Below, in pieces: positions 1 to 64,000 of a stretch of 64,000 nt of DNA. The stretch comes from Frateuria aurantia DSM 6220 (GTDB lineage: Bacteria > Pseudomonadota > Gammaproteobacteria > Xanthomonadales > Rhodanobacteraceae): positions 2,305,110 to 2,369,109 of the forward strand of contig NC_017033.1 in the NCBI RefSeq assembly GCF_000242255.2, written 5' to 3'. The notes below the pieces were generated by a model that saw nothing but the letters and a program-made list of their open reading frames with translations, was not told the DNA's origin and did not search any database. Each line of letters starts with the position of its first letter. Position 1 is the stretch's first letter. The translations under genes were made by a program, and so were the position numbers.

Positions 1-48
1 CTGGCGATGGCCCCTTTCCGGGCGACCCTACCTGCGCCCATCAGGACA

Positions 49-477
49 TCAGCGTCGATCGTCCGGGGGATCATCGATGCAGCCCGGCAGACCTCCATGC
101 ACGCGCTCTGCCCGCCAGCGATCCGCATTCGACATGACAACCCGCAGTGCATCCACGACATGGTAGCTGCCCCCGAACAACGCTCCGGGCGCCGCCAGCG
201 CACGGTCGACCAGACAGACATCCAGTTGCCTGCCATGGCGTGCAACCACCCCGACTGACATCAGCCATGACCGGTCCTCAAGCTCCAGATCGGCCCCGTC
301 CGCCTTCCAGGTGATGCGTGTGAATCCGTAATCCGCGAAGTGATGCCTGCCAGGTTCGCGGCGCGGCCCGATGGAGTTGGGAAAGCTGGTCACATCCAGA
401 TGCCGTACCAGTGCCCGCACATCCTCTGACGGCGCCTGGATCGCCCATGCGGGTGCACCAAGCAGCAGCCAACCCAT
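49..477 (-). CDS. hypothetical exported protein with a disputed 5' end
   Basis: The ORF encodes 142 residues from ATG 477. Residues 1-12 are hydrophobic and end in APAWA, which is only the core and cleavage site of a signal peptide. The missing basic n-region (MSLRKK) lies just upstream in another frame, from ATG 508, which has a GGAG ribosome site nine bases ahead. The two frames meet in a run of seven A (T on the plus strand, 490-496). With six A they would read through as one clean signal peptide. I recognise no domain in the mature part, which has two cysteines and ends in a basic tail. The gene may be a one-base frameshift, a slippage-controlled gene or a sequencing error. Confidence 0.5.
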   Translation of the reverse strand: MGWLLLGAPAWAIQAPSEDVRALVRHLDVTSFPNSIGPRREPGRHHFADYGFTRITWKADGADLELEDRSWLMSVGVVARHGRQLDVCLVDRALAAPGALFGGSYHVVDALRVVMSNADRWRAERVHGGLPGCIDDPPDDRR

Positions 478-508
478 GTTCCACCATGCTTTTTTTCCGT
501 AACGACAT

Positions 509-896
509 GCGCATGCTCTCCGGTTTTACGGCGTTGCGGAACAGCTTTCTGCCATACCAAGCCAGGCTCTCGACATCGGACACCGATGACCAGAAACCAC
601 CGCGCCCTGACCATCGATTGATTGTCACCTTCAAGGGGACAGTGTTTGGCAGTTTGCCCGCTTTCCATCATCGATGTCGTCCGCCAAGATGACAACCACA
701 GCCCGCCGGTCATGACGAGCTTCAGGCCAGACCAACGCACCTGAAGCCGGCATGACCAGGTGGCGGCCTGCAAGACCGCAAGATCCCGTCTGCGGCTTGT
801 CAGGCCACAGATGCACGACTTAGCGTGTAACGGCTCGCGTAGTTCCAGACCCCGGCCCAAGGGCCATCGCGGTTTCACTTGAAGAGGATCACCGAC
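509..896. other. intergenic region, no gene recognised
   Basis: About 390 bp separate the small exported protein from the esterase gene. The short open frames here on both strands have no recognisable domain and no convincing ribosome site. The last 20 bases hold the GAAGAGGA ribosome-binding site of the esterase gene. Confidence 0.5.
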
Positions 897-1718
897 ATGT
901 CCAGCATCACCACCAAAGATGGCACCCGCATCGCCTACAAGGACTGGGGCAAGGGCCAGCCCATCCTGTTTTCGCATGGCTGGCCGCTGGCCGGCGACGC
1001 CTGGGATGCCCAGATGCTGTTTTTCGCCCAGCATGGCTACCGGGTGATTGCCCATGACCGGCGCGGTCACGGACTTTCCGACCAGCCCTGGGAAGGCAAC
1101 AACATGGACCAGTACGCCGATGATCTGGCCGAGCTGATCGAAAAGCTGGATCTGAAGGACCTGATCCTGATCGGCCATTCCACCGGCGGCGGTGAAATCG
1201 CCCATTACGTAGGCCGTCATGGCAGTGCGCGGGTGGCCAAGCTGGTGCTGGTCGGCGCGGTACCGCCGCTGATGCTGAAAACCGCCGACAATCCGGAAGG
1301 CACGCCGCTGGAAGTGTTTGACGATATCCGCAAGAACACCGCCCACGGTCGTTCGGAATTTTTCCGCAATCTGGCCATTCCCTTCTACGGATTCAACCGT
1401 GACGGTGCCAGCGTGATCGAAGGGCTGCGTGAAAGCTTCTGGCGGCTCGGCATGCTCGGCGGCATCAAGGCCGAATACGACTGCATCCATGAGTTCTCGG
1501 AAGTCGATTACACCGCTGACCTGAAGAAGATCGACAAGCCGACCCTGGTCATCCATGGCGACGATGACCAGATCGTGCCGATCGCCGCCTCGGGTGAAAA
1601 AACCGCCAGGATCGTCGCCGACGCGACCCTCAAGGTCTACCCGGGTGCGCCGCATGGCCTGGCCCAGACCCATGTCGAGCAGTTCAACCGGGATGTGCTG
1701 GCCTTTATCAAGGGCTGA
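897..1718 (+). CDS. alpha/beta hydrolase, non-haem chloroperoxidase/arylesterase type
   Basis: This 273-residue cytoplasmic alpha/beta hydrolase belongs to the cofactor-free haloperoxidase/arylesterase family. The nucleophile elbow GHSTGGGE puts the catalytic serine near residue 95. The acid lies in HGDDDQIVP near 224 and the histidine in GAPHGL near 253. The oxyanion motif HGWP is near 28. An in-frame TTG 18 bases upstream exists, but ATG 897 is preferred because GAAGAGGA sits eight bases before it. There is no signal peptide. The gene is monocistronic and ends at a strong hairpin shared with the convergent receptor gene. The natural substrate cannot be read from sequence; these enzymes usually act as esterases or lactonases, with perhydrolase side activity. 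Confidence 0.88.
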
Positions 1719-1744
1719 GCCTGCGGGTCAGGCTCCTTCGCCCG

Positions 1745-1777
1745 GAACAAGAGGTCGCCGCAGGCGACCTCTTGTTC
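1745..1777. terminator. bidirectional terminator hairpin
   Basis: A perfect 15-bp inverted repeat (GAACAAGAGGTCGCC and its complement) with a 3-base loop lies between the convergent esterase and TonB receptor genes. It probably terminates both. Confidence 0.8.
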
Positions 1778-1824
1778 GGTTGTCTGGCCGGGCATGTCGA
1801 AGCCACTGACAGCCGGGAACCCGC

Positions 1825-4104
1825 TCAGAACTGGTAATTGAAATTGACGATGCCGGTACGGCCGGCCGCCACTGTCGCATAATGCGCGGCATAGGCCTTG
1901 TCGAAATAATACTTGTTGGTCAGATTCTGGATATTGACCTGCACACTGAGATTTCGATTGACCGCATAGCTGGCCATCAAGTCCAGCCGGGTATAGCCGG
2001 GCACCCATTTGGTATTGGCGATATCCCCCCAGACCTTGGACATGACATAGGCACCGCCACCAATGGTCAGGGCCGGAGTCACGGCGTAAGTCGTCCACAG
2101 CGTGAAGCTGTTGCGGGGCGTATTGGTCATCTGCTTGCCCTTGTTGCCGGCATTGGCCACGCCCGGGCCGGGCTCGACCAGCTTGCTCTTCAGATAACTG
2201 TAGCCGCCGAACACATTCCAATGATCGGTCAGTCGCCCGTTGAAGCCCAGCTCGACACCATCGACCCGATACTTGCCGGCATTGATCTGGTCACTTCCGC
2301 GCCCTGCGGTATTCACCCTCGCATTGCTTTTTTCGGTACGGAAGACATCGCCGGTCAGCGTCAGCCGGCGATCCAGCAGATCCCATTTGGTGCCGACTTC
2401 CAGATTGCGGCTGCTCTCGGGTTTCAAGTCATCATTGGTCAGGGCCAGACCGTCCGCGCCATTGCCCGCATCCACACCCGGCGGATTGGATGAAGTCCCC
2501 CAGTTGGCATAGATACTGCCCGTTTCGACCGGCTTGAAGACCAGCCCGGTCTGGTAATTCATGAAACTGGCATGATTGCGTGCCTGGCTGACCGCACCGC
2601 TGGCACTGGTATGCGACACGGAGCGAGTACGGAAATCATCGTAGCGCGCACCCAGATTCAATGCCCACATCGGCCCGAACTCCATGGTATCGAACAGCCA
2701 CAGCGATCGGGTGCGGGTGGAAAGGCTGACCGGGTTCAGTCCCTTGGCAAGTTCACCCTGCCAGGGGTCGTTCGGGTTCGGAGAGATCACCGGCGCACAC
2801 CAGTAATCGGCCGCCGCCCCCTGACCGATGGCGCAGGCGCCGTTGGCCAATGCGCCGGTATAGGACGGCGAGATACGGTAGGACGAGCGCGAGGTGTTTT
2901 CGTTGCTCAGCTCGTAACCGGCCGCCATCGAATGATGGATGCCGCCCGTGTCGAACTGCCCGGTCAGGTCCGACTGATTGGTCAGGTTCGTGGTCGAACT
3001 GCTGCGGGTATTGGCCCGCCGCCAGACGCCGCCATTGACCAAGAAGTTGCCTTGACTGTCATCCGGCTGGGTCCAGACATAATCATTGGCAAAGCGCGAG
3101 AACACGGTGGAATTGCGCAACACCCAGCCGCTGTCGAAACTGTGTTTGTAGATGATGCTGCCCAGATCGGTCTTCTGGCGCTGGAAGTCGCGATCGTTCA
3201 GTCCGTAATAGGTATTGTGCGGCACCCGGATCGGCTTGCCATTGCCATTGAGGGAGGCATTCGGACTGCTGGCGGCAAACGGATTGTTGTAGGGAATGCC
3301 GCTGTCGGGCTGATCATCACTTTGCAGGTGGTAATAGCTGAAGGTAACGCTGTCGGCAGAGTGCAGGCCCAGCGTCAGCGAGGGGGCGATACCCCAGCGC
3401 TGATATTCCGGACCGTTGCGATCCGCCGTGTGGTTCTTGTTGCCCATCACCGCCAGGCGAAAGGCCGAGTCCCTGCCGATGCGATGATTCCAATCCACCG
3501 TGCCTCGGGTGTAGGCGGCATTGCCGATACCGAGGTTGGCATGCAGAAACTCCGCATCCAACGGCGCCTTGGATACCATATTGATGCCGCCGCCGACCGA
3601 ACCGCGACCGCCATAGGCCGAACTCGGCCCCTTGATGATCTCGATCTGGTCGATATCGAAGACTTCGCGCTGCTGGCCGGCACTGCTGCGAATGCCATCG
3701 ACCAGGATCGAGCTCTCGGAATCGAAGCCGCGGATAAAGGGCCGGTCACCATTGGGATTGCCGCCTTCGCCGGCACCGAAGGTGATCCCGGGTACGGTGC
3801 GCAGCACATCCTGCAGCGAGGTTGCCTCCGTCTGCTGGATGATCTCCCGAGGAATCACCGTGACGGCTCGCGGCGTATCCAGCAACGAGGCCGTGAACTT
3901 GGGTGAACTGGAAGTATAGGTATTGGCCGAAACCCGTACCGACTCCAGAGCATGAGCGCGTCGACGTGAATCATCGGGTGCATCGGCCACCTTGTCGGCG
4001 GCCGCGGCATCGACGGCATGCGTCAGCATCGCCACGCCCAGCGTACTGGTCAACAGGCGGGTCGGCGCCAAAGCCTGGGCTGTACTCCATTTCAAATCTG
4101 TCAT
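1825..4104 (-). CDS. fiu: TonB-dependent catecholate siderophore receptor, Fiu/PiuA-like
   Basis: This 759-residue outer-membrane receptor imports ferric siderophore with TonB-ExbBD energy. An N-terminal signal segment ends in an Ala-rich stretch near residue 35. A TonB-box-like stretch (LESVRVSA) follows near 55, then the plug domain with DTPRAVTVIP, SLQDVLRTVPGITFGAGEG, PFIRGFDSE and IEIIKGPSS, which is the pattern of the Fiu/PiuA branch. The rest is beta-barrel and ends VNFNYQF with the terminal Phe typical of outer-membrane proteins. ATG 4104 is chosen because GGAAGAG precedes it and the signal peptide begins there; the open frame extends upstream to 4236 without coding character. A Fur-box-like site 100 bp upstream suggests iron repression. 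The exact siderophore is unknown. Confidence 0.9.
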   Translation of the reverse strand: MTDLKWSTAQALAPTRLLTSTLGVAMLTHAVDAAAADKVADAPDDSRRRAHALESVRVSANTYTSSSPKFTASLLDTPRAVTVIPREIIQQTEATSLQDVLRTVPGITFGAGEGGNPNGDRPFIRGFDSESSILVDGIRSSAGQQREVFDIDQIEIIKGPSSAYGGRGSVGGGINMVSKAPLDAEFLHANLGIGNAAYTRGTVDWNHRIGRDSAFRLAVMGNKNHTADRNGPEYQRWGIAPSLTLGLHSADSVTFSYYHLQSDDQPDSGIPYNNPFAASSPNASLNGNGKPIRVPHNTYYGLNDRDFQRQKTDLGSIIYKHSFDSGWVLRNSTVFSRFANDYVWTQPDDSQGNFLVNGGVWRRANTRSSSTTNLTNQSDLTGQFDTGGIHHSMAAGYELSNENTSRSSYRISPSYTGALANGACAIGQGAAADYWCAPVISPNPNDPWQGELAKGLNPVSLSTRTRSLWLFDTMEFGPMWALNLGARYDDFRTRSVSHTSASGAVSQARNHASFMNYQTGLVFKPVETGSIYANWGTSSNPPGVDAGNGADGLALTNDDLKPESSRNLEVGTKWDLLDRRLTLTGDVFRTEKSNARVNTAGRGSDQINAGKYRVDGVELGFNGRLTDHWNVFGGYSYLKSKLVEPGPGVANAGNKGKQMTNTPRNSFTLWTTYAVTPALTIGGGAYVMSKVWGDIANTKWVPGYTRLDLMASYAVNRNLSVQVNIQNLTNKYYFDKAYAAHYATVAAGRTGIVNFNYQF

Positions 4105-4203
4105 TGCAAGCTCTTCCTTGACTCGGTCGTGGGGGCCACAGTCCGGCATTCGCCAAAGCCTTCCTGCAGGTGCGTCTAAACAATTTGCGCGACAGTAATG
4201 CAG

Positions 4204-4221
4204 ATGACAATGATTCGCAAT
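4204..4221. promoter_or_regulatory. Fur-box-like site
   Basis: ATGACAATGATTCGCAAT matches the Fur core ATGATAATGATAATCATT at about 13 of 18 positions by eye. It lies about 100 bp upstream of the siderophore receptor start, where an iron-responsive operator is expected. Confidence 0.5.
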
Positions 4222-4551
4222 ATATATCGACAGCATGAAGGCTTCGAATCCATTTGCTCAATCCACTGTCGCATAAACAGTTTCTTCACGTCCTCGGATC
4301 ATCTGGCGCCGCCGACAAGCCGGCCGGACTCGCGACCAAGGGCTGGGATCGCAAGAAAACGCATGACACCTGCACGGCTGATATCAATGCATGGCGGATA
4401 AGAGCGGCACCGTGGCGACAGGCCGGGTAAGGGGGGCGGCGGCCCTGAGCGGCAAGGTCTCATATGTTCATGCCGGGCATGGAAACACGCGACGAGCCCC
4501 GCCCTTTCGCCATCCGCAACGCGCTTTGCAGGCCGGTCGCCGGGAAGTACC

Positions 4552-4567
4552 ATACCCACCACCGTAT
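4552..4567. promoter_or_regulatory. candidate FrmR/CsoR-type operator
   Basis: ATACCCACCACCGTAT has ATAC/GTAT half-sites around a C-rich centre, the layout of operators bound by the CsoR/RcnR/FrmR family. It lies 15 bp before the frmR start codon, as expected for autoregulation. Confidence 0.45.
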
Positions 4568-4581
4568 TTTCGGAAGCGACC

Positions 4582-4850
4582 ATGCCCCACGCGCCCGCCG
4601 AGAAAAAGCGCAGTCTCAACCGGGTGCGCCGCATCCTCGGCCAATGCGATGCACTGGATCGCGCCATCGAGACCGGCATCCGCTGCGGTGAAGTCATGCA
4701 GCAGATCGCAGCCATCCGCGGCGCGATCCGCGCTCTCTGATGGCCGAGGTGATGGAGTCGCACCTGCGAGAGCAGTTCGCCACCGATCCAGCATCCACGG
4801 AGACGGCGGTCCGCGTCCAGGAGGCCATCGGCCTGACTCACCCGCCGGAT
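4582..4850 (+). pseudogene. frmR: frameshifted formaldehyde-responsive repressor FrmR
   Basis: From ATG 4582 the first 52 residues match FrmR/RcnR-family repressors: EKKRSLNRVRRILGQ, then the sensor Cys at residue 35. That frame stops at TGA 4738-4740. The family sequence resumes at once in another frame from 4740 (MAEVMESHLREQF), which carries the second sensor residue, His60. Removing two bases from the CTCTCT run at 4733-4738 would join them as ...RALMAEVMESH. The C-terminal helix is not family-like and the second frame runs past the usual 90-residue length without a stop. The tail may therefore have been cut by a deletion that also removed frmA. FrmR normally represses formaldehyde-detoxification genes and releases DNA when formaldehyde crosslinks Pro2 and Cys35. 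Confidence 0.75.
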
Positions 4851-4897
4851 ATCGGATCCGTTGTACTTCCCCTCCCCCCTTGCAACAGGAACATCCC

Positions 4898-5731
4898 ATG
4901 GAGCGAGTTTCCCGACAGGCCTGCTTCGGCGGCTGGCAAGACGTGTATCGATTTGACTCGAAGTCGCTGGCCGGCAGTGCCACGGTCGGCGTCTATCTGC
5001 CGCCGCAGGCCGAGCAGCGCAAGCTTCCGGTGCTGTACTGGCTGTCCGGTCTGACCTGCACCGAACAGAACTTCATCAGCAAGGCCGGCGCCCAGCGCTA
5101 TGCCGCCGAGCATGGCGTGATCCTCGTCGCGCCTGACACCAGCCCCCGCGGCGATCAGGTGGCCGATGCCGACCGCTATGATCTGGGTCAGGGCGCAGGA
5201 TTTTATCTCAATGCCACCCGCCAACCCTGGGCTGCGCATTACCGCATGTACGACTTTGTCGTCGAGGAATTGCCTGGCTGGATCGAAAGCCACTTCCCGG
5301 CCTCCGACCGGCGCGCCATCAGCGGCCACTCGATGGGTGGTCATGGGGCGCTGGTCATCGCCCTGCGCAATCAGTCCCGCTATCGCAGCGTGTCGGCCTT
5401 TGCCCCCATCGTCGCGCCGACGCAGGTGCCCTGGGGCGAACTCGCCTTCAGCACCTATCTGGGCGAGGATCGTCTGAGCTGGCAGGACTATGACGCCACG
5501 GCCCTGCTGACGCGTCTCGGCTGGCGCCACGGCAGCATACTGATCGACCAGGGTGAGGCCGATGATTTTCTGGACAGCCAGCTGCAGCCGCAGCGCTTGC
5601 GGGAGGCCGCTGCCGCCGTGAACGCTCCACTGCATCTGCGGCTGCAGCCCGGCTACGATCACAGCTACTACTTCATTGCCAGCTTTGTCGGCGAGCATAT
5701 CGCCCACCACGCGGCGGCCCTGCAGGATTGA
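4898..5731 (+). CDS. fghA: S-formylglutathione hydrolase
   Basis: This 277-residue cytoplasmic esterase-D-family enzyme hydrolyses S-formylglutathione to formate and glutathione, the second step of glutathione-dependent formaldehyde detoxification. Family signatures are YWLSGLTCTEQNF, VAPDTSPRG and the nucleophile elbow SGHSMGGHGA, with the catalytic Ser near 145. The acid is in the QGEADDF region and the histidine in GYDHSYYF near the C-terminus. ATG 4898 is chosen because homology starts there; upstream in-frame sequence is non-homologous. The usual partner gene frmA (hydroxymethylglutathione dehydrogenase) is absent between frmR and this gene. alkB follows after 34 bp and may be co-transcribed. 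Confidence 0.95.
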   Translation: MERVSRQACFGGWQDVYRFDSKSLAGSATVGVYLPPQAEQRKLPVLYWLSGLTCTEQNFISKAGAQRYAAEHGVILVAPDTSPRGDQVADADRYDLGQGAGFYLNATRQPWAAHYRMYDFVVEELPGWIESHFPASDRRAISGHSMGGHGALVIALRNQSRYRSVSAFAPIVAPTQVPWGELAFSTYLGEDRLSWQDYDATALLTRLGWRHGSILIDQGEADDFLDSQLQPQRLREAAAAVNAPLHLRLQPGYDHSYYFIASFVGEHIAHHAAALQD

Positions 5732-5765
5732 GCCGGGCCCGGCGGCCACAACGCCGGAATCTGCG

Positions 5766-6413
5766 ATGAGCCTGGATCTCTTCACTGCCACCCATGCCGA
5801 TGCCGGCGAACAGATCGGGGCTGGCACCTGGTTGTTTCGCCAGCGGGCGCTGCCCGAGGTCGCGGCCTTGGCGGGGGGCTTGCGGCTGATTCTGGCACAA
5901 GCCCCCTGGCGACATCTGATCACCCCCGGCGGTCACCGCATGGCGGTAGCGATGACCAATTGCGGAACGCTGGGCTGGCATTCGGATGAAGCTGGCTATC
6001 GCTATCAGCCCGTCGATCCACTCAGCGGCCATCCCTGGCCGGCGATGCCGCCGGCGTTTGCCGAGCTGGCCCGCCAGGCAGCCGCCCTGGCCGGCTATCC
6101 TGACTTCCATCCCGATGCCTGCCTGATCAACCGGTATCGCCCCGGCGCCGGCCTCAGCCTGCACCAGGACCGCAACGAACAGGATCACGGGCAACCCGTG
6201 GTCTCCGTTTCGCTGGGCATGGAGGCCCGTTTTCTGTGGGGTGGCCTGCAGCGTGGGCAGACCGCCTTGAAACTGCCGCTTTATCATGGCGACATTCTGG
6301 TCTGGGGAGGACCCGACCGGCTGCGCTTTCATGGCATCGCCCCCTTGCAGGGCCCGCCCCACCCCGAATGGGGGCTCAAACGAATCAATCTGACCTTTCG
6401 CCGCGCCCGTTGA
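5766..6413 (+). CDS. alkB: alpha-ketoglutarate-dependent DNA/RNA dealkylase AlkB
   Basis: This 215-residue Fe(II)/2-oxoglutarate dioxygenase oxidatively removes methyl groups from 1-methyladenine and 3-methylcytosine, releasing formaldehyde. The iron ligands are visible as HQD (His133, Asp135) and FHG (His189). The 2-oxoglutarate-binding arginines lie in RINLTFR (Arg206, Arg212). NRYRPGAGLSLHQDRNE and the substrate-lid motif MTNCGTLGWHSD are typical AlkB. Length matches the E. coli protein. It lies 34 bp downstream of fghA, so a transcript would link production of formaldehyde by AlkB to its disposal. No Ada-type gene is nearby. Confidence 0.95.
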   Translation: MSLDLFTATHADAGEQIGAGTWLFRQRALPEVAALAGGLRLILAQAPWRHLITPGGHRMAVAMTNCGTLGWHSDEAGYRYQPVDPLSGHPWPAMPPAFAELARQAAALAGYPDFHPDACLINRYRPGAGLSLHQDRNEQDHGQPVVSVSLGMEARFLWGGLQRGQTALKLPLYHGDILVWGGPDRLRFHGIAPLQGPPHPEWGLKRINLTFRRAR

Positions 6414-6489
6414 ATCGCCCGGCGACGGGCATCCAGCCGCGCCAGACACCATGCGCCCGAGTCGGATGCGCGGCGGCGGCGCCCGCATG

Positions 6490-6523
6490 AAAAAACCGCC
6501 GCCCGACACAGATCGGACGGCGG
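6490..6523 (-). terminator. Rho-independent terminator of the M1 aminopeptidase gene
   Basis: Read on the minus strand, an 11-bp GC-rich stem with one wobble pair and a 6-base loop is followed by six T. It lies 40 bp past the aminopeptidase stop codon. Confidence 0.85.
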
Positions 6524-6562
6524 CTTCCTCAGGTAACGCCGGTCAAAGAGAAACCGGTGACA

Positions 6563-9226
6563 TTATCCCTGGTGACGATGCTGCAGCCACTGGCTCACCG
6601 CCGGCAGCCGCTGCTGGCGCAGGGTGATGCCGTACTGGATGCTCTCAATGGCCGAATCGACACTGCGGCGGGAGCCGCTGGCCATGTACTTGGCGGCAAA
6701 GGCCTGCAGCTTGTCGATCATCGCCGGGTCGGTCGATGCCGTGGCCAGTCGCGGATAAAAGGCCGCCGCGGCGCTGCCGTCGATCATGCCATCCAGCTGC
6801 GACTTGTGCTGCAGGGCGAAATCGTAGGCCAGCTCCGGATGCTGCCAGGACACCATCGAGACCATGCCGGCACTGTTGGTGGCGCCCGGCTCGTCGGTCA
6901 GCGCCAGTTGCAGCGCCTGTTTCGCCAGACCTTCGTCTTCGCTGCTGGCCAGCAGGCGATACAGACGATCACGGATCAGCGGCGTGGTTTCCGCACGCGC
7001 CTGGGCATGCATCTGCTGCCACTGGGCCGCATCGGCGTGCTCGGCCACCACCGCCAGCACCGTCTTGCGCAACGCCGCCGGCAGTGCCGCCGGATCCTTG
7101 ATCTGGGCCGCATAGAGGCGACGGGCCTCGGCCAGCACACCGGGCTCACCCATGCTGCCCAGCACCGCGATCAGCTGGGTCCGCAGCAAGGTTTCCGGCG
7201 CCAGCTCACCAGCCTTCACAGTCCAGCCCAGTCGATCAAGCTGCGGCTTCAGCTTGGCCATGGCATATGCCCGCAGGACGGCACGCTCGGCAGGCTGGCC
7301 CTTGTAGTCATTGTCCAAGGCCGACAGGTGGCCGGCGATATTGGCCCAGACCTGCGGGTCTGCACCGGCCGGCGTGGCATCGACCAGATCCAGATATTCA
7401 CTGACAGGCGCCCGCCCGGCCATGCCCAGTGCCCAGGTGTCCCCCATCAGACCGAGCTGGTCGATCGGCGCCACGTCCGCGAAATGCCGGCGAATCGCTG
7501 CCAGACCGGCGGGGGTATACAGGCTGCGGTAGTAACCGGCTTCACCGGCATTGATCAGAATCGCCCCGCAGCCCGGTACGCGAACGCTGGCCTCGCCCCG
7601 GTCCACCAGCAGATGCTGGGTCTTGCCGCCCAGCGGCTGGACCGTGACCGGAACATCCCAGTGCAGCGGCTTCTTGTCAGGGCGATCACGCGTGAACTCC
7701 CTTTGTTTCAGCTGCAAGGTCGTCACCCCGTTCAGGCATTCCTGCGAGGTCACCTCGATCATCGGAATGCCCGGCTGCAAGGTAAAGCCGTGCGCGACGG
7801 CCGTCACCGGCTTGCCGCCGGCCGTGGACTCCACCGCCTTCCACAAATCATCGGAGACCGCATTGCCATGCTCGTGGGCTTGCAGATAGCGGTGCACGCC
7901 CTGCCGCCAGGCTTGCGGGCCAACATAGTTCTCCAGCATCCGGATCACCGCTTCGCCCTTGCTGTAGGTGATGGTGTCGAAGGCTTCCCCGGCCTGCTCC
8001 ACCGTGGCGATATGCTGGATGATGGGATGAGTGCTGGCGATCGCGTCGCGGGACATAGCACCCTCGCGGACGCCGACAGCCTGGAGATTGGTGTGCCATT
8101 CCGGATGCAGCTGCGCCATGGTGCGATTTTCCATCCATGAAGCAAAACCTTCGTTCAGCCACAGATCGTCCCACCAGCGCATGGTGACCAGATCGCCGAA
8201 CCACTGATGGGCCATCTCGTGGGCGGCCGTGCTGAACACGGCTTCCTTGTCGCCTTGGGTCGAGAAGGAGGGATCCAGCAACAGGAAGTATTCGAAGGTG
8301 AAAATGGCGCCCCAGTTTTCCATGGCACCGAAGAACTGGCTGCTGCCCGGCGAGGCGATATTGTCCAGCTTGGGCAAGGGATATTTGATGCCGAAGTACT
8401 GGTTGTATTCATGCAGGATGGACTTGGCAGACTGCAGGGCGAAACCGGCCTGGTCCACCTTGCCCTGCTGGGTGATCACTCCGATCTGGGTGCCGTCGGA
8501 CTGGGTCGTCGCACGCTGGAAGTCGCCCAGACCGAAGAACAGCAGATAGCTGGACATCTTCGGCGTGGTTCCGAAATGCACGCTGGCCAGATGGCCATCC
8601 AGCTTGCGGCCGGTCGCCACCGGCATATTGCTGACCGCCATTTCGCCCTGCGGCACGATCGCGGTCAGATCAAAGGTCGCCTTGTAGGCCGGCTCGTCCC
8701 AGGACGGCATGAAACGGCGGGCATCGGAATTCTCGAACTGGGTGTACAGCGCCTGGCGCTTGCCATGGGTGCTGACATAGTTGATCACGAACAGGCCGTT
8801 CGGCTGGGTATTGATCTTGCCGCTGTAATCCAGTGCCAGGCGATAATGCCCGGCTGCCAGTGCCTGCTTGAAATGCACCGTGGCCGTCTGGGCCTGGGCA
8901 TTCACCGTGACATCGGCCGGCGTTCCAAGCACCTTGCCATTCACGTCCTGCAACTGGGCCTTGGCAAAGCTCAGATCCATGGCATTGAAGGTGATGCTGT
9001 CCGTGGGATGGCTGACTTCGATCGAAATCACCGCGCGACCGTCGAAGCTCATCTTGTCCAGATGCGGGGTGATGCTCAGCACGTAATGACTGGGCGTGAC
9101 ACCACGGGGCAGCTGGGTGGTCACCTGGGCCAGCGGGGCAGCAACCGCCGGAACGGTCTGTGCCGATGCCACGAACGGTGTGCCGGCGAGCGCCAGGGCG
9201 ATGGCAGTAACAAGCTTGAGACGCAT
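6563..9226 (-). CDS. exported M1-family metallo-aminopeptidase
   Basis: This 887-residue zinc aminopeptidase removes N-terminal residues from peptides. A clear signal peptide (LVTAIALALAGTPFVASA) directs it out of the cytoplasm, unlike cytosolic PepN. The substrate-binding GAMEN motif is near residue 300. The zinc site HEMAHQWFGD lies near 336, with the third ligand Glu in WLNEGFASWM about 19 residues later. An ERAP1-like alpha-helical C-terminal half follows. ATG 9226 is chosen because the signal peptide starts there and GAGG lies just upstream; the longer frame to 9385 runs through a low-complexity repeat. It is monocistronic with a strong terminator. Confidence 0.92.
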   Translation of the reverse strand: MRLKLVTAIALALAGTPFVASAQTVPAVAAPLAQVTTQLPRGVTPSHYVLSITPHLDKMSFDGRAVISIEVSHPTDSITFNAMDLSFAKAQLQDVNGKVLGTPADVTVNAQAQTATVHFKQALAAGHYRLALDYSGKINTQPNGLFVINYVSTHGKRQALYTQFENSDARRFMPSWDEPAYKATFDLTAIVPQGEMAVSNMPVATGRKLDGHLASVHFGTTPKMSSYLLFFGLGDFQRATTQSDGTQIGVITQQGKVDQAGFALQSAKSILHEYNQYFGIKYPLPKLDNIASPGSSQFFGAMENWGAIFTFEYFLLLDPSFSTQGDKEAVFSTAAHEMAHQWFGDLVTMRWWDDLWLNEGFASWMENRTMAQLHPEWHTNLQAVGVREGAMSRDAIASTHPIIQHIATVEQAGEAFDTITYSKGEAVIRMLENYVGPQAWRQGVHRYLQAHEHGNAVSDDLWKAVESTAGGKPVTAVAHGFTLQPGIPMIEVTSQECLNGVTTLQLKQREFTRDRPDKKPLHWDVPVTVQPLGGKTQHLLVDRGEASVRVPGCGAILINAGEAGYYRSLYTPAGLAAIRRHFADVAPIDQLGLMGDTWALGMAGRAPVSEYLDLVDATPAGADPQVWANIAGHLSALDNDYKGQPAERAVLRAYAMAKLKPQLDRLGWTVKAGELAPETLLRTQLIAVLGSMGEPGVLAEARRLYAAQIKDPAALPAALRKTVLAVVAEHADAAQWQQMHAQARAETTPLIRDRLYRLLASSEDEGLAKQALQLALTDEPGATNSAGMVSMVSWQHPELAYDFALQHKSQLDGMIDGSAAAAFYPRLATASTDPAMIDKLQAFAAKYMASGSRRSVDSAIESIQYGITLRQQRLPAVSQWLQHRHQG

Positions 9227-9340
9227 GAGTATCCTCGGATCGGTCGAAAGAAACGCCGTGGGCGCAGTACCCACCCACGTCACGCAATCTTTCATCTTGC
9301 AACGCATCCCGCCATGCAGGAAGGCCCGAAGGTCATGGCT

Positions 9341-9370
9341 GCCCGGCCTAGCCCGGCCTAGCCCGGCCCA
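9341..9370. repeat. 10-bp tandem repeat, three copies
   Basis: GCCCGGCCTA is repeated exactly twice, then once with one change (GCCCGGCCCA), followed by a degenerate unit GCCCAGCTCA. It sits between the sirtuin stop and the aminopeptidase start, about 115 bp upstream of the latter, so copy number could affect the promoter. Confidence 0.9.
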
Positions 9371-9377
9371 GCCCAGC

Positions 9378-10232
9378 TCAATCAAGCCACGCGGCGACCT
9401 CCCCGCAAGGCCGTTCGATCTTCAGACTGAACAGATCATCGGCCCGGGTGCGGCCCTGATTGATGGCCACGACCGGCAACCCCAGCCGCGCCGCCTCGCG
9501 GACCAGTCGATAGCCTGAATACACCATCAGGGACGAACCGATCACCAGCACCGCATCCGCTTCGGTCAGCGATGCCAAGGCCTGGGCTGGCCGCTCGGCC
9601 GGCAGGGCTTCGCCAAAGAACACCACATCGGGTTTCAGGATGCCGCCGCAATGCTCGCAATCCGGCACCCGGAAATCCATCGGACCGACAGACTGCCAGT
9701 CCATATCTCCGTCCGGAGCGCGACGCAAAGAGTCGGTGTCGGCGATATGCCCCGCCTGCTCCAGACGTGACTGCAGGGCTTCGCGCCCACTGATGGCTCC
9801 ACAGCCCAGGCAACGCACGCGATCCAGACGTCCATGCAGATCCAGCACCTGAGGACTGCCGGCCCGCTGGTGCAGGCCATCGACATTCTGGGTGACCAGC
9901 AAGCTCAGCCGACCGGCCCGTCCGGCCCGGGCCAGGGCATGATGCATGGCAGTGGGCTGTGCCGCGGCAAATCGTGGCCAACCCAGTCGACTGCGGATCC
10001 AGTAGCGTTGTCTGACCGTCGGCGAACGGGTGAAATCCTGCCAGGTCACCGGCGGAGGATGCTGCCAGGCGCCCTGCTGATCGCGATAGCAGGGAATCCC
10101 GGCCTCGGTACTGCAGCCTGCGCCGCTCAACACCCACCAGCGACGATGGCGCCGCCACAGGCTCTGCCAGGAGGCTTTCAAGGACTCCTGACCGGCCGCT
10201 GAGGCGGCGACATCAGAGCCAGCCTCCACCAT
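9378..10232 (-). CDS. SIR2-family NAD-dependent protein deacylase
   Basis: This 284-residue sirtuin removes acyl groups from lysines using NAD. The NAD-binding motif GAGCSTEAGIPCYRD lies near residue 37, TQNVDGLH near 112, and the catalytic His in LDLHG near 132. The four zinc cysteines are in CLGC and CEHC, with a long insert between the pairs. GIPCYRD and the insert resemble class II (SIRT4-like) rather than CobB-like class III enzymes. The start codon overlaps the fimT stop as TGATG, so translation is probably coupled to the pilus operon; an in-frame TTG at 10253 is the only earlier option. The target is unknown. Confidence 0.88.
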   Translation of the reverse strand: MVEAGSDVAASAAGQESLKASWQSLWRRHRRWWVLSGAGCSTEAGIPCYRDQQGAWQHPPPVTWQDFTRSPTVRQRYWIRSRLGWPRFAAAQPTAMHHALARAGRAGRLSLLVTQNVDGLHQRAGSPQVLDLHGRLDRVRCLGCGAISGREALQSRLEQAGHIADTDSLRRAPDGDMDWQSVGPMDFRVPDCEHCGGILKPDVVFFGEALPAERPAQALASLTEADAVLVIGSSLMVYSGYRLVREAARLGLPVVAINQGRTRADDLFSLKIERPCGEVAAWLD

Positions 10233-10828
10233 CACACGGCCGGTGCCGCGCAACTGGCCAGTACCCCAAGCACCTGCACATAGACCGAACCCTGGGCCGA
10301 AACGGTCAATACCCGTCCCGGCACCGCGGCCGTGCTTTGGCCGTTGCCGCTGCTGCCCGTCCGCCCGCAGAACTCGAACCCCGTGGCTGCCCCGCCCACC
10401 ACCTGCCCTTGCGGTCCGAAACTGATCGGCGTCGTCAACGCAGCCATGGCCGAGACATGGCTTTCGCCCTGCCCGACCCGCAGCAGGGTCATGGTGCCCC
10501 CCGTCGCATATACCTTGTTCGGGGCACCCGGCGTCGTGTAGATCAGCCAGCCCTGACTGTAATCATTGCCACCGGAGCAGGCGGCAGCGCTGCCGCCGCT
10601 GGGGCAGATCGAGACGCTGTACTGACGCAGCACAGCCTCGGTCCGGGCATAGGCCAGGGCCCCTTGCAAGGATCCTACCGCACTCTGCAGCTGATGCCGA
10701 CGCAGGGTCGTATAGAAATTGGGTACGGCAATCATCGCCAGAATGGCCATCACCGCCACGGTCACCATCAGTTCGATCAGGGTAAAACCCTGTACCGACC
10801 GTGCCGGGCGAATCGCCCCTGCCACCAT
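10232..10828 (-). CDS. fimT: type IV pilus minor pilin, FimT/GspH family
   Basis: This 198-residue pseudopilin carries a prepilin leader cut before FTLIELMV, with the conserved Glu5 and a hydrophobic helix (TVAVMAILAMIAVPNF). The globular part resembles GspH/FimT, with an SICPSG stretch and cysteine pairs. FimT-like minor pilins prime pilus assembly, and in some naturally competent bacteria they bind DNA. The start overlaps the pilE stop as TAATG, and the stop overlaps the sirtuin start, so it lies inside a tightly coupled operon. It could equally be called FimU; sequence alone does not separate the two. Confidence 0.85.
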   Translation of the reverse strand: MVAGAIRPARSVQGFTLIELMVTVAVMAILAMIAVPNFYTTLRRHQLQSAVGSLQGALAYARTEAVLRQYSVSICPSGGSAAACSGGNDYSQGWLIYTTPGAPNKVYATGGTMTLLRVGQGESHVSAMAALTTPISFGPQGQVVGGAATGFEFCGRTGSSGNGQSTAAVPGRVLTVSAQGSVYVQVLGVLASCAAPAV

Positions 10829-11250
10829 TACCAGCAACTGCCATTGGTCGTGGTACCGGCAGCCGTTCTGGCACCGGTATCGCTGACTGACAGCGCACCG
10901 CAGCCGTCGGTGGCCTGAGGCCCGCCACTGACCGGCGTAGCGGTGGCCTTGAAGTTGCTGCTGGTCGCGCTTGCCAGCGCCACCGAATAATACTGGTGGG
11001 CCGAATACAGCGGGCTGGCCGTGAAACCGACCGTGCTCAGGCTGCCGTAGCTGTTGTACGTCGCGTAATAACGCTCCTCCGCACCCGCCACCTGCATCAG
11101 GATCTGCTGGGCATCGCTGCGCCGCGCCCGCTGCATGTAACGACTGTAGTTGGGAATCGCGATCGCGGCCAGAATCGCGACAATGGCCACCACCACCATC
11201 AACTCGATCAGAGTGAAGCCATGCTCGCGGCGAAAATCATCAGTTTTCAT
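10828..11250 (-). CDS. pilE: type IV pilus minor pilin PilE
   Basis: This 140-residue pilin has leader [11 protein letters not shown], cleavage before [20 protein letters not shown], and the [16 protein letters not shown] helix typical of PilE. The short C-terminal domain has a cysteine pair (near DGCGAL and at the final SCW) suited to the disulfide-bonded D-region loop. The ATG lies inside the last codons of pilY1 (11-bp overlap), so it is translated from the same message. Minor pilins of this set form the tip complex that starts pilus assembly with PilY1. Confidence 0.9.
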
Positions 11251-14200
11251 AGTTGTTGAGGATACGCCAGGAACGGCGGCGACGCGTCGCTCCGTTGATG
11301 GATACCGTACTTGTCGTCGTGCCACTGGTGGTGGTGCCTGGAAAATACACCGTACCTCCGGAACCGGTGGCCCCGCTCAAGGATCCGGCACTGGCGGCAC
11401 CGGAAATATGACTCCCTGCCGCGGTGAAACCTGATGCCAGGCCCGTGCCGCTGAAATTGTTGCCCAGGGCGGCAGTACCGGTGGTGGCATCGAGCTCGAG
11501 GATGGAGCCACCCAACGCCGTGGTGCATGGATCGCTGGTCGCAGGAATCAAGGTGGTGAACACCACGGCATCGGTAGACAGTTGCAGATAGGGATTGACC
11601 ACCACCCGTTCGCCAGCCGTCTGATTCAGCAATACATACCAACCACCGGCCGTCGCAGGCACGGCATTGCTGCTGACACCGATCACTCCGGTACTGCTGG
11701 TACTCAGGGTCTGCTGTACCAGACTGGGCAGCGTCCATGCAGTGGCCGTGGAGTTTCCCGGATCGCGCACGGCGACGATGCCCTGCACGGTGGTATCTGC
11801 AGTATCGGCCGTACTGAGAAAACGTCCCGTACCGAAAATCACCATGAAATAGGATGAGGTCGGATCGGCGACCAGACGTGGCTGGGTGGTGATCGATTGC
11901 GCGGCCACCGTGGTCGGTGCGTAAATCCGGCTGACTCCCGCCGTCTGGCTGGTGGAGGACAGGTTGGCCGAGGAGAAATCGAAACGCCATAAATTGCCGG
12001 CCAGATCGCCTGCAAAACCGACATCGGCCACCTGATCACCGTTGTAGTCTCCGAGCACGACAGTGGACAAGCCATAGCTGGTCACCCCCGATGGCGTACG
12101 TATCTCCTTGATCAAGGCTCCCGTCTGGGCATTGAGCACAAACAGCGAACTGTAGGTATTGCTGGCCGCCGCCGCCGTGCTGTTGTCAGGGAAGTAACCG
12201 CCAGGCACCAGCACCACCCACAGCCCATTGGCCAGACGGCCTATGGTAGGGGTACCAAAGGTATAGCCCAGATTGGCTGGCGCGCCATTGCTCGCTGTGC
12301 TGCTGCTGTTGAATTCCCAGAGGATTTTGCCGGCCACGGCCGAGGTACTGGTCATTGCGGCGGGATCAGTCACGTCAATGGCGTAGATGCCCCGTCCGCC
12401 GTAACGCAGGCCACCGACAAGAATGGTATGCCAGCCCTTGCTGCTGCCATTGCTGCCGGATGCGGAGAAGAACACATCGCCCTGTACCGGCGTGCCGTCC
12501 ACCGTCGGTGTAAAACTGTAACTGTTGAGCTTGGTCTGCGCCGGGAGATTGGCATAGACGCTGCTGGGCAGAAAGCCCCACAACTCACGGCCTGGAGATC
12601 CGCCGGAAGTACGCGCATCGAAGGCATGCAACATGCCGTCATTGGCCGCCGCATACAGCACCCCTTGGCGCGACGCATAGGTCGAGACAAAATTCGAATA
12701 GGCGTAGCTGCTACTGCTCGCCAATGCCAAGGCTTCGGGTGAGCCACTGGGAAACGTATTGCTCAGTCCTGCACTGGGCGCACCGACATAGACCGGCTGG
12801 GCGTTGAAGATCGGCCCCAGCAAACTTGTCCTCGACCGGAACAAGGTTCCCTCGCTGCTGCGCACGCCACTGAGCCAGCTCACCCGCGCAGAACCGTTGC
12901 CGTCGCTGCTGCCGCCGCTGCCGTCCGGGGAATTGAGTATCGCCTGCTCGCTCGAACTGAGACCGGACCAGTTGAAGGCGATGCCGGTACCGGCCCCTGG
13001 CCCGGAGGTGGTTACCAGCACGCGCGGATCGGAAGTCAGATCACGTTTGGTCAGCAAGGAGCCGGCCTCCCACAGATTGGCCCCAATCACTCCGGTGGCG
13101 CCTACGGACTCCGCAGCCAACGTACCGGTCCAGGAGGTGGTGTTGTAACCGGCCAGATAAGCCACGGAATTGCTCGTCAAGGTCTGGGCGTTCAGACTGA
13201 CATTGAGTGAGGAGCTGCTGCTGGCGATCACTGAAGCCAGAATCGTGCTTAGCGAGTTGTACAGCGTGGTCGGGTCGGAGGCGCTGAAATAGCCACCACG
13301 GGAATTGAGCGCGGCATGCCAGGTATCATCGATATTGGTGGCTCCACCGGCCGTAGTCGGTGTCGGCCAGGCCTGCTGCCCCGTACGCAAGGCAAGCAGG
13401 GTCGCCGCATTGTTCGTCAAGGTCCCCGTGGCTCCCAAGGTAACCATGTACTGTGAAATATGCTGCCAGGTGGCCGGATCATTCGCGGGATTGAAATAGA
13501 CCTCCCGATTGGATCCTGGACTGGTGCTGCTCACACTGGCAGTGCTCGCCGTGACCCCCGTGGTGAGATCCGGGTAATAAGCCGGCACATTGTTTTGAGG
13601 CAGCAGGTCCGGTCGAAGATTGGTGGCCCAGCCGCTGAAAGCAATATTGGCCAGCGAGGCCGGAAAACTTGATGACTCATTCCAGTAGACGGCGCTTGTC
13701 TGCTGCCCGACGGTGTAGGCCGTATTGTCTGGCAAAGTCGTCGAAGTCGAGTCCCGCACGGTCGGTGTCGATGGCGAATCAGCATTCCAATAGCCATCGG
13801 TCACCAGCATGTTGAAATTCTTGCGGCAAGCCAGCTCGGTCGGGGTGCTGGTACTGTCATTCCACAATGGTGCCGCACCTCGAGTCGCATTCGACGTGGC
13901 ACTGAGCTTCTGGCCATAGAATTTGGCCACGGTCTGCAAGGCCACTCGGGTCGGCGTGCTGCCGCTGGCCGGTACGCCATAGACCCAGTTCATGAACTTG
14001 CTGCGCCAGCAGCTGTCGCTGCTGATGGTGGTGGAACTGCAGCCAGTTGATGCATTGACCAGCGGCAGAATGCCGCTGGGAGCGCTGCTGCCCAACAAGG
14101 TGAGCGGGCCGTAGGCCAGGCCCTGGTACTGGCCGGCACTGGTGTTGTAGGCACTGCTTGCCGTCTGGCTCTGCAGGGTCTGCCAACCGACGCGCACCGC

Positions 14201-15145
14201 ACTGTCACCCAATGAGCCGAAGACCCGCCCGATACCACCGCGGGCCATCAGATTGCGGGTGCGATAATAGCTGTACCAGATTGCGAAATTGGCCTTCACG
14301 GCATCCGAGGCATTGGCCAGCGAATGATAGGTGCAATTGGATGTAGAACTGCAGCTGTAATAAAAGCCACCCGGATCGGTGGTGGTGGTGGTGGTGGTCG
14401 TCGTACCCGTGGTGGTATACGAACAAATAAGAAAACTGCAGCTTATTGTGGTGGTCGTGGTGGTGCCGTTGTTGGTAAAGGTGCCCTCAGGAGGGCAGTC
14501 TGAACTGAAGAAACCCCTGTAGCACGAGCCACTCTTGGGCTGCAATGCAACAGTACTGGTGACGGTTACCGTGCCACGCAAGCTGGCTGGAATATCCAGC
14601 TGGGAACAGACTCCGTTACTGGTGTTGTACCAGCCACCGGGCTCATTTGCATCGCGCGGACAAGGCGAATTGCCGGCATAGACATTGCTGAGATAGCCAG
14701 TATAAAAACTGGTGCTGAGGTTCTGGTAAGCCGGCGTCAGATAACTGCCATTGTTCGGGCTCCAGCAACCGGCACTGACCAGGCTGGCGCAGTAACCATC
14801 ACGAGGGGCATGAGTATAGGTCGGCACGACCATTGTCCCGCCCGGTGGTGGTGGCGGTACGGTATAGGTGATATCGGGATTGAAATACAGCGGATTGTAA
14901 CTGGACGAATAATAAAAGGACTGGTTGTATTCGCCGTCCATCGAGTCGGGAATCGAGGTCGAATTCATCGAACCCGAATCATCGAAGGTCACCACGATAT
15001 TGGGTGCCACTCGCGTCGTCACACTGGGCGGCGTGCTGCTGATGGTCACCGTATTGGCCAGCAACGCGCTCCCACTGAACATGGCCAGCACCAAGGCGAC
15101 CAGCACTTGTGCGGAAAGGCGACACACCCCGGCAAAAGAACTCAT
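11240..15145 (-). CDS. pilY1: type IV pilus tip-associated protein PilY1
   Basis: This 1301-residue secreted protein caps type IV pili and links surface contact to adhesion and retraction. A signal peptide of about 30 residues ends SALLA. The N-terminal von Willebrand A-like domain has an intact MIDAS start DDSGSM at 55-60. A Thr-rich low-complexity tract lies near residues 225-255. The C-terminal half is the PilC/PilY1 beta-propeller, with the calcium-binding loop DYNGDQVAD near 1030. It lies 7 bp after pilX and overlaps pilE. The many cysteines in the N-terminal third suggest disulfides. The last residues ([14 protein letters not shown]) are unusually basic. Confidence 0.93.
14378..14398. 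repeat. GGT trinucleotide repeat inside pilY1
   Basis: Seven consecutive GGT units on the plus strand read as ACC (Thr) codons in pilY1. A second run of degenerate Thr codons lies near 14447-14478. Changes in unit number would lengthen the Thr tract without breaking the frame. Confidence 0.9.
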
Positions 15146-15152
15146 GGCGCCC

Positions 15153-15731
15153 TCAACTCAGACCGCAGGATTCAAGCACGGTAGCGGCAAACGTCGACTC
15201 CACCACCCGGATAATATTCGGATTGCCGCCCGTGGCACGCGCCGTGATCCGGTACATATAGGCCATGCCGGTACTGGCGCCCGATTGTCCGACCTCGACC
15301 GCCTGGCTGGCCCCCTGACCCGGCAGGCGATCCGGCCCCAGATATTCGATGATATAGACGGGATTGTAGGCCAAGGCATTGACGCCGCCGACACTGGTAT
15401 AGTCCATCGGACGATAACTGGTGCCGCCGGTGGTAAACCAGCCGGTGGCATGCCGAAAATTCAGCACGGTGCTGCCAACTGTTCTGCTGGAGTCATAACA
15501 GGGAACCGCGTTGCCTTGGAACAACTGCCATTCGGCACCGCGCAAGGCCGTCTCGGCACTCCATTGCGCCTGCATGGCACTGCGCATGGCCCCGGCCATC
15601 CGTTCCTGCAGCAAGGAGCGCCCTGAAGCGACCAGCGCCATCAGGGTCAGCAGCAGCAGAAAGACCAGTGCGACCACCAGCACGACGCCTTGCTGCTCCC
15701 GTCTTGAACGCGGCAGGCCGTTTCGAGTCAT
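15153..15731 (-). CDS. pilX: type IV pilus assembly protein PilX
   Basis: This 192-residue protein starts MTRNGLPRSRREQQ and continues into a single hydrophobic helix (VVLVVALVFLLLLTLMALVA), the PilX N-terminal pattern that lacks the canonical pilin Glu5. The segment SAETALRGAEWQL is the usual PilX/PilV family continuation. PilX joins the minor-pilin tip complex. ATG 15731 is chosen because it overlaps the pilW stop as ATGA; the longer open frame upstream lacks this sequence type. It ends 7 bp before pilY1. Confidence 0.88.
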   Translation of the reverse strand: MTRNGLPRSRREQQGVVLVVALVFLLLLTLMALVASGRSLLQERMAGAMRSAMQAQWSAETALRGAEWQLFQGNAVPCYDSSRTVGSTVLNFRHATGWFTTGGTSYRPMDYTSVGGVNALAYNPVYIIEYLGPDRLPGQGASQAVEVGQSGASTGMAYMYRITARATGGNPNIIRVVESTFAATVLESCGLS

Positions 15732-17017
15732 GGATTGACATTCCGCAAGGCTACCGTGGTGGAAAAGGCACGCCGTATCATCGGCACCGGAAAACCCTGA
15801 CTGCTCGGCGTGATGGCATGCGCCGATGGTGCCATCAGGGCAGTCCCATCCGGCAGATAGACATAATTCTGCAGACTGGCAGGCAGCGAATAGAGCGGTG
15901 ACTCCCCGTCCATCAGGATATTGATCCGGATGCTCTGCACGAATCGCCACAGGCAACCCGGCGTGGTGGCCAGCGGATAACGCTCCACGGCCGGGCAGGT
16001 ACTGACACTGTCGACCTGGAGCGCCGTCATGTATTGCATCTTGCCCTGACTGTTGATCACTCCGTAACTGAAATCGAGTCGCTCGATGCCGCGGATGACT
16101 TCGGCGCCCGAAGAGTCACCGTTCAATCTTCTCATCAAAGCTCCGGTGGTATGACCATTGCCGTCACTGACCACCTGCAGATAATAGGTAACGTTCACGA
16201 GGTCCTGATTGAGATCGAACAATCGCGGCGCCAGCCCTGAAGGCGTGGTGATGCCTGGATAATCGATGCCTACCGAAAATCCGTTGCCGTTCAGCGTGCC
16301 CCTGAATACCTGCGCGGCATTGCAGTCGGCCAGCATCATGATATGCCCGCCCATCAGAGTGTCTGTCTCGGTACTCTGCGGAACGATCACGATCGACGTG
16401 ACGTAGTTGCCGGTGGTCACGACCTTGCTGGAGTTCCCGTCAATCGCCCAGCCGCCATTGCTGTTGAGATAGCGCAGCGTCAAAACGTCGGAGCCTATCA
16501 CCCGGTTGCCTACGTTGGTGCCGAACGGCGGAAGTCCGGTCCCCCCTGCGGCAGGATCCACGGGGCTGCAGGAGCCCGGACCGCAATCATAACCTCGCAT
16601 GTACAGGAACGACGGCCAGCTGTAAGGCGCCGCCGGCACGGCCGGATAGGCATTGGCGGAACTGCCCCCGAAAGGCGTGGTCAGATCCTTCAATACGCTC
16701 GAGATATCACTGACATAAACCTGTGGCGTGCGCAGATAGGCATCCATTTTCAGACCGCTGGCGGTCGCCACACTGGCCCCGCCGACGCTGGCGCAATACT
16801 GGGCATTGCCCATGCTGAGATCTTCGCTCAGGCGCGAGAGGGCAAACCGGCCATCTTCCTGCAAGGTGGCCTGCAAGGCCTGCTGCCGGCTGTTCCCGGA
16901 GGTGGACAGAAACACGCTGATGATCCCTCCGGTCAGCAACAGGCCCAGCAGCATGGCCACCATCAGCTCGATCAGACTTAAGCCCGACTGTCGGTACTGA
17001 AACCTGAATGGGATCAC
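15728..17017 (-). CDS. pilW: type IV pilus minor pilin PilW
   Basis: This 429-residue large minor pilin has a short leader and prepilin site in QSGLSLIELMVAMLLGLLL. The GTG start at 17017 overlaps the pilV stop as GTGA, the usual coupling in this operon; the ATG further upstream would add unrelated residues. Scattered cysteines (CGPGSC, CNAAQ, CPAVE, CLWRF) may stabilise its large extracellular domain. PilW bridges PilX, PilV and PilY1 at the pilus tip. Confidence 0.88.
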   Translation of the reverse strand: MIPFRFQYRQSGLSLIELMVAMLLGLLLTGGIISVFLSTSGNSRQQALQATLQEDGRFALSRLSEDLSMGNAQYCASVGGASVATASGLKMDAYLRTPQVYVSDISSVLKDLTTPFGGSSANAYPAVPAAPYSWPSFLYMRGYDCGPGSCSPVDPAAGGTGLPPFGTNVGNRVIGSDVLTLRYLNSNGGWAIDGNSSKVVTTGNYVTSIVIVPQSTETDTLMGGHIMMLADCNAAQVFRGTLNGNGFSVGIDYPGITTPSGLAPRLFDLNQDLVNVTYYLQVVSDGNGHTTGALMRRLNGDSSGAEVIRGIERLDFSYGVINSQGKMQYMTALQVDSVSTCPAVERYPLATTPGCLWRFVQSIRINILMDGESPLYSLPASLQNYVYLPDGTALMAPSAHAITPSSQGFPVPMIRRAFSTTVALRNVNP

Positions 17018-17565
17018 GGCTGGAAATTCCAGACAAAAGTTTGAGTCGCCGCCGAGCTGTGGCTGGTGTCGCCATTGGCACGCTCGGTCCAGCTGATGCT
17101 CATGCTGCAATTGCCGCCATAGGGCGGACGCTCATTCAGCGAAGCACTGTCGGGACTGGCTCCGGCCGTGGCCGCATCACAGGCAATGCTTGCTGCCGCA
17201 GAGGGAAGTCCCGCAGCCAGCTCCTGACTCCAGTACTGACCGTCCTGCTGAGCCAATTGCGCAGGCGTGCAGGTACTGCTGCTGCAACTGGCACTGCCGC
17301 CTGAGCTCAAGGGATAACTGCCGTTGTAGTTGCCGCCCCAGACACCGGCCGGATTTGCCCGCATGCGATTGCTCATGCCTTGGGCCAATACCGAAGCCTG
17401 GGTACGCAGATAGGCCGTCTGGGTCGAGCGCAGGGACACGATGATCAGGGCCGCCAGACCGAGCAGGCCGATACCGAAGACCAGCACGGCAACCAGCACT
17501 TCGATCAGAGAAACCCCGCGCTGTATGCCACGACTGCCGAATCTGACTCCCCTTCGTGCATTCAT
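17014..17565 (-). CDS. pilV: type IV pilus modification/minor pilin PilV
   Basis: This 183-residue minor pilin has a basic leader (MNARRGVRFGSRGIQRG), prepilin cleavage before VSLIEVLVAVLVFGIGLLG, and the LRTQASVLAQGMSNRMRAN segment characteristic of PilV. It is the first gene of the minor-pilin operon; the 92 bp upstream should hold the promoter. No fimU gene precedes it as in Pseudomonas; the FimT/GspH protein lies at the far end instead. Confidence 0.88.
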   Translation of the reverse strand: MNARRGVRFGSRGIQRGVSLIEVLVAVLVFGIGLLGLAALIIVSLRSTQTAYLRTQASVLAQGMSNRMRANPAGVWGGNYNGSYPLSSGGSASCSSSTCTPAQLAQQDGQYWSQELAAGLPSAAASIACDAATAGASPDSASLNERPPYGGNCSMSISWTERANGDTSHSSAATQTFVWNFQP

Positions 17566-17657
17566 TGCCAGCCGATCTCCCCGGGCGGCCAGGATGAAAG
17601 CCGCTGCACTGACTCACCGATAAAGGTCCGGAACGGCACGTCCCGGACCCGGAAAGC

Positions 17658-18161
17658 TTACATCCCGCCCGGAGCACCCGGGGCGCCGCCGCCACCACCG
17701 GCACTCATGCCGCTGCCCTGGCTGGATTCGGCATGCACCGGAGCATGATAGTCCTCCAGTTGGCGGGCCTTGGTGCCGACCGGATCGACGCGGCGCAGCT
17801 GGCCGCCGTCGTCGTAATAACCGGTGAAATGGTAATCCAGTACCAAGCGGGCCAGATATTCCAGATGGCGCTTGCGGATCTTCGAATCATCGCTGCGCTC
17901 CAGCAGCACCGACTTGGGCAGCTGGCCCTGCTCTTTCAGATACGCGAAATGGCTGCCCAGATCCAGAGCCGACAGCACCGCGCCATCCAGCTCGAACTGG
18001 TTGTTCTTGTAGGCCTGGATGGTCAGGTCGAACTGATCCTTCATCGTCGAGGTCAGCACCTGAGGCTTTTTGCCGCCGAAATGGCAACCGGCCAACAACA
18101 GGGTGCTCAGCACCAGCAGCGCGGGCATGCAGCGCGCCAGCATCTTGGTAATTCGGGACAT
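17658..18161 (-). CDS. uncharacterised lipoprotein
   Basis: This 167-residue protein has a lipoprotein signal peptide with lipobox LLAGC, so Cys25 or so should be lipidated. Residue +2 is His, giving no Asp-type inner-membrane retention signal. The middle contains YKNNQFELDGAVLSALDLGSHFAYL and an Arg/Lys-rich helix. The C-terminus is a Gly/Pro tail (GGGGGAPGAPGGM). I recognise no domain. ATG 18161 has GGAG eight bases upstream; an ATG six codons earlier is less likely. It lies 92 bp upstream of pilV on the same strand, so a role in pilus biogenesis is possible but unproven. Confidence 0.7.
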   Translation of the reverse strand: MSRITKMLARCMPALLVLSTLLLAGCHFGGKKPQVLTSTMKDQFDLTIQAYKNNQFELDGAVLSALDLGSHFAYLKEQGQLPKSVLLERSDDSKIRKRHLEYLARLVLDYHFTGYYDDGGQLRRVDPVGTKARQLEDYHAPVHAESSQGSGMSAGGGGGAPGAPGGM

Positions 18162-18365
18162 GCGTGAATCTCCTGACAATCCATGACTTGATGGGGTAAA
18201 TCACTCCGCCAGCCAGCAGGCAGAGGTTTGCATTGCTGCGCCTAGACGGAACGTCGGCCGCTGCCGGTCCGTGATGAACAGCGGCCGGAAACAGTCGGAC
18301 CCAAGGCGACGATGATGTTGAAAAATAGCGGAGTGCCGGGCAAAGCGCCAGCGAAGGCCTCGAGC

Positions 18366-19463
18366 TCAGCCCTCCGGTGCGTTCTGCACCACCACCGAGC
18401 CCAGCCCCAGGGCCTTGTTGCGCGGCTGCGCCGCCAGCCGCGCTGCTGCACGACGCGCGATCTGACGGTAATGCCCGGCCAGATCCGAATCCGGCAGCGC
18501 CGCGACCACCGGCGCACCGTCATCCGCCTGCTTGCGGATGCGGATATCCAGCGGCAAGGCGCCCAGATAGGGCACGGCATAGTCCTCGGCCATCTGCCGA
18601 CCACCGCCGGCACCGAAGATCGCCTCCTCGTGACCGCAGTTGGAGCAGATATGGGTCGCCATGTTCTCGACCACCCCCAGCACCGGCACGCCGACCTTCT
18701 CGAACATCTTGTAGGCCTTGCGGGCATCCAGCAAGGCAATGTCCTGGGGCGTGGTGACCACCACCGCACCGGCCACCGGCACCTTCTGCGACAGGGTCAG
18801 CTGGATGTCGCCGGTGCCCGGCGGCAGGTCCATGATCAGATAATCCAGCTGCTCCCAGCGGCTGTCGTTCAACAGCTGCATCATGGCCTGGGTTACCATC
18901 GGACCACGCCAGATCATCGGCGTGTCTTCCTCGATCAGAAAACCGATCGACATGATCTGCAGGCCGTGCGCCTGCTTGGGCACGATGGTCTTGCCATCAG
19001 GCGAGTCGGGCTTGCCTTCCACGCCGAACATCCGCGGCTGGCTGGGACCGTAGATATCGGCATCCAGAATCCCGACACGGGCCCCTTCGGCCTGCAAGGC
19101 GAGTGCCAGATTCGCCGACACCGTCGACTTGCCGACGCCGCCCTTGCCCGAAGCCACCACGATAATGTTCTTGACCCCGCCCAGCGGAGCCAGCGCCTGC
19201 TGCACGCGGTGGCTGTAGATGCGGCTGTGGATCGACACGGCGGCGGCCTCGATCTCCGGCTGCGCCTGCAGATGCGTCTGCACCAGGGCGGCCAGCTCCG
19301 CGCGAGCACCATCATCCAGCGGGTAACCCAGCGCCAGGTCCACCGATACCTTGCGACCGTCCACGCCGACGGCACGCACGGCCCCGCCCAGCGGCGTGTC
19401 GCCGTAGGGATCGGCCAGGGACGCCAGGCATTGGCGTACGGAGGTCTCGCTTGTCTCGATCAT
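18366..19463 (-). CDS. apbC: Fe-S cluster carrier ATPase ApbC/Mrp
   Basis: This 365-residue P-loop ATPase of the Mrp/NBP35 family carries and delivers [4Fe-4S] clusters. An N-terminal DUF59/MIP18-like domain covers residues 1-90. The deviant Walker A motif is ASGKGGVGKSTVSANLA near 104, followed by DADIYGPSQ and DLPPGTGD. The cluster-binding CxxC is in THICSNCGHE near 280. ATG 19463 fits the family start. It is transcribed away from the DUF2147 gene, with a 144-bp divergent promoter region, and the 200 bp downstream hold no gene. Confidence 0.93.
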   Translation of the reverse strand: MIETSETSVRQCLASLADPYGDTPLGGAVRAVGVDGRKVSVDLALGYPLDDGARAELAALVQTHLQAQPEIEAAAVSIHSRIYSHRVQQALAPLGGVKNIIVVASGKGGVGKSTVSANLALALQAEGARVGILDADIYGPSQPRMFGVEGKPDSPDGKTIVPKQAHGLQIMSIGFLIEEDTPMIWRGPMVTQAMMQLLNDSRWEQLDYLIMDLPPGTGDIQLTLSQKVPVAGAVVVTTPQDIALLDARKAYKMFEKVGVPVLGVVENMATHICSNCGHEEAIFGAGGGRQMAEDYAVPYLGALPLDIRIRKQADDGAPVVAALPDSDLAGHYRQIARRAAARLAAQPRNKALGLGSVVVQNAPEG

Positions 19464-19607
19464 GCGTATCCGAAGATGCAACTGTAGGCAAGCGCATAGT
19501 ATGCCATCGACAAGGCCGGGGACGGGACCGACAATGTCGCATTGCAACTTGACCGCCTGCCGCGGCCGGCGGAATCTGTCCACCATACCGATCCGTATGG
19601 AGCCTGT

Positions 19608-20081
19608 ATGACACGTCTGATCTCCTCCGCCCTGGCCGCCGCGCTGTTGCTGGCCGGCACCGCCCATGCCGCACAGCACGACAGCCCGGTAGGTACCTGG
19701 CAAACCATTGACGATGAAACCGGCCAACCACGCTCCATCGTCGAAATCACCGAGCACGACGGCCAGCTGCAAGGTCAGGTCAAACAGCTGCTGAATCTCA
19801 CGCCGGCCGAGATCAAGGCTGACGGCGAGCACCCGCACTGCACCCGCTGCGACGGCGACAAGCATGACCAGCCCATCGAGGGCATGGTGATCATGTGGGG
19901 CGTCCGTCAGGATGGTGACGACTGGGATGGCGGCCATGTGCTGGACCCCAAGAAAGGCAAGACCTACAAGGTCAAGCTGCATCTTGAAGAGGGTGGTGAA
20001 AAACTGACGGTGCGCGGTTATATCGGCTTTTCGCTGCTGGGCCGCAGCCAGACCTGGGTCCGCAAGGACGCGGCCGGCTGA
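19608..20081 (+). CDS. DUF2147 exported protein
   Basis: This 157-residue protein has a clear signal peptide (LISSALAAALLLAGTAHA). The DUF2147 fold is seen as PVGTWQTIDDETGQPRSIV at the mature N-terminus and LTVRGYIGFSLLGRSQTW at the end. A cysteine pair HCTRCDG lies mid-protein. Members are periplasmic or outer-membrane-associated with no agreed biochemical role. It is monocistronic, followed by 217 bp before metG that hold a weak hairpin at 20085-20098 and the metG promoter. Confidence 0.88.
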   Translation: MTRLISSALAAALLLAGTAHAAQHDSPVGTWQTIDDETGQPRSIVEITEHDGQLQGQVKQLLNLTPAEIKADGEHPHCTRCDGDKHDQPIEGMVIMWGVRQDGDDWDGGHVLDPKKGKTYKVKLHLEEGGEKLTVRGYIGFSLLGRSQTWVRKDAAG

Positions 20082-20298
20082 ACGCCCGCGCAGGCGGGTG
20101 ATCTGACCCGGGTCCGCTTGGAGATGGGCGCACCGATAAACCATCAAAGCCTTCAGGACGATGGCGACCGGACACCCAGGCCGACCCGCCAGAGAAATCC
20201 GGCCGGGACACCCTTGCGGACAGGCCCGCGCGCCGCATGCCACGACGAGTACGACCGTCATGGCATAATGGCCCGTCCTGTCCCATGCACGGTCCCCC

Positions 20299-22425
20299 AT
20301 GTCTCGCCGAATTCTCGTCACCAATGCCCTGCCCTATGCCAATGGCCCGCTGCACCTCGGCCACATGCTGGGTTACATGCAGGCGGACATGTGGGTACGG
20401 GCGCAACGGCTTTGCGGCCATGACGTGACCTATGTGGCGGCCGACGACGCCCATGGCACGCCGATCATGCTGGCGGCGGAAAAGGCCGGACTCAGCCCCG
20501 AAGACTTCATTGCCGGCGTGCTGGCCAGTCACGAGGCCGATTTCGCCGATTTCAGCTTCAGCTACGATCATTACCACAGCACGCACACGCCGGAAAACCA
20601 GGTGCTGGCCAGCACCATCTATCTGCGTCTGAAGCAGGCCGGCTATATCGCGACGCGGTCGATCCAGCAGCTGTTCGATCCGGAACGGCAGATGTTCCTG
20701 CCCGACCGCTACATCAAGGGCACCTGCCCCAAATGCGGCACGCCGGACCAGTACGGCGACAACTGCGAGCACTGCGGCGCGACCTACGCCCCCACCGACC
20801 TGATCAACCCTTACTCGGTAGTGTCCGGCGCCACTCCGGTACTGCGCGAATCCGAGCATTATTTCTTCGAACTGTCGAAATTCCATGACCTGCTGGACGA
20901 CTGGTTCGGCGGCAAGCTGACCGGTGGCCCGGTCGCCAACAGCGGCGTCATCGCCAAGCTGCGCGAATGGCTGGATCTGGGCCTGAAGGACTGGGACATT
21001 TCCCGCGACGCCCCCTACTTCGGCTTTCCGATACCCGAGGCGCCGGGCAAGTTCTTCTATGTCTGGCTGGATGCCCCCATCGGCTATCTGGCCAGCTTCC
21101 TTGCGCTGTGCCGCCAGCGCGGCATGAACTTCGACGATTACATGGATGCCGGCAGCGATACCGAGCTGCACCATTTCATCGGCAAGGACATCATCAATTT
21201 CCATGGCCTGTTCTGGCCGGCCACCCTGCACGGCGCCTGCATGCGCGTGCCCACGGCCTTGCATGTCAACGGCTATCTGACTGTCAACGGCGCCAAGATG
21301 TCGAAGTCGCGCGGCACTTTTATCCAGGCCCGGACCTATCTGCAATCAGGTCTGCATCCGGAAGTGCTGCGCTACTACTTCGCTACCATGCTCAGCGATA
21401 CGCCGGTCGATGTCGACCTGGATCTGAAAGCCTTCGAGGAACGGGTCAACTCCCATCTGGTCGGCAAGTGGGCCAATATCGCCAGCCGTACCGCGGGCTT
21501 TGTGCACACCCATTTCCAGGGGCGGCTGGCCGATCGGCTGGCGGCCCCCGAGGCCGCGCTGTGGCAGCAACTGCTGGCCCAATACGGCGACATCGGGCAG
21601 TTGTACCGCGACGACCAGTTCGCCGAGGTCACCCGCCGCTTCATCGCCATCGCCGATCTGGTCAACGCCTATATCGCCGAGCAGATGCCCTGGAAGCAGG
21701 CCAAGGATCCGGATCAGCGCGAAGCGCTGCACCAGACCTGCACCTTCGCGCTGTCGGCCTTCCATCTGCTGAGCGCTCTGCTGAAGCCGATCCTGCCGAA
21801 GACCGTCGCCCTGGCCGAGCAGTTTCTGGACCGATCGATCACCCATTTCGACGATGTTCTCCAGCCGCTGCTGGGGCACACCGTGCAAGCCTTCCAGCCC
21901 CTGCTGGGACGGATTGATCCAAAACAGATCGAAGCCATGGTCGAAGCCTCCAGGAGCTCGATCGGCTCCGCGCCGGACGAACCGGCCCCGGCCGCCAAGG
22001 CGACCGGCACCATATCTACATCCTCATCCACCAAGAAGACTGTCACCGTGAACGCAAGCACCAGCCCCGAAACCCCGACCGCCCCCGAAACCCCGATCAT
22101 CGGCATCGACGACTTCGCCAAGCTGGACCTGCGGATCGGAAAGGTCCTGGTCTGCGAGCTGGTGGAAGGCTCGGACAAGCTGCTGCGCTTCGAACTTGAT
22201 GCCGGCCCGCTGGGCAAGCGCCAGATCTTCTCCGGCATCCGCGCCGCTTATCCGCAGCCGGAACGTCTGGTCGGCCGCTCGGTGGTCTTCGTGGCCAATC
22301 TGGCGCCCCGCAAGATGCGCTTCGGCATCTCCGAAGGCATGATCCTGTCGGCCGGTGACGGCGGCAGCGACCTGTTCCTGCTCGACGCCGACAACGGCGC
22401 CGCGGCCGGGGCCACCGTCCGCTGA
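20299..22425 (+). CDS. metG: methionyl-tRNA synthetase
   Basis: This 708-residue class I aminoacyl-tRNA synthetase charges tRNA-Met. The HIGH-type motif is HLGH near residue 14. The zinc knuckle has CPKC and CEHC near 145-160. KMSKS lies near 333. A low-complexity linker rich in Ala, Thr and Ser (about 555-600) joins the catalytic and anticodon domains to the C-terminal EMAP/tRNA-binding domain ([15 protein letters not shown] to the end), which also dimerises the enzyme. Full length for the long bacterial form. A MarC gene follows 19 bp later. Confidence 0.97.
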
Positions 22426-22444
22426 ACGCAGCGAAGGAGATCGC

Positions 22445-23083
22445 ATGATGGCATTCCTGTCCATGGTCGGTGTCGGCCTGATCGGTCTCCTTCCCCTGGC
22501 CAATCCCCTGACCAGCGTCATCGTGCTGCTGGGCATCGGCTCCCATCTCGAGCCGGCCGAACGCAACCGGCAGGTACTGCAGGCCTCGGTCTACGTATTC
22601 CTGATCCTGCTGATCTCGTTCTATGCCGGCCAGGCCATCCTCAACCTGTTCGCGATATCCCTGCCCGGACTGCGCATCGCCGGCGGCCTGATCGTCGGCC
22701 ATATCGGCTTCCAGATGCTGTTTCCCAAGGACGCTCTGGACAGCGGCACGCCCCGTCAAGGTGGCAGCCAGAGCATCGCCTTCGTGCCGCTGGCAATGCC
22801 GACCACGGCCGGCCCCGGCACCATCGCCTTTATCATCAGTGCCTCCGCCACCGTGCCCGCGCATGTCCCCACCTGGATGTTCCAGAGTGCTGCGGTGACC
22901 TCGTTCGCACTGACCGGACTGATCTGCTGGCTGGTGCTGCGGGCGGCGAACCCCATCATGCGCATGCTTGGCCACAGCGGTATCGATGCCATTTCGCGCC
23001 TGATGGGCTTTATCCTGGTATGCATGGGCGTGCAGTTCGTGATCAACGGCATCGAACAGGTCTATCACGGCCTGCAAGGCTGA
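22445..23083 (+). CDS. MarC-family inner-membrane protein
   Basis: This 212-residue protein has about six hydrophobic helices and the MarC signatures LLPLANPLTSVIVL and PLAMPTTAGPGTIAF, a duplicated half motif lining the family's fold. GAAGGAGA precedes the ATG; a second ATG lies one codon in. MarC-family members are called NAAT transporters, but no firm substrate is established. It probably shares the metG transcript. A second family member lies at 60002-60613. Confidence 0.88.
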   Translation: MMAFLSMVGVGLIGLLPLANPLTSVIVLLGIGSHLEPAERNRQVLQASVYVFLILLISFYAGQAILNLFAISLPGLRIAGGLIVGHIGFQMLFPKDALDSGTPRQGGSQSIAFVPLAMPTTAGPGTIAFIISASATVPAHVPTWMFQSAAVTSFALTGLICWLVLRAANPIMRMLGHSGIDAISRLMGFILVCMGVQFVINGIEQVYHGLQG

Positions 23084-23098
23084 GCAGCTACACGCCCC

Positions 23099-23719
23099 AT
23101 GCCCATATCCAGTCACGTGCCCAGCGTCAGCCAGATCGATGCCTTGCTGCCCCAGACCCAGTGCGGTCAGTGCGGCTTCAAAGGCTGCCGCCCCTATGCC
23201 GAAGCTCTTGCCGAAGGCCGCACCGCCATCAACCGCTGTCCGCCGGGTGGCACCGAAGGCATCGCCCGCCTGGCCGAGCTGCTGGACCAGCCACCGCTGC
23301 CGCTGGACCCTGCCTGCGGTCATGAGCACCCGCGCCAGCTGGCGCGCATCGTGGAGGCCGACTGCATCGGCTGCACCAAATGCATCCAGGCCTGCCCGGT
23401 CGATGCCATCCTGGGCACCGCCAAGGCCATGCACACTGTCATCAGCGATCTCTGCACCGGCTGCGAGCTGTGCGTTCCAGCCTGCCCGGTGGACTGCATC
23501 AGCCTGGAAGCCATGCCGGCCGCCCAGCTCGACCAGGCCCACGCCGATCAGGCACGACACCGGTTTCAGCGTCTGCAGCAGCGCCAGGCCGCCGAAGCCG
23601 CCCGCCGTGAACAAGAACTGCAGGCCCGCAAGAACGAGGTCGCCAGCGCCGGACTCAGTCCGGTGCAAGCCGCGCTGGCCCGCCGCAAGGCCCGTGAACA
23701 AGGTTCCTCCTCCGCATGA
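23099..23719 (+). CDS. rsxB: RnfB/RsxB-like ferredoxin subunit
   Basis: This 206-residue iron-sulfur protein has the N-terminal RnfB cluster motif (CGQCGFKGC plus a later Cys in NRCPPGG) and two 4Fe-4S ferredoxin motifs, [14 protein letters not shown] and [14 protein letters not shown]. The N-terminal membrane helix of classical RnfB is missing, so it should be soluble. The Ala/Arg/Gln-rich C-terminal tail is predicted helical. None of the other Rnf subunits is nearby. It overlaps nth by four bases (ATGA), which suggests a supply role for the Nth 4Fe-4S cluster or another iron-sulfur client, by inference. Confidence 0.85.
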
Positions 23720-24357
23720 AGCGTCAAGACGTCATCGAACTGTTCAGCCGCCTGCGGGAACTGGACCCGCACCCCACCACCGAACTGGAGTACGGCACGC
23801 CCTTCCAGTTGCTGGTCGCGGTCACGCTCTCTGCCCAGTCCACCGATGTCGGCGTCAACAAGGTCACTCGCCGGCTGTTTCCCGTCGCGCCCACCCCGCA
23901 GGCCATGGCCGCTCTGGGCGAAGACGGCATCAGACCCTATATCGCCAGCCTGGGCCTTTTCAATGGCAAGGCCCGCAACGTCGCCGCCCTGAGCCAGATC
24001 ATCGTCGAGCAGCACGACGGCGAAGTACCCGCAGATCGCAAGGCCCTGGAAGCCTTGCCCGGTGTGGGCCGCAAAACGGCCAACGTGGTCCTCAATACGG
24101 CCTTCGGGGTGCCTGCCATTGCCGTGGACACCCATATCTTCCGGATCTCCAACCGGACCGGACTGGCACCGGGCAAGGACGTCAATGCGGTCGAGGCCAA
24201 GCTTGAAAAAGTGGTGCCCGCCGAGTTCAAGCAGGATGCCCACCACTGGCTGATCCTGCACGGCCGCTATGTCTGCAAGGCCCGCAAGCCGGACTGCCCG
24301 CAATGCGTGATCAGCGACCTCTGCCGCTGCAAAAGCAAGACGCCGGCTGCGCACTGA
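23716..24357 (+). CDS. nth: endonuclease III
   Basis: This 213-residue bifunctional DNA glycosylase/AP lyase removes oxidised pyrimidines. The helix-hairpin-helix motif [14 protein letters not shown] ends just before the AVDTHIFR segment with the catalytic Asp; the catalytic Lys lies in the [13 protein letters not shown] region. The C-terminal 4Fe-4S site has the C-x6-C-x2-C-x5-C spacing in [17 protein letters not shown]. The start overlaps rsxB, so the two are co-translated. Confidence 0.96.
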
Positions 24358-24497
24358 AGCCGGTCCGCACCGATACGGACAGCACGCTGCAACCGCATGT
24401 CGCAATTGCGGATCATTCGCACTTGCACTAATGTCGCGACTTTGCCACGCCATGCCCGCCATCCAGTCCGGGCCCGCCTCAATGGATAACGACGCCC

Positions 24498-25187
24498 ATG
24501 CAGTTGCACATCCCCCAGGTCCTGACAGCCGATCAGCTCGGGCACTTCCAGACCAGACTCGACCAGGCGGACTGGCAGGACGGCCGCATCACCGCCGGTT
24601 ACCAGTCCGCCCAGGCCAAGCAGAACCGGCAATTGCGTGAAAGCGATCCACTGGCCATCGAACTGGGGGGCATCGTCGAAGCCGCCGTGCTCGGACACCC
24701 CACCTTCTTCTCGGCGGCCCTGCCGCGACACATCTATCCCCCGCTGTTCAACCGCTACGGTATCGGCGAACAATTCGATTATCACGTCGACAATGCCGTG
24801 CGCTACGATCGCCGCCGTCAACCGCCACTGCCGGTACGCACCGATCTCTCGTGCACACTGTTTCTCAGCGAACCGGACAGCTACGACGGCGGCGGCCTGG
24901 TGATCCGCGATCGCTACGGCACCCATACGGTCAAACTGCCGGCCGGCGACCTGCTGCTGTATCCCGCCACAAGCCTGCACAAGGTCGAACCGGTCACCCG
25001 CGGCGCGCGGACCGCCTGTTTTTTCTGGCTGCAGAGCATGGTACGCCAGGACAGTCAGCGCGAGCTGCTGTTCGAGCTCGATGTGAATATCCAGACCCTG
25101 ACCGCGCAAGACCATGCCGATCCGGCCGTGCTGCTGAATCTGACCGGGATCTATCACAATCTGCTGCGACAGTGGGTCGGCGAATGA
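24498..25187 (+). CDS. Fe(II)-dependent PKHD-type hydroxylase, PiuC-like
   Basis: This 229-residue Fe(II)/2-oxoglutarate dioxygenase belongs to the PiuC/YbiX family. Iron ligands are in FDYHVDNAV (HxD near 97) and SLHKVEPV (His near 158), with the 2-oxoglutarate Arg in [13 protein letters not shown]. In Pseudomonas the homologue sits beside the PiuA siderophore receptor; here it is paired instead with a Sel1-repeat gene through an ATGA overlap, and the Fiu/PiuA-like receptor is 20 kb away. The substrate is unknown. Confidence 0.9.
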
Positions 25188-25966
25188 GCCGCCCCATGGC
25201 CGAAGCCGCCGAGAAGGCGCCGAATATCGGCGCCCCCGACTTTGATCCTCGCCATGTCGAGTCGCTGCTGAGCACCTCACCGACCGCCGCCGCGGCCTAT
25301 CTTCAGGCACATGCCAAACGAGGCGAGCCGGCCGCCCAGACCTTGCTGGCCCAGCTCTGTCTGGATGGTCATGGCCTGCCACGCTCCGCGGAGGAAGCCC
25401 GCTACTGGTTTGCCCGCGCTGCCCATGAGGGTCAGCCCATGGCCATGAACATGCTCGGCCGCTGCCATGAGAACGGCTGGGGCGGTCCCGTGGACAATCT
25501 GCTGGCCGCGATCTGGTTCAAGCGTGCGGCCGAAGCCGGGCTGGACTGGGGTCTTTACAACTATGCGCACTGCCTGGCCCATGGTCGTGGCGTGCCGCGC
25601 GATCCGCCGGCAGCATTGGCCACCTTCGCCCGCGCCGTCGAACTGGGTCATGGCCGGGCCATGCATTTCCTGGGGCAATATTACGAGCACGGCTGGGTGG
25701 TCCCGATGGACCGCGCCCGCGCTTTCGACCTGTATCGTCGGGCGGCCGCTACCGGTGATTACCGGGGACTCGCCAGCTGGGCCTCGGTACTGGTCGAACA
25801 AGGCCGACCCGAGGATGCCCTGCCCTTGCTGCAAAAAGCCCTGGATCAGGCGCCCAAGGCCTATCGCGCCGAATTGCTGCGCCAGCTGCAAGGCTCGGGC
25901 GAACCTCGATTGCAGGCCCTGGCCCGGCAGACAGTGTCCGGCATGGAGAATCCTGCCCGGTCCTGA
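25184..25966 (+). CDS. Sel1-repeat (tetratricopeptide-like) protein
   Basis: This 260-residue helical-repeat protein has about five Sel1-like repeats, visible as [19 protein letters not shown]-type and [18 protein letters not shown]-type units of about 36 residues. There is no signal peptide or membrane segment, so it is probably a cytoplasmic scaffold. The ATG overlaps the hydroxylase stop (ATGA), and Sel1 proteins commonly accompany PiuC genes. The C-terminal 60 residues ([19 protein letters not shown]) read as a more ordinary TPR. Confidence 0.85.
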
Positions 25967-26106
25967 GCGGCACAGCCCCGGAAACCCGAACGACCACTCG
26001 CCGCCACGGGTGCGCACGACACCCTCCTGGCCCCTCCCCGCCATCACGCGCCACGCGATATCCGGCAAGGACCGCCGTGATCACCCGATACCATTACGCC
26101 CGCGCC

Positions 26107-27747
26107 TCAGGGCCCTGAGGTGCGGCGCGAGGCGGCAGGACGCGCGATGGCATACATGTCCCAGCTGATCTGCTTCAGCAGCGCCTGCCTGTCATCTCCC
26201 TGCACATACAGATCGAAATGACTGCGTCCCGGCAGAAAGCGGATATCGCTGCGCGCCCCCAGACCATCCAGCACGTGTTTCAGTCGATGTGCGGCACCGT
26301 CGAGGTAAAAGGTATCGGCCGTACCGACATAAAGATGGATCTTGCCATCCAGGTCAGGCTTCAGGGCCGGCCATTCATGCGCCAGACGCCAGGCGATATC
26401 GTAGTGATCCCGCCAGTAGCGGATCACTGCCGGATCCACGGCGCCGGTATAGCGGTTGAACATCGGCATCGGCCGGCCATTCGCGCCACGTGGCGAGAAC
26501 ACCCACTCGAAGGAAGCCATCTGTCCGCCATATGGACCCAGCACCTGCTCCAGCTTCGCAAATTGTTCAAAGGTGGCCTGCACCTGGCCATGATCGCGCA
26601 CCAGCGGCCAGGCACTGCCATCGGTGCGGACATAGACATTGGCATGGGGTGCGTACAGATCCGGTCCGGTGAAATCATGGAAATCACTGGGGTCGGGCGA
26701 GGTCGACCAGGTGCCCCCGAAAATCTGCGGGTAACGCGTCTGCAACCACAGGGTGGCCCAGCCGCCGGACGAGTGACCGTTGAGGAACCGCCCGCTGGCA
26801 CGGGCATCCATCCGGTAATCCCGCTCCAGCGAGGGTATCAGCTCCGTGGTCAAGGCCTGCCCCCAGGGCCCGTTGTTGACCGAATCGGCAAACTCGTGGG
26901 TGCCGGTCGGACTGGATTCATCCAGCGCCACCCAGATCATCGGCGGCATCGAACCGTCGCGCATCGCCGCATAGATCCTGGCGAGTACCGGCACCGCATG
27001 CGCGTTGTCGCCGCCGAAGCCTTGGGTGTAATACACCGTGGGATAGGACTGATGGCCATCCTCGTAGCCGGGCGGCGTCAGCACCCAGCCGCGCATGTCG
27101 ATCCGCCGGCCCCAGAAACCGGTCAACAGAGGGCTCTGGAAATCGACCAGATGGGTGTGAGGCCGGGCCGCATCCAGCGCCGCCTGAATGTCCGGCGAGA
27201 CTGTACCCGGATGCCAGGGATCCTTGGCGGGTACGACATGATCCAGCACCAGATCCTCCGGATGCTGCATCGGCAAATGGATCCTGACTACTTTGCTCAG
27301 CAGATCACCCGCGCTGCGTCCGCGATAATTGTAGTCGCGGTTCACATCCAGCACGGCCTGCACGTAGTAATCGCCTTGCGGCAGGTTGGAATAACGACTG
27401 GGAAACGCCAGATCGTCGCCATCGATCACGACACTGCGGTGCTGGCCCAGCCAGGCCACATTGCGGGCCGCCACAGTAACCTTGCTCGCGGCCAGGGGAT
27501 TCACATCCACGGCTGTCACCGGAGCGCCGCCGCTCTGCTCCGCTTCGGCGACCTGCACACTCTCGGCAAACACCAGCAGACGGCCGGAAGCCGGTCCCGT
27601 GCCGGCGGTCTCCATATGTACCCGGAACAGGCTCGTGCCCGTAGGCAGAGCTTCCGGCTCGGCGCCGCAACCCGCCAACCCGCAGGTCAGCAGCAGAGCG
27701 GCGATCGCACGACCGAAATCAGTCCTCAAAGCCATCTCCTTGTCCAT
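26107..27747 (-). CDS. lipid-anchored esterase of the putative-esterase (esterase D-like) family
   Basis: This 546-residue alpha/beta hydrolase starts with a lipoprotein signal (AIAALLLTCGLAGC), so it should be membrane-anchored in the cell envelope. The first 170 residues form a beta-rich domain with SLFRVHMETAGTG and a YYVQAVLDVNRDYNY segment. The catalytic domain has YPTVYYTQGFGGDN and the nucleophile elbow GHSSGGW near 330; a catalytic His is likely in LPGRSHFDLY. ATG 27747 has GAGG seven bases upstream and is preferred over 27762. The gene follows a serine hydrolase on the same strand with a 38-bp gap, so the two may form an operon. Substrate unknown. Confidence 0.82.
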   Translation of the reverse strand: MDKEMALRTDFGRAIAALLLTCGLAGCGAEPEALPTGTSLFRVHMETAGTGPASGRLLVFAESVQVAEAEQSGGAPVTAVDVNPLAASKVTVAARNVAWLGQHRSVVIDGDDLAFPSRYSNLPQGDYYVQAVLDVNRDYNYRGRSAGDLLSKVVRIHLPMQHPEDLVLDHVVPAKDPWHPGTVSPDIQAALDAARPHTHLVDFQSPLLTGFWGRRIDMRGWVLTPPGYEDGHQSYPTVYYTQGFGGDNAHAVPVLARIYAAMRDGSMPPMIWVALDESSPTGTHEFADSVNNGPWGQALTTELIPSLERDYRMDARASGRFLNGHSSGGWATLWLQTRYPQIFGGTWSTSPDPSDFHDFTGPDLYAPHANVYVRTDGSAWPLVRDHGQVQATFEQFAKLEQVLGPYGGQMASFEWVFSPRGANGRPMPMFNRYTGAVDPAVIRYWRDHYDIAWRLAHEWPALKPDLDGKIHLYVGTADTFYLDGAAHRLKHVLDGLGARSDIRFLPGRSHFDLYVQGDDRQALLKQISWDMYAIARPAASRRTSGP

Positions 27748-27785
27748 GTGCAGGCCTCGCATCCTCAGACCGGCTCGCCTGACGA

Positions 27786-29414
27786 TCAGTGAGCAACTGC
27801 TGGCTGACGCTGCAGCCGCAGATCCTGGAAGTCGAAACTGAAGTCGGTGCGGGCCGATACCGGATGCATCCGCGCCGAAATCACCTTGCCGTCCTCGTCC
27901 AGACTGAAGTCCACGAAGGCATCGGCATTCAGGCTCCGATCGTCCCAGTGCACCACGAAGCTGTCGTGCTGCCAGGGCTCGAGTGTGCCGACCAGCAAGG
28001 GCGTCTTGCTGAAGCTCAGCCGCAGCTGCCCCTTGATCCGCCGGATCACCACATCACCGTACCAGCGATCGTGATAGGTCCCCACGTAGCCCTCCAGGGG
28101 CAGCGACGGCGGCGCCTGCCGCGACCGGGCCGCCTGATGACGGGCGACCTCACTGTCAGCCGTGCCGGCGGCCTTGTCGGCCGCTGCCGCATAGGCCGCC
28201 GTCCAGTCGATGCCGGAGCGACCCATATAGGCATCGAGAATGGTCATGGTGACCGCATTGAAGGCCGCACCGGATTCCTGGTTGGTCAGCACGGCCACAC
28301 CGAGGTCCAGACCCGGCACCAGGGTGATCCGCGAGACCATGCCGGGCCAGCCGCCGGTATGCCAGACCAGGCGCTGGCCCTGGTAATCGGACAGGAAGAA
28401 ACCTTCGCCATAGCCAAGGTAGTTCGGCCTAGCCGCCTCCAGCTGCGACACGGAAGCCGGCGGTACCGGGATCGGCGTCAGCATCGTCCACATCTGGTCG
28501 CGACTGGCCGTGCTGAACAGATGCCGCCCGGACGGCAAGGCACCGCCTGCCAGCAGGATATTCATCCAGCGCGCCATGTCGTCGGCATTGGAGTACAGGC
28601 TGCCCGCCCCGAGGTTGTTGGCCCAGGTCATTTCCGGCACCGTCTGCAACTGGCTGAAATTGGCCAGCGCATGACCGGTGGCGACATCAAGGCCGGCAGG
28701 AAGCGTGTGGTCATGCACCAGCGTCTGGTTCATGCCGGCGGGCAACAGGATCTTCTGCCGGACAAAATCGGCATAAGACATGCCGGATACCTTTTCGATG
28801 ACCAGTGTCGCCACATCAAACAGGATGTTGTCGTAGGCGTAGTGACTGCGGAAACCGGACGTCAGGGGTACATCGCGCAGGTGCTCGACCACCTCCTGCG
28901 CGCTGTAGCGGGTCGGCGGCCAGTACAGCAGGTCGCCGGCCCCCAGACTCAAACCGCTGCGATGGGCCAGCAGATCACGGATCCGCATCTCGTGGGTCAC
29001 GTAGGGATCGGACATCTGGAAGCCCGGCAGGTAGTCGGTGACCCGACCGTCCATGTCCAGCTTGCCCTGCTCGGCCAGCATCTGCAGCGCGGTGGCGGTA
29101 AAGGCCTTGGTATTGGAAGCGATCGCGAACAGGGTCTGGCCATCCACTGTGGCAGGCTGACCCAGCCGCCGCACACCATAGCCGCGGGCCAGCACCAGCT
29201 TGCCGTCCTTGACGATGGCCACCGCAAGCCCAGGAACCTGGAACTGCTTGCGGACCCGCTCGATGACCGCGGGCAACTGCATCAGTCCTGCAGGTGATTC
29301 CGGCTGCACGGCTGCAGCGCCTGCGGACAAGTCCGCCGCCCGTGCCGGACCGCCAATGATCGAACAGGCACCACTCAATGCCATCACAAGGCCAAAGGCC
29401 AGCCGCGTCTTCAT
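27786..29414 (-). CDS. exported serine hydrolase, class C beta-lactamase-like
   Basis: This 542-residue protein has an N-terminal signal peptide and a beta-lactamase-fold domain. Catalytic motifs are SNTK (SxxK) near residue 100, YDN (YxN) near 185 and HTG near 346. The C-terminal 150 residues form a separate beta-rich domain often seen in DUF3471-type esterases/peptidases of this family. Such proteins are esterases, D-aminopeptidases or penicillin-recognising enzymes; true beta-lactamase activity is not implied. It lies upstream of the lipid-anchored esterase and is divergent from the IMPACT gene. Confidence 0.87.
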   Translation of the reverse strand: MKTRLAFGLVMALSGACSIIGGPARAADLSAGAAAVQPESPAGLMQLPAVIERVRKQFQVPGLAVAIVKDGKLVLARGYGVRRLGQPATVDGQTLFAIASNTKAFTATALQMLAEQGKLDMDGRVTDYLPGFQMSDPYVTHEMRIRDLLAHRSGLSLGAGDLLYWPPTRYSAQEVVEHLRDVPLTSGFRSHYAYDNILFDVATLVIEKVSGMSYADFVRQKILLPAGMNQTLVHDHTLPAGLDVATGHALANFSQLQTVPEMTWANNLGAGSLYSNADDMARWMNILLAGGALPSGRHLFSTASRDQMWTMLTPIPVPPASVSQLEAARPNYLGYGEGFFLSDYQGQRLVWHTGGWPGMVSRITLVPGLDLGVAVLTNQESGAAFNAVTMTILDAYMGRSGIDWTAAYAAAADKAAGTADSEVARHQAARSRQAPPSLPLEGYVGTYHDRWYGDVVIRRIKGQLRLSFSKTPLLVGTLEPWQHDSFVVHWDDRSLNADAFVDFSLDEDGKVISARMHPVSARTDFSFDFQDLRLQRQPAVAH

Positions 29415-29544
29415 GCATCACTCCCAAACCGCAATCGACAACGGTAGCATGTGGCCCCGAGAGCGGGAACCATGACCGGCGACAGGGTCCGCCACGGCCT
29501 TCAGGTCACGACCTTCCGCTCGTCCGTTGCCCGGATCCGTCCCC

Positions 29545-30150
29545 ATGTCCGTCCGCCTACAACTGCTCGAAGCCTGCGAATTCAGTCAGGAGATCAAGAA
29601 AAGCCGCTTTCTGGCCCTGGCCCGCCCGGTACAGCAGCCAGATGCCGCACTGGCCATCATCAAGAGCCTGCACCATGCAGATGCACGACATCACTGCTGG
29701 GCCTGGCGCATGGGCGAAGACTACCGCTTCAGCGATGACGGCGAGCCGGGTGGTACCGCCGGGCGCCCCATCCTGCAAGCCATCGACGGCCGCCAGGCCG
29801 ATCAGCTGGTCGTGGTGGTGATCCGCTGGTTCGGCGGCATCAAACTGGGGACCGGCGGCCTGGTCCGCGCCTATGGCGGTACCGCAGCCGAATGTCTGCG
29901 CGAAGCGCGCTATGAACCGATCCGCGCCAGCAGCGCCTGGCAGGTCGATTGCGAGCTGCGCGATCTGGCCCTGCTCAAGGCCAGGCTGCTGCCTCTGGAG
30001 GCACGCCTGGGCAAGGAGCACTTCAGCCACCACGGAACCGCCCAGCTGCACTTTCTGGCACCCGATGAACAGCTGCCGGCCATCCGCGAATGCGTGGCCG
30101 CCATTACCCGTCGCACCGATGCCTTGCAGCAGTCTGGCGAAGCCCCCTGA
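29545..30150 (+). CDS. IMPACT-family protein (YigZ-like)
   Basis: This 201-residue protein has the N-terminal UPF0029/IMPACT domain with IKKSRFLALA, HHCWAWRMG, RFSDDGEPGGTAGRPIL and VIRWFGGIKLGTGGLVRAYG, all family hallmarks. The C-terminal domain is the DUF1949-type ferredoxin fold. Members may bind nucleic acid or ribosomes; the bacterial role is unsettled. ATG 29545 fits the homology start; a TTG six codons earlier is unlikely. Confidence 0.9.
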   Translation: MSVRLQLLEACEFSQEIKKSRFLALARPVQQPDAALAIIKSLHHADARHHCWAWRMGEDYRFSDDGEPGGTAGRPILQAIDGRQADQLVVVVIRWFGGIKLGTGGLVRAYGGTAAECLREARYEPIRASSAWQVDCELRDLALLKARLLPLEARLGKEHFSHHGTAQLHFLAPDEQLPAIRECVAAITRRTDALQQSGEAP

Positions 30151-30158
30151 AACGCACC

Positions 30159-30185
30159 AGGCCGGGAGCTTGCGCATCCCGGCCT
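30159..30185. terminator. hairpin between convergent IMPACT and ppiD genes
   Basis: AGGCCGGGA and TCCCGGCCT form a 9-bp stem with a 9-base loop just past the IMPACT stop and 44 bp past the ppiD stop. No T run follows, so efficiency is uncertain. Confidence 0.55.
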
Positions 30186-30228
30186 GGCAGTGGCGGACCC
30201 ATGATCCGCCCGAGGGGACGGCGAATGG

Positions 30229-32154
30229 CTACAGTCGGCTCTGGAAGATCTCGACCTTGGTATGCCGGCGCAGGTCGTCGATGTAATTCATCACTTCCTG
30301 CGTGCCGTAGGCCTGCGCCATCTGCGCGGCCAGGGCCTTGCGCTGCTGATCGGAGATGCGACTGTCGTCAGCCCCCTGGACCTGGTCCAGGGCGATCAGG
30401 GCGGCACTGCCGTCACCCAGATCCACCGAGGCATACACCGGCTTGCCACCGGCCGGACGCGGCAGCGAAAAGGCCTTGTCGATCACCGCCACCGGCAGGC
30501 TGGCCGGATTCTCCGGGGATTCACGCAGCACGTTCTTCACGGTCTGGACCTTGCTGCCGACGCTGTCGGCGACCGCCTGGATGTCATCACCCTTCTGCAG
30601 CCGCACCAGCAGGGCCTGGGCGGCGGCCTGAGCCGCCGTGTCGGCACGCTGGCTCAGTACGGCCTTGACCACATCCGCACGGACATCGGCCAGTGCGCGC
30701 GGCGCCTGCGGCAGGTGCTGGTCGACATGCACGATCACCGAGTGATTGTGGCCCAGCTCGATCAGATTGGAGTTGTTGCCCTGATGCAGCACATCATCCG
30801 AGAACGCGGCGGCGATCACCTTCGGGTCAGCCGCAATCCCGGCACCGCCGGCATGACTGAACAGCGGTGTGGTCTGGATCGGCAGATGCAGCGCCTGCGA
30901 AGCCGGCCCCAGCGAGGAAGGGTTGGCATTGGTGGCGTCGGTCAGCTTGCCGGCCAGCTCGTTGTACTCGCGGTCAAGATGCTCTTTCTTCCAGCTGTCC
31001 ACCAGCTGACCACGGACTTCGGCGAAAGGCTTGGCATCACCGCTGCGGACATCACGCAGCCAGATGATGTGGTAACCCTCGTCAGGCGACAGCACCGGCC
31101 TGGAAATCTGGCCCTTGCTCATCGAGAAAGCGGTGGCGTCGAAGGCGGCATTGGCCACGCCCTTTTCCAGCCAGCCCAGATCGCCGCCCTGGCTGCGCGA
31201 GCCCAGGTCATCGGAATCCTTGCGGGCCCGTTCGGCAAAATTGGCCGGTGTCAGCCCCGCGGCGATACTCTGGGCCTTGGCCAGCGCGGCCTTCTGCTGG
31301 GCAGGCGTCGCATTGTGCGGCAGGCTGATCAGGATATGCGACAGTTCGCGCTGCTCGGGCTGCACGAAGCGACTTTTTTCCTTGTCGTACAGGCTGTGCA
31401 GATCCGCCTCGGTCGGCTCGCCGGACGCGGCGCCAGAACCCGTGGCGGGCTTGATCTCCACATAGCTCAGCGAGACCTGCTCGGGCCGCATGTAATCGGC
31501 CTGATGGGCCTGATACCAGGCCGCGATCTGGCTGTCGCTGACCGTGGTATCCGCAGGATTCTGCCGAGCCAGCAGCAGATAGCGGATATCGCGACGCTGC
31601 AGGCGCAGATCCAGAAAGCGCTGGACTTCATCGGGGGTCACCAGAGCCCCTGCCGAGATCGCATTGGGCAGCTGCTGCAGAGCCAGCGAGGTACGCACCT
31701 GGTTTTCGAACGTAGCCGGCGCCATGCGCTGGGCAGCCAGCAGGGCGAAATAGGTGTTCTTGTCGAAATGACCGTTCACCTGGAAAGCCGGCAGGCTGGC
31801 GATGTAGGCGCTGACGGCGGCATTGGGCACCACCATGCCCAGACTGTCTTCATGCTCGCTCAGCAACTGCTGGTCGACCAGGGCATTGACCACCCGCAAC
31901 TTGGTGGCGAGCTGATCAAAGATCGCCGGATCGCTCTGCCCGCCCGGCTGGGAGGCCGCATCCTGACGCATCTGGTTGAGGCGATCCTGGTACTGCTGCT
32001 GACTGATCTCGTGCTTGCCGACCTTGGCGACAAACGTATCGGTATCCGTCATGAAATACGATTCGATGCCGAAAAATGCAACGGCAAAGACGCAGATACC
32101 CAGAACCAGAATCGAAGGCCATCCGTGGAGCTTGTTACGCAACGCCTGCAGCAT
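30229..32154 (-). CDS. ppiD: periplasmic folding chaperone PpiD
   Basis: This 641-residue membrane-anchored chaperone helps fold exported outer-membrane proteins near the Sec translocon. One transmembrane helix (ILVLGICVFAVAFFGI) follows a short cytoplasmic N-terminus. A SurA-like N-domain (KVGKHEISQQQYQDRLNQM) comes next, and a single parvulin (PPIC) domain spans about residues 255-360 (RELSHILISLP to GYHIIWLRDV). The C-terminal third is helical. ATG 32154 is preferred over GTG 32172. It lies downstream of lon-hupB and two tRNA genes, but a terminator after tRNA-Asp makes it a separate unit. A 9-bp perfect inverted repeat at 32180-32199 lies in its leader. Confidence 0.92.
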   Translation of the reverse strand: MLQALRNKLHGWPSILVLGICVFAVAFFGIESYFMTDTDTFVAKVGKHEISQQQYQDRLNQMRQDAASQPGGQSDPAIFDQLATKLRVVNALVDQQLLSEHEDSLGMVVPNAAVSAYIASLPAFQVNGHFDKNTYFALLAAQRMAPATFENQVRTSLALQQLPNAISAGALVTPDEVQRFLDLRLQRRDIRYLLLARQNPADTTVSDSQIAAWYQAHQADYMRPEQVSLSYVEIKPATGSGAASGEPTEADLHSLYDKEKSRFVQPEQRELSHILISLPHNATPAQQKAALAKAQSIAAGLTPANFAERARKDSDDLGSRSQGGDLGWLEKGVANAAFDATAFSMSKGQISRPVLSPDEGYHIIWLRDVRSGDAKPFAEVRGQLVDSWKKEHLDREYNELAGKLTDATNANPSSLGPASQALHLPIQTTPLFSHAGGAGIAADPKVIAAAFSDDVLHQGNNSNLIELGHNHSVIVHVDQHLPQAPRALADVRADVVKAVLSQRADTAAQAAAQALLVRLQKGDDIQAVADSVGSKVQTVKNVLRESPENPASLPVAVIDKAFSLPRPAGGKPVYASVDLGDGSAALIALDQVQGADDSRISDQQRKALAAQMAQAYGTQEVMNYIDDLRRHTKVEIFQSRL

Positions 32155-32209
32155 GTACTTGTACTCGCGCACTGGAGAAGGACACGCCCTGGCGTGTCCA
32201 GGAAAAACA

Positions 32210-32231
32210 AAGGGCGCCGACTGGCGCCCTT
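32210..32231 (-). terminator. Rho-independent terminator after tRNA-Asp
   Basis: On the minus strand AAGGGCGCC and GGCGCCCTT pair over a 4-base loop and are followed by TTGTTTTT. It closes the hupB/tRNA region before ppiD. Confidence 0.85.
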
Positions 32232-32238
32232 GGCATGA

Positions 32239-32315
32239 TGGCGGAGCGGACGGGACTTGAACCCGCGACCTCCGGCGTGACAGGCCAGCATTCTAACCAG
32301 CTGAACTACCGCTCC
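32239..32315 (-). tRNA. tRNA-Asp (GTC)
   Basis: This 77-nt cloverleaf has acceptor GGAGCGG pairing with CCGCTCC, anticodon GTC in the loop of CTGTCAC, the T-loop GGTTCAAGTCC and an encoded 3' CCA. It is very close to the E. coli tRNA-Asp sequence. Confidence 0.97.
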
Positions 32316-32321
32316 GCAATT

Positions 32322-32396
32322 TGGTGGGCGCTGTAGGGATCGAACCTACGACCCTCGCCTTGTAAGGGCGACGCTCTACCGCTGAGCTAAGCGCCC
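32322..32396 (-). tRNA. tRNA-Val (TAC)
   Basis: This 75-nt cloverleaf has acceptor GGGCGCT/AGCGCCC, anticodon TAC in CCTTACAAGG, T-loop GGTTCGATCC and encoded CCA. It lies six bases before tRNA-Asp and 21 bases after hupB, so processing from one transcript is likely. Confidence 0.97.
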
Positions 32397-32417
32397 CCAG
32401 CCCTTGGGCTGAGCTGC

Positions 32418-32696
32418 TTAGTTTACCGCATCCTTGAGGGCCTTGCCAGCCTTGAATGCGGGAACCTTGGAAGCCTTGATCTTGATGGTTTCATTGGTAC
32501 GCGGATTGCGACCGGTGCGAGCGGCACGGGTGCGGACCGTAAAGGTACCGAAACCCACCACCGACACATCGTCACCCTTCTTCAGGCTGGCCTTGACCAC
32601 TTCGAAGAACGCTTCCAGCGCGCGACCGGCATCAGCCTTGGTCAGCTCGGCCGACTCGGCAATGGCATTGATCAGATCGGTTTTGTTCACGGACAT
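32418..32696 (-). CDS. hupB: DNA-binding protein HU-beta
   Basis: This 92-residue histone-like protein bends and compacts DNA. Family signatures are [14 protein letters not shown] at the start and the DNA-binding arm [23 protein letters not shown] 32696 has GGGAG seven bases upstream; the longer frame to 32780 is unrelated sequence. It lies downstream of lon, the classical order. A small palindrome at 32398-32411 separates it from tRNA-Val. Confidence 0.97.
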
Positions 32697-33033
32697 CGAA
32701 ACACTCCCTAATAAAGCAAGTTGGGCGACATCGCGAGGCCTGGCCTGCGACATCGCGGGAATAACAGCAATGGGCGCCACCCGGACGCCGTCAACTATCC
32801 ACTGTCCAGTCCTGACTGCGCCACGAACCGACTACCGCGGTGAGGCATTTATACCAGCGGCTCACAAGGGCCGCAACACAAGCCGCAGCAAGGGTTTGAC
32901 CGGAATCGGACCGATTCGCGTCCGATCCGGCGACCTGCGGGACCATCGACAACGTCGATCCGGGGTCCCGGGGCACCGCGAAGCGCCCTCTGCGCACCAG
33001 GCATCCCGGCCGAAACCGGGATGCCTGAGGCCC
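32697..33033. other. hupB promoter region and lon 3' trailer
   Basis: This 337-bp gap on the minus-strand transcript holds the lon terminator hairpin at its lon end and presumably the hupB promoter near its other end. I see no small gene in it. Confidence 0.6.
32999..33026 (-). terminator. lon terminator hairpin
   Basis: AGGCATCCCGG and CCGGGATGCCT form an 11-bp perfect stem with a 6-base loop, 8 bp past the lon stop codon. There is no T run. Confidence 0.65.
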
Positions 33034-35559
33034 TCAATGGGTGCGCGAAGCATTCTCCGGCACATCCTCCAGCGGCCCGTCCTTGCTGCCTGTCTCGGTC
33101 GCAATGGCCGGGTCTTCCTTGCCCGCCGCCGGCACCAGTGGGCGTTCCAGCGCGATGTCGAGCACCTGATCGATCCACTTGACCGGATGGATGGAAAGCG
33201 ATTGGGTGACATTGGCCGGAATGTCCGCCAGATCCTTCTTGTTCTCTTCCGGAATGATGACCACCGATATGCCACCACGATGGGCGGCCAGCAGTTTCTC
33301 CTTCAGGCCGCCGATCGGCAGGACACGACCACGCAGGGTGATCTCGCCGGTCATGGCCACTTCCGAACGCACCGGCACCTTGGTCAGGGCCGAGACCAAT
33401 GCCGTGCACATCGCGATACCGGCACTGGGACCGTCCTTGGGGGTGGCACCTTCCGGGACATGAATGTGGATGTCCAGCTTCTGGTGGAACTCCGAATCGA
33501 TGCCGAGATGGTCGGCGCGCGCCCGCACCACCGACAGCGCCGCCTGGATCGACTCCTTCATCACATCACCCAGCTGCCCGGTATTGACGAGGCGGCCCTT
33601 GCCCGGCACCACCGAGGCTTCGATCGACAGCAAGTCGCCGCCCACCTGGGTCCAGGCCAGGCCCGTCACCAGACCGACTTCGTTCTGCTGCTCCTTGCGG
33701 CCGAAATCGTAACGACGCACGCCCAGATAGTCCTCAAGATTGGAGGAATTCACCTTGATGGCCAGCTTTTTGGATGTCTTGGCGGCTGCAGCCGGCTTCT
33801 TGCCCGCCTTGACCGCTTTCGCCGGCGCCGCCTTGGCAGGCTTGACCTGGGCCAGCGTCAGCTCCTTCACCACCTTGCGGCAGATCTTGGAAATTTCGCG
33901 CTCCAGATTGCGTACGCCCGACTCGCGGGTGTAATAGCGGACGATGTCGCGCATCGCCTCGATGTCCACCGCCAGTTCTTCGGGCTTCAGGCCGTTGGCC
34001 TTCAGCTGCTTGGGCAGCAGATAGCGATTCATGATCGCCAGCTTCTCGTCCTCGGTATAACCCGGAATCCGGATCACTTCCATGCGGTCCAGCAGCGGCC
34101 CGGGAATATTCAGCGAATTGGCCGTGGCGACCCACATCACCTCGGACAGGTCCAGGTCGACCTCCAGGTAATGGTCATTGAAGCTGTGGTTCTGCTCCGG
34201 ATCCAGCACCTCCAGCAGGGCCGAAGAGGGATCGCCACGGAAGTCCATGGCCATCTTGTCGATCTCGTCCAGCACGAACAGCGGATTGCGGCTGCCGACC
34301 TTGTTCAGATTCTGCACGATGCGACCCGGCATGGAACCGATATAGGTCCGGCGATGGCCGCGGATCTCGGCCTCGTCCCGCACGCCGCCCAGACTCATGC
34401 GCACGAACTGACGGTTGGTGGCCTTGGCGATGGAGCGCCCCAGCGAGGTCTTGCCCACGCCCGGCGGACCGACCAGACACAGAATCGGGCCCTTCATCGA
34501 CTTCACGCGCTGCTGCACGGCCAGATATTCAAGGATCCGCTCCTTGACCTTTTCCAGACCGAAGTGATCGGCATCCAGCACGTCCTGGGCCAGCTGCAGA
34601 TCCTTGCGCACCTTGGCCTTCTTCTTCCAGGGCACGCCGATCAGCCAGTCCAGATAATTGCGCACCACAGTGGCTTCGGCCGACATCGGCGACATCTGCT
34701 TGAGCTTGTTGAACTCCTGACGCGCCTTGGTCAGCACCGCAGGTGGCATCCCGGCGCCGTCGATCTTTTTCTGCAGCTCCTCGATCTCGTTGCCGCCGTC
34801 CTCGCCGTCACCCAGCTCCTTCTGAATGGCCTTCATCTGCTCATTCAGATAATACTCGCGCTGGCTCTTCTCCATCTGCGATTTGACCCGGCCGCGAATC
34901 CGCTTCTCGACCTGCTGCAGATCCATCTCGCCATCGACCAGACCAATCAGCAACTCCAGGCGCTGACCGACATCGGCGGTTTCCAGCACCTTCTGCTTTT
35001 CGGCAATGCGCACCGACAGATGGGCGCCGATCGAATCGGCGACCCGCGAAGGGTCTTCAATGCCCGACAAGGTGGCCAGCACCTCAGGCGGCAGCTTTCG
35101 ACTCTGCTTGACCAGCTGCTCGAACAACGAGACCAGGGTCCGCGAGACCACGTCCAGCTCGCGCTCCTTGCTGCTGTAGACCGGCTCGATCACCTGAGCG
35201 GTGGCGACCAGCATCTCGCTGTCGTCCTGGTAGTCCTTGATCCGCACACGCGACTGCCCTTCCACCAGCACTTTGACGGTGCCGTCAGGCAGCTTCAGCA
35301 GCTGCAACACGCCGGCCAGGGTGCCGACCTCGTACAGATCTTCCGCCGTCGGATCATCGATGTCCGGGCTGCGCTGGGCGACCAGCAGGATCTGGCGATC
35401 ACCCTCCATGGCGCGCTCCAAAGCGCGCATGGACTTGTCACGGCCCACGAACAGGGGGATCACCATGTGGGGATAGACCACCACATCGCGCAGAGGCAGA
35501 ACCGGCAAGGCGTCTACGCTGGCGCCGGCGATGACAGGGGAGGAGGCGTTTTTTGCCAT
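33034..35559 (-). CDS. lon: ATP-dependent Lon protease
   Basis: This 841-residue cytoplasmic AAA+ protease degrades misfolded and regulatory proteins. The N-terminal LON domain spans about 1-210. The AAA+ module has Walker [10 protein letters not shown] near 360 and Walker [11 protein letters not shown]. The protease domain has the Ser-Lys dyad, with the Ser in [11 protein letters not shown] near 725. Between the AAA+ and protease domains lies an extra linker of about 35 residues rich in Ala, Lys and Pro (around 565-600), absent in E. coli Lon. It lies between clpX and hupB, as in many proteobacteria. Confidence 0.97.
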
Positions 35560-35695
35560 CGATAGAATTCTCTCGAAGATGAACCCGCTGACGGGTCAGA
35601 TCCGGCCAATGCCGGGCTTCTGTAGGCTGAAGTGGAGGCACCGGGCGCCCGAGTCAAGCCGGGAGCTGCAATCAATTGTCTGGTTCCGATACGCG

Positions 35696-35723
35696 AACGG
35701 CCCCGAATGCATCCGGGGCCGTT
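35696..35723 (-). terminator. clpX terminator hairpin
   Basis: AACGGCCCC and GGGGCCGTT pair over a 10-base loop about 30 bp past the clpX stop, separating clpPX from lon. Confidence 0.65.
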
Positions 35724-35752
35724 GCGGAACAACACGATGGCGGGGGCGCGGA

Positions 35753-37045
35753 TCAGGCCGCGTCACCACCCTCGCCGGCGATCCGCTGCTGCGGATTGCC
35801 GCGGTAGATCAGATACGGCTCGGACTGGCCATCGATCACCGTTTCGTCAACCACGACCTTGCTGACATGCTCCAGTGACGGCAGCTCGTACATCGTATCC
35901 AGCAGCACCTGCTCCAGAATCGTACGCAGACCACGCGCGCCGGTCTTGCGCTTCAGCGCCTTGCGGGCAATGGCCTGCAAAGCCTCCGGGCGGAATTCCA
36001 GCTCGGCCTCTTCCATCTCGAACAGGCGCTTGAACTGCTTGGTCACCGCATTCTTCGGCTCGGTCAGGATCTTGACCAGGGCGGCCTCATCCAGCTCGTC
36101 CAGCGTCGCTATCACCGGCAGACGACCGACAAATTCCGGAATCAGGCCATAACGTACCAGATCACCCGGCTCCACATCCGCCAGCAACCGCCCCAGATTG
36201 GTGGTGCGCTCCTTGCTGCGAACCTCGGCCGAGAAGCCGATGCCGGTGGTCTCGGCACGCTGCTGGATCACCTTGTCCAGGCCGGCAAAGGCGCCACCGA
36301 CGATGAACAGAATGTTCTTGGTGTCGACCTGCAGGAATTCCTGCTGCGGATGCTTGCGACCACCTTGCGGCGGCACCGAGGCCAAGGTGCCTTCGATCAG
36401 CTTCAGCAGCGCCTGCTGCACGCCCTCGCCCGACACGTCGCGGGTGATGGACGGGTTCTCGCTCTTGCGGGAGATCTTGTCGATTTCGTCGATGTAGACG
36501 ATGCCGGACTGGGCCTTCTCCACGTCGTAGTCGCACTTCTGCAACAACTTCTGGATGATGTTTTCCACGTCCTCGCCGACATAGCCGGCTTCGGTCAGCG
36601 TGGTCGCATCGGCGATGGTGAAAGGCACGTTCAGCAGTCGGGCCAGGGTTTCAGCCAACAGCGTCTTGCCCGATCCGGTGGGACCGATCAGGAGGATATT
36701 GGACTTGCCCAGCTCGACCTCGTCACTCTTCTGACGCGATTCGATCCGCTTGTAATGGTTGTACACCGCCACGGCCAGCGACTTCTTGGCACGCGTCTGA
36801 CCGACAACGTACTGGTCGAGCGCGTCCATGATTTCGCGGGGCTTGGGCAGATGGCTGCGCCCGGAGGCTGCCTTTTCTTCCAACTCTTCACGGATGATGT
36901 CATTGCACAGCTCCACGCATTCATCGCAGATGAATACCGAAGGGCCGGCAATCAACTTGCGCACTTCATGCTGGCTCTTGCCGCAGAAGGAGCAATAGAG
37001 AATCTTTCCGCCGTCGTTGGAACGACTTTGCCGCTCGTCGCTCAT
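35753..37045 (-). CDS. clpX: ClpXP unfoldase subunit ClpX
   Basis: This 430-residue AAA+ unfoldase feeds substrates to ClpP. The N-terminal C4 zinc-binding domain has CSFC and CDEC (residues 19-41). Walker A is GPTGSGKT near 120. The ClpP-docking loop region has the IGF triplet (TGIGFSAEV near 268). It lies 105 bp after clpP with an intervening hairpin that could tune the ratio of ClpX to ClpP. Confidence 0.97.
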
Positions 37046-37090
37046 GCTTTCAGTCCTGCTGTTTATTCATTTTGTCACGAGAATAGCACA

Positions 37091-37122
37091 GCGTTCCGTA
37101 CCTGCATCCAGATACGGAACGC
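37091..37122 (-). terminator. hairpin between clpP and clpX, possible attenuator
   Basis: GCGTTCCGTA and TACGGAACGC form a 10-bp perfect stem with a 12-base loop, extended by a second short GCAC/GTGC pairing. It lies about 30 bp past the clpP stop and 45 bp before the clpX start. Confidence 0.6.
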
Positions 37123-37150
37123 CGTGCCCAGCCCTGGCATGGTTCGCCGA

Positions 37151-37780
37151 TCAGGCCGACTTGACCGTCTCGGTAGCGCGACGGTCCAGGACTTCGTCGA
37201 TCAGCCCGTATTCCTTGGCTGTCTCGGCGCTCATGAAGCGATCGCGCTCCATGTCCCGTTCGATCTTTTCCAGAGGCTGACCGGTGTGATCCACGTAGAT
37301 CTGATTCAGCTTGCGACGCAGATAGAGAATCTCCTGCGCCTGAATCTCGATATCCGTAGCCTGGCCGCGGGCACCGCCCGACGGCTGGTGGATCATCACC
37401 CGCGAATTGGGCAGCGAGAAACGCTTGCCCTTCGCGCCGGCCATCAGCAGCAGCGAGGCCGCACTGCAGGCCTGACCCACGCACATGGTGCTGACATCGC
37501 ACTTGATGTACTGCATGGTGTCATAGATCGCCAGCCCGGCGGTGACGACACCGCCCGGACTGTTGATATACAGATGGATGTCCTTGTCCGGGTTTTCCGA
37601 CTCCAGGAACAGCATCTGCGCGATCAGGACGTTGGCGACCTGATCATTGACCTCGCCCACCAGAAAGATCACCCGCTCCTTGAGCAGGCGCGAGTAGATG
37701 TCATAGGAACGCTCGCCGCGGGCGGTCTGTTCCACCACCATCGGGACGAGATTCAAATTGTGGACCGGTTCCATAGACAT
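37151..37780 (-). CDS. clpP: ATP-dependent Clp protease proteolytic subunit
   Basis: This 209-residue serine protease forms the tetradecameric barrel of ClpXP. The catalytic Ser lies in [11 protein letters not shown] (Ser106), His in [10 protein letters not shown] (His131), and the Asp about residue 180. A short N-terminal propeptide precedes [19 protein letters not shown]. It lies 35 bp after tig, the standard tig-clpP-clpX order. Confidence 0.97.
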
Positions 37781-37815
37781 GGTTTTTCTCCGCTGGATGA
37801 ACCTGAGTTGTGGCT

Positions 37816-39105
37816 TCAGCCGCCAACCGGACGCATGATTTCGTCAAAGCTCAGCACGACTTCGCTGGTCTTGGCGTGATCGGCAACCCATTCGGCCACC
37901 TGATCTTCCATCACCCGGTTCTGCAGACCAGACATCAGTTGGGGGTCGGAGTTGTAAACTTCAATGACCTTTTCCGGCTCTTCATACGTCGAGGCAATGG
38001 CCGCCAGCTGCTCGGCCACCCGACTGCGATCCAGGGTCAGCTGCTGCTTGCGGGCGATTTCGCCGATCAGCAGACCGGCCTGCACGCGCTTGCGGGCAAA
38101 CCCGACAGCCTGCTCGACCAGTTCCTGCGGCGCCTGCTGGCCGCGCGGAACGCTCTGCTGCGCCATTTCACGGGCTTCGCCCTGGACCAGCCCCTTGGGC
38201 ACGTCGATGTCGAAACTGTTGGCCAGCGCTTCGGCGACCGAAGACTTCAGACGGGCCAGCAGGGCCGCCTTCAGCTCGCGCTCCAGATTGCCGCGCACTT
38301 CCTTGCGGAAGGTCTCCACATCGCCGTCGGCGATCCCGAACAGCTGGATGAAATCGGCATCGACTTCCGGCAGCACCGGCTGCTGGACCTTGATCACGAT
38401 GAATTCGACCTCGGCCGACTTGCCGGCCAGATCCGCATTGCGGAAGTTTTCCGGAAAACTGATCGATGCCTTGAAGCTGTCGCCGGCGGCGTGACCGGTC
38501 AGGGCCTCGTCCATTTCCTTGAACAGGTTGCCGGAACCCAGCACGCTGCCGCCCCGCTCCAGACCCTCGGCCGGGAAGCGGCCGTCAGCGGTGGTGGCGG
38601 CGTAGTCGAACAGCACGAAGTCACCTTCCTGCGAAGCGCGCTCGACCTCGTCGAAATGACGACGCTGCATGCGCAGGGTCTCGACCATCTTGTCGATGTC
38701 GGCTTCGCTGACTTCGGCGGTCTGGCGGGTCACTTCAAGAGCCGACACATCGATTTCCGGAAATTCCGGCATCACCTCGAAAGTGGCGGTATAGGCGATT
38801 TCGCCATTCTCGGCGGCGCCGGTGGTGTCCACCGCGGGGTTGGCGATCGGACGCAGGTTTTCCTTTTCCACGGCCTCGCGCAGGGTGCTGCCGATCAGGT
38901 CGGACAGCACTTCGCCACGAACCTGGGCGCCGTAGCGCTGACGGACCACGGTCACCGGCACCTTGCCCGGGCGGAAGCCTTTCAGGCGAACGGTGCGGCT
39001 CATTTCCGAGATCCGCGAAGCGACCTGGGTTTCCAGCCGCTCGGCGGGGAATTTGACGGTGAGCTTGCGCTCCAGCTTGTCGACGTTTTCTACCGAAACC
39101 TGCAT
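37816..39105 (-). CDS. tig: trigger factor
   Basis: This 429-residue ribosome-associated chaperone has an N-terminal ribosome-binding domain with the signature GFRPGKVP near 44. A PPIase (FKBP) domain spans about 150-240 ([19 protein letters not shown]). The helical C-terminal substrate-binding domain makes up the rest. ATG 39105 fits the family start MQVSVENV; the longer frame to 39126 adds seven unrelated residues. A tRNA-Leu gene lies 70 bp upstream on the same strand. Confidence 0.97.
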
Positions 39106-39175
39106 GACCACTCCTGAGATAACCAAGTATGGCGGTGGCCTCTTGGCGAGGAGCCGACGCGCCTGCGCTGCGCCA

Positions 39176-39263
<88 letters not shown>

Positions 39264-39408
39264 CATTGGCGCGAGCCAATCCATTGGAAGCGCCGGCACC
39301 AGGCCGACGAACCCCCGAAAACAGGCCATTCTACGGGGCCTCGCCGCCGCTGCACAAGCCACGCCGGCCGCCATCCATCCGGTGCCGCCGCGATACCTGC
39401 ACCGCGAC

Positions 39409-41250
39409 TCAGCCCGGAGCCTCTTCCGCGACCACGAAACCGCCGGTCTGACGTTGCCACAGGCGGGCATACAATCCGCCCCGGTCAATCAGTTCGGCAT
39501 GACTGCCGCTTTCGATGATCCGGCCCTGCTCCATGACCACCAGACGGTCCATGCGGGCAATCGTCGATAGGCGATGGGCGATCGCGATCACCGTCTTGCC
39601 CTCCATCAGACTTTCCAGACTTTCCTGGATCGCCGCCTCCGCATCGGAATCCAGGGCCGAGGTAGCCTCGTCCAGAATCAGTACCGGGGCGTTCTTCAGC
39701 AACACCCGAGCAATCGCGATGCGCTGGCGCTGGCCTCCGCTGAGCTTGACCCCGCGCTCGCCGACCAGGGCCTCGTAGCCGCGCCGCCCCTCGCCATCGA
39801 CCAGCCGGGGAATGAATTCATCGGCCCGCGCCTTGCGGACCGCCTCGGCGATCTCGGCCTCGCTGGCCTCGGGCCGGCCATAAATGAGATTGTCGCGGAT
39901 CGAGCGATGCAACAGCGAGGTATCCTGGGTCACCACCCCGATCTGGGAGCGCAGGCTGTCCTGCTGCACCCTTGCGACATCCTGATCGTCCACCAGCACC
40001 CGCCCCGATTCCAGGTCGTACATCCGCAGCAACAGATTGACCAGGGTCGACTTGCCGGCACCCGACGGCCCGACCAGACCGATCTTCTCTCCGGGCCGGA
40101 TCACCAGATCCAGTCCCGAGATGACCCCGCCACGCTGGCCGTAATGGAAGTGCACGTCCTCGAACCGGATCGCTCCCCGACTGACCTGTGCCGGCGGCGC
40201 ACCGGGCATGTCCTGCACAGATCTGGGCTGGGCTATCGTCTGGATACCGTCCTGCACGGTGCCGATATTCTCGAAGATGCCGTTGACCACCCACATGATC
40301 CAGCCCGACATGTTGTTGATCCGGATCACCAGGCCGGTGGCCAGCGCGATCGCACCGACCGTGACCTGGCCCCGGCTCCACAGCCACAGCGCCAGCCCCG
40401 AGGTGGCGACGATCAGCACCCCGTTGAGCAGATTGATCGTCACGTCCATCGCCGTGGTCAGCCGGGTCATCCGCTGGATCGCCGCCACCTGCCCGTCTAT
40501 CGCCTCGGCGACATAGGCTTCCTCGCGGCGGGTATGGCCGAACAGCTTCAGGGTCTGGATATTGCTGTAGCCGTCGACAATGCGCCCCATCAGTTTCGAA
40601 CGCGCTTCCGAGGCCTGCCACGAGCGATGCTTGGTCCGCGGCACGAACCAGGCCAGCGTCGCCACGTACAAGGCCAGCCAGATCAGCAGCGGCAGCATCA
40701 GCCAGGCATCGGCATGGGCAAACATCACCAGCGCGCTGCCGGTATAGACCAGCACGTACCAGATCGCATCGACGATCTGCACCGCCGACTCCCGCAGACT
40801 GGAGCCGGTCTGCATGATGCGGTTGGCAATGCGGCCGGCAAAATCATTCTGAAAGAACGAAAGGCTCTGTCTGATCACGTAGCGATGATTCTGCCAGCGG
40901 ATGCGGTTGGTCAGACTCGGCGCGATCGCCTGATTGATCAGCAGGTCATGCAGTCCGATCAGCAGCGGCCGCAGAATCAGCGCGATCAGTCCCATGCCGA
41001 CCAGCTGCAGGGCATGATCCTGGAAGAAATGCCGTCCCGGATTGCGCGCCAGGTCAACGATCTGCCCCAGAAAACCCAGCAGCGAGACATCGACCAGGGC
41101 CGCCGCCAGCCCGACTACGCAGGCGATCAGCAATACCTTCCAGACCTGCTTCAGATAGAAACCGTAGAACCGCCACACTGTCTGCGGCGGCATGCCTTCC
41201 TCCGGATCACGGAACGCGTCCACCAACGACTCGAACATTCTGAAAATCAT
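39409..41250 (-). CDS. ABC transporter, fused membrane and ATPase domains
   Basis: This 613-residue half-transporter works as a homodimer in the inner membrane. Six transmembrane helices span residues 30-330, and the nucleotide-binding domain begins near 365. Walker A is GPSGAGKST near 398, the signature LSGGQRQRIAIARVLL near 505, and Walker B LILDEATSALDSD. The family is exporter type (MsbA/multidrug-like); substrate cannot be told. GAGGGATG precedes ATG 41250. It is divergent from the MscS gene, with 134 bp between. Confidence 0.9.
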   Translation of the reverse strand: MIFRMFESLVDAFRDPEEGMPPQTVWRFYGFYLKQVWKVLLIACVVGLAAALVDVSLLGFLGQIVDLARNPGRHFFQDHALQLVGMGLIALILRPLLIGLHDLLINQAIAPSLTNRIRWQNHRYVIRQSLSFFQNDFAGRIANRIMQTGSSLRESAVQIVDAIWYVLVYTGSALVMFAHADAWLMLPLLIWLALYVATLAWFVPRTKHRSWQASEARSKLMGRIVDGYSNIQTLKLFGHTRREEAYVAEAIDGQVAAIQRMTRLTTAMDVTINLLNGVLIVATSGLALWLWSRGQVTVGAIALATGLVIRINNMSGWIMWVVNGIFENIGTVQDGIQTIAQPRSVQDMPGAPPAQVSRGAIRFEDVHFHYGQRGGVISGLDLVIRPGEKIGLVGPSGAGKSTLVNLLLRMYDLESGRVLVDDQDVARVQQDSLRSQIGVVTQDTSLLHRSIRDNLIYGRPEASEAEIAEAVRKARADEFIPRLVDGEGRRGYEALVGERGVKLSGGQRQRIAIARVLLKNAPVLILDEATSALDSDAEAAIQESLESLMEGKTVIAIAHRLSTIARMDRLVVMEQGRIIESGSHAELIDRGGLYARLWQRQTGGFVVAEEAPG

Positions 41251-41384
41251 TCATCCCTCCCGCCGATCCATGTCGTGCCAGTGTAGCGGCAGCTCCGCGG
41301 CTGCGCCGACACAGGCGGCGTTCATCGTTTTCACATCGGCAGGCACGATACTGCAGCCTGTGCCCATCGACACCGGATATCCGC

Positions 41385-43874
41385 TTGAGCCTGCATCGTC
41401 GCTGTCTTCGCCTGCTTGCACTCCTGTTCTGCGGCCTGCTGCTGGGCAGTACGGCCATGGCCCAGACCGCTCCGGCTACCGCCGCCAGCACGCAGGCCGG
41501 CGCACGCGAGACCGAGATCACGCCAGCCTCCGCCGCGACGCGGCTGGCCCAGCAACAGGCAAGGCTCGATGCCATCAGGCAGCGGATCACCCCGCAGTCC
41601 AGCGACAGTGATCTCGGTGACCTCTATACCCAGACCAGCCAGCTCAACGACGATGCCGGCGATCTGCTGGCCGCCCTGACGCCCCTGCAGAACCAGTTGC
41701 GCTCGGCCCTGGAGGTGCTGGGACCGGCGCCCGCCAAGGGCGCCCCTGCCGAAGCCCCGGAGCTGGCCAAACGCCGCGCGGACCTGAATCGCCGCAAGGC
41801 TACGGTCGACACCCAGGTCGCCCAGGTCCAGGACCTCCGCCACAGTCTGAGCACCTTGTCGCGGCAGATCACCAATCAGCGTCGCCGCGTGCTGCGCTCG
41901 GAACTGGCACGCCCGACCATCAGCGTGCTGGATCCGGACTTCTGGTCGCCGGCCCTGCACCCGGGCGCGCAGGACCGGCAGCGACTGGGTGACTTTGCCC
42001 ATGCCTGGGGTCAGGCCCTGACCCAGGCATGGAGCGGGCCGCGCTGGCCTCTGACCAGCCTGCTGGTGCTGGCAGCCATCCTGATCTGGCTGCCCGGCCT
42101 GCGCTGGCTGGAAGCGCAGCTGTCCCGGCTGTGCATCCAGCGCCTGCCGGTCGGCCGGCTGCGCCGCAGCGCCCTGGCCATGGCGGTGGCCTTGAGCAGC
42201 GTACTGGCCGTAGGTCTGGCCGCCGAACTGCTGTATCTGGCCTTTGCCCGCCAGCTGGCCACAGATGACGGCCTCACCGATTTTGCCCGGACCGTGCGCG
42301 GCACGGCGATCGCATGCGCCCTGGTCGCCGGCCTCGGTCGCGCCTTGCTGTCGGTGCACCGCCCCAGCTGGCGGCTGCCGGCGATACCGGATCCCGTGGC
42401 CAACGTGCTCGGCATCTACCCGACCTTGATTGCCGTGCTGGCCATGGCCTTCGGCACCCTGGAACAGATCAACTCCGCCGTCGGCACCAGCCTGCCGGTC
42501 ACCATCTTCGGCAATGGCCTGGTCTCGCTGATTCTAAGCGTGACCTTGCTGACAGCCGTGATACGGGCCCGACGGATCCGCCGACAGCTGAATCCACCGG
42601 GCGAATCCTCGACGACCGAACAGGATCGGGTCCATCTGCTGCCGCCCCTGCTGTATCTGGTGGTCATCATCAGTCTGGGCGCCTTGTTGCTGGGCTATAT
42701 CTCGCTGGCACGCTTCATGGTCTACGAGATGATCTGGTTCTTTATCGTGATCGCCACCGGCTATCTGCTGGACAGGCTGGCCACCGACATCTGCCAGACG
42801 CTGATCAATCCGGGCCCCGATGCCGAGCGGCCGTGGCTGTCGCGCCTGACCGGGCTGCCTGACGACTGGCTGGATGCCTCCGGCACCGTGCTGACCGCCA
42901 TCATCCATGTCACCCTGGTGATGCTGTGCCTGCTGGCCTTGTTCGGCGGTCACTTCGACAATGACCCGGCCACCCTGTTCCGCGGCGCGATGAGCGCACT
43001 GGGCGGCGATGCCCTGAAGCAATTCAGGATCATGCCGATGCAGGTTCTGGATTCGCTGCTGGCCCTGATTCTGGGGGGCTATCTGCTGCGGACCCTGCGC
43101 CACTGGCTGGAGGGCAGCCTGCTGCCGAAAACCCGGCTGGATACCGGCATGCAGGCTTCGCTGGTCATGCTGGTCACCAATATCGGCTATGTGGTGATCG
43201 CCCTGGCTGCCCTGAATGCACTGGGCATCGAATGGGAGCGGCTGGCCTGGATCGTCAGCGCCTTGTCGGTGGGCATCGGCTTCGGCCTGCAGGAAATCGT
43301 CAAGAACTTCATTTCCGGACTGATTCTGCTGACCGAGCGGCCCATCCGGGTCGGTGACATGATCAGCATCGCCGGCCCCGTCCAGGGCGATGTGCAGCGC
43401 ATCAATGTCCGCGCCACGGAAATCCTGCTGTCCGACAAGTCCACGGTGATCGTGCCGAACTCGCAATTGATCTCCGGCAATGTCCGCAACATCACCATGG
43501 GTCATGCCCAGGGCCTGGTGACCATTGCCATGACCTTTCCGCTGGATACCGATCCAGCAGCCGTCAAAGCCATCCTGCTGGACTGCTTTGCCCGCGAAAC
43601 CACCATTGTCGCGCAACCGGCCACCTCGGTCAGCTTCACCGACCTCAATGCCAGCGGCATGACCTTGAGCGTGACAGGCTATGTCGCCAGCCCCCGTCAA
43701 ATCAGCGCCAGCAAGAGCGCCCTGCTGTTCGAGATCCTGCGCTGCCTGCGCGAGCATGGGATTGCCCTGTCCAGTCCGCAAAGCTTGGTGATCCAGAACA
43801 ACAGCCCCGCAACGCCGGAACCGGCACGGGCCGATACCGGCGCCGTTCTGCCCGGACCGGCGACCGATCCTTGA
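41385..43874 (+). CDS. large MscS-family mechanosensitive channel (DUF3772 type)
   Basis: This 829-residue protein has a signal peptide (LRLLALLFCGLLLGSTAMAQ), a periplasmic helical DUF3772-like domain (about 30-200) and around ten hydrophobic segments. The C-terminal MscS channel core has LSVGIGFGLQEIVKNFISGLILLTERP as hallmark (near 625-650). The start is TTG 41385, the only codon in frame that keeps the whole signal peptide; the ribosome site is weak. The role is release of solutes on hypo-osmotic shock. Confidence 0.87.
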   Translation: MSLHRRCLRLLALLFCGLLLGSTAMAQTAPATAASTQAGARETEITPASAATRLAQQQARLDAIRQRITPQSSDSDLGDLYTQTSQLNDDAGDLLAALTPLQNQLRSALEVLGPAPAKGAPAEAPELAKRRADLNRRKATVDTQVAQVQDLRHSLSTLSRQITNQRRRVLRSELARPTISVLDPDFWSPALHPGAQDRQRLGDFAHAWGQALTQAWSGPRWPLTSLLVLAAILIWLPGLRWLEAQLSRLCIQRLPVGRLRRSALAMAVALSSVLAVGLAAELLYLAFARQLATDDGLTDFARTVRGTAIACALVAGLGRALLSVHRPSWRLPAIPDPVANVLGIYPTLIAVLAMAFGTLEQINSAVGTSLPVTIFGNGLVSLILSVTLLTAVIRARRIRRQLNPPGESSTTEQDRVHLLPPLLYLVVIISLGALLLGYISLARFMVYEMIWFFIVIATGYLLDRLATDICQTLINPGPDAERPWLSRLTGLPDDWLDASGTVLTAIIHVTLVMLCLLALFGGHFDNDPATLFRGAMSALGGDALKQFRIMPMQVLDSLLALILGGYLLRTLRHWLEGSLLPKTRLDTGMQASLVMLVTNIGYVVIALAALNALGIEWERLAWIVSALSVGIGFGLQEIVKNFISGLILLTERPIRVGDMISIAGPVQGDVQRINVRATEILLSDKSTVIVPNSQLISGNVRNITMGHAQGLVTIAMTFPLDTDPAAVKAILLDCFARETTIVAQPATSVSFTDLNASGMTLSVTGYVASPRQISASKSALLFEILRCLREHGIALSSPQSLVIQNNSPATPEPARADTGAVLPGPATDP

Positions 43875-44079
43875 AGCCCGGCCTGACCGGCCCAGCAGGC
43901 CTAAATCAAAGCCATTCGGATCCATGGTCACAGGCTGGATCGCGTATCACGAGGGCACGAATACCGGCCAAACCCCGCGAACGGGCCGGGAAATGCCATA
44001 ATCACTGAGTCGCGTGGTCGCAGTCCGCACCCGTCGGTCCGGCCACGCCCGATATCCACTGGAGAAAAGGAGCCAGCAC

Positions 44080-45057
44080 ATGCATCTCGGTTTGATCGGA
44101 CTAGGCAGGATGGGCGGCAACATCGCCAGGCGATTGATGCGCGATGGCCACTCCGTGGCCGTGTATGACGTCGACGCCAAGGCACGCCAGGCGCTGGCTG
44201 ACGACGGCGCCACCGCCGTCGACTCGCTGGCCGGCTTTCTCGAAGCCCTGCCCGCACCGCGCGCCGTATGGGTGATGGTGCCCGCCGGCGACATCACCGA
44301 AAAGACCGTGCAGGAACTGGCCGGCCTGCTGGAAAAAGGCGACACCATCATCGATGGCGGCAACAGCAACTGGCACGACGACGTGCGCCGCGCCAAGCAG
44401 CTGTCCGAGCAGGGCCTGCACTATATCGATGTCGGCACCTCCGGCGGCGTCTGGGGCCTGGACCGCGGTTACTGCATGATGATCGGCGGCGACAAGGCCG
44501 TGGTGGATCGCCTGGATCCCATCTTCAAGACCCTGGCTCCCGGCATCGGCGATGTCGAAAAGACGCCGAACCGCGAAAAGCACGATCCCCGCGCCGAACT
44601 CGGTTATCTGCATACCGGACCGGCCGGCTCCGGCCACTTCGTCAAGATGGTCCACAACGGCATCGAATACGGTCTGATGCAGGCCTATGCCGAAGGCTTC
44701 GACGTGATGCGCAACCGCAACCAGGCCAGCCTGCCGGAAGGCGAGCGCTTTGACCTGAACATGGCCGACATCGCCGAAGTCTGGCGCCGCGGCAGCGTGG
44801 TCTCGTCCTGGCTGCTGGACCTGTGCTCGATCGCCCTGGCCAAGGATCCGGGCCTGGAAAACTTCTCGGGCTTCGTCAACGACTCCGGCGAAGGCCGCTG
44901 GACCATCGAGGCCGCCATCGAGGAAGCCGTGCCGGCCGAAGTGCTGACCGCCGCCCTGTATACCCGCTTCCGTTCGCGGCAGGAACACACCTATGCCGAA
45001 AAGATGCTCTCGGCCATGCGCCTGGGCTTCGGCGGCCACGTCGAGGGCAAGCAGTAA
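44080..45057 (+). CDS. gnd: 6-phosphogluconate dehydrogenase, short decarboxylating form
   Basis: This 325-residue enzyme converts 6-phosphogluconate to ribulose 5-phosphate and CO2. The N-terminal dinucleotide fold has [16 protein letters not shown]; the substrate site shows [11 protein letters not shown] and the catalytic Lys region [13 protein letters not shown]. It is about 150 residues shorter than E. coli Gnd, matching the YqeC-type short class, many of which prefer NAD. ATG 44080 has AAAGGAG upstream. It is monocistronic here; no zwf or edd gene is near. Confidence 0.93.
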
Positions 45058-45163
45058 CGCGGCTCTGACCGTATCTCGATGCACCTTCGGTGAACGACAA
45101 TCGGCCATTGCGGCCGGTCGTCACTGATCTTCACCGGGAATTAAGCATGGCGGGCCTATTCTC

Positions 45164-45280
45164 TGAATCGTGGATGTCGTGAGGCATTCCTTTCCCACCC
45201 ACGATCCAGGGCTTCCCCTCCCTGCCGTGAACAGATGGATCCCCCAAGGCCCGCAGCTTCCCCTCTGCGGGCCTTTTTTT
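45164..45280 (+). ncRNA. candidate small RNA with twin CTTCCCCT loops (sX13-like)
   Basis: A TATTCT box at 45157-45162 could start a transcript of about 115 nt with three hairpins. Hairpin 1 pairs ATCGTGG (45167-45173) with CCACGAT (45199-45205). Hairpin 2 pairs CAGGG (45207-45211) with CCCTG (45220-45224) and exposes CTTCCCCT. Hairpin 3 (45246-45275) has an 11-bp perfect stem, exposes the same CTTCCCCT and ends in seven T, a textbook terminator. C-rich loops of this kind can pair with Shine-Dalgarno sequences. Size and plan resemble the sX13 RNA of Xanthomonas, from memory and not checked. The known gene upstream, gnd, ends about 100 bp before it. Confidence 0.7.
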
Positions 45281-45456
45281 GTTTCACGATGACTCCAGCA
45301 TCGCATTTCGCTGGACTACGCCAAGGCCCGATACAGCTGGTTTATCCATCACTTAGCCGAGTTCAACCTGGGCCGGTGCTCTCCGAAAATTGGCCGGGCT
45401 TCTCCTCGAGTGGCTCCCGTGCGGCTCCTGGAAACCTGGTTTTCCGAGAAGTCGTC

Positions 45457-46667
45457 ATGTTGATGATCAAGCTCACAAATCCGCAGTCGATGCGGCACGC
45501 CCACCAGACAAGTCCATCGAACTGCGGGACGCCGTGGTGCCTGGCTTCCTGTGCAAGATCACCCTTGCGGGCCACCAAGTGTTCATGCCCCCTACCGTAC
45601 CCACGCCGGCGAGCGCCGTCAGCCAGCCCTGGGCCAGTACGGGGAACTAACGGTCGATCAGGCGCGCACGATGGCGCAGGAGTGGCTGGCCGAGGTACGC
45701 AAGGGTGGCGACCCCAGCGCGGCCAAGAATGCCGCCCGCAAGGCACCGACCATGAAGGAGTTCTGCCACACCTTCATGGAGGACTACTCCAGGCAGCGCA
45801 ACAAGCCCAGCACACAACGCGGCTATCAGGGCGTCATCGACCGCTGCATCATCCCGATCATGGGACGGATGAAGGTGCAGGACGTGAAGCACCCGGACGT
45901 GGCCGCGCTGATGAAGAAACTGGCCTACAAGCAGGCCGAAGCCAACCGCACCTTCGGCGTGCTGCGCAAGATGTTCAACCTGGCCGAAGTGTGGGGACTG
46001 CGCCCGAACGGCACGAATCCGTGCCGCCACGTCCCGACGTACCCGCCCGGCAAGGAAACCCGGCTCATCGTGGACGATGAGCTGGTGCGGATCTTCCGTC
46101 ACCTGGAACACCTGGAGGCGGAAAAACTGGAAAACTACGTCATCCCGCTGGCGATCCGCCTGCAATTCGAGTTTGCCGCACGGCGCTCCGAAATCTGCCC
46201 GCTGGAATGGAGCTGGGTTGATCTGGAGCATCGTCGCGTCGTCTGGCCAGGCAGCAAGACTGGCGGTATCTCCAAGCCCATGAGCGAGGAAGCCTGTCTG
46301 CTGCTTTCGACGGTACCGCAGCTGGACGGCTGCCCCTACGTCCCGCCGTCGCCGCCCGCCGTCGCCGAATGACCCGACCCGGCACATGACCCACGGCGAA
46401 CACTACGGCGGCTGGACGCGCGTGCTCAAGACCGCAGATGTGCCGCACGTTGGCACGCATGGCATCCGCCACCGGGCGACGACCGATATTGCCAAGTCGG
46501 GCGTGCCGACCAAGGTGGGCATGAAGCACACAGGTCACAAGACCGTGGCGATGTTTATGCACGATGTTCATACCGAGGACAAGCCAGTGCGGGATGCGGC
46601 CGAACTGGTGGCGAGTCGGCGGCTGGCGATTACCGGGACATCCCGCTCTATGGAGGTGACAGCATGA
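45457..46667 (+). pseudogene. decayed tyrosine recombinase (phage/island integrase)
   Basis: Integrase sequence is spread over three frames. It begins at ATG 45457 (MLMIKLT), shifts near 45478 to SAVDAARPPDKSIELRD, shifts again in the C run near 45590 to YRTHAGERRQPALGQYG and the SAM-like core, and shifts a third time near 46340-46385 to the C-terminal catalytic part. The first catalytic Arg is present in FAARRSEICPLEW, and the HxxR box in GTHGIRHRATT. The nucleophile segment reads MFMHDVHTED where family members read MFMRYVHTED, so the catalytic Tyr has become Asp. With three frame breaks and no nucleophile it cannot be active. It marks an old integration event just past the small RNA. Confidence 0.88.
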
Positions 46668-47829
46668 CAAGGAAGACGCCCGTGGCAACGCGGAAGCCCG
46701 CCGCCTTACCTGCCGGCTACGCTGGCATCCACGGCGGTATCGTGGAACTGCTGGATGCTGCGCGCCAGGCAGCGGCGCGCAGCGTCAACGCACTGATGAC
46801 AGCCAGCTATTGGGAGATTGGCCGCCGGATCGTCGAGGCCGAGCAGTAAGGCAGACGACGGGCCGGTTACGGCGAGCAGTTGATGGAACGCCTGTCCGCC
46901 GACCTGACGGCACGATTCGGGCGCGGGTTCGGTGTCAACAACCTGGAGAGCATGCGGCGTTTCTTCCTCGCATACCCCCAGCCCGAGATTTCCCAGACAG
47001 TGTCTGGGAAATTGGGACTGAGTCGCTTGCCGAGAAATCCCAGACACTGTCTCGGAAATTCGACCTCTCCGAACTGGCCCAGGTCTTCACCCTGCCGTGG
47101 TCAGCCTATGTCCGGCTGCTGTCGGTCAAAGATGACCATACACGCCAGTTCTACGAGGCCGAGGCGCTGCGCGGCGGCTGGAGCGTGCGCCAGCTTGATC
47201 GACAGATCGGCAGCCAGTTTTACGAACGCACGGCCTTGTCCAAGGACAAGGCGGCGATGCTGCTCAAGGGCTCCATGGCCAAGCCCGAAGATGCGGTCAC
47301 GCCCAACGACGCCATCAAAGACCCGTATGTGCTGGAGTTCCTCGACCTCAAGGACGAGTATTCGGAATCCGACCTGGAAGCGGCCTTGATCCAGCGGCTG
47401 GAAGACTTCCTGCTGGAACTGGGTGAAGGCTTCACCTTCGTCGGGCGGCAACGTCGGCTGCGCATCGACCAGACCTGGTATCGGGTCGATCTGCTGTTCT
47501 TCCATCGCAAGCTGCGCTGCCTGGTCATCATCGACTTGAAACTGGGCAGCCTGACCCATGCCGATGTGGGGCAGATGCACATGTACTGCAACTATGCCAA
47601 GGGGCATTGGGCTTACCCGAACGAGAACCCACCGGCGGGCCTGATCCTGTGCGCCGACAAGAGCCATGCCCTGGCGCGGTATGCGTTGGATGGCTTGCCT
47701 ACCAAGGTGATGGCAGCGAACTACCGGACGGTACTGCCGGACGCCGAATTGCTGCAAAAAGAACTTGAGAACACGCGGCGTCTGCTCGAATCTCGCGGAG
47801 CGCTGTCTCTCAAGGACGACAAGCTGTAG
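46664..47829 (+). pseudogene. decayed YhcG/DUF1016 PD-(D/E)XK nuclease
   Basis: The N-terminal DUF1016 domain starts at ATG 46664, overlapping the integrase stop, and reads ASYWEIGRRIVEAEQ before an in-frame TAA at 46847, where CAA (Gln) is expected. The same frame continues with GYGEQLMERLSADLTARFG to about 47010. There a shift moves the reading to another frame, ESLAEKSQTLSRKFDLSEL, which runs intact to 47829. The C-terminal nuclease core is complete: YRVDLLFFHRKLRCLVIIDLKLG. Intact YhcG-family proteins occur near restriction and other defence loci and are thought to act on DNA. The C-terminal part could still be made if a start existed. Confidence 0.85.
46988..47012. repeat. perfect 25-bp palindrome in the YhcG pseudogene
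   Basis: ATTTCCCAGACA and TGTCTGGGAAAT are separated by one base. A degenerate copy (AATCCCAGACACTGTCTCGG region) follows at 47035-47060, at the point where the reading frame shifts. Confidence 0.9.
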
Positions 47830-48222
47830 CCGTTCGTCCCGGCGTACCGCCTACCTCTCTAAGGAGATCGACACCCTACTGCGGTAAAAGCTCTGGCCTC
47901 CGTTCCTTGATGGCCGCAATGCGGCCTTCAGCGTGGGGCCTAGGCATACCGGAAGCTGCCGCGAACGCCGCATGGCGCGCGAGCTATTAGTCCTTGACGG
48001 GAAATTCGCTGGGAAGGCGGTGATGCACGACGACCAGAGACGCACCGGGCTTGAGCCGCAGGTGCACTTCCACGTATTCAGGCGCTCGGCTAGTGGCAGG
48101 AACTGAAGCGTCAGCAAGCGCGCGTTCGGCCAGCAGCACGCCCACCATCCTATACCGGTCCCGAAGGCCCGGCACGATCCTCTCTGTATGACACTATACG
48201 GCTGTCGGCGGGGAGAACGGCG
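47830..48222. other. unassigned accessory sequence
   Basis: This 390-bp stretch between the YhcG remnant and the reductase gene has one protein-like fragment on the minus strand, 47987-48175 (62 residues, with EYVEVHLRLKPGASLVVVHH). It may be the end of a lost gene. I do not recognise it. Confidence 0.4.
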
Positions 48223-49146
48223 TCATCGAACGCGGCCTACCGCATGCGTGGGAGCGATGGTCTCGGGCCAAAGCAGAGATCGGTGGACCTGGGCGCCTGC
48301 CATGGCTCCATTGCCAACGGCCAGCGACACCGAATGGGGCGCGCGCGCAACGTCACCGCAGGCAAATACGCCAGTCACCGTGGTCTTGCTCTCGGCATCG
48401 GTGCGAACCTGGATACCCATGGGCATCTCTTCCAGCGCGCAGCCCATGGCTTCGGCCAGAGAGCCAGAAGGAGAAGTGCGTGTCGCTGTGAACAGGCCGG
48501 CAAATCGAAGCAGGCGCCCGTCGGCCATTGCGACATCGGCATGCCCTTCGATTCTGACGATAGGTGATTCCTCGATCGTCACGCCCCGACGTTCCAATGC
48601 GGCCCCGTCCTCCTGGCTCAGGTCCACGGCTGCGTTGACGAGCAAGGTCACACTTCCCCAATCGGTCAGCAGTTCGGCCTGGTGGATGGAGATCGGGCTG
48701 CAGCCGACGATGCCAATGCGGCCTTGGCCAAGTTCGTAGCCATGACAGTACGGGCAGTGGAAGATCGACTTGCCCCAGCGCTCGGCGAGCCCCTCGACGG
48801 CAGGCAACTGGTCGGCAACGCCGGTGGCCAGCAGGATGCGGCGGCCATGGTGCGATCCGCCGTCAGACGTCGCGACCGTGAATTCATCCGCCCGCCCTGT
48901 GACGGCTTCGACCCGGCCTTCGAGCCATGTCAGCGTTGGGTAGGCGTCAAGTTGGCGCCGTGCGCTCGCTGCGATCTCGCTGGGCGGCACCCCGTCTTGG
49001 CCGAGAAAACCATGTGAATGGCTGGCGAAGCGGTTGCGCCGCTCTCCTGCATCGATCACCAGCACGGCCCGGCGCGCCCGCACCAGTTGCAGGGCCGCTG
49101 CCATCCCCGCATAACTCCCGCCGATGACGATAACGTCGTAGTGCAT
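48223..49146 (-). CDS. thioredoxin-reductase-like FAD/NAD(P) oxidoreductase
   Basis: This 307-residue flavoprotein has the FAD-binding GGSYAGMAAALQL at the N-terminus, a redox-active CPYC in KSIFHCPYCHGYE near 132, the second dinucleotide fold (GRIGIVGCSP) and the C-terminal FAD signature TGVFACGDVARAPHSVSLAVGNG. It resembles TrxR-like enzymes that reduce dedicated partners rather than thioredoxin. GAGGAG lies seven bases before ATG 49146. The gene lies two bases after the Rrf2 gene, so they form an operon. The partner is unknown. Confidence 0.87.
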   Translation of the reverse strand: MHYDVIVIGGSYAGMAAALQLVRARRAVLVIDAGERRNRFASHSHGFLGQDGVPPSEIAASARRQLDAYPTLTWLEGRVEAVTGRADEFTVATSDGGSHHGRRILLATGVADQLPAVEGLAERWGKSIFHCPYCHGYELGQGRIGIVGCSPISIHQAELLTDWGSVTLLVNAAVDLSQEDGAALERRGVTIEESPIVRIEGHADVAMADGRLLRFAGLFTATRTSPSGSLAEAMGCALEEMPMGIQVRTDAESKTTVTGVFACGDVARAPHSVSLAVGNGAMAGAQVHRSLLWPETIAPTHAVGRVR

Positions 49147-49148
49147 GG

Positions 49149-49592
49149 TCAACTCCTCTTGTGTCGTGCAGCTGCATGCCGGCGCGCGAAGTCGGCGGCC
49201 AGATCAGCAAGGGTGATTTCCGCAAACCGCTTGAGAAGCAGCGCCTCTGCCTCTGCCAACGTGCCTTCGAGCGCGGTATTCACCACCTGCTCGACCAGGC
49301 AATCCGGGGCTTCGTTGCGGTTGCCGATGGCAAACATCGCGGGCTCGCCCAGCGCTTCGTGCAACTGCCGCAGGGTGATGGAGCCAAGGTCGGCATGGAT
49401 GCGCCATCCACCCGCGTGGCCTCGTTCCGAGGTCACGATGCCCGCTTGTCGCAGATAACCCATGGTGCGCCGGACGACGACCGGATTGGTGACCAAGCAT
49501 TGCGCCAGGGTTTCCGAAGTGACGGGACCCTCCTGCTCGGCCATGTGCAGCAGCGCATGCAGGACGGAGGACAGCCGGCTATCACGATTCAT
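49149..49592 (-). CDS. Rrf2-family transcriptional regulator
   Basis: This 147-residue winged-helix regulator has the Rrf2 pattern MNRDSRLSSVLHALLHMAE, the recognition helix TNPVVVRRTMGYLRQAGIV and the wing RGHAGGWRI. Only two cysteines are present (AQCLV, PDCLV) rather than the three-Cys iron-sulfur motif of IscR/NsrR, so it is probably a thiol or other redox sensor. It heads the operon with the reductase. ATG 49592 starts the homology; the longer frame to 49691 does not. Confidence 0.88.
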   Translation of the reverse strand: MNRDSRLSSVLHALLHMAEQEGPVTSETLAQCLVTNPVVVRRTMGYLRQAGIVTSERGHAGGWRIHADLGSITLRQLHEALGEPAMFAIGNRNEAPDCLVEQVVNTALEGTLAEAEALLLKRFAEITLADLAADFARRHAAARHKRS

Positions 49593-50350
49593 GTAACTAA
49601 TGATGTTTCGTATTGAGCTGTGTGTCAAGGCAAGACAGTTGCTGAGGTCACCGATCTGGATGGTTGATCCGGGCCTGCACATGCTGCGCACTTGCCGACA
49701 GCATGTGCGTGGCCGAGTGGGCGCGGGCGCCGCCGACAGGCTGACCTTTACATGCCAGGCCAGCCTTCAAAGCAATCTCGACGCGCCATGTCGTGCTGCA
49801 GGCGCAGGGCGAGGCTGGCAAAGCGCCGACACTGATTCCGTTGGTGGCGATCCCTCGAAGCGGCCCAAGGTAGAGCCAAATCCGTGCCCTATTTGGACTT
49901 GCGGCCACCAGACTGTTTTCACCGAACGCCTGACGCCAGCCATCCTTGTCCGCGATCGGCTTGTCCCGGCCCTGGTCTCCGACACCGAACATCCATGCCC
50001 CTTGCCTGCGAGCCAGATTGGCAGCGTCTCGGAATCGGGAGTCGAGGCAGACAGCGGCACCGCTGTTCACGCCAGCGCGGCGCCAGCCTGGCCAGCCAGG
50101 CAGCAACCATGCTCTTGTCGGCCAAGCCCGCTCCATAGCGCGAATCTACGTGAACCGAAGCCGCCAGACCATCCGAAGCCCCCTCAACATGCCTGCAATT
50201 CATACAAACGTTTGAAGTATACTCAAGCGCATGCCGTCGCCCGGACCGGCGTTCGGGCCTATCGCGCCGTCGCGGCCACGGCTGTCGAACGAAGTTCGAT
50301 CAAGTACGATCAGGACAGCCGACACGTCCTGACCAGCAAAGGAGTGGGTT
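49593..50350. other. accessory intergenic stretch, no intact gene
   Basis: About 750 bp between the Rrf2 regulator and the fatty-acid operon. The first 20 bases hold the Rrf2 promoter side (AACTAATGATGTTTCG). A minus-strand frame at 49648-50136 reads protein-like in its middle (CLDSRFRDAANLARRQGAWM) and may be a remnant of a mobile-element gene, but I cannot name it. The last 150 bp contain the promoter and operator of the fatty-acid operon. Confidence 0.45.
50205..50214. promoter_or_regulatory. CAAACGTTTG palindrome upstream of the fatty-acid operon
   Basis: A perfect 10-bp palindrome lies directly upstream of a good -10 box, TATACT at 50218-50223, about 135 bp before the reductase start. 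Its place between the expected -35 and -10 suits a repressor. TetR-type fatty-acid regulators such as PsrA bind related CAAAC/GTTTG half-sites. Confidence 0.5.
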
Positions 50351-51664
50351 ATGAGTGATCGTTATCTTCGTTTCGTGGAAAGCGGTTTCGGACGCTGGTT
50401 CAGCCGCAAGGCCGGGCTGCCCCAACCCGTGCAACTGCTGCGCGCCGCTGCCGGCGAGCCCAGGCTGCCGACCTTGCTGGGCGGCAGCGCTGACAGTCCT
50501 CTGCAAGCCAGCCTGAGGGCCCAGCTGGCGGCCATGAATCTGCCGGATGCCCCCTACGCCCCCAAGGTCCACGCACTGGTGTTTGACGCCAGCGGCCTGA
50601 CATCCGTTGAAGCCCTCGCCGAGCTGTACCGTTTTTTCCACACGCATGTGAAACGGGTCGCCAGCAATGGCCGTATTCTGGTGCTCGGCCTGCCGCCGGA
50701 ACAGGCCACGGATGAATCCGTCCGGATCGCGCAGCGCGCCCTGGAAGGCTTTGTCCGCTCGGTCGGCAAGGAACTGCGCCGCGGCATCACCGCCCAGCTG
50801 CTGTATGTGGACCCGGCCGACCCGGCAGCCATCAACAGCAGCCTGCGGTTCTTCCTGTCCTACCGCTCGGCCTATGTATCAGGACAGGTCGTGCGGATCG
50901 GCCCGCCCCCGGCCGCGGCCGTCCCCGCCACCGATCCGGCCCGGCCCCTGCAAGGCAAACGCGCCCTGGTCACCGGCGCTTCGCGCGGCATCGGCAAGTC
51001 CATCGCCCAGGTATTGGCCCGCCAGGGCACCGAACTGGTGGCTCTGGATGTGCCTGCGGCCGAAAACGGGCTGCGGGAAATCGCCCATCGTACCGGCGGT
51101 CAATACGTGGCGCTCGACATCACCGCCGCCGATGCCGGCGCGCAGCTGCTGAAGCATGGCCCCTTCGATATCGTGGTCCACAATGCCGGCATCACCCGCG
51201 ACCGGACCTTGGCCAAGATGAGCGAGGCCGAATGGTCCAGCGTCATGGCCGTAAATCTGCTGGCGCCGCAACGCCTGACCGAAGCCTTGCTGCAAGGTGA
51301 CGGCCTCAAGCCCCAGGCCGCCGTAGTCTGCGTTTCATCGATCTCGGGCATTGCCGGCAATCTGGGCCAGACCAACTACGCCGCCTCCAAGGCCGGCATC
51401 ATCGGTCTGGTGCAGTCATTGGCTCCACGCCTGGCGGCCATCGGAGGCAGCATCAATGCCGTGGCGCCGGGCTTTATCGAAACCGAGATGACCGCCAAGA
51501 TTCCGCTGGGCATCCGGGAAGCCGGCCGTCGTCTGAATTCCATGTCGCAGGGCGGCCTGCCCGTCGATGTGGCCGAAACCATCGCCTGGCTGGCCGATCC
51601 CGCCTCCCGCGGCGTCAACGGCCAGATCGTCCGCGTCTGCGGCCAAAGCCTGCTCGGAGCCTGA
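50351..51664 (+). CDS. two-domain 3-ketoacyl-CoA/ACP reductase (FabG4-like)
   Basis: This 437-residue SDR protein has a degenerate flavodoxin-like N-terminal domain (1-195) and a full C-terminal SDR domain. The NADP motif is TGASRGIGKS near 216, the catalytic Ser in VSSISG near 326 and YxxxK in NYAASKAGI near 342. The layout matches high-molecular-weight FabG (FabG4). It reduces 3-ketoacyl thioesters or, in reverse, oxidises 3-hydroxyacyl-CoA. The stop overlaps the next ATG (TGATG). With the MaoC hydratase and thiolase downstream it makes a near-complete beta-oxidation or chain-remodelling module. Confidence 0.9.
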   Translation: MSDRYLRFVESGFGRWFSRKAGLPQPVQLLRAAAGEPRLPTLLGGSADSPLQASLRAQLAAMNLPDAPYAPKVHALVFDASGLTSVEALAELYRFFHTHVKRVASNGRILVLGLPPEQATDESVRIAQRALEGFVRSVGKELRRGITAQLLYVDPADPAAINSSLRFFLSYRSAYVSGQVVRIGPPPAAAVPATDPARPLQGKRALVTGASRGIGKSIAQVLARQGTELVALDVPAAENGLREIAHRTGGQYVALDITAADAGAQLLKHGPFDIVVHNAGITRDRTLAKMSEAEWSSVMAVNLLAPQRLTEALLQGDGLKPQAAVVCVSSISGIAGNLGQTNYAASKAGIIGLVQSLAPRLAAIGGSINAVAPGFIETEMTAKIPLGIREAGRRLNSMSQGGLPVDVAETIAWLADPASRGVNGQIVRVCGQSLLGA

Positions 51665-52557
51665 TGATGCAGCCCATCCATGCTTTTCCACATCGCGTGC
51701 AAGCCGTCGATCTGCCGCTGCCGCGCAAGCAGTTGCTGTGGCGCGCGGTCCGCAGCAGCCGCAAGCATTCCGGGCCGGAGGCCGAGCTGCCGCTGACCGT
51801 GCTGGAACAGGCTTCGGCACCGATACGCGCCAGTGAAGTCGCCGATTACGCCCAGGTCTGTCAGCTGCCCTCGACCACCTTGGTACCCTTGACCTATCCG
51901 CATATCCTGGCCTTTCCGCTGCAGATGCAATTGCTGATCGAGCCGGACTTCCCCTATGCCGCCGTCGGCCTGGTCCATATCGCCAACACCATACGCCAGC
52001 ATCGCCCGCTGGCCAGCGGGCAGGCCTTGAAGCTGCAGGTGCAGGCCACTCGCCAGCTGGCCCATCCCAAGGGACAGCTGATCGTGCTGAAGACCGAAGC
52101 GGCCCTCGCCGGCGAGCTGGCCTGGGAAAGCGAGAGCGTGTATCTGTCACGCAGCGTGCGCCATCCGCAGGGGCCGGCCTTTCCTTCCGAGCCCGCCAGC
52201 AGCGAAACCCTCACCGAGCTTGAGTCATGGACGCTGCCGGCCGATCTGGGCCGGCGATATGCCAAGGTGGCCGGCGACTACAACCCCATCCACCTGTATC
52301 CATGGACGGCGCGTCTGTTCGGCTATCCCCGCGCCATCGCCCACGGCATGTGGAGCAAGGCACGTGCGCTGGGAAGCTTGCTGCCCAAGGCCCAGCTGGC
52401 CACGGCCGAAGTCAGTGTCCGCTTCAAGACGCCGGCCCTGCTGCCGGGCAAGGCCAGCCTGCTGGCCACGGCCGATCATCAGCATTTCGCGGTCCACCGG
52501 GCCGGCACCGAGGTGCCTCATCTCTCCGGCCATCTGCAAGGAGTTGCCACCGTATGA
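51664..52557 (+). CDS. MaoC-family enoyl-CoA hydratase
   Basis: This 297-residue double hot-dog protein is a likely R-specific enoyl-CoA hydratase. The C-terminal hot-dog carries the hydratase signature AGDYNPIHLYPWTARLFGY with catalytic Asp and His, then AIAHGMWSKARAL. The N-terminal hot-dog lacks the residues and is structural. It is translationally coupled on both sides (TGATG with the reductase, ATGA with the thiolase). Confidence 0.9.
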   Translation: MMQPIHAFPHRVQAVDLPLPRKQLLWRAVRSSRKHSGPEAELPLTVLEQASAPIRASEVADYAQVCQLPSTTLVPLTYPHILAFPLQMQLLIEPDFPYAAVGLVHIANTIRQHRPLASGQALKLQVQATRQLAHPKGQLIVLKTEAALAGELAWESESVYLSRSVRHPQGPAFPSEPASSETLTELESWTLPADLGRRYAKVAGDYNPIHLYPWTARLFGYPRAIAHGMWSKARALGSLLPKAQLATAEVSVRFKTPALLPGKASLLATADHQHFAVHRAGTEVPHLSGHLQGVATV

Positions 52558-53852
52558 GTTCGCCTTCATTTGCGCCCCCCGCGGCCCGCCGGGTCGCTAT
52601 TCTGGGCGGCAACCGGATTCCGTTTGCCCGCGCCAATACCGCCTATGCCCAAGCCAGCAATCAGGACATGCTGACCGCCGCGCTGCAAGGCCTGGTGGAT
52701 CGCTTCAAGCTGAGTGGCGAACGGCTGGGCGAATTCGCCGCCGGTGCCGTGCTCAAGCATTCGCGCGATTTCAATCTGGCCCGCGAAACTCTGATGTCGA
52801 CCACCCTGTCGCCGGAAACCCCGGCCTACGACATCCAGCAGGCCTGCGGCACCGGCCTGGAAGCGGCCATCCTGGTTGCCAACAAGATCGCCCTCGGCCA
52901 GATCGAGGTCGGCATTGCCGGCGGTGTCGACACGGCCTCGGATGCGCCCATCGCCATCAACGAGAAGCTGCGCAAGATCCTGTTGAAAGCCAACCGGGCC
53001 CGCGATCTCGGCGGCCGGCTGAAAGCCTTTTCGGCACTGCGTCCCGATATGTTCTTCAAGCCGCAGCTGCCCCGCAACGGCGAGCCGCGCACCGGCCTGT
53101 CGATGGGCCAGCACTGCGAATTGATGGCCAAATACTGGGATATCCCGCGTGCCGCCCAGGATGAACTGGCGCTGCGCAGCCACCACAATCTGGCGGCGGC
53201 TTACGATCGCGGCTTCTTCGACGACCTGATCACCCCGTTCCGCGACCTGAAGCGCGACAACAATCTGCGGGCGGACAGCACGCTGGAGAAGCTGGCCAGC
53301 CTGAAACCCGCCTATGACCGCCAAGCCGGCACGCTGACCGCCGGCAATTCCACGCCGCTGACCGATGGCGCCTCCACCGTGCTGCTGGCCAGCGAGGAGT
53401 GGGCCAAGGCCCATGACCTGCCGGTGCTGGCCTGGCTGCGCACCGGCGAAACCGCCGCCGTGGACTTTGCCAGCGGCAAGGAAGGTCTGCTGATGGCACC
53501 GGCCTATGCGGTGCCTCGGATGCTGGCTCGGGAAGGCCTGAGCCTGCAGGATTTTGACCTGTACGAGATCCACGAAGCCTTTGCCGCCCAGGTACTGTGC
53601 ACGCTGAAGGCCTGGGAGTCGCCGGATTTCGCGCGCAACCGGCTGGGCCTGGAGGCGCCGCTGGGCGCGATCGACCAGAGCAAGATGAACATCAACGGCG
53701 GCTCGCTGGGTACCGGCCATCCGTTTGCCGCGACCGGCGGACGGATTCTGGCCGGCCTGGCCAAAGAGCTGGCCCAGCGTGGCAGCGGTCGCGGACTGAT
53801 TTCGATCTGTGCCGCCGGCGGTCTGGGCGTGGTCGCCATCATCGAGCGCTGA
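52554..53852 (+). CDS. fadI: acetyl-CoA C-acyltransferase (thiolase, FadI-like)
   Basis: This 432-residue thiolase cleaves 3-ketoacyl-CoA. The nucleophilic Cys lies in DIQQACGTGLEAA near 95. The C-terminal catalytic His and Cys are in NINGGSLGTGHPFAATGGR and ISICAAGGLGV. NEAFA-type EIHEAFAAQ is present. The start overlaps the MaoC stop (ATGA). The last 204 bases are repeated in a diverged copy at 55692-55895. FadI-type length and residues suggest long-chain substrates, by family. Confidence 0.92.
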   Translation: MSSPSFAPPAARRVAILGGNRIPFARANTAYAQASNQDMLTAALQGLVDRFKLSGERLGEFAAGAVLKHSRDFNLARETLMSTTLSPETPAYDIQQACGTGLEAAILVANKIALGQIEVGIAGGVDTASDAPIAINEKLRKILLKANRARDLGGRLKAFSALRPDMFFKPQLPRNGEPRTGLSMGQHCELMAKYWDIPRAAQDELALRSHHNLAAAYDRGFFDDLITPFRDLKRDNNLRADSTLEKLASLKPAYDRQAGTLTAGNSTPLTDGASTVLLASEEWAKAHDLPVLAWLRTGETAAVDFASGKEGLLMAPAYAVPRMLAREGLSLQDFDLYEIHEAFAAQVLCTLKAWESPDFARNRLGLEAPLGAIDQSKMNINGGSLGTGHPFAATGGRILAGLAKELAQRGSGRGLISICAAGGLGVVAIIER

Positions 53853-53873
53853 GTGCCACCGGCGTCGATCTGA

Positions 53874-54803
53874 TCAGCCCTGCGCCTGCAACGGAGGTCT
53901 GCGCCTTCGTTGCAGGTCTGGCCGCGCGGGCCGCCTTGCCTTGGCATCCCTGCCGGGCGGGCACCCGAACATGCGGACATAGTCGCGACTGAACTGCGAA
54001 GCGCTGCGGTAGCCGGTGGCATAGGCAGCCACTTCGGCCTTGAGCCACTCTCCCTGCATCAAGCGCCGCGCCTCCAGCAGCCGCAGCTGCTTCTGGTACT
54101 GGATCGGAGTCAGGGACGTGACAGCCTTGAACTGCCGATGAAAGGCCGAGGGGCTGAGGCCTGCCACCGCAGCCAGTGCCTGGATGCCCAAAGGCCGGGC
54201 GAACTGCAGACGCAACAGATGGATGGCCTGCAGGATGCGTCCTCGCCGCGTATGCGCCAACATCATCGCCGCGATTCCAGGCCCCTGCTCCCCCGCCAGA
54301 AGTTCATAGCAGATTTCGCGCAACACCAGCGGCGCCACCACAGGCACAGCCTGAGGCCGATCCAGCAGGCGGACCAGTCGCGTCAGCGAATCCGTCAGCA
54401 ATGATCCTGCCGAAATGACACGCGCCCCGCCCTCAAAGGCCGGCGATTCACCGGGGGGCACAGGCATCTGCTCCAGAACCTCCTGCAAAATCCGCGGACA
54501 GAGCTCCAGCACCAGTCCCAGAAACGGCTGCTGCGGCGTCGCCCTGACAACCTGCCCCACCGAAGGCATCTCCACGGTCACGAGCAAGGCCTCGCCGGCA
54601 CGATAATGATGCTGCTCGCTGCCGAAGCTGGTCCATTTCTCACCCTGAGCCACCACGCACAGCGCGGGTTTCGCGATGCGATGACTGGGGGTCCGGGCCT
54701 GTGCGCTGCGAAGCAACAGCAGCCCGTCAATCGCCGTGGCCAGAAACGGCTGATCCGACAGCCCATCGGCATGGGCCGCAATGGCGGCGACCAGATTGTT
54801 CAT
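53874..54803 (-). CDS. AraC-family transcriptional regulator
   Basis: This 309-residue regulator has an N-terminal AraC_N domain (about 1-170) and two helix-turn-helix motifs in the C-terminal 100 residues (GIQALAAVAGLSPSAFHRQFK and VAAYATGYRSASQFSRDYVRMFGCPP). The very basic tail (RRPARPDLQRRRRPPLQ) is unusual. GAGGG precedes ATG 54803. It is divergent from the SDR gene, its likely target, and both lie inside the duplicated thiolase tails. Confidence 0.9.
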   Translation of the reverse strand: MNNLVAAIAAHADGLSDQPFLATAIDGLLLLRSAQARTPSHRIAKPALCVVAQGEKWTSFGSEQHHYRAGEALLVTVEMPSVGQVVRATPQQPFLGLVLELCPRILQEVLEQMPVPPGESPAFEGGARVISAGSLLTDSLTRLVRLLDRPQAVPVVAPLVLREICYELLAGEQGPGIAAMMLAHTRRGRILQAIHLLRLQFARPLGIQALAAVAGLSPSAFHRQFKAVTSLTPIQYQKQLRLLEARRLMQGEWLKAEVAAYATGYRSASQFSRDYVRMFGCPPGRDAKARRPARPDLQRRRRPPLQAQG

Positions 54804-54928
54804 CTTGCCCTCAATCAAAACCTCGTACCAGTCAGGCAGGAACAGGCAAGAAATGACCAGTTCACGGCACCGAAGACCGAAGAAGATGCCACATAGTGCA
54901 AGAACTGCAAACACGAACCGGAGTTCTC

Positions 54929-55690
54929 ATGCCCTCTTCCAACCGAATCGCCCTGGTCACCGGCGGCAGCCGCGGGCTGGGCCGCAATACCTGCGAACAA
55001 CTTGCCAGGCGTGGTCTGGATGTCATCCTTACCTATCACCGACGCGACGACGAAGCCACGGAGGTGGTATCGCGTCTTCGCGCCCAGGGCCGTCAGGCGG
55101 CAGCCCTGCCTCTGGACTGCGGTGACAGCACCTTGTTTTCAGGATTTGCCCAGGCCGTGCAGTCGACGCTGACGGAGTTTGGCGCAAGCCGGTTCGATGT
55201 ACTGGTCAACAATGCCGGCATCTCTCACCATGCCGCCTTCTCCGATGCCCTGGAGCAAGATCTGGATGCGCTTTATCGGATCCATTTCAAAGGCGTCTAT
55301 CTGCTGACCCAGCAACTGCTGCCCTTGCTGAGCGATGGCGGCCATATCGTGAACATCTCTTCCGGCCTGACCCGCATCATCTATCCCGGCAGCAGCGCCT
55401 ATGCCGCCATGAAAGGGGCGGTGGAGATACTCAGCCGGTATCAGGCCAAGGAACTGGGTCCGCGCCGGATCAGGGTCAACGTGGTCGCACCCGGCGCCGT
55501 CCAGACCGACTTCAGCGGCGGCATCGTGCGTGACGACCCGGTGGTGAACCGACGCATCTCGGCTGTGACAGCCCTGGGCCGTCCCGGCCTGCCCGAGGAT
55601 ATCGGGCCGATGATCGCCTCTCTGGTCTCCGAGGACAACCGATGGATCAATGCGCAGCGGATCGAGGTCTCCGGCGGCATGGCGATCTGA
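54929..55690 (+). CDS. short-chain dehydrogenase/reductase
   Basis: This 253-residue classical SDR has TGGSRGLGRNT near the N-terminus, NNAG, the catalytic Ser in VNISSG, and YxxxK in YAAMKGAV. GGAG lies six bases before ATG 54929. AraC-linked SDRs of this type often act on quinones, aldehydes or sugars; the substrate is not predictable. The stop codon is followed by one base and then the duplicated thiolase tail. Confidence 0.9.
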   Translation: MPSSNRIALVTGGSRGLGRNTCEQLARRGLDVILTYHRRDDEATEVVSRLRAQGRQAAALPLDCGDSTLFSGFAQAVQSTLTEFGASRFDVLVNNAGISHHAAFSDALEQDLDALYRIHFKGVYLLTQQLLPLLSDGGHIVNISSGLTRIIYPGSSAYAAMKGAVEILSRYQAKELGPRRIRVNVVAPGAVQTDFSGGIVRDDPVVNRRISAVTALGRPGLPEDIGPMIASLVSEDNRWINAQRIEVSGGMAI

Positions 55691-55691
55691 G

Positions 55692-55895
55692 CTCGAAGCC
55701 CCGCTGGGCGCGATCGATGACAGCAAGATAAACATCAATGGCGGCGCGCTGAGTACCGGCCATCGGTTTGCCGCGACCGGCGGACGGATGCTGGCCGGCC
55801 TGGCCAAGGAGCTGGCCCAGCGTGACCGCGGTCGCGGACTGATTTCGATCTGTGCCACCGGTGGTCTGGGCGTGGTCGCCATCGTTGAGCGTTGA
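55692..55895 (+). pseudogene. duplicated 3' end of the thiolase gene
   Basis: This 204-bp piece copies the last 67 codons plus stop of the thiolase gene at 53649-53852, with about 20 base differences by hand count (about 90 percent identity). It reads LEAPLGAIDDSKININGG through GLGVVAIVER with no stop, but has no start or N-terminus. The GHPF box is altered to GHRF. The two tails form direct repeats around the AraC/SDR pair. Confidence 0.95.
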
Positions 55896-56080
55896 GCGGC
55901 TGGCGTGGCCGCCACCACGCCGACCATGGACTTGCGACCGGCAGCAGGCCTTCGGGCCCAGCCGACCTCAAGCCTTGGTCAAAATATCCCTTGCCGCAGT
56001 TCCTGATTCGGGAATGCTTATGCCCCAGCCGTGTCAGCCGGGACAACGTCGACAACTCGCCCTCAAAAGCTTGCGCCCCC

Positions 56081-56998
56081 TCAATCGACGCGATGACCAT
56101 GCTCCCACGGACTTCCATCCAGCTGAATGGTCAGATGCTCAATGAACCGGCGAAGCTTCAACGATACATGCCGCTTGCTCGGAAACACCGCGTAAATGGC
56201 CAACTCCGCTGTCGCGTGATCCGGCAACAATTGGCGAAGCAGTCCACGGGCGATATATTCGCCAAACACGAAACTTGGGCCATACGCCACCCCGGCACCG
56301 GCCAGCGCTGCCGCCAGCAGCATCTGCATATCGTCTGCGGCGAGCCGGATCGCGCCTTCCAGCCGATGACTCCGGCCGGCCGGATCCGTGATGCTCCAAT
56401 CCCCCAGAGAGATGGCTTCGGTGAAGGCAAGCCGAGGTGCATGGCGGAGTGTTTCGAGACTGGCAGTTTCACCCAGCCGTGCCAGCAACGCAGGCGCTGC
56501 GCAGAACACCATCCGGCATTCAGCAAGTCGCCTCGCGACGAGATCGGAATCGCCCAGACGTCCGATGCGGATGGCCACGTCAATGTCCTCGGCCAGCAGA
56601 TCGACATAGCGGTCACTTAAAAGAGTTTCCACCGAAACCTCAGGATACTCGGCAAGAAAACTGGCCACCACGGGCCCCAGATGCAGTGCAGCGAAGGTCG
56701 TCGGCGCGGCCACCCGCAGCCTTCCTCGCACCTGCTGTTGCGTCTCCTGCGCCTCGCAATTCGCCTCCTCGTAGTCATCAAGCAGTCGCTTGCAGCGCCG
56801 GTAGTAAGTCTGCCCCACCTCAGTCAAGGCCAGCCTGCGGGTGCTGCGCTGAAGTAGTCGAGCCTGCAGCTGTGCTTCGATAGCAGACACATGCTTACCC
56901 GCCATCGATGGTGACAAGCCATGTCGCCGTGCGGCCGCAACCAGGCTGCCCTCTTCGACAGCCGTGACGAACACGGCCATGCTCTTTAATCGATCCAT
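56081..56998 (-). CDS. LysR-family transcriptional regulator
   Basis: This 305-residue regulator has the N-terminal winged helix (MDRLKSMAVFVTAVEEGSLVAAARRHGLSPSMAGKHV) and a periplasmic-binding-like effector domain. ATG 56998 gives the family start; ATG three codons earlier is possible. It is divergent from the hydrolase gene, with about 120 AT-rich bases between, including ATCAGATCTATATCATC, a likely regulator binding region. Confidence 0.9.
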   Translation of the reverse strand: MDRLKSMAVFVTAVEEGSLVAAARRHGLSPSMAGKHVSAIEAQLQARLLQRSTRRLALTEVGQTYYRRCKRLLDDYEEANCEAQETQQQVRGRLRVAAPTTFAALHLGPVVASFLAEYPEVSVETLLSDRYVDLLAEDIDVAIRIGRLGDSDLVARRLAECRMVFCAAPALLARLGETASLETLRHAPRLAFTEAISLGDWSITDPAGRSHRLEGAIRLAADDMQMLLAAALAGAGVAYGPSFVFGEYIARGLLRQLLPDHATAELAIYAVFPSKRHVSLKLRRFIEHLTIQLDGSPWEHGHRVD

Positions 56999-57127
56999 AA
57001 CTTTCATCCGATAGCACTGTTATCAGATCTATATCATCAAGAATGGATTATCAATCATGGGGAACGGGTTCAAGCTGATGCGATCGTCAGGCACGGCCTG
57101 ACAGACACAGCGACCAGGACTTGAAAT

Positions 57128-57916
57128 ATGAAAATCACATGCAACGGGATCAATATCCACGTCAACGCACAAGGCGAAAATGGCCAGGCACTGGTCTTTC
57201 TGCACTACTGGGGGGGCTCGTCACGTACTTGGAAGCACGTCCAGAGTGTACTCAGTCCGACGTTCCGGACTTTCGCCCTCGATCACCGCGGCTGGGGCGA
57301 GTCTGATGCCCCCGCCGAAGGCTATGGACTGACCGAGCTGGCCGATGATGCCATGGGCGTGATCGCCGCTCTGGGCCTGTCGTCTTATGTACTTGTCGGC
57401 CATTCAATGGGCGGCAAGGTCGCTCAGCTGATAGCCTCAAGACGCCCTTCAGAGCTTGCCGGGCTTATTTTGATTGCACCCGCTCCGCCATCGCCGATGG
57501 CCTTGCCCGAAGCCGCACGTACTGCGATGACCCATGCCTATGACAGCCGTGCCTCGGTGGAAGCCACCCTCGACCAGGTGCTGACGGCCCGGCCGATTTC
57601 CAGGGAGGATCGCGAACAAGTCATCTCAGACAGCCTGCGTGCTGCGGCAGCGGCAAAACATGCGTGGCCGATGGCGAGCAGTCAGCAAGATATCAGCAAA
57701 CAAGTGGAGCACATCGAAGTCCCCACTCTGGTCGTGGCCGGCGAGCTGGATCGCGTCGATCCCCCCGAAATACTGCGCCAAAGCTTACTCGCGCACCTGC
57801 CACATGCGGTCATGGAGGTTCTGCCGGGAACCGGACATCTGGCCATGCTGGAAGCGCCTGACGCAGTGGCTGCAGCCATCGAAAACTTCTGCCAACGCCT
57901 GCCAGCAGTCGCTTGA
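57128..57916 (+). CDS. alpha/beta hydrolase
   Basis: This 262-residue cytoplasmic alpha/beta hydrolase has the nucleophile elbow GHSMGGKV near residue 93, the acid in AGELDRVDPP near 205 and the histidine in GTGHLAMLEAP near 240. It is the presumed target of the divergent LysR regulator. The substrate is unknown. A hairpin at 58031-58059 terminates it. Confidence 0.88.
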   Translation: MKITCNGINIHVNAQGENGQALVFLHYWGGSSRTWKHVQSVLSPTFRTFALDHRGWGESDAPAEGYGLTELADDAMGVIAALGLSSYVLVGHSMGGKVAQLIASRRPSELAGLILIAPAPPSPMALPEAARTAMTHAYDSRASVEATLDQVLTARPISREDREQVISDSLRAAAAAKHAWPMASSQQDISKQVEHIEVPTLVVAGELDRVDPPEILRQSLLAHLPHAVMEVLPGTGHLAMLEAPDAVAAAIENFCQRLPAVA

Positions 57917-58030
57917 TGTCCGCCAGCTCCCCCATCCGTTGAGCAATGCCTGCCAAGGACCGGCTCCACTACCCCGGTGCGCCATGCCGGGGAGTACGAA
58001 GCGATACGATAGTGCGGAGTCCAGCCGGCA

Positions 58031-58059
58031 GCAGACCAGGCCCTCGAAGCCTGGTCTGC
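58031..58059. terminator. terminator hairpin between convergent genes
   Basis: GCAGACCAGGC and GCCTGGTCTGC pair over a 7-base loop between the hydrolase and the acyltransferase stop codons. No T run follows. Confidence 0.65.
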
Positions 58060-58113
58060 ACGGCATCCAGCACGCCTGCGGAAGTCTCCGCATCGCGGTC
58101 GGCCTGCTCCGGA

Positions 58114-59898
58114 TCAGGCGGCCGACGACGGCGCCTGGCCGAATCCTGTCAAGCCGGCCTTGGCCGCCTCGGCCAGCGCGGCGGCGCGTTCAGCGCCCAG
58201 ATAACGAACCCGCTTGGAAGGCTTCAGATTGGCCAGATCAAGCATCACCAGGCCATCGACGCAACCGGAAAAATCCGGATCCTCGCCGAAATCCAGAAAC
58301 TGCACGCCTTGCGGATCGACCAGGTCGACATACTGGCGATAAAGCACCGGCAGGGTTACGCCGAGAGCATCGAGGTGGTTCTTCAATTTGCCCAGACCGG
58401 CGGCCGGATCCAGTCCGTCCAACGCCTGATTGACGCCCTCTACCACCTCCGGCGACACCACGAATGGCTGTCTGGCCTTGGCCAGGCCGCTGACTCCGAA
58501 ATAATGGCGATGCGCGGCAGCAATCCATTCGCGCGCCTCGCGCGGCAGACTGACCGACATGCTGACCGGACCGAATACGTAACGGACTTCGGCATGTCGC
58601 TGCAGATACAGGCCGATACCCTGCCACAGTTGGTCCAGCGCCCGCGAACGCCAGAAAGCCGGTGCGATGAAGCTGCGGCCCAGCTCCATGCCCTGCTCCA
58701 GCCGCGATTCAAGAGCCGGTGAATAATTGAAGAGGCTGGCGCTGTACAGCGCGGAAATTCCACCGCGAGCCAGCAGTTTGCCGCCATGACCGAGTCGATA
58801 CGAGCCGACGATGCGCAGACTGACCGGGTCCCACAGCAGCAGATGCTCGTAATGCACATCGTAAGCGTCGAGGTCGCGCAGCATGCCGGTGCCCTCGCCG
58901 ACCCGCCGGAAGGTCAGCTCGCGCAGACGTCCTATTTCGCGCAGAACCACACTGTCGGCGGCACCGGGAAACAGCCACAGCTGCTTGCCGTCCGGCACGG
59001 TCGAGAGCTTCTCGCCCTGGGCCATCAGTTCGGCGGCGACCTGATCCGCCCGCTCGGGCAAGGCCAGCGGCGCCTGACCACCGAAGATCAGGCCGCGATG
59101 ACGGCCGACACGATAGACATGGCGACGCATCAGGCGGGCCGCCCGCAATACCGAGTCACCGGATTTCTGGCGCAGCTCGGCCGCATCGATGGCCCGCCCC
59201 ACGCTGATGCTGAGTCGACGACTGACCGGCGAAGTCGCTTCGCGCGGCAGCATCGCCGTGCTCAGCGGCTTGGCCAGCAGCGAAAGACCGTAGAACATCG
59301 CCGAATTCCGCGCGCCGATATGGATCGGCAGCACCTGCGCCCCCGTCTTGAAGGCAATCCGCGCGAAGCCGTCCGACCAGCGACCGTCGCGAACGCCGCC
59401 GGCCCGCATCCGCGAGACCTCGCCGGCCGGGAAGATGATCAGCGCCTGCCCCTGGTCCAGGCAACGATAGATAGCCCGCAGACGCGAGCCCGCCCCCTTG
59501 CTGAACACATCCACCGGCAGCAGCAGTCGTTTCAGCGGGGGCACCGCCGCCAGCCAGTCGTTGCCCAGGATCTTCACATCGCGACGCACCGAACCGACCA
59601 GCTGCAGCAAGGTCAGGGCATCGCTCATGCCCAGCGGATGATTGGCCACGATCAGCAACGGCCCCTCCACCGGAATGTTTTCCAGCTCGCGCGGATTGAC
59701 GCGATGACCGACGCCCAGGCATTCCAGCCCGCGATCAACGAAATCAAAACCCTCGGCCGCGCCGCATTCGCGCAGGATGTGATTGAACCTGTCTTCGTCC
59801 GCCAGCCGTTCCAGCATCCCCAACACCGGGCGCTTGATACGGGGGTAGCGCGCAAGCCAAGGCATCCGCTCCATCAAGGTCTGTTCCACTTTGAACAT
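58114..59898 (-). CDS. two-domain acyltransferase, OlsF-like (PlsC + OlsB-type GNAT)
   Basis: This 594-residue protein fuses two acyltransferase domains. The N-terminal PlsC-type domain (about 60-260) has the catalytic VANHPLGMSDAL and the FPAGEVSRM motif. The C-terminal domain (about 305-560) has the OlsB/GNAT pattern ELTFRRVGEGTG, DAYDVHYEHLLLWD, IVGSYRLG and FWRSRALDQLWQGIG. This arrangement is that of OlsF, which makes ornithine lipids in one polypeptide. The identity is by architecture only. GGAGG lies just before the ATG. Confidence 0.8.
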   Translation of the reverse strand: MFKVEQTLMERMPWLARYPRIKRPVLGMLERLADEDRFNHILRECGAAEGFDFVDRGLECLGVGHRVNPRELENIPVEGPLLIVANHPLGMSDALTLLQLVGSVRRDVKILGNDWLAAVPPLKRLLLPVDVFSKGAGSRLRAIYRCLDQGQALIIFPAGEVSRMRAGGVRDGRWSDGFARIAFKTGAQVLPIHIGARNSAMFYGLSLLAKPLSTAMLPREATSPVSRRLSISVGRAIDAAELRQKSGDSVLRAARLMRRHVYRVGRHRGLIFGGQAPLALPERADQVAAELMAQGEKLSTVPDGKQLWLFPGAADSVVLREIGRLRELTFRRVGEGTGMLRDLDAYDVHYEHLLLWDPVSLRIVGSYRLGHGGKLLARGGISALYSASLFNYSPALESRLEQGMELGRSFIAPAFWRSRALDQLWQGIGLYLQRHAEVRYVFGPVSMSVSLPREAREWIAAAHRHYFGVSGLAKARQPFVVSPEVVEGVNQALDGLDPAAGLGKLKNHLDALGVTLPVLYRQYVDLVDPQGVQFLDFGEDPDFSGCVDGLVMLDLANLKPSKRVRYLGAERAAALAEAAKAGLTGFGQAPSSAA

Positions 59899-60001
59899 GA
59901 CCGCCTCCTAGAAACTTGCCATCTATCCTTGCCGGCGATTATGACAGCAGGATGATGAAAAAAATCATGAATTACACCATGTTGTCGAAAAAGCCGGCGG
60001 C

Positions 60002-60613
60002 TTACTTCGCCATGTGCAGATAACTCTCCAGCCCGGCCAGGAACATCTGCACCGACAAGGCGATCAGCAGCATGCCCATCACCCGCTCCAGTGCCGTCAG
60101 CACACTGCGGCCCAGCCAGCGGAACAGATAGGCCGAAGACAGCAGAATCAGCGCCGTCGCCAGCCAGGCGGCAAACAAGGCCATCGCCCAATCGGCCGTA
60201 CGACCCGGCTGACTGTCGGTCAGCAGCAACAAGGCCGCCATCGCCGAAGGCCCGGCCACGCCGGGAATGGCCAGCGGCACGATAAAAGGCTCGCCGCCTT
60301 CATTCTTGCCGAAAATGCCGCCATCTCCGGCCGGCGGAAACACCATTTTGATACCGATCAGAAACAGCACGATACCGCCGGCGATACTGATCGATTCCTG
60401 CTTCAGGCTCAACAGATGCAGAATGTGCTGGCCACCCAGCAGAAACACCAGCAGCACCGCCAGCGCGATCAGCAGTTCACGCACCATCACCGGCACCCGC
60501 CGCTCGGCCGGGACATCCTTCAACAAGCCAAGAAAAATCGGAATATTGCCGAGCGGATCCATGATCAAAAACAAAAGGATCCCGGCCGACAACGTCGTCA
60601 TCTGCGCTTCCAT
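60002..60613 (-). CDS. MarC-family inner-membrane protein (YhgN-like)
   Basis: This 203-residue protein has about six transmembrane helices and the MarC half-motifs LFLIMDPLGNIPIFLGLL and PLAIPGVAGPSAMAALLLL. It is closer in plan to YhgN than the MarC gene at 22445. ATG 60613 has GGAG upstream. It is the second member of this family in the window. Function is unsettled. Confidence 0.87.
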   Translation of the reverse strand: MEAQMTTLSAGILLFLIMDPLGNIPIFLGLLKDVPAERRVPVMVRELLIALAVLLVFLLGGQHILHLLSLKQESISIAGGIVLFLIGIKMVFPPAGDGGIFGKNEGGEPFIVPLAIPGVAGPSAMAALLLLTDSQPGRTADWAMALFAAWLATALILLSSAYLFRWLGRSVLTALERVMGMLLIALSVQMFLAGLESYLHMAK

Positions 60614-60736
60614 CACTCTCCACCCCTGGCCATCACGTCCTGCGGATGCCGGTCAATCACCAAAACCCGGGACCATCGCCTGCGACGATGGCAGCCCGCC
60701 TCTTTCAAGCACCGCGTTCAGACCGTCATCGACAAC

Positions 60737-61057
60737 TCAGGGCACCGCCAGTACATCCGCCATCATCCTGCCCAGCTCGCCGGCCTGATGCAGTTCCTCG
60801 ATCACGTCGCAGCCCCCCATCAATTCGCCCTGCACGAACAGCTGGGGAAAGGTCGAGAGATTGGAGAAATGCGGCAAAGCCGAGCGGATCTGGGGGTCGG
60901 CCTGCACATTGACCGTCTGGAAACGGGCCCCGGTTGCCGTCAGCGCCTGCGCCGCCCGGGCGGAAAAATCGCACATCGGCCATGCCGGCGTCCCCTTCAT
61001 GAAGAGCACGACGGGATGTTCGACGAGGATGGCTTTGATACGCTCGTTGACGTCCAT
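60737..61057 (-). CDS. grxD: monothiol glutaredoxin with a CDFS active site
   Basis: This 106-residue Grx4-family protein normally binds and hands on [2Fe-2S] clusters with glutathione through a CGFS motif. Here the site reads KGTPAWPMCDFSARAAQAL, with Asp30 in place of the usual Gly; the codon is GAT. Other family features are kept: the NLSTFPQLFVQGELMGGCDVIEEL region that binds glutathione. Whether CDFS still holds a cluster is unclear. It is divergent from sodB. Confidence 0.92.
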   Translation of the reverse strand: MDVNERIKAILVEHPVVLFMKGTPAWPMCDFSARAAQALTATGARFQTVNVQADPQIRSALPHFSNLSTFPQLFVQGELMGGCDVIEELHQAGELGRMMADVLAVP

Positions 61058-61180
61058 AGCGGGCCTTCAATCTCCGACCAATCGGAATTGTCGGTATTGT
61101 AGCAGCGAGATCACTTCGCTGCCGGGGTGGACCTGCTATCCTAGTCCACTCCCCCCAGCCACCGCTAAGGAGCTGCCATC

Positions 61181-61759
61181 ATGGCGTTTGAACTTCCGCC
61201 CCTGCCGTACGAAAAGAATGCGCTTGAGCCGACCATCTCGGCCGAAACCATCGAATTCCATTACGGCAAGCATCATCAGTCGTATGTGACCAATCTCAAC
61301 AATCTGGTCAAGGGCACCGAATTCGAGAATGCCGACCTGGTCGACGTGATCAAGAAGGCCTCCGGCGGCGTTTTCAACAATGCGGCCCAGATCTGGAACC
61401 ACACCTTCTACTGGAACTCGCTGAGCCCCAACGGCGGCGGCGCCCCGACCGGCAAGCTGGCCGACGCCATCAACAGCGCCTTCGGCTCGCTGGACAAGTT
61501 CAAGGAAGAATTCAGCAAGTCGGCTGCCGGCAACTTCGGCTCCGGCTGGACCTGGCTGGTGCAGCGTCCGGACGGTTCGCTGGCCATCGTCAACACCTCC
61601 AATGCCGCCACCCCGCTGACCGGCAGCGACACCCCGCTGCTGACCGTCGACGTGTGGGAGCATGCCTATTACATCGATTACCGCAATGCCCGTCCCAAGT
61701 ATCTGGAAGAATTCTGGAAGCTGGTGAACTGGGACTTTGCCGCCAAGAACCTGGGCTGA
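61181..61759 (+). CDS. sodB: iron superoxide dismutase
   Basis: This 192-residue enzyme disproportionates superoxide in the cytoplasm. Metal ligands are visible as HYGKHHQSY (His27 region), NHTFYW (His near 74), and [13 protein letters not shown] (Asp near 157 and His near 161). [12 protein letters not shown] points to the Fe type. A 7-bp inverted repeat (GCAGCGA, 61102-61122) lies in the divergent promoter region with grxD and may be a regulator site. Confidence 0.96.
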
Positions 61760-61787
61760 TCCCGGCAAGGCAGGGTTTCGACCCGCG

Positions 61788-61823
61788 AAACGAACACGGC
61801 GCCCGAGGGCGCCGTGTTCGTTT
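61788..61823. terminator. bidirectional terminator between sodB and purK
   Basis: A 17-bp near-perfect inverted repeat (AAACGAACACGGCGCCC and its complement) with flanking A and T runs terminates sodB on the plus strand and purK on the minus strand. Confidence 0.88.
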
Positions 61824-61861
61824 GTGCCGTACCTTCGGACCGAATGCCCGATCCGGCAGGC

Positions 61862-63022
61862 TCAATCCTGCCGCAGCAGCGAAATCGCGGGCTCGGCCTG
61901 AGTAGCCCGGCCCAGGATCTGTGCCGCCTGCTCCAATCGCCCTGCCAAGGCCGAGGCCTCTGCCGCACAAACGGTGGCATGCCCCACCTTGCGACCGGCA
62001 CGCGCGGTCTTGCCATAGTCATGCCAGTGCAGATCCGGCACCGCCAGCGCCGCGCGACGGTCCGGCAACTCGCCGATCCAGTTGAACATCGCGGCCGGTC
62101 CCCGCGCTGCGGTCAGCCCCAAGGGCAGACCCAGCACCGCCCGGACATGGTTCTCGAACTGGCTGGTGACGGCACCCTCGATGGTCCAGTGCCCGGAATT
62201 GTGCACCCGCGGCGCCATCTCGTTGCCCAGCAGCTGGCCATCACGCACAAACAGCTCCAGCGCGAACACGCCGACATACTGCAGCCGCTCGGCCAAGGTC
62301 CGGGCATGCCCCATCGCCTCGGCAATCACGCTGGCATCCACTTGCGGCGCCGGCGCCAGACTGAGGCTCAGCACCCCGTCGACATGCCAGTTGCGGGTCA
62401 GCGGCCAGCCACGGAAACCACCCTGACGATCGCGCACGGCAATCACCGAGAGTTCGCGCTCGAAGGGCACGAAGGCTTCCAGGATCAGGCCGACGGTCTC
62501 GGCCTGGGCACCCAGCGCCTGCCAGGCCGCCTCGATATCCGCCGGTTCGCGCAAACGGAACTGGCCCTTGCCGTCATAACCCAACCGCCGGGTCTTGAGA
62601 ATGGCCGGCAAGCCGATCCCGGCCACGGCCGCCTCCAGCTCGTCCCGGCTGGCAATGGCCCGGAACTCCGGCGTCGGCAGGCCGCAGGCGCGGAACAAGG
62701 TTTTTTCGGTCAACCGGTCCTGGGCCACCTCCAGCGCCTCGGGCGGCGGATAGACCGGCACCCGTTCGGCCAGCCAGCGCGCCGTGGCCGCCGGCACGTT
62801 TTCAAAATCGAAGGTCACTGCATCGACCTGGTCGGCAAAGCGCTGCAAGGCCGCCCAGTCATCCCACTCAGCCTGCTGGGTCATCGCCACATCGGCCGCG
62901 CAGCCGCCGGCAGCGGGATCCAGCGCCAAGGTCCGGATACCCAGCGGCGAGGCCGCCTGGGCCAGCATGCGCGCCAACTGGCCACCACCGAGCACGCCCA
63001 GCACCATACCCTGCCCGCTCAT
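61862..63022 (-). CDS. purK: N5-carboxyaminoimidazole ribonucleotide synthase
   Basis: This 386-residue ATP-grasp enzyme carboxylates AIR in purine synthesis. The N-terminal [16 protein letters not shown] is the family start; ATP-grasp motifs include [13 protein letters not shown] and [31 protein letters not shown] 63022 overlaps the purE stop (ATGA), so the two are coupled. Confidence 0.96.
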
Positions 63023-63522
63023 GCCCGCGGATCCGGATGTGCCAGCACCGATTCGCTCTGCTCACGGCGGAAGGCATCCAGCGCCTCGGCAAGCCGCGGG
63101 TCATGCACCGCCAGCATGGCCGCCGCCAGCAGGCCGGCATTGACCGCGCCAGCCCGTCCGATGGCCAGCGTGGCCACCGGAATCCCGGCCGGCATCTGCA
63201 CGATGGACAGCAACGAGTCCATGCCATTCAGGGCCTTGGACTGCACCGGCACGCCCAGCACCGGCAAGCGGGTCTTGGCGGCCAGCATGCCTGGCAGATG
63301 GGCCGCGCCGCCGGCACCGGCGATGATGGCATGCAGACCACGATCCACGGCCGTGGCGGCATACTCGAACAGCCGGTCAGGCGTGCGATGCGCCGAAACG
63401 ACCTCCACCTCGTGCGGAACGTCCAGTTTGACCAGCACATCAACCGCATGCTGCATGGTCTCCCAGTCCGAACGCGACCCCATCACCACGCCGATGCGCG
63501 CTGTGCTGACTATCGAAGACAT
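63019..63522 (-). CDS. purE: N5-carboxyaminoimidazole ribonucleotide mutase
   Basis: This 167-residue enzyme rearranges N5-CAIR to CAIR after PurK. Signatures are [30 protein letters not shown], and [18 protein letters not shown] 63522 fits the family start. Confidence 0.96.
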
Positions 63523-63615
63523 GGTCTGCCTGTCCAAAAGGGTTTATTGTACGGCATTCAGGCGATCCGGCGCCCCTCTGGCCCGGCCCCTCCCGCTACG
63601 CTCGTGTCAGGTTCT

Positions 63616-63885
63616 ATGGATAAGCGATTGCTCGATATTTTGTGTTGCCCGGTCAGCAAGCGCCCGCTGCGCATGGCGACCGCGCGTGAATTGGCCGCAC
63701 TCAACCAGATGGTCGAACAGGCCAGCCTGGTCACAGTCGCCGATGTCACGGTCACCGAAGCGCTGCGCGAAGCGCTGATCACCACCGATGGACAGCTGGT
63801 CTACCGGATTCACGACGGCATCCCGGTGATGCTGCCCGAAGAAGGCATCGGTACCCAGCAGCTGCCTCACGGCAGCATCGACTGA
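63616..63885 (+). CDS. Trm112/YcaR-family small protein
   Basis: This 89-residue protein matches the UPF0434/Trm112 family through MDKRLLDILCCPVSKRPL, DGQLVYRIHDGIPVMLPEE. Eukaryotic Trm112 activates methyltransferases; the bacterial role is unclear. It is divergent from purE and lies 25 bp upstream of nadC. Confidence 0.88.
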   Translation: MDKRLLDILCCPVSKRPLRMATARELAALNQMVEQASLVTVADVTVTEALREALITTDGQLVYRIHDGIPVMLPEEGIGTQQLPHGSID

Positions 63886-63910
63886 GTTCTCAACGCTTCA
63901 GGAAAACCCC

Positions 63911-64000
63911 ATGCACTTCGAGATTGACCCTGAAACCCTGGTCGAACAGATCGATCGGGATGTTCATGCCGCCTTGACCGAAGACCTGGGACCTGGCGAC
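63911..64000 (+). CDS. nadC: nicotinate-nucleotide pyrophosphorylase, N-terminal part (runs off the window)
   Basis: The first 30 residues, ending HAALTEDLGPGD, match the NadC N-terminus, where EDLGxGD is a family hallmark. NadC makes nicotinate mononucleotide from quinolinate in NAD synthesis. The window ends before the active site, so the call is partial. Confidence 0.75.
   Translation, partial: MHFEIDPETLVEQIDRDVHAALTEDLGPGD

Follow-up and report, generated by a model that had tools for sequence, protein, structure and literature searches.

A predicted small-RNA gene with twin C-rich loops

Behind a 6-phosphogluconate dehydrogenase gene of Frateuria aurantia DSM 6220, two neighbouring hairpins present the same C-rich loop—raising the question of whether this locus encodes a regulatory RNA and, if so, of what kind. 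We examined it within a window of 64,000 nt (the whole stretch of DNA that was analysed) and in related genomes. The two perfect stems reported in the first-pass annotation (45207-45224 and 45246-45275), each closed around CTTCCCCT, were confirmed letter by letter. A scan of both strands for perfect stems of at least 5 bp with loops of 6-12 nt returned them as the only identical-loop hairpin pair starting no more than 100 nt apart in the window, and no such pair arose in 5,000 dinucleotide shuffles of positions 45100-45290. The 8-mer CTTCCCCT alone was mildly over-represented (5 occurrences in the window against 1.8 expected; at least 5 in 3 of 100 shuffles). The minimum-energy fold of 45164-45282, at -44.8 kcal/mol (z = -3.38), contains both hairpins and was equalled by 1 of 200 shuffles. 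Seven T (45274-45280), two of them within the terminator stem, end the element (Table 1).

Both the terminator and a -10-like position upstream are kept in relatives. The TATTCT box aligns with this conserved position, which supports the previously proposed start near 45168 and gives a predicted transcript of about 113 nt, while inspection of the promoter alignment by eye revealed no convincing -35 hexamer. Further upstream lies a conserved box that reads CATTAACgAACC in many relatives and ATTAA in the window.

Table 1. Predicted RNA gene of the window and its parts, with the copies of the short sibling branch (locus coordinates).
Feature	Coordinates	Strand	Remarks
Small-RNA gene, predicted	45168..45280	+	about 113 nt; start placed from the -10-like box
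ATTAA, upstream box, window version	45140..45144	+	alignment of 26 loci with flanks
TATTCT, -10-like box	45157..45162	+	aligned with TACATT and similar boxes in relatives
5' hairpin UGUC-GUGA-GGCA, GNGA loop	45175..45186	+	helix 1 paired in 100% of cells, 31 relatives
UCCC, invariant, between hairpins	45193..45196	+	column identity 1.0, 31 relatives
Hairpin 2, C-rich loop CTTCCCCT	45207..45224	+	loop 45212-45219; CCCC in loop in 31/31 relatives
Letters of hairpin 2	CAGGG 45207-45211; CTTCCCCT 45212-45219; CCCTG 45220-45224	+	direct reading
GATGGA (GANGGA linker motif)	45234..45239	+	conserved across relatives
Terminator hairpin and U tract	45246..45280	+	loop CTTCCCCT 45257-45264; helix paired in 100% of cells, 31 relatives
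Letters of terminator	AAGGCCCGCAG 45246-45256; CTTCCCCT 45257-45264; CTGCGGGCCTT 45265-45275	+	direct reading
Short copies	L158 3908-3979 (-); L159 4046-4117 (+); L228-L233; L160 3095-3166 (-)

Conservation and covariation among relatives

Besides the window copy, a DNA search covering the F. aurantia genome and 60 relatives brought up a single diverged one (75% identity), and a DNA search of 233 family genomes gave matches at E ≤ 0.01 in 33 genomes, F. aurantia included. Inspection covered 29 of the remaining 32 matches and retained 25 (L070, L071, L072 and L074 were rejected; G162, G034 and G244 were left out). In addition, a pattern scan of named genomes returned 28 stretches, 16 titled Rhodanobacter and 5 titled Dyella, with Rhodanobacteraceae bacterium ZG21-1 (L092) and Rhodanobacter sp. 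A1T4 (L089) among the stretches found. GANGGA and a U tract were present in 27 and missing from one, a Streptomyces contig; the upstream ATTAA failed in 2 of the 27, namely L075, where the stretch ends and the upstream side is short, and L098, which reads GTTAA. One contig (L091, CAJCJD010000120.1) is titled Candidatus Eremiobacteraeota and has RNA letters identical to those of G133, a genome of the same family as the window; its title may be wrong.

We then aligned 31 relatives without the window copy (alignment A2)—24 of the 25 kept loci, L069 being dropped as the same RNA as L068, and, from the 27 named members, 7 that added new sequences, the remaining 20 being repeats of included ones as judged by eye—and built model R1 from this alignment. 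The A2 consensus has three elements: a GNGA-looped 5' hairpin, hairpin 2 in two parts, and the terminator. Pairing holds in 95.5% of 708 cells, and both sides have changed in 13 of 23 pairs, including 2 of the 4 pairs of helix 1 in the 5' hairpin. Cells changed on both sides numbered 57 against a shuffled mean of 15.1 (0/500 as high) and 4 to 17 in slid-partner controls; further pair types were less striking (28 against 24.1 in shuffles, 9/500). Column identity reaches 0.65 in the promoter block and 0.71 in the RNA against 0.27-0.33 in the flanks, and conservation is thus confined to promoter and RNA.

Searched with R1, from which it had been excluded, the 64-kb window gave a match of 76.2 bits (45173-45278; E = 2.6e-16 for the 64 kb), the second-best match scoring 10.8 bits. 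The relatives in R1 had been collected either through their similarity to the window or with a pattern derived from such relatives, so this match speaks chiefly for family membership and less for the gene itself; independent evidence comes from the covariation. The window copy carries all parts of the R1 family—the GNGA hairpin, UCCC, the hairpin with the C-rich loop, GANGGA and the terminator—and is diverged, with 3 of 6 outer stem-2 pairs non-standard and, in predicted folds, a longer stem (45167-45173/45199-45205) that competes with the GNGA hairpin. The R1 match, the covariation and the conservation of promoter and RNA together support the small-RNA gene proposed earlier, and we regard a conserved structured RNA gene at this locus as close to certain.

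The initial reading of the identical loops as a sign of selection on the loop stands for the CCCC cores and falls for the exact 8-mer, which is not common to the relatives: CTTCCCCT occupies loop 2 (hairpin 2) in 2 of 31 and loop 3 (terminator) in none. UCCCCU is found in loop 2 of 26/31 and in loop 3 of 24/31 relatives, and in both loops of 19/31. The shared 8-mer is a peculiarity of the window copy, and the CCCC core is the common feature. As for loops being kept while stems covary, the pattern is clear in hairpin 2, whose outer stem covaries at a column identity of 0.60 around the constant CCCC, and less clear in the terminator, where the stem itself stands at 0.87, the whole-loop columns at 0.63 and CCCC is present in 30/31. 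The cores are predicted to be unpaired, with mean probabilities of 0.94 (loop 2) and 0.96 (loop 3) and values above 0.5 in 31/32 and 32/32 sequences, respectively.

GANGGA, with N being U, C or A, recurs in 31/31 rows of A2, 43/43 model matches of alignment A3 and 27/28 pattern-scan loci, the pattern behind the latter two counts allowing only these three bases. Predicted folds leave its GGA paired for the most part, with a mean probability of 0.32 of being unpaired and values above 0.5 in 2/32. We rejected an additional helix between UCCC and GANGGA: the partners of GGA are scattered (the UCCC region exceeds 0.5 in 7/33), and by eye the variable N follows no partner.

Relation to sX13 and other known RNAs

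The available parts of the report on Xanthomonas sX13 (PMC3771888) describe an RNA that represses messages with G-rich motifs near their start, for which Hfq is dispensable, and that is always located beside polA and has an unstructured 5' end; C-rich-loop RNAs acting on ribosome sites are also cited there for Staphylococcus and Helicobacter. With 115 nt and three stable stems bearing C-rich loops, sX13 resembles the window RNA in length and in its C-rich loops in stable hairpins, and the Rfam sX13 model (RF02232) aligns with the window RNA from end to end, if only at 14.9 bits—far below the cut-off of 50. The window RNA follows the 6-phosphogluconate dehydrogenase gene, not polA. Of the three apical loops of four or five C that define sX13, it shows two, the loop of its 5' hairpin lacking C4—a partial agreement that points neither way. 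The same genome contains a separate sX13-like RNA (39.2 bits, itself under the cut-off) behind polA, the latter identified by a Pfam DNA_pol_A match of 540 bits. This polA-linked RNA also displays CTTCCCCT in a predicted hairpin, but R1 gives it only 18.9 bits, and it is one of six R1 matches of 15.0-23.6 bits in this genome that were inspected and rejected.

The characteristic motifs of the two families differ as well. Among 29 sX13-model matches (of 30 loci, L010 being left out), the 5' GNGA hairpin, counted strictly as four Watson-Crick pairs within the first 30 bases, occurred in none and GANGGA in two, whereas the window family has both; intermediates linking the two families were not seen. 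The window RNA is refuted as a positional orthologue of sX13, and we give descent from it, as an orthologue or a recent duplicate, only the slimmest of chances. The homology to sX13 suggested in the first-pass annotation was accordingly abandoned, and its alternative wording, a distinct relative, survives in the sense of a functional analogue only. A second sX13-model match in the F. aurantia genome (G000:C1:149358-149492, 36.8 bits) was discarded, as it overlaps the end of a reading frame and bears no resemblance to sX13.

Other known RNAs were compared in the same manner. At gathering level, Rfam yielded only three tRNAs in the window and nothing in eight loci with relatives; extended to E 0.05 in six more loci, it gave four matches, none on the RNA. 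A candidate SAH riboswitch was observed in L149 (1548-1623, +), at 36.8 bits against a cut-off of 37. The highest-scoring sub-threshold Rfam match to the window RNA was ar14/NfeR1 (RF02344; 25 bits against 58.8). NfeR1 carries the same C-rich anti-Shine-Dalgarno motif in hairpins with differing stems, according to the accessible portion of its report (PMC10746234). It is alphaproteobacterial, with CCUCCUCCC three times in its hairpins and no GANGGA in the available part of its description, and the motif comparison was negative: the window loops read CTTCCCCT and those of relatives mostly UCCCCU, not three times CCUCCUCCC. The Burkholderia anti-hemB RNA (RF02837) was likewise rejected at 21.2 bits against 49.5, with an alignment that spans hairpin 2 to the terminator and stops short of the 5' hairpin.

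We found no description of the family in the literature on small RNAs of Rhodanobacter, Rhodanobacteraceae, Dyella and Luteibacter and on C-rich-loop RNAs, a survey mainly of freely accessible papers. In kind, the molecule looks like a known type, the C-rich-loop repressor RNA; what appears new are its GNGA-looped 5' hairpin, its constant GANGGA and the siblings, described below, whose promoter sites differ—none of which, like the invariant UCCC and the varied locations, had been noted at first. C-loop RNAs are known from alphaproteobacteria and Xanthomonas as well as the Staphylococcus and Helicobacter cases cited above, to which the present locus adds a covariation-supported family in a little-studied lineage, beside sX13.

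Proposed mode of action and candidate targets

By analogy with these RNAs, we lean towards a model in which the RNA acts through its C-rich loops on G4-bearing messages. It would be expressed as a trans-acting small RNA from its own promoter and released at an intrinsic terminator; the stems would hold the two C-rich loops open, and a restricted group of messages, bearing G4 stretches close to their start codons, would be recognised by pairing that begins in these loops, so that ribosome entry would be blocked as published for sX13 and NfeR1. In experiments on those two RNAs, as given in the available parts of the reports, pairing occurs between C-rich loops and G-rich sites where ribosomes enter, without any need for Hfq (PMC3771888, PMC10746234).

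Which messages might be addressed was explored in the window. Among 46 predicted starts—a small sample with uncertain start codons—positions -20 to -4 contained GGAG in 12 cases and GGGG in none, against 2.2 and 1.0 in in-gene controls. The C4 loops thus do not match the common Shine-Dalgarno sites of the window, contrary to the original idea of a fit to such sites in general, and a narrower set of G4-bearing targets, as for sX13, is most likely the better fit. Three other AGGGGAAG sites in the window were checked by eye, none being at a clear start; one precedes a doubtful GTG frame (4299-4841, minus strand) by 24 bases. Further points against the proposed mechanism are that the window copy retains only one half of the outer stem 2, that its 5' part may adopt another fold, and that conservation of the terminator loop, taken whole, falls short of that of its stem (0.63 and 0.87, respectively). 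As for the remaining parts, protection or anchoring of the RNA is the probable role of the 5' GNGA hairpin, and GANGGA, which loop pairing leaves unexplained, probably contacts a protein or acts as a second seed.

GANGGA also invites a different interpretation, in which the main role would be titration of RsmA/CsrA and the C loops would be secondary. The motif fits the RsmA/CsrA consensus, ANGGA with a free second base; it is present in every row of A2 and A3, and the genome has a CsrA gene (93.4 bits). Nonetheless, we consider this role unlikely: each RNA offers one conserved GGA site, predicted to be mostly paired and outside the conserved hairpin loops, and titration leaves the C-rich loops unexplained. 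RsmU of Xanthomonas and other RsmA/CsrA-binding RNAs have several GGA, whereas the window family has one and C-rich loops instead, and several GGA exposed in loops, the mark of a sequestering RNA, were not found in the window RNA. In the accessible part of its report, RsmU is described with three to four GGA, and RsmA still bound after all four had been changed (PMC7694677). Pairing through the C-rich loops remains our preferred reading, with the conserved GANGGA posing a concrete, testable question of its own.

Distribution within the order and class

Applied to the 233 Rhodanobacteraceae genomes, R1 gave matches at E ≤ 0.001 in 75, from 11 of 26 genera. Eight of these carry the short branch described below; G034, G093, G166 and G177 were rejected by eye, and G014, G140, G141, G163 and a weak second match in G127 stayed outside the inspected set. 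Matches of at least 39.7 bits comprised 64 places in 58 genomes of 6 genera, letter-by-letter reading covering part of these genomes, and the addition of G155 by eye brings the count to 59/233. Across 398 genomes of the order, a second model built from R1 matches (R2) found 43 genomes at E ≤ 1e-4, all within Rhodanobacteraceae, and R1 found 47 at E ≤ 0.001, two of them outside the family (G280 and G441); by eye, both of the latter look like sX13. E-values of both models are rough. Finally, a search of 321 genomes from the class recovered the F. aurantia genome alone, apart from one 38-bit match (G523) rejected by eye. Since the multi-genome searches score few candidates per genome, all these absences are soft.

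Sibling branches behind different promoters

The window copy belongs to the main branch, with the CATTAAC-box type of promoter. The second copy in the F. aurantia genome (G000:C1:1607657-1607756, minus strand; locus L147, 3658-3757, minus strand; 54.1 bits) sits behind GAGAATGATTATCATATAGA, an arrangement seen at this one locus. As GAGAATGATTATCATATAGA is a palindrome resembling a Fur box, this copy could be an iron-controlled sibling, judging from its sequence. By eye, the L147 copy also shows an extra upstream hairpin with a C-rich loop.

A further branch of about 72 nt comprises nine copies (Table 1) from one genus, that of the named Rhodanobacter genomes, and its terminator loop is not C-rich. 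Some 30 nt upstream, 8 of the 9 short copies have TGTGA-N6-TCAC, presumably a Clp/CRP-like site, against 1 of 26 main-branch loci; the L160 copy (28.1 bits) has neither this site nor a C4 loop. It is conceivable, and we propose it tentatively, that, inside a single bacterial family, one RNA core has been wired to CATTAAC-box, Clp/CRP-like and Fur-like promoters, the promoter-RNA unit occupying different sites in different genomes, with GANGGA as a constant second function. If true, several signals would feed one common translational brake, and GANGGA might serve, for example, as a protein dock. The siblings behind different promoters, together with their varied sites, form a natural series on the re-wiring of a regulatory RNA core.

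Genomic sites and mobility

Forty-one loci chosen from the matches (L035 and the second L148 copy being left out) fell into 27 gene neighbourhoods. This count depends on the grouping rule, by which loci are joined when they have one frame in common (45% identity or more, same side and strand, no farther off than about 4 kb). The RNA of the window lies 115 nt behind the 6-phosphogluconate dehydrogenase gene on the same strand and has a strong terminator at its end, as would a 3'-end leftover or the plain terminator of that gene, with no RNA of its own. We hold this to be very improbable, because the whole RNA recurs in other neighbourhoods and the conservation spans promoter and RNA, beyond the terminator.

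The interval between glutamine synthetase and an ntrB-kind histidine kinase (Pfam for G184; the name ntrB was assigned by reading) houses the RNA in G184, G190, G194 and G212, and likewise in G109 and G115. In G000, G019, G181, G187, G191, G202, G203, G204 and G213, both flanking genes were found and the RNA was elsewhere; in eight of these nine, a 145-152-base stretch matches at the other place with 77-86% identity, the RNA of G000 being below the threshold of this search. The two flanking genes are on different contigs in G203 and G213. Such differing sites may reflect relocation or the loss of old duplicates. The RNA was also observed directly upstream of an ntrB-like kinase gene in L169, L170 and L164, and behind glutamine synthetase in the first two. 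In rhizobia, ntrBC is silenced by NfeR1, whose loops are similar, and the window family may have a nitrogen link as well; the ribosome site of ntrB, inspected by eye in three loci, offered nothing convincing as a target.

The variety of sites also bears on whether the conserved stretch might be no regulator at all but a short mobile element, or else an attachment site used by the adjacent integrase. A first integrase piece starts only 272 nt downstream of the RNA, and G124 carries the RNA twice, at a distance of 2.6 kb and close to a transposase frame (HTH_Tnp_1). We nevertheless judge this explanation improbable: the conserved unit consists of promoter and RNA, no terminal repeats were seen in the alignment, no direct repeats of the RNA of at least 18 bases occur in 44000-64000, and the covariation of the RNA structure counts against a mobile element.

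The two copies of G124 (L148, 2996-3103 and 5627-5734, minus strand) are near-identical and share about the same 70 upstream bases, and their duplication is likely linked to an insertion element. In the window, pieces of a tyrosine integrase lie in two frames (45551-46372 and 46386-46667) with the Pfam domains Arm-DNA-bind_3, Phage_int_SAM_3 and Phage_integrase, and look like a decayed element; a protein with a YhcG/DUF1016 nuclease domain (46810-47829) is found beside these remains. Further downstream, a 205-base direct repeat (53649-53853 and 55692-55896) occurs as two 90% identical copies 2 kb apart.
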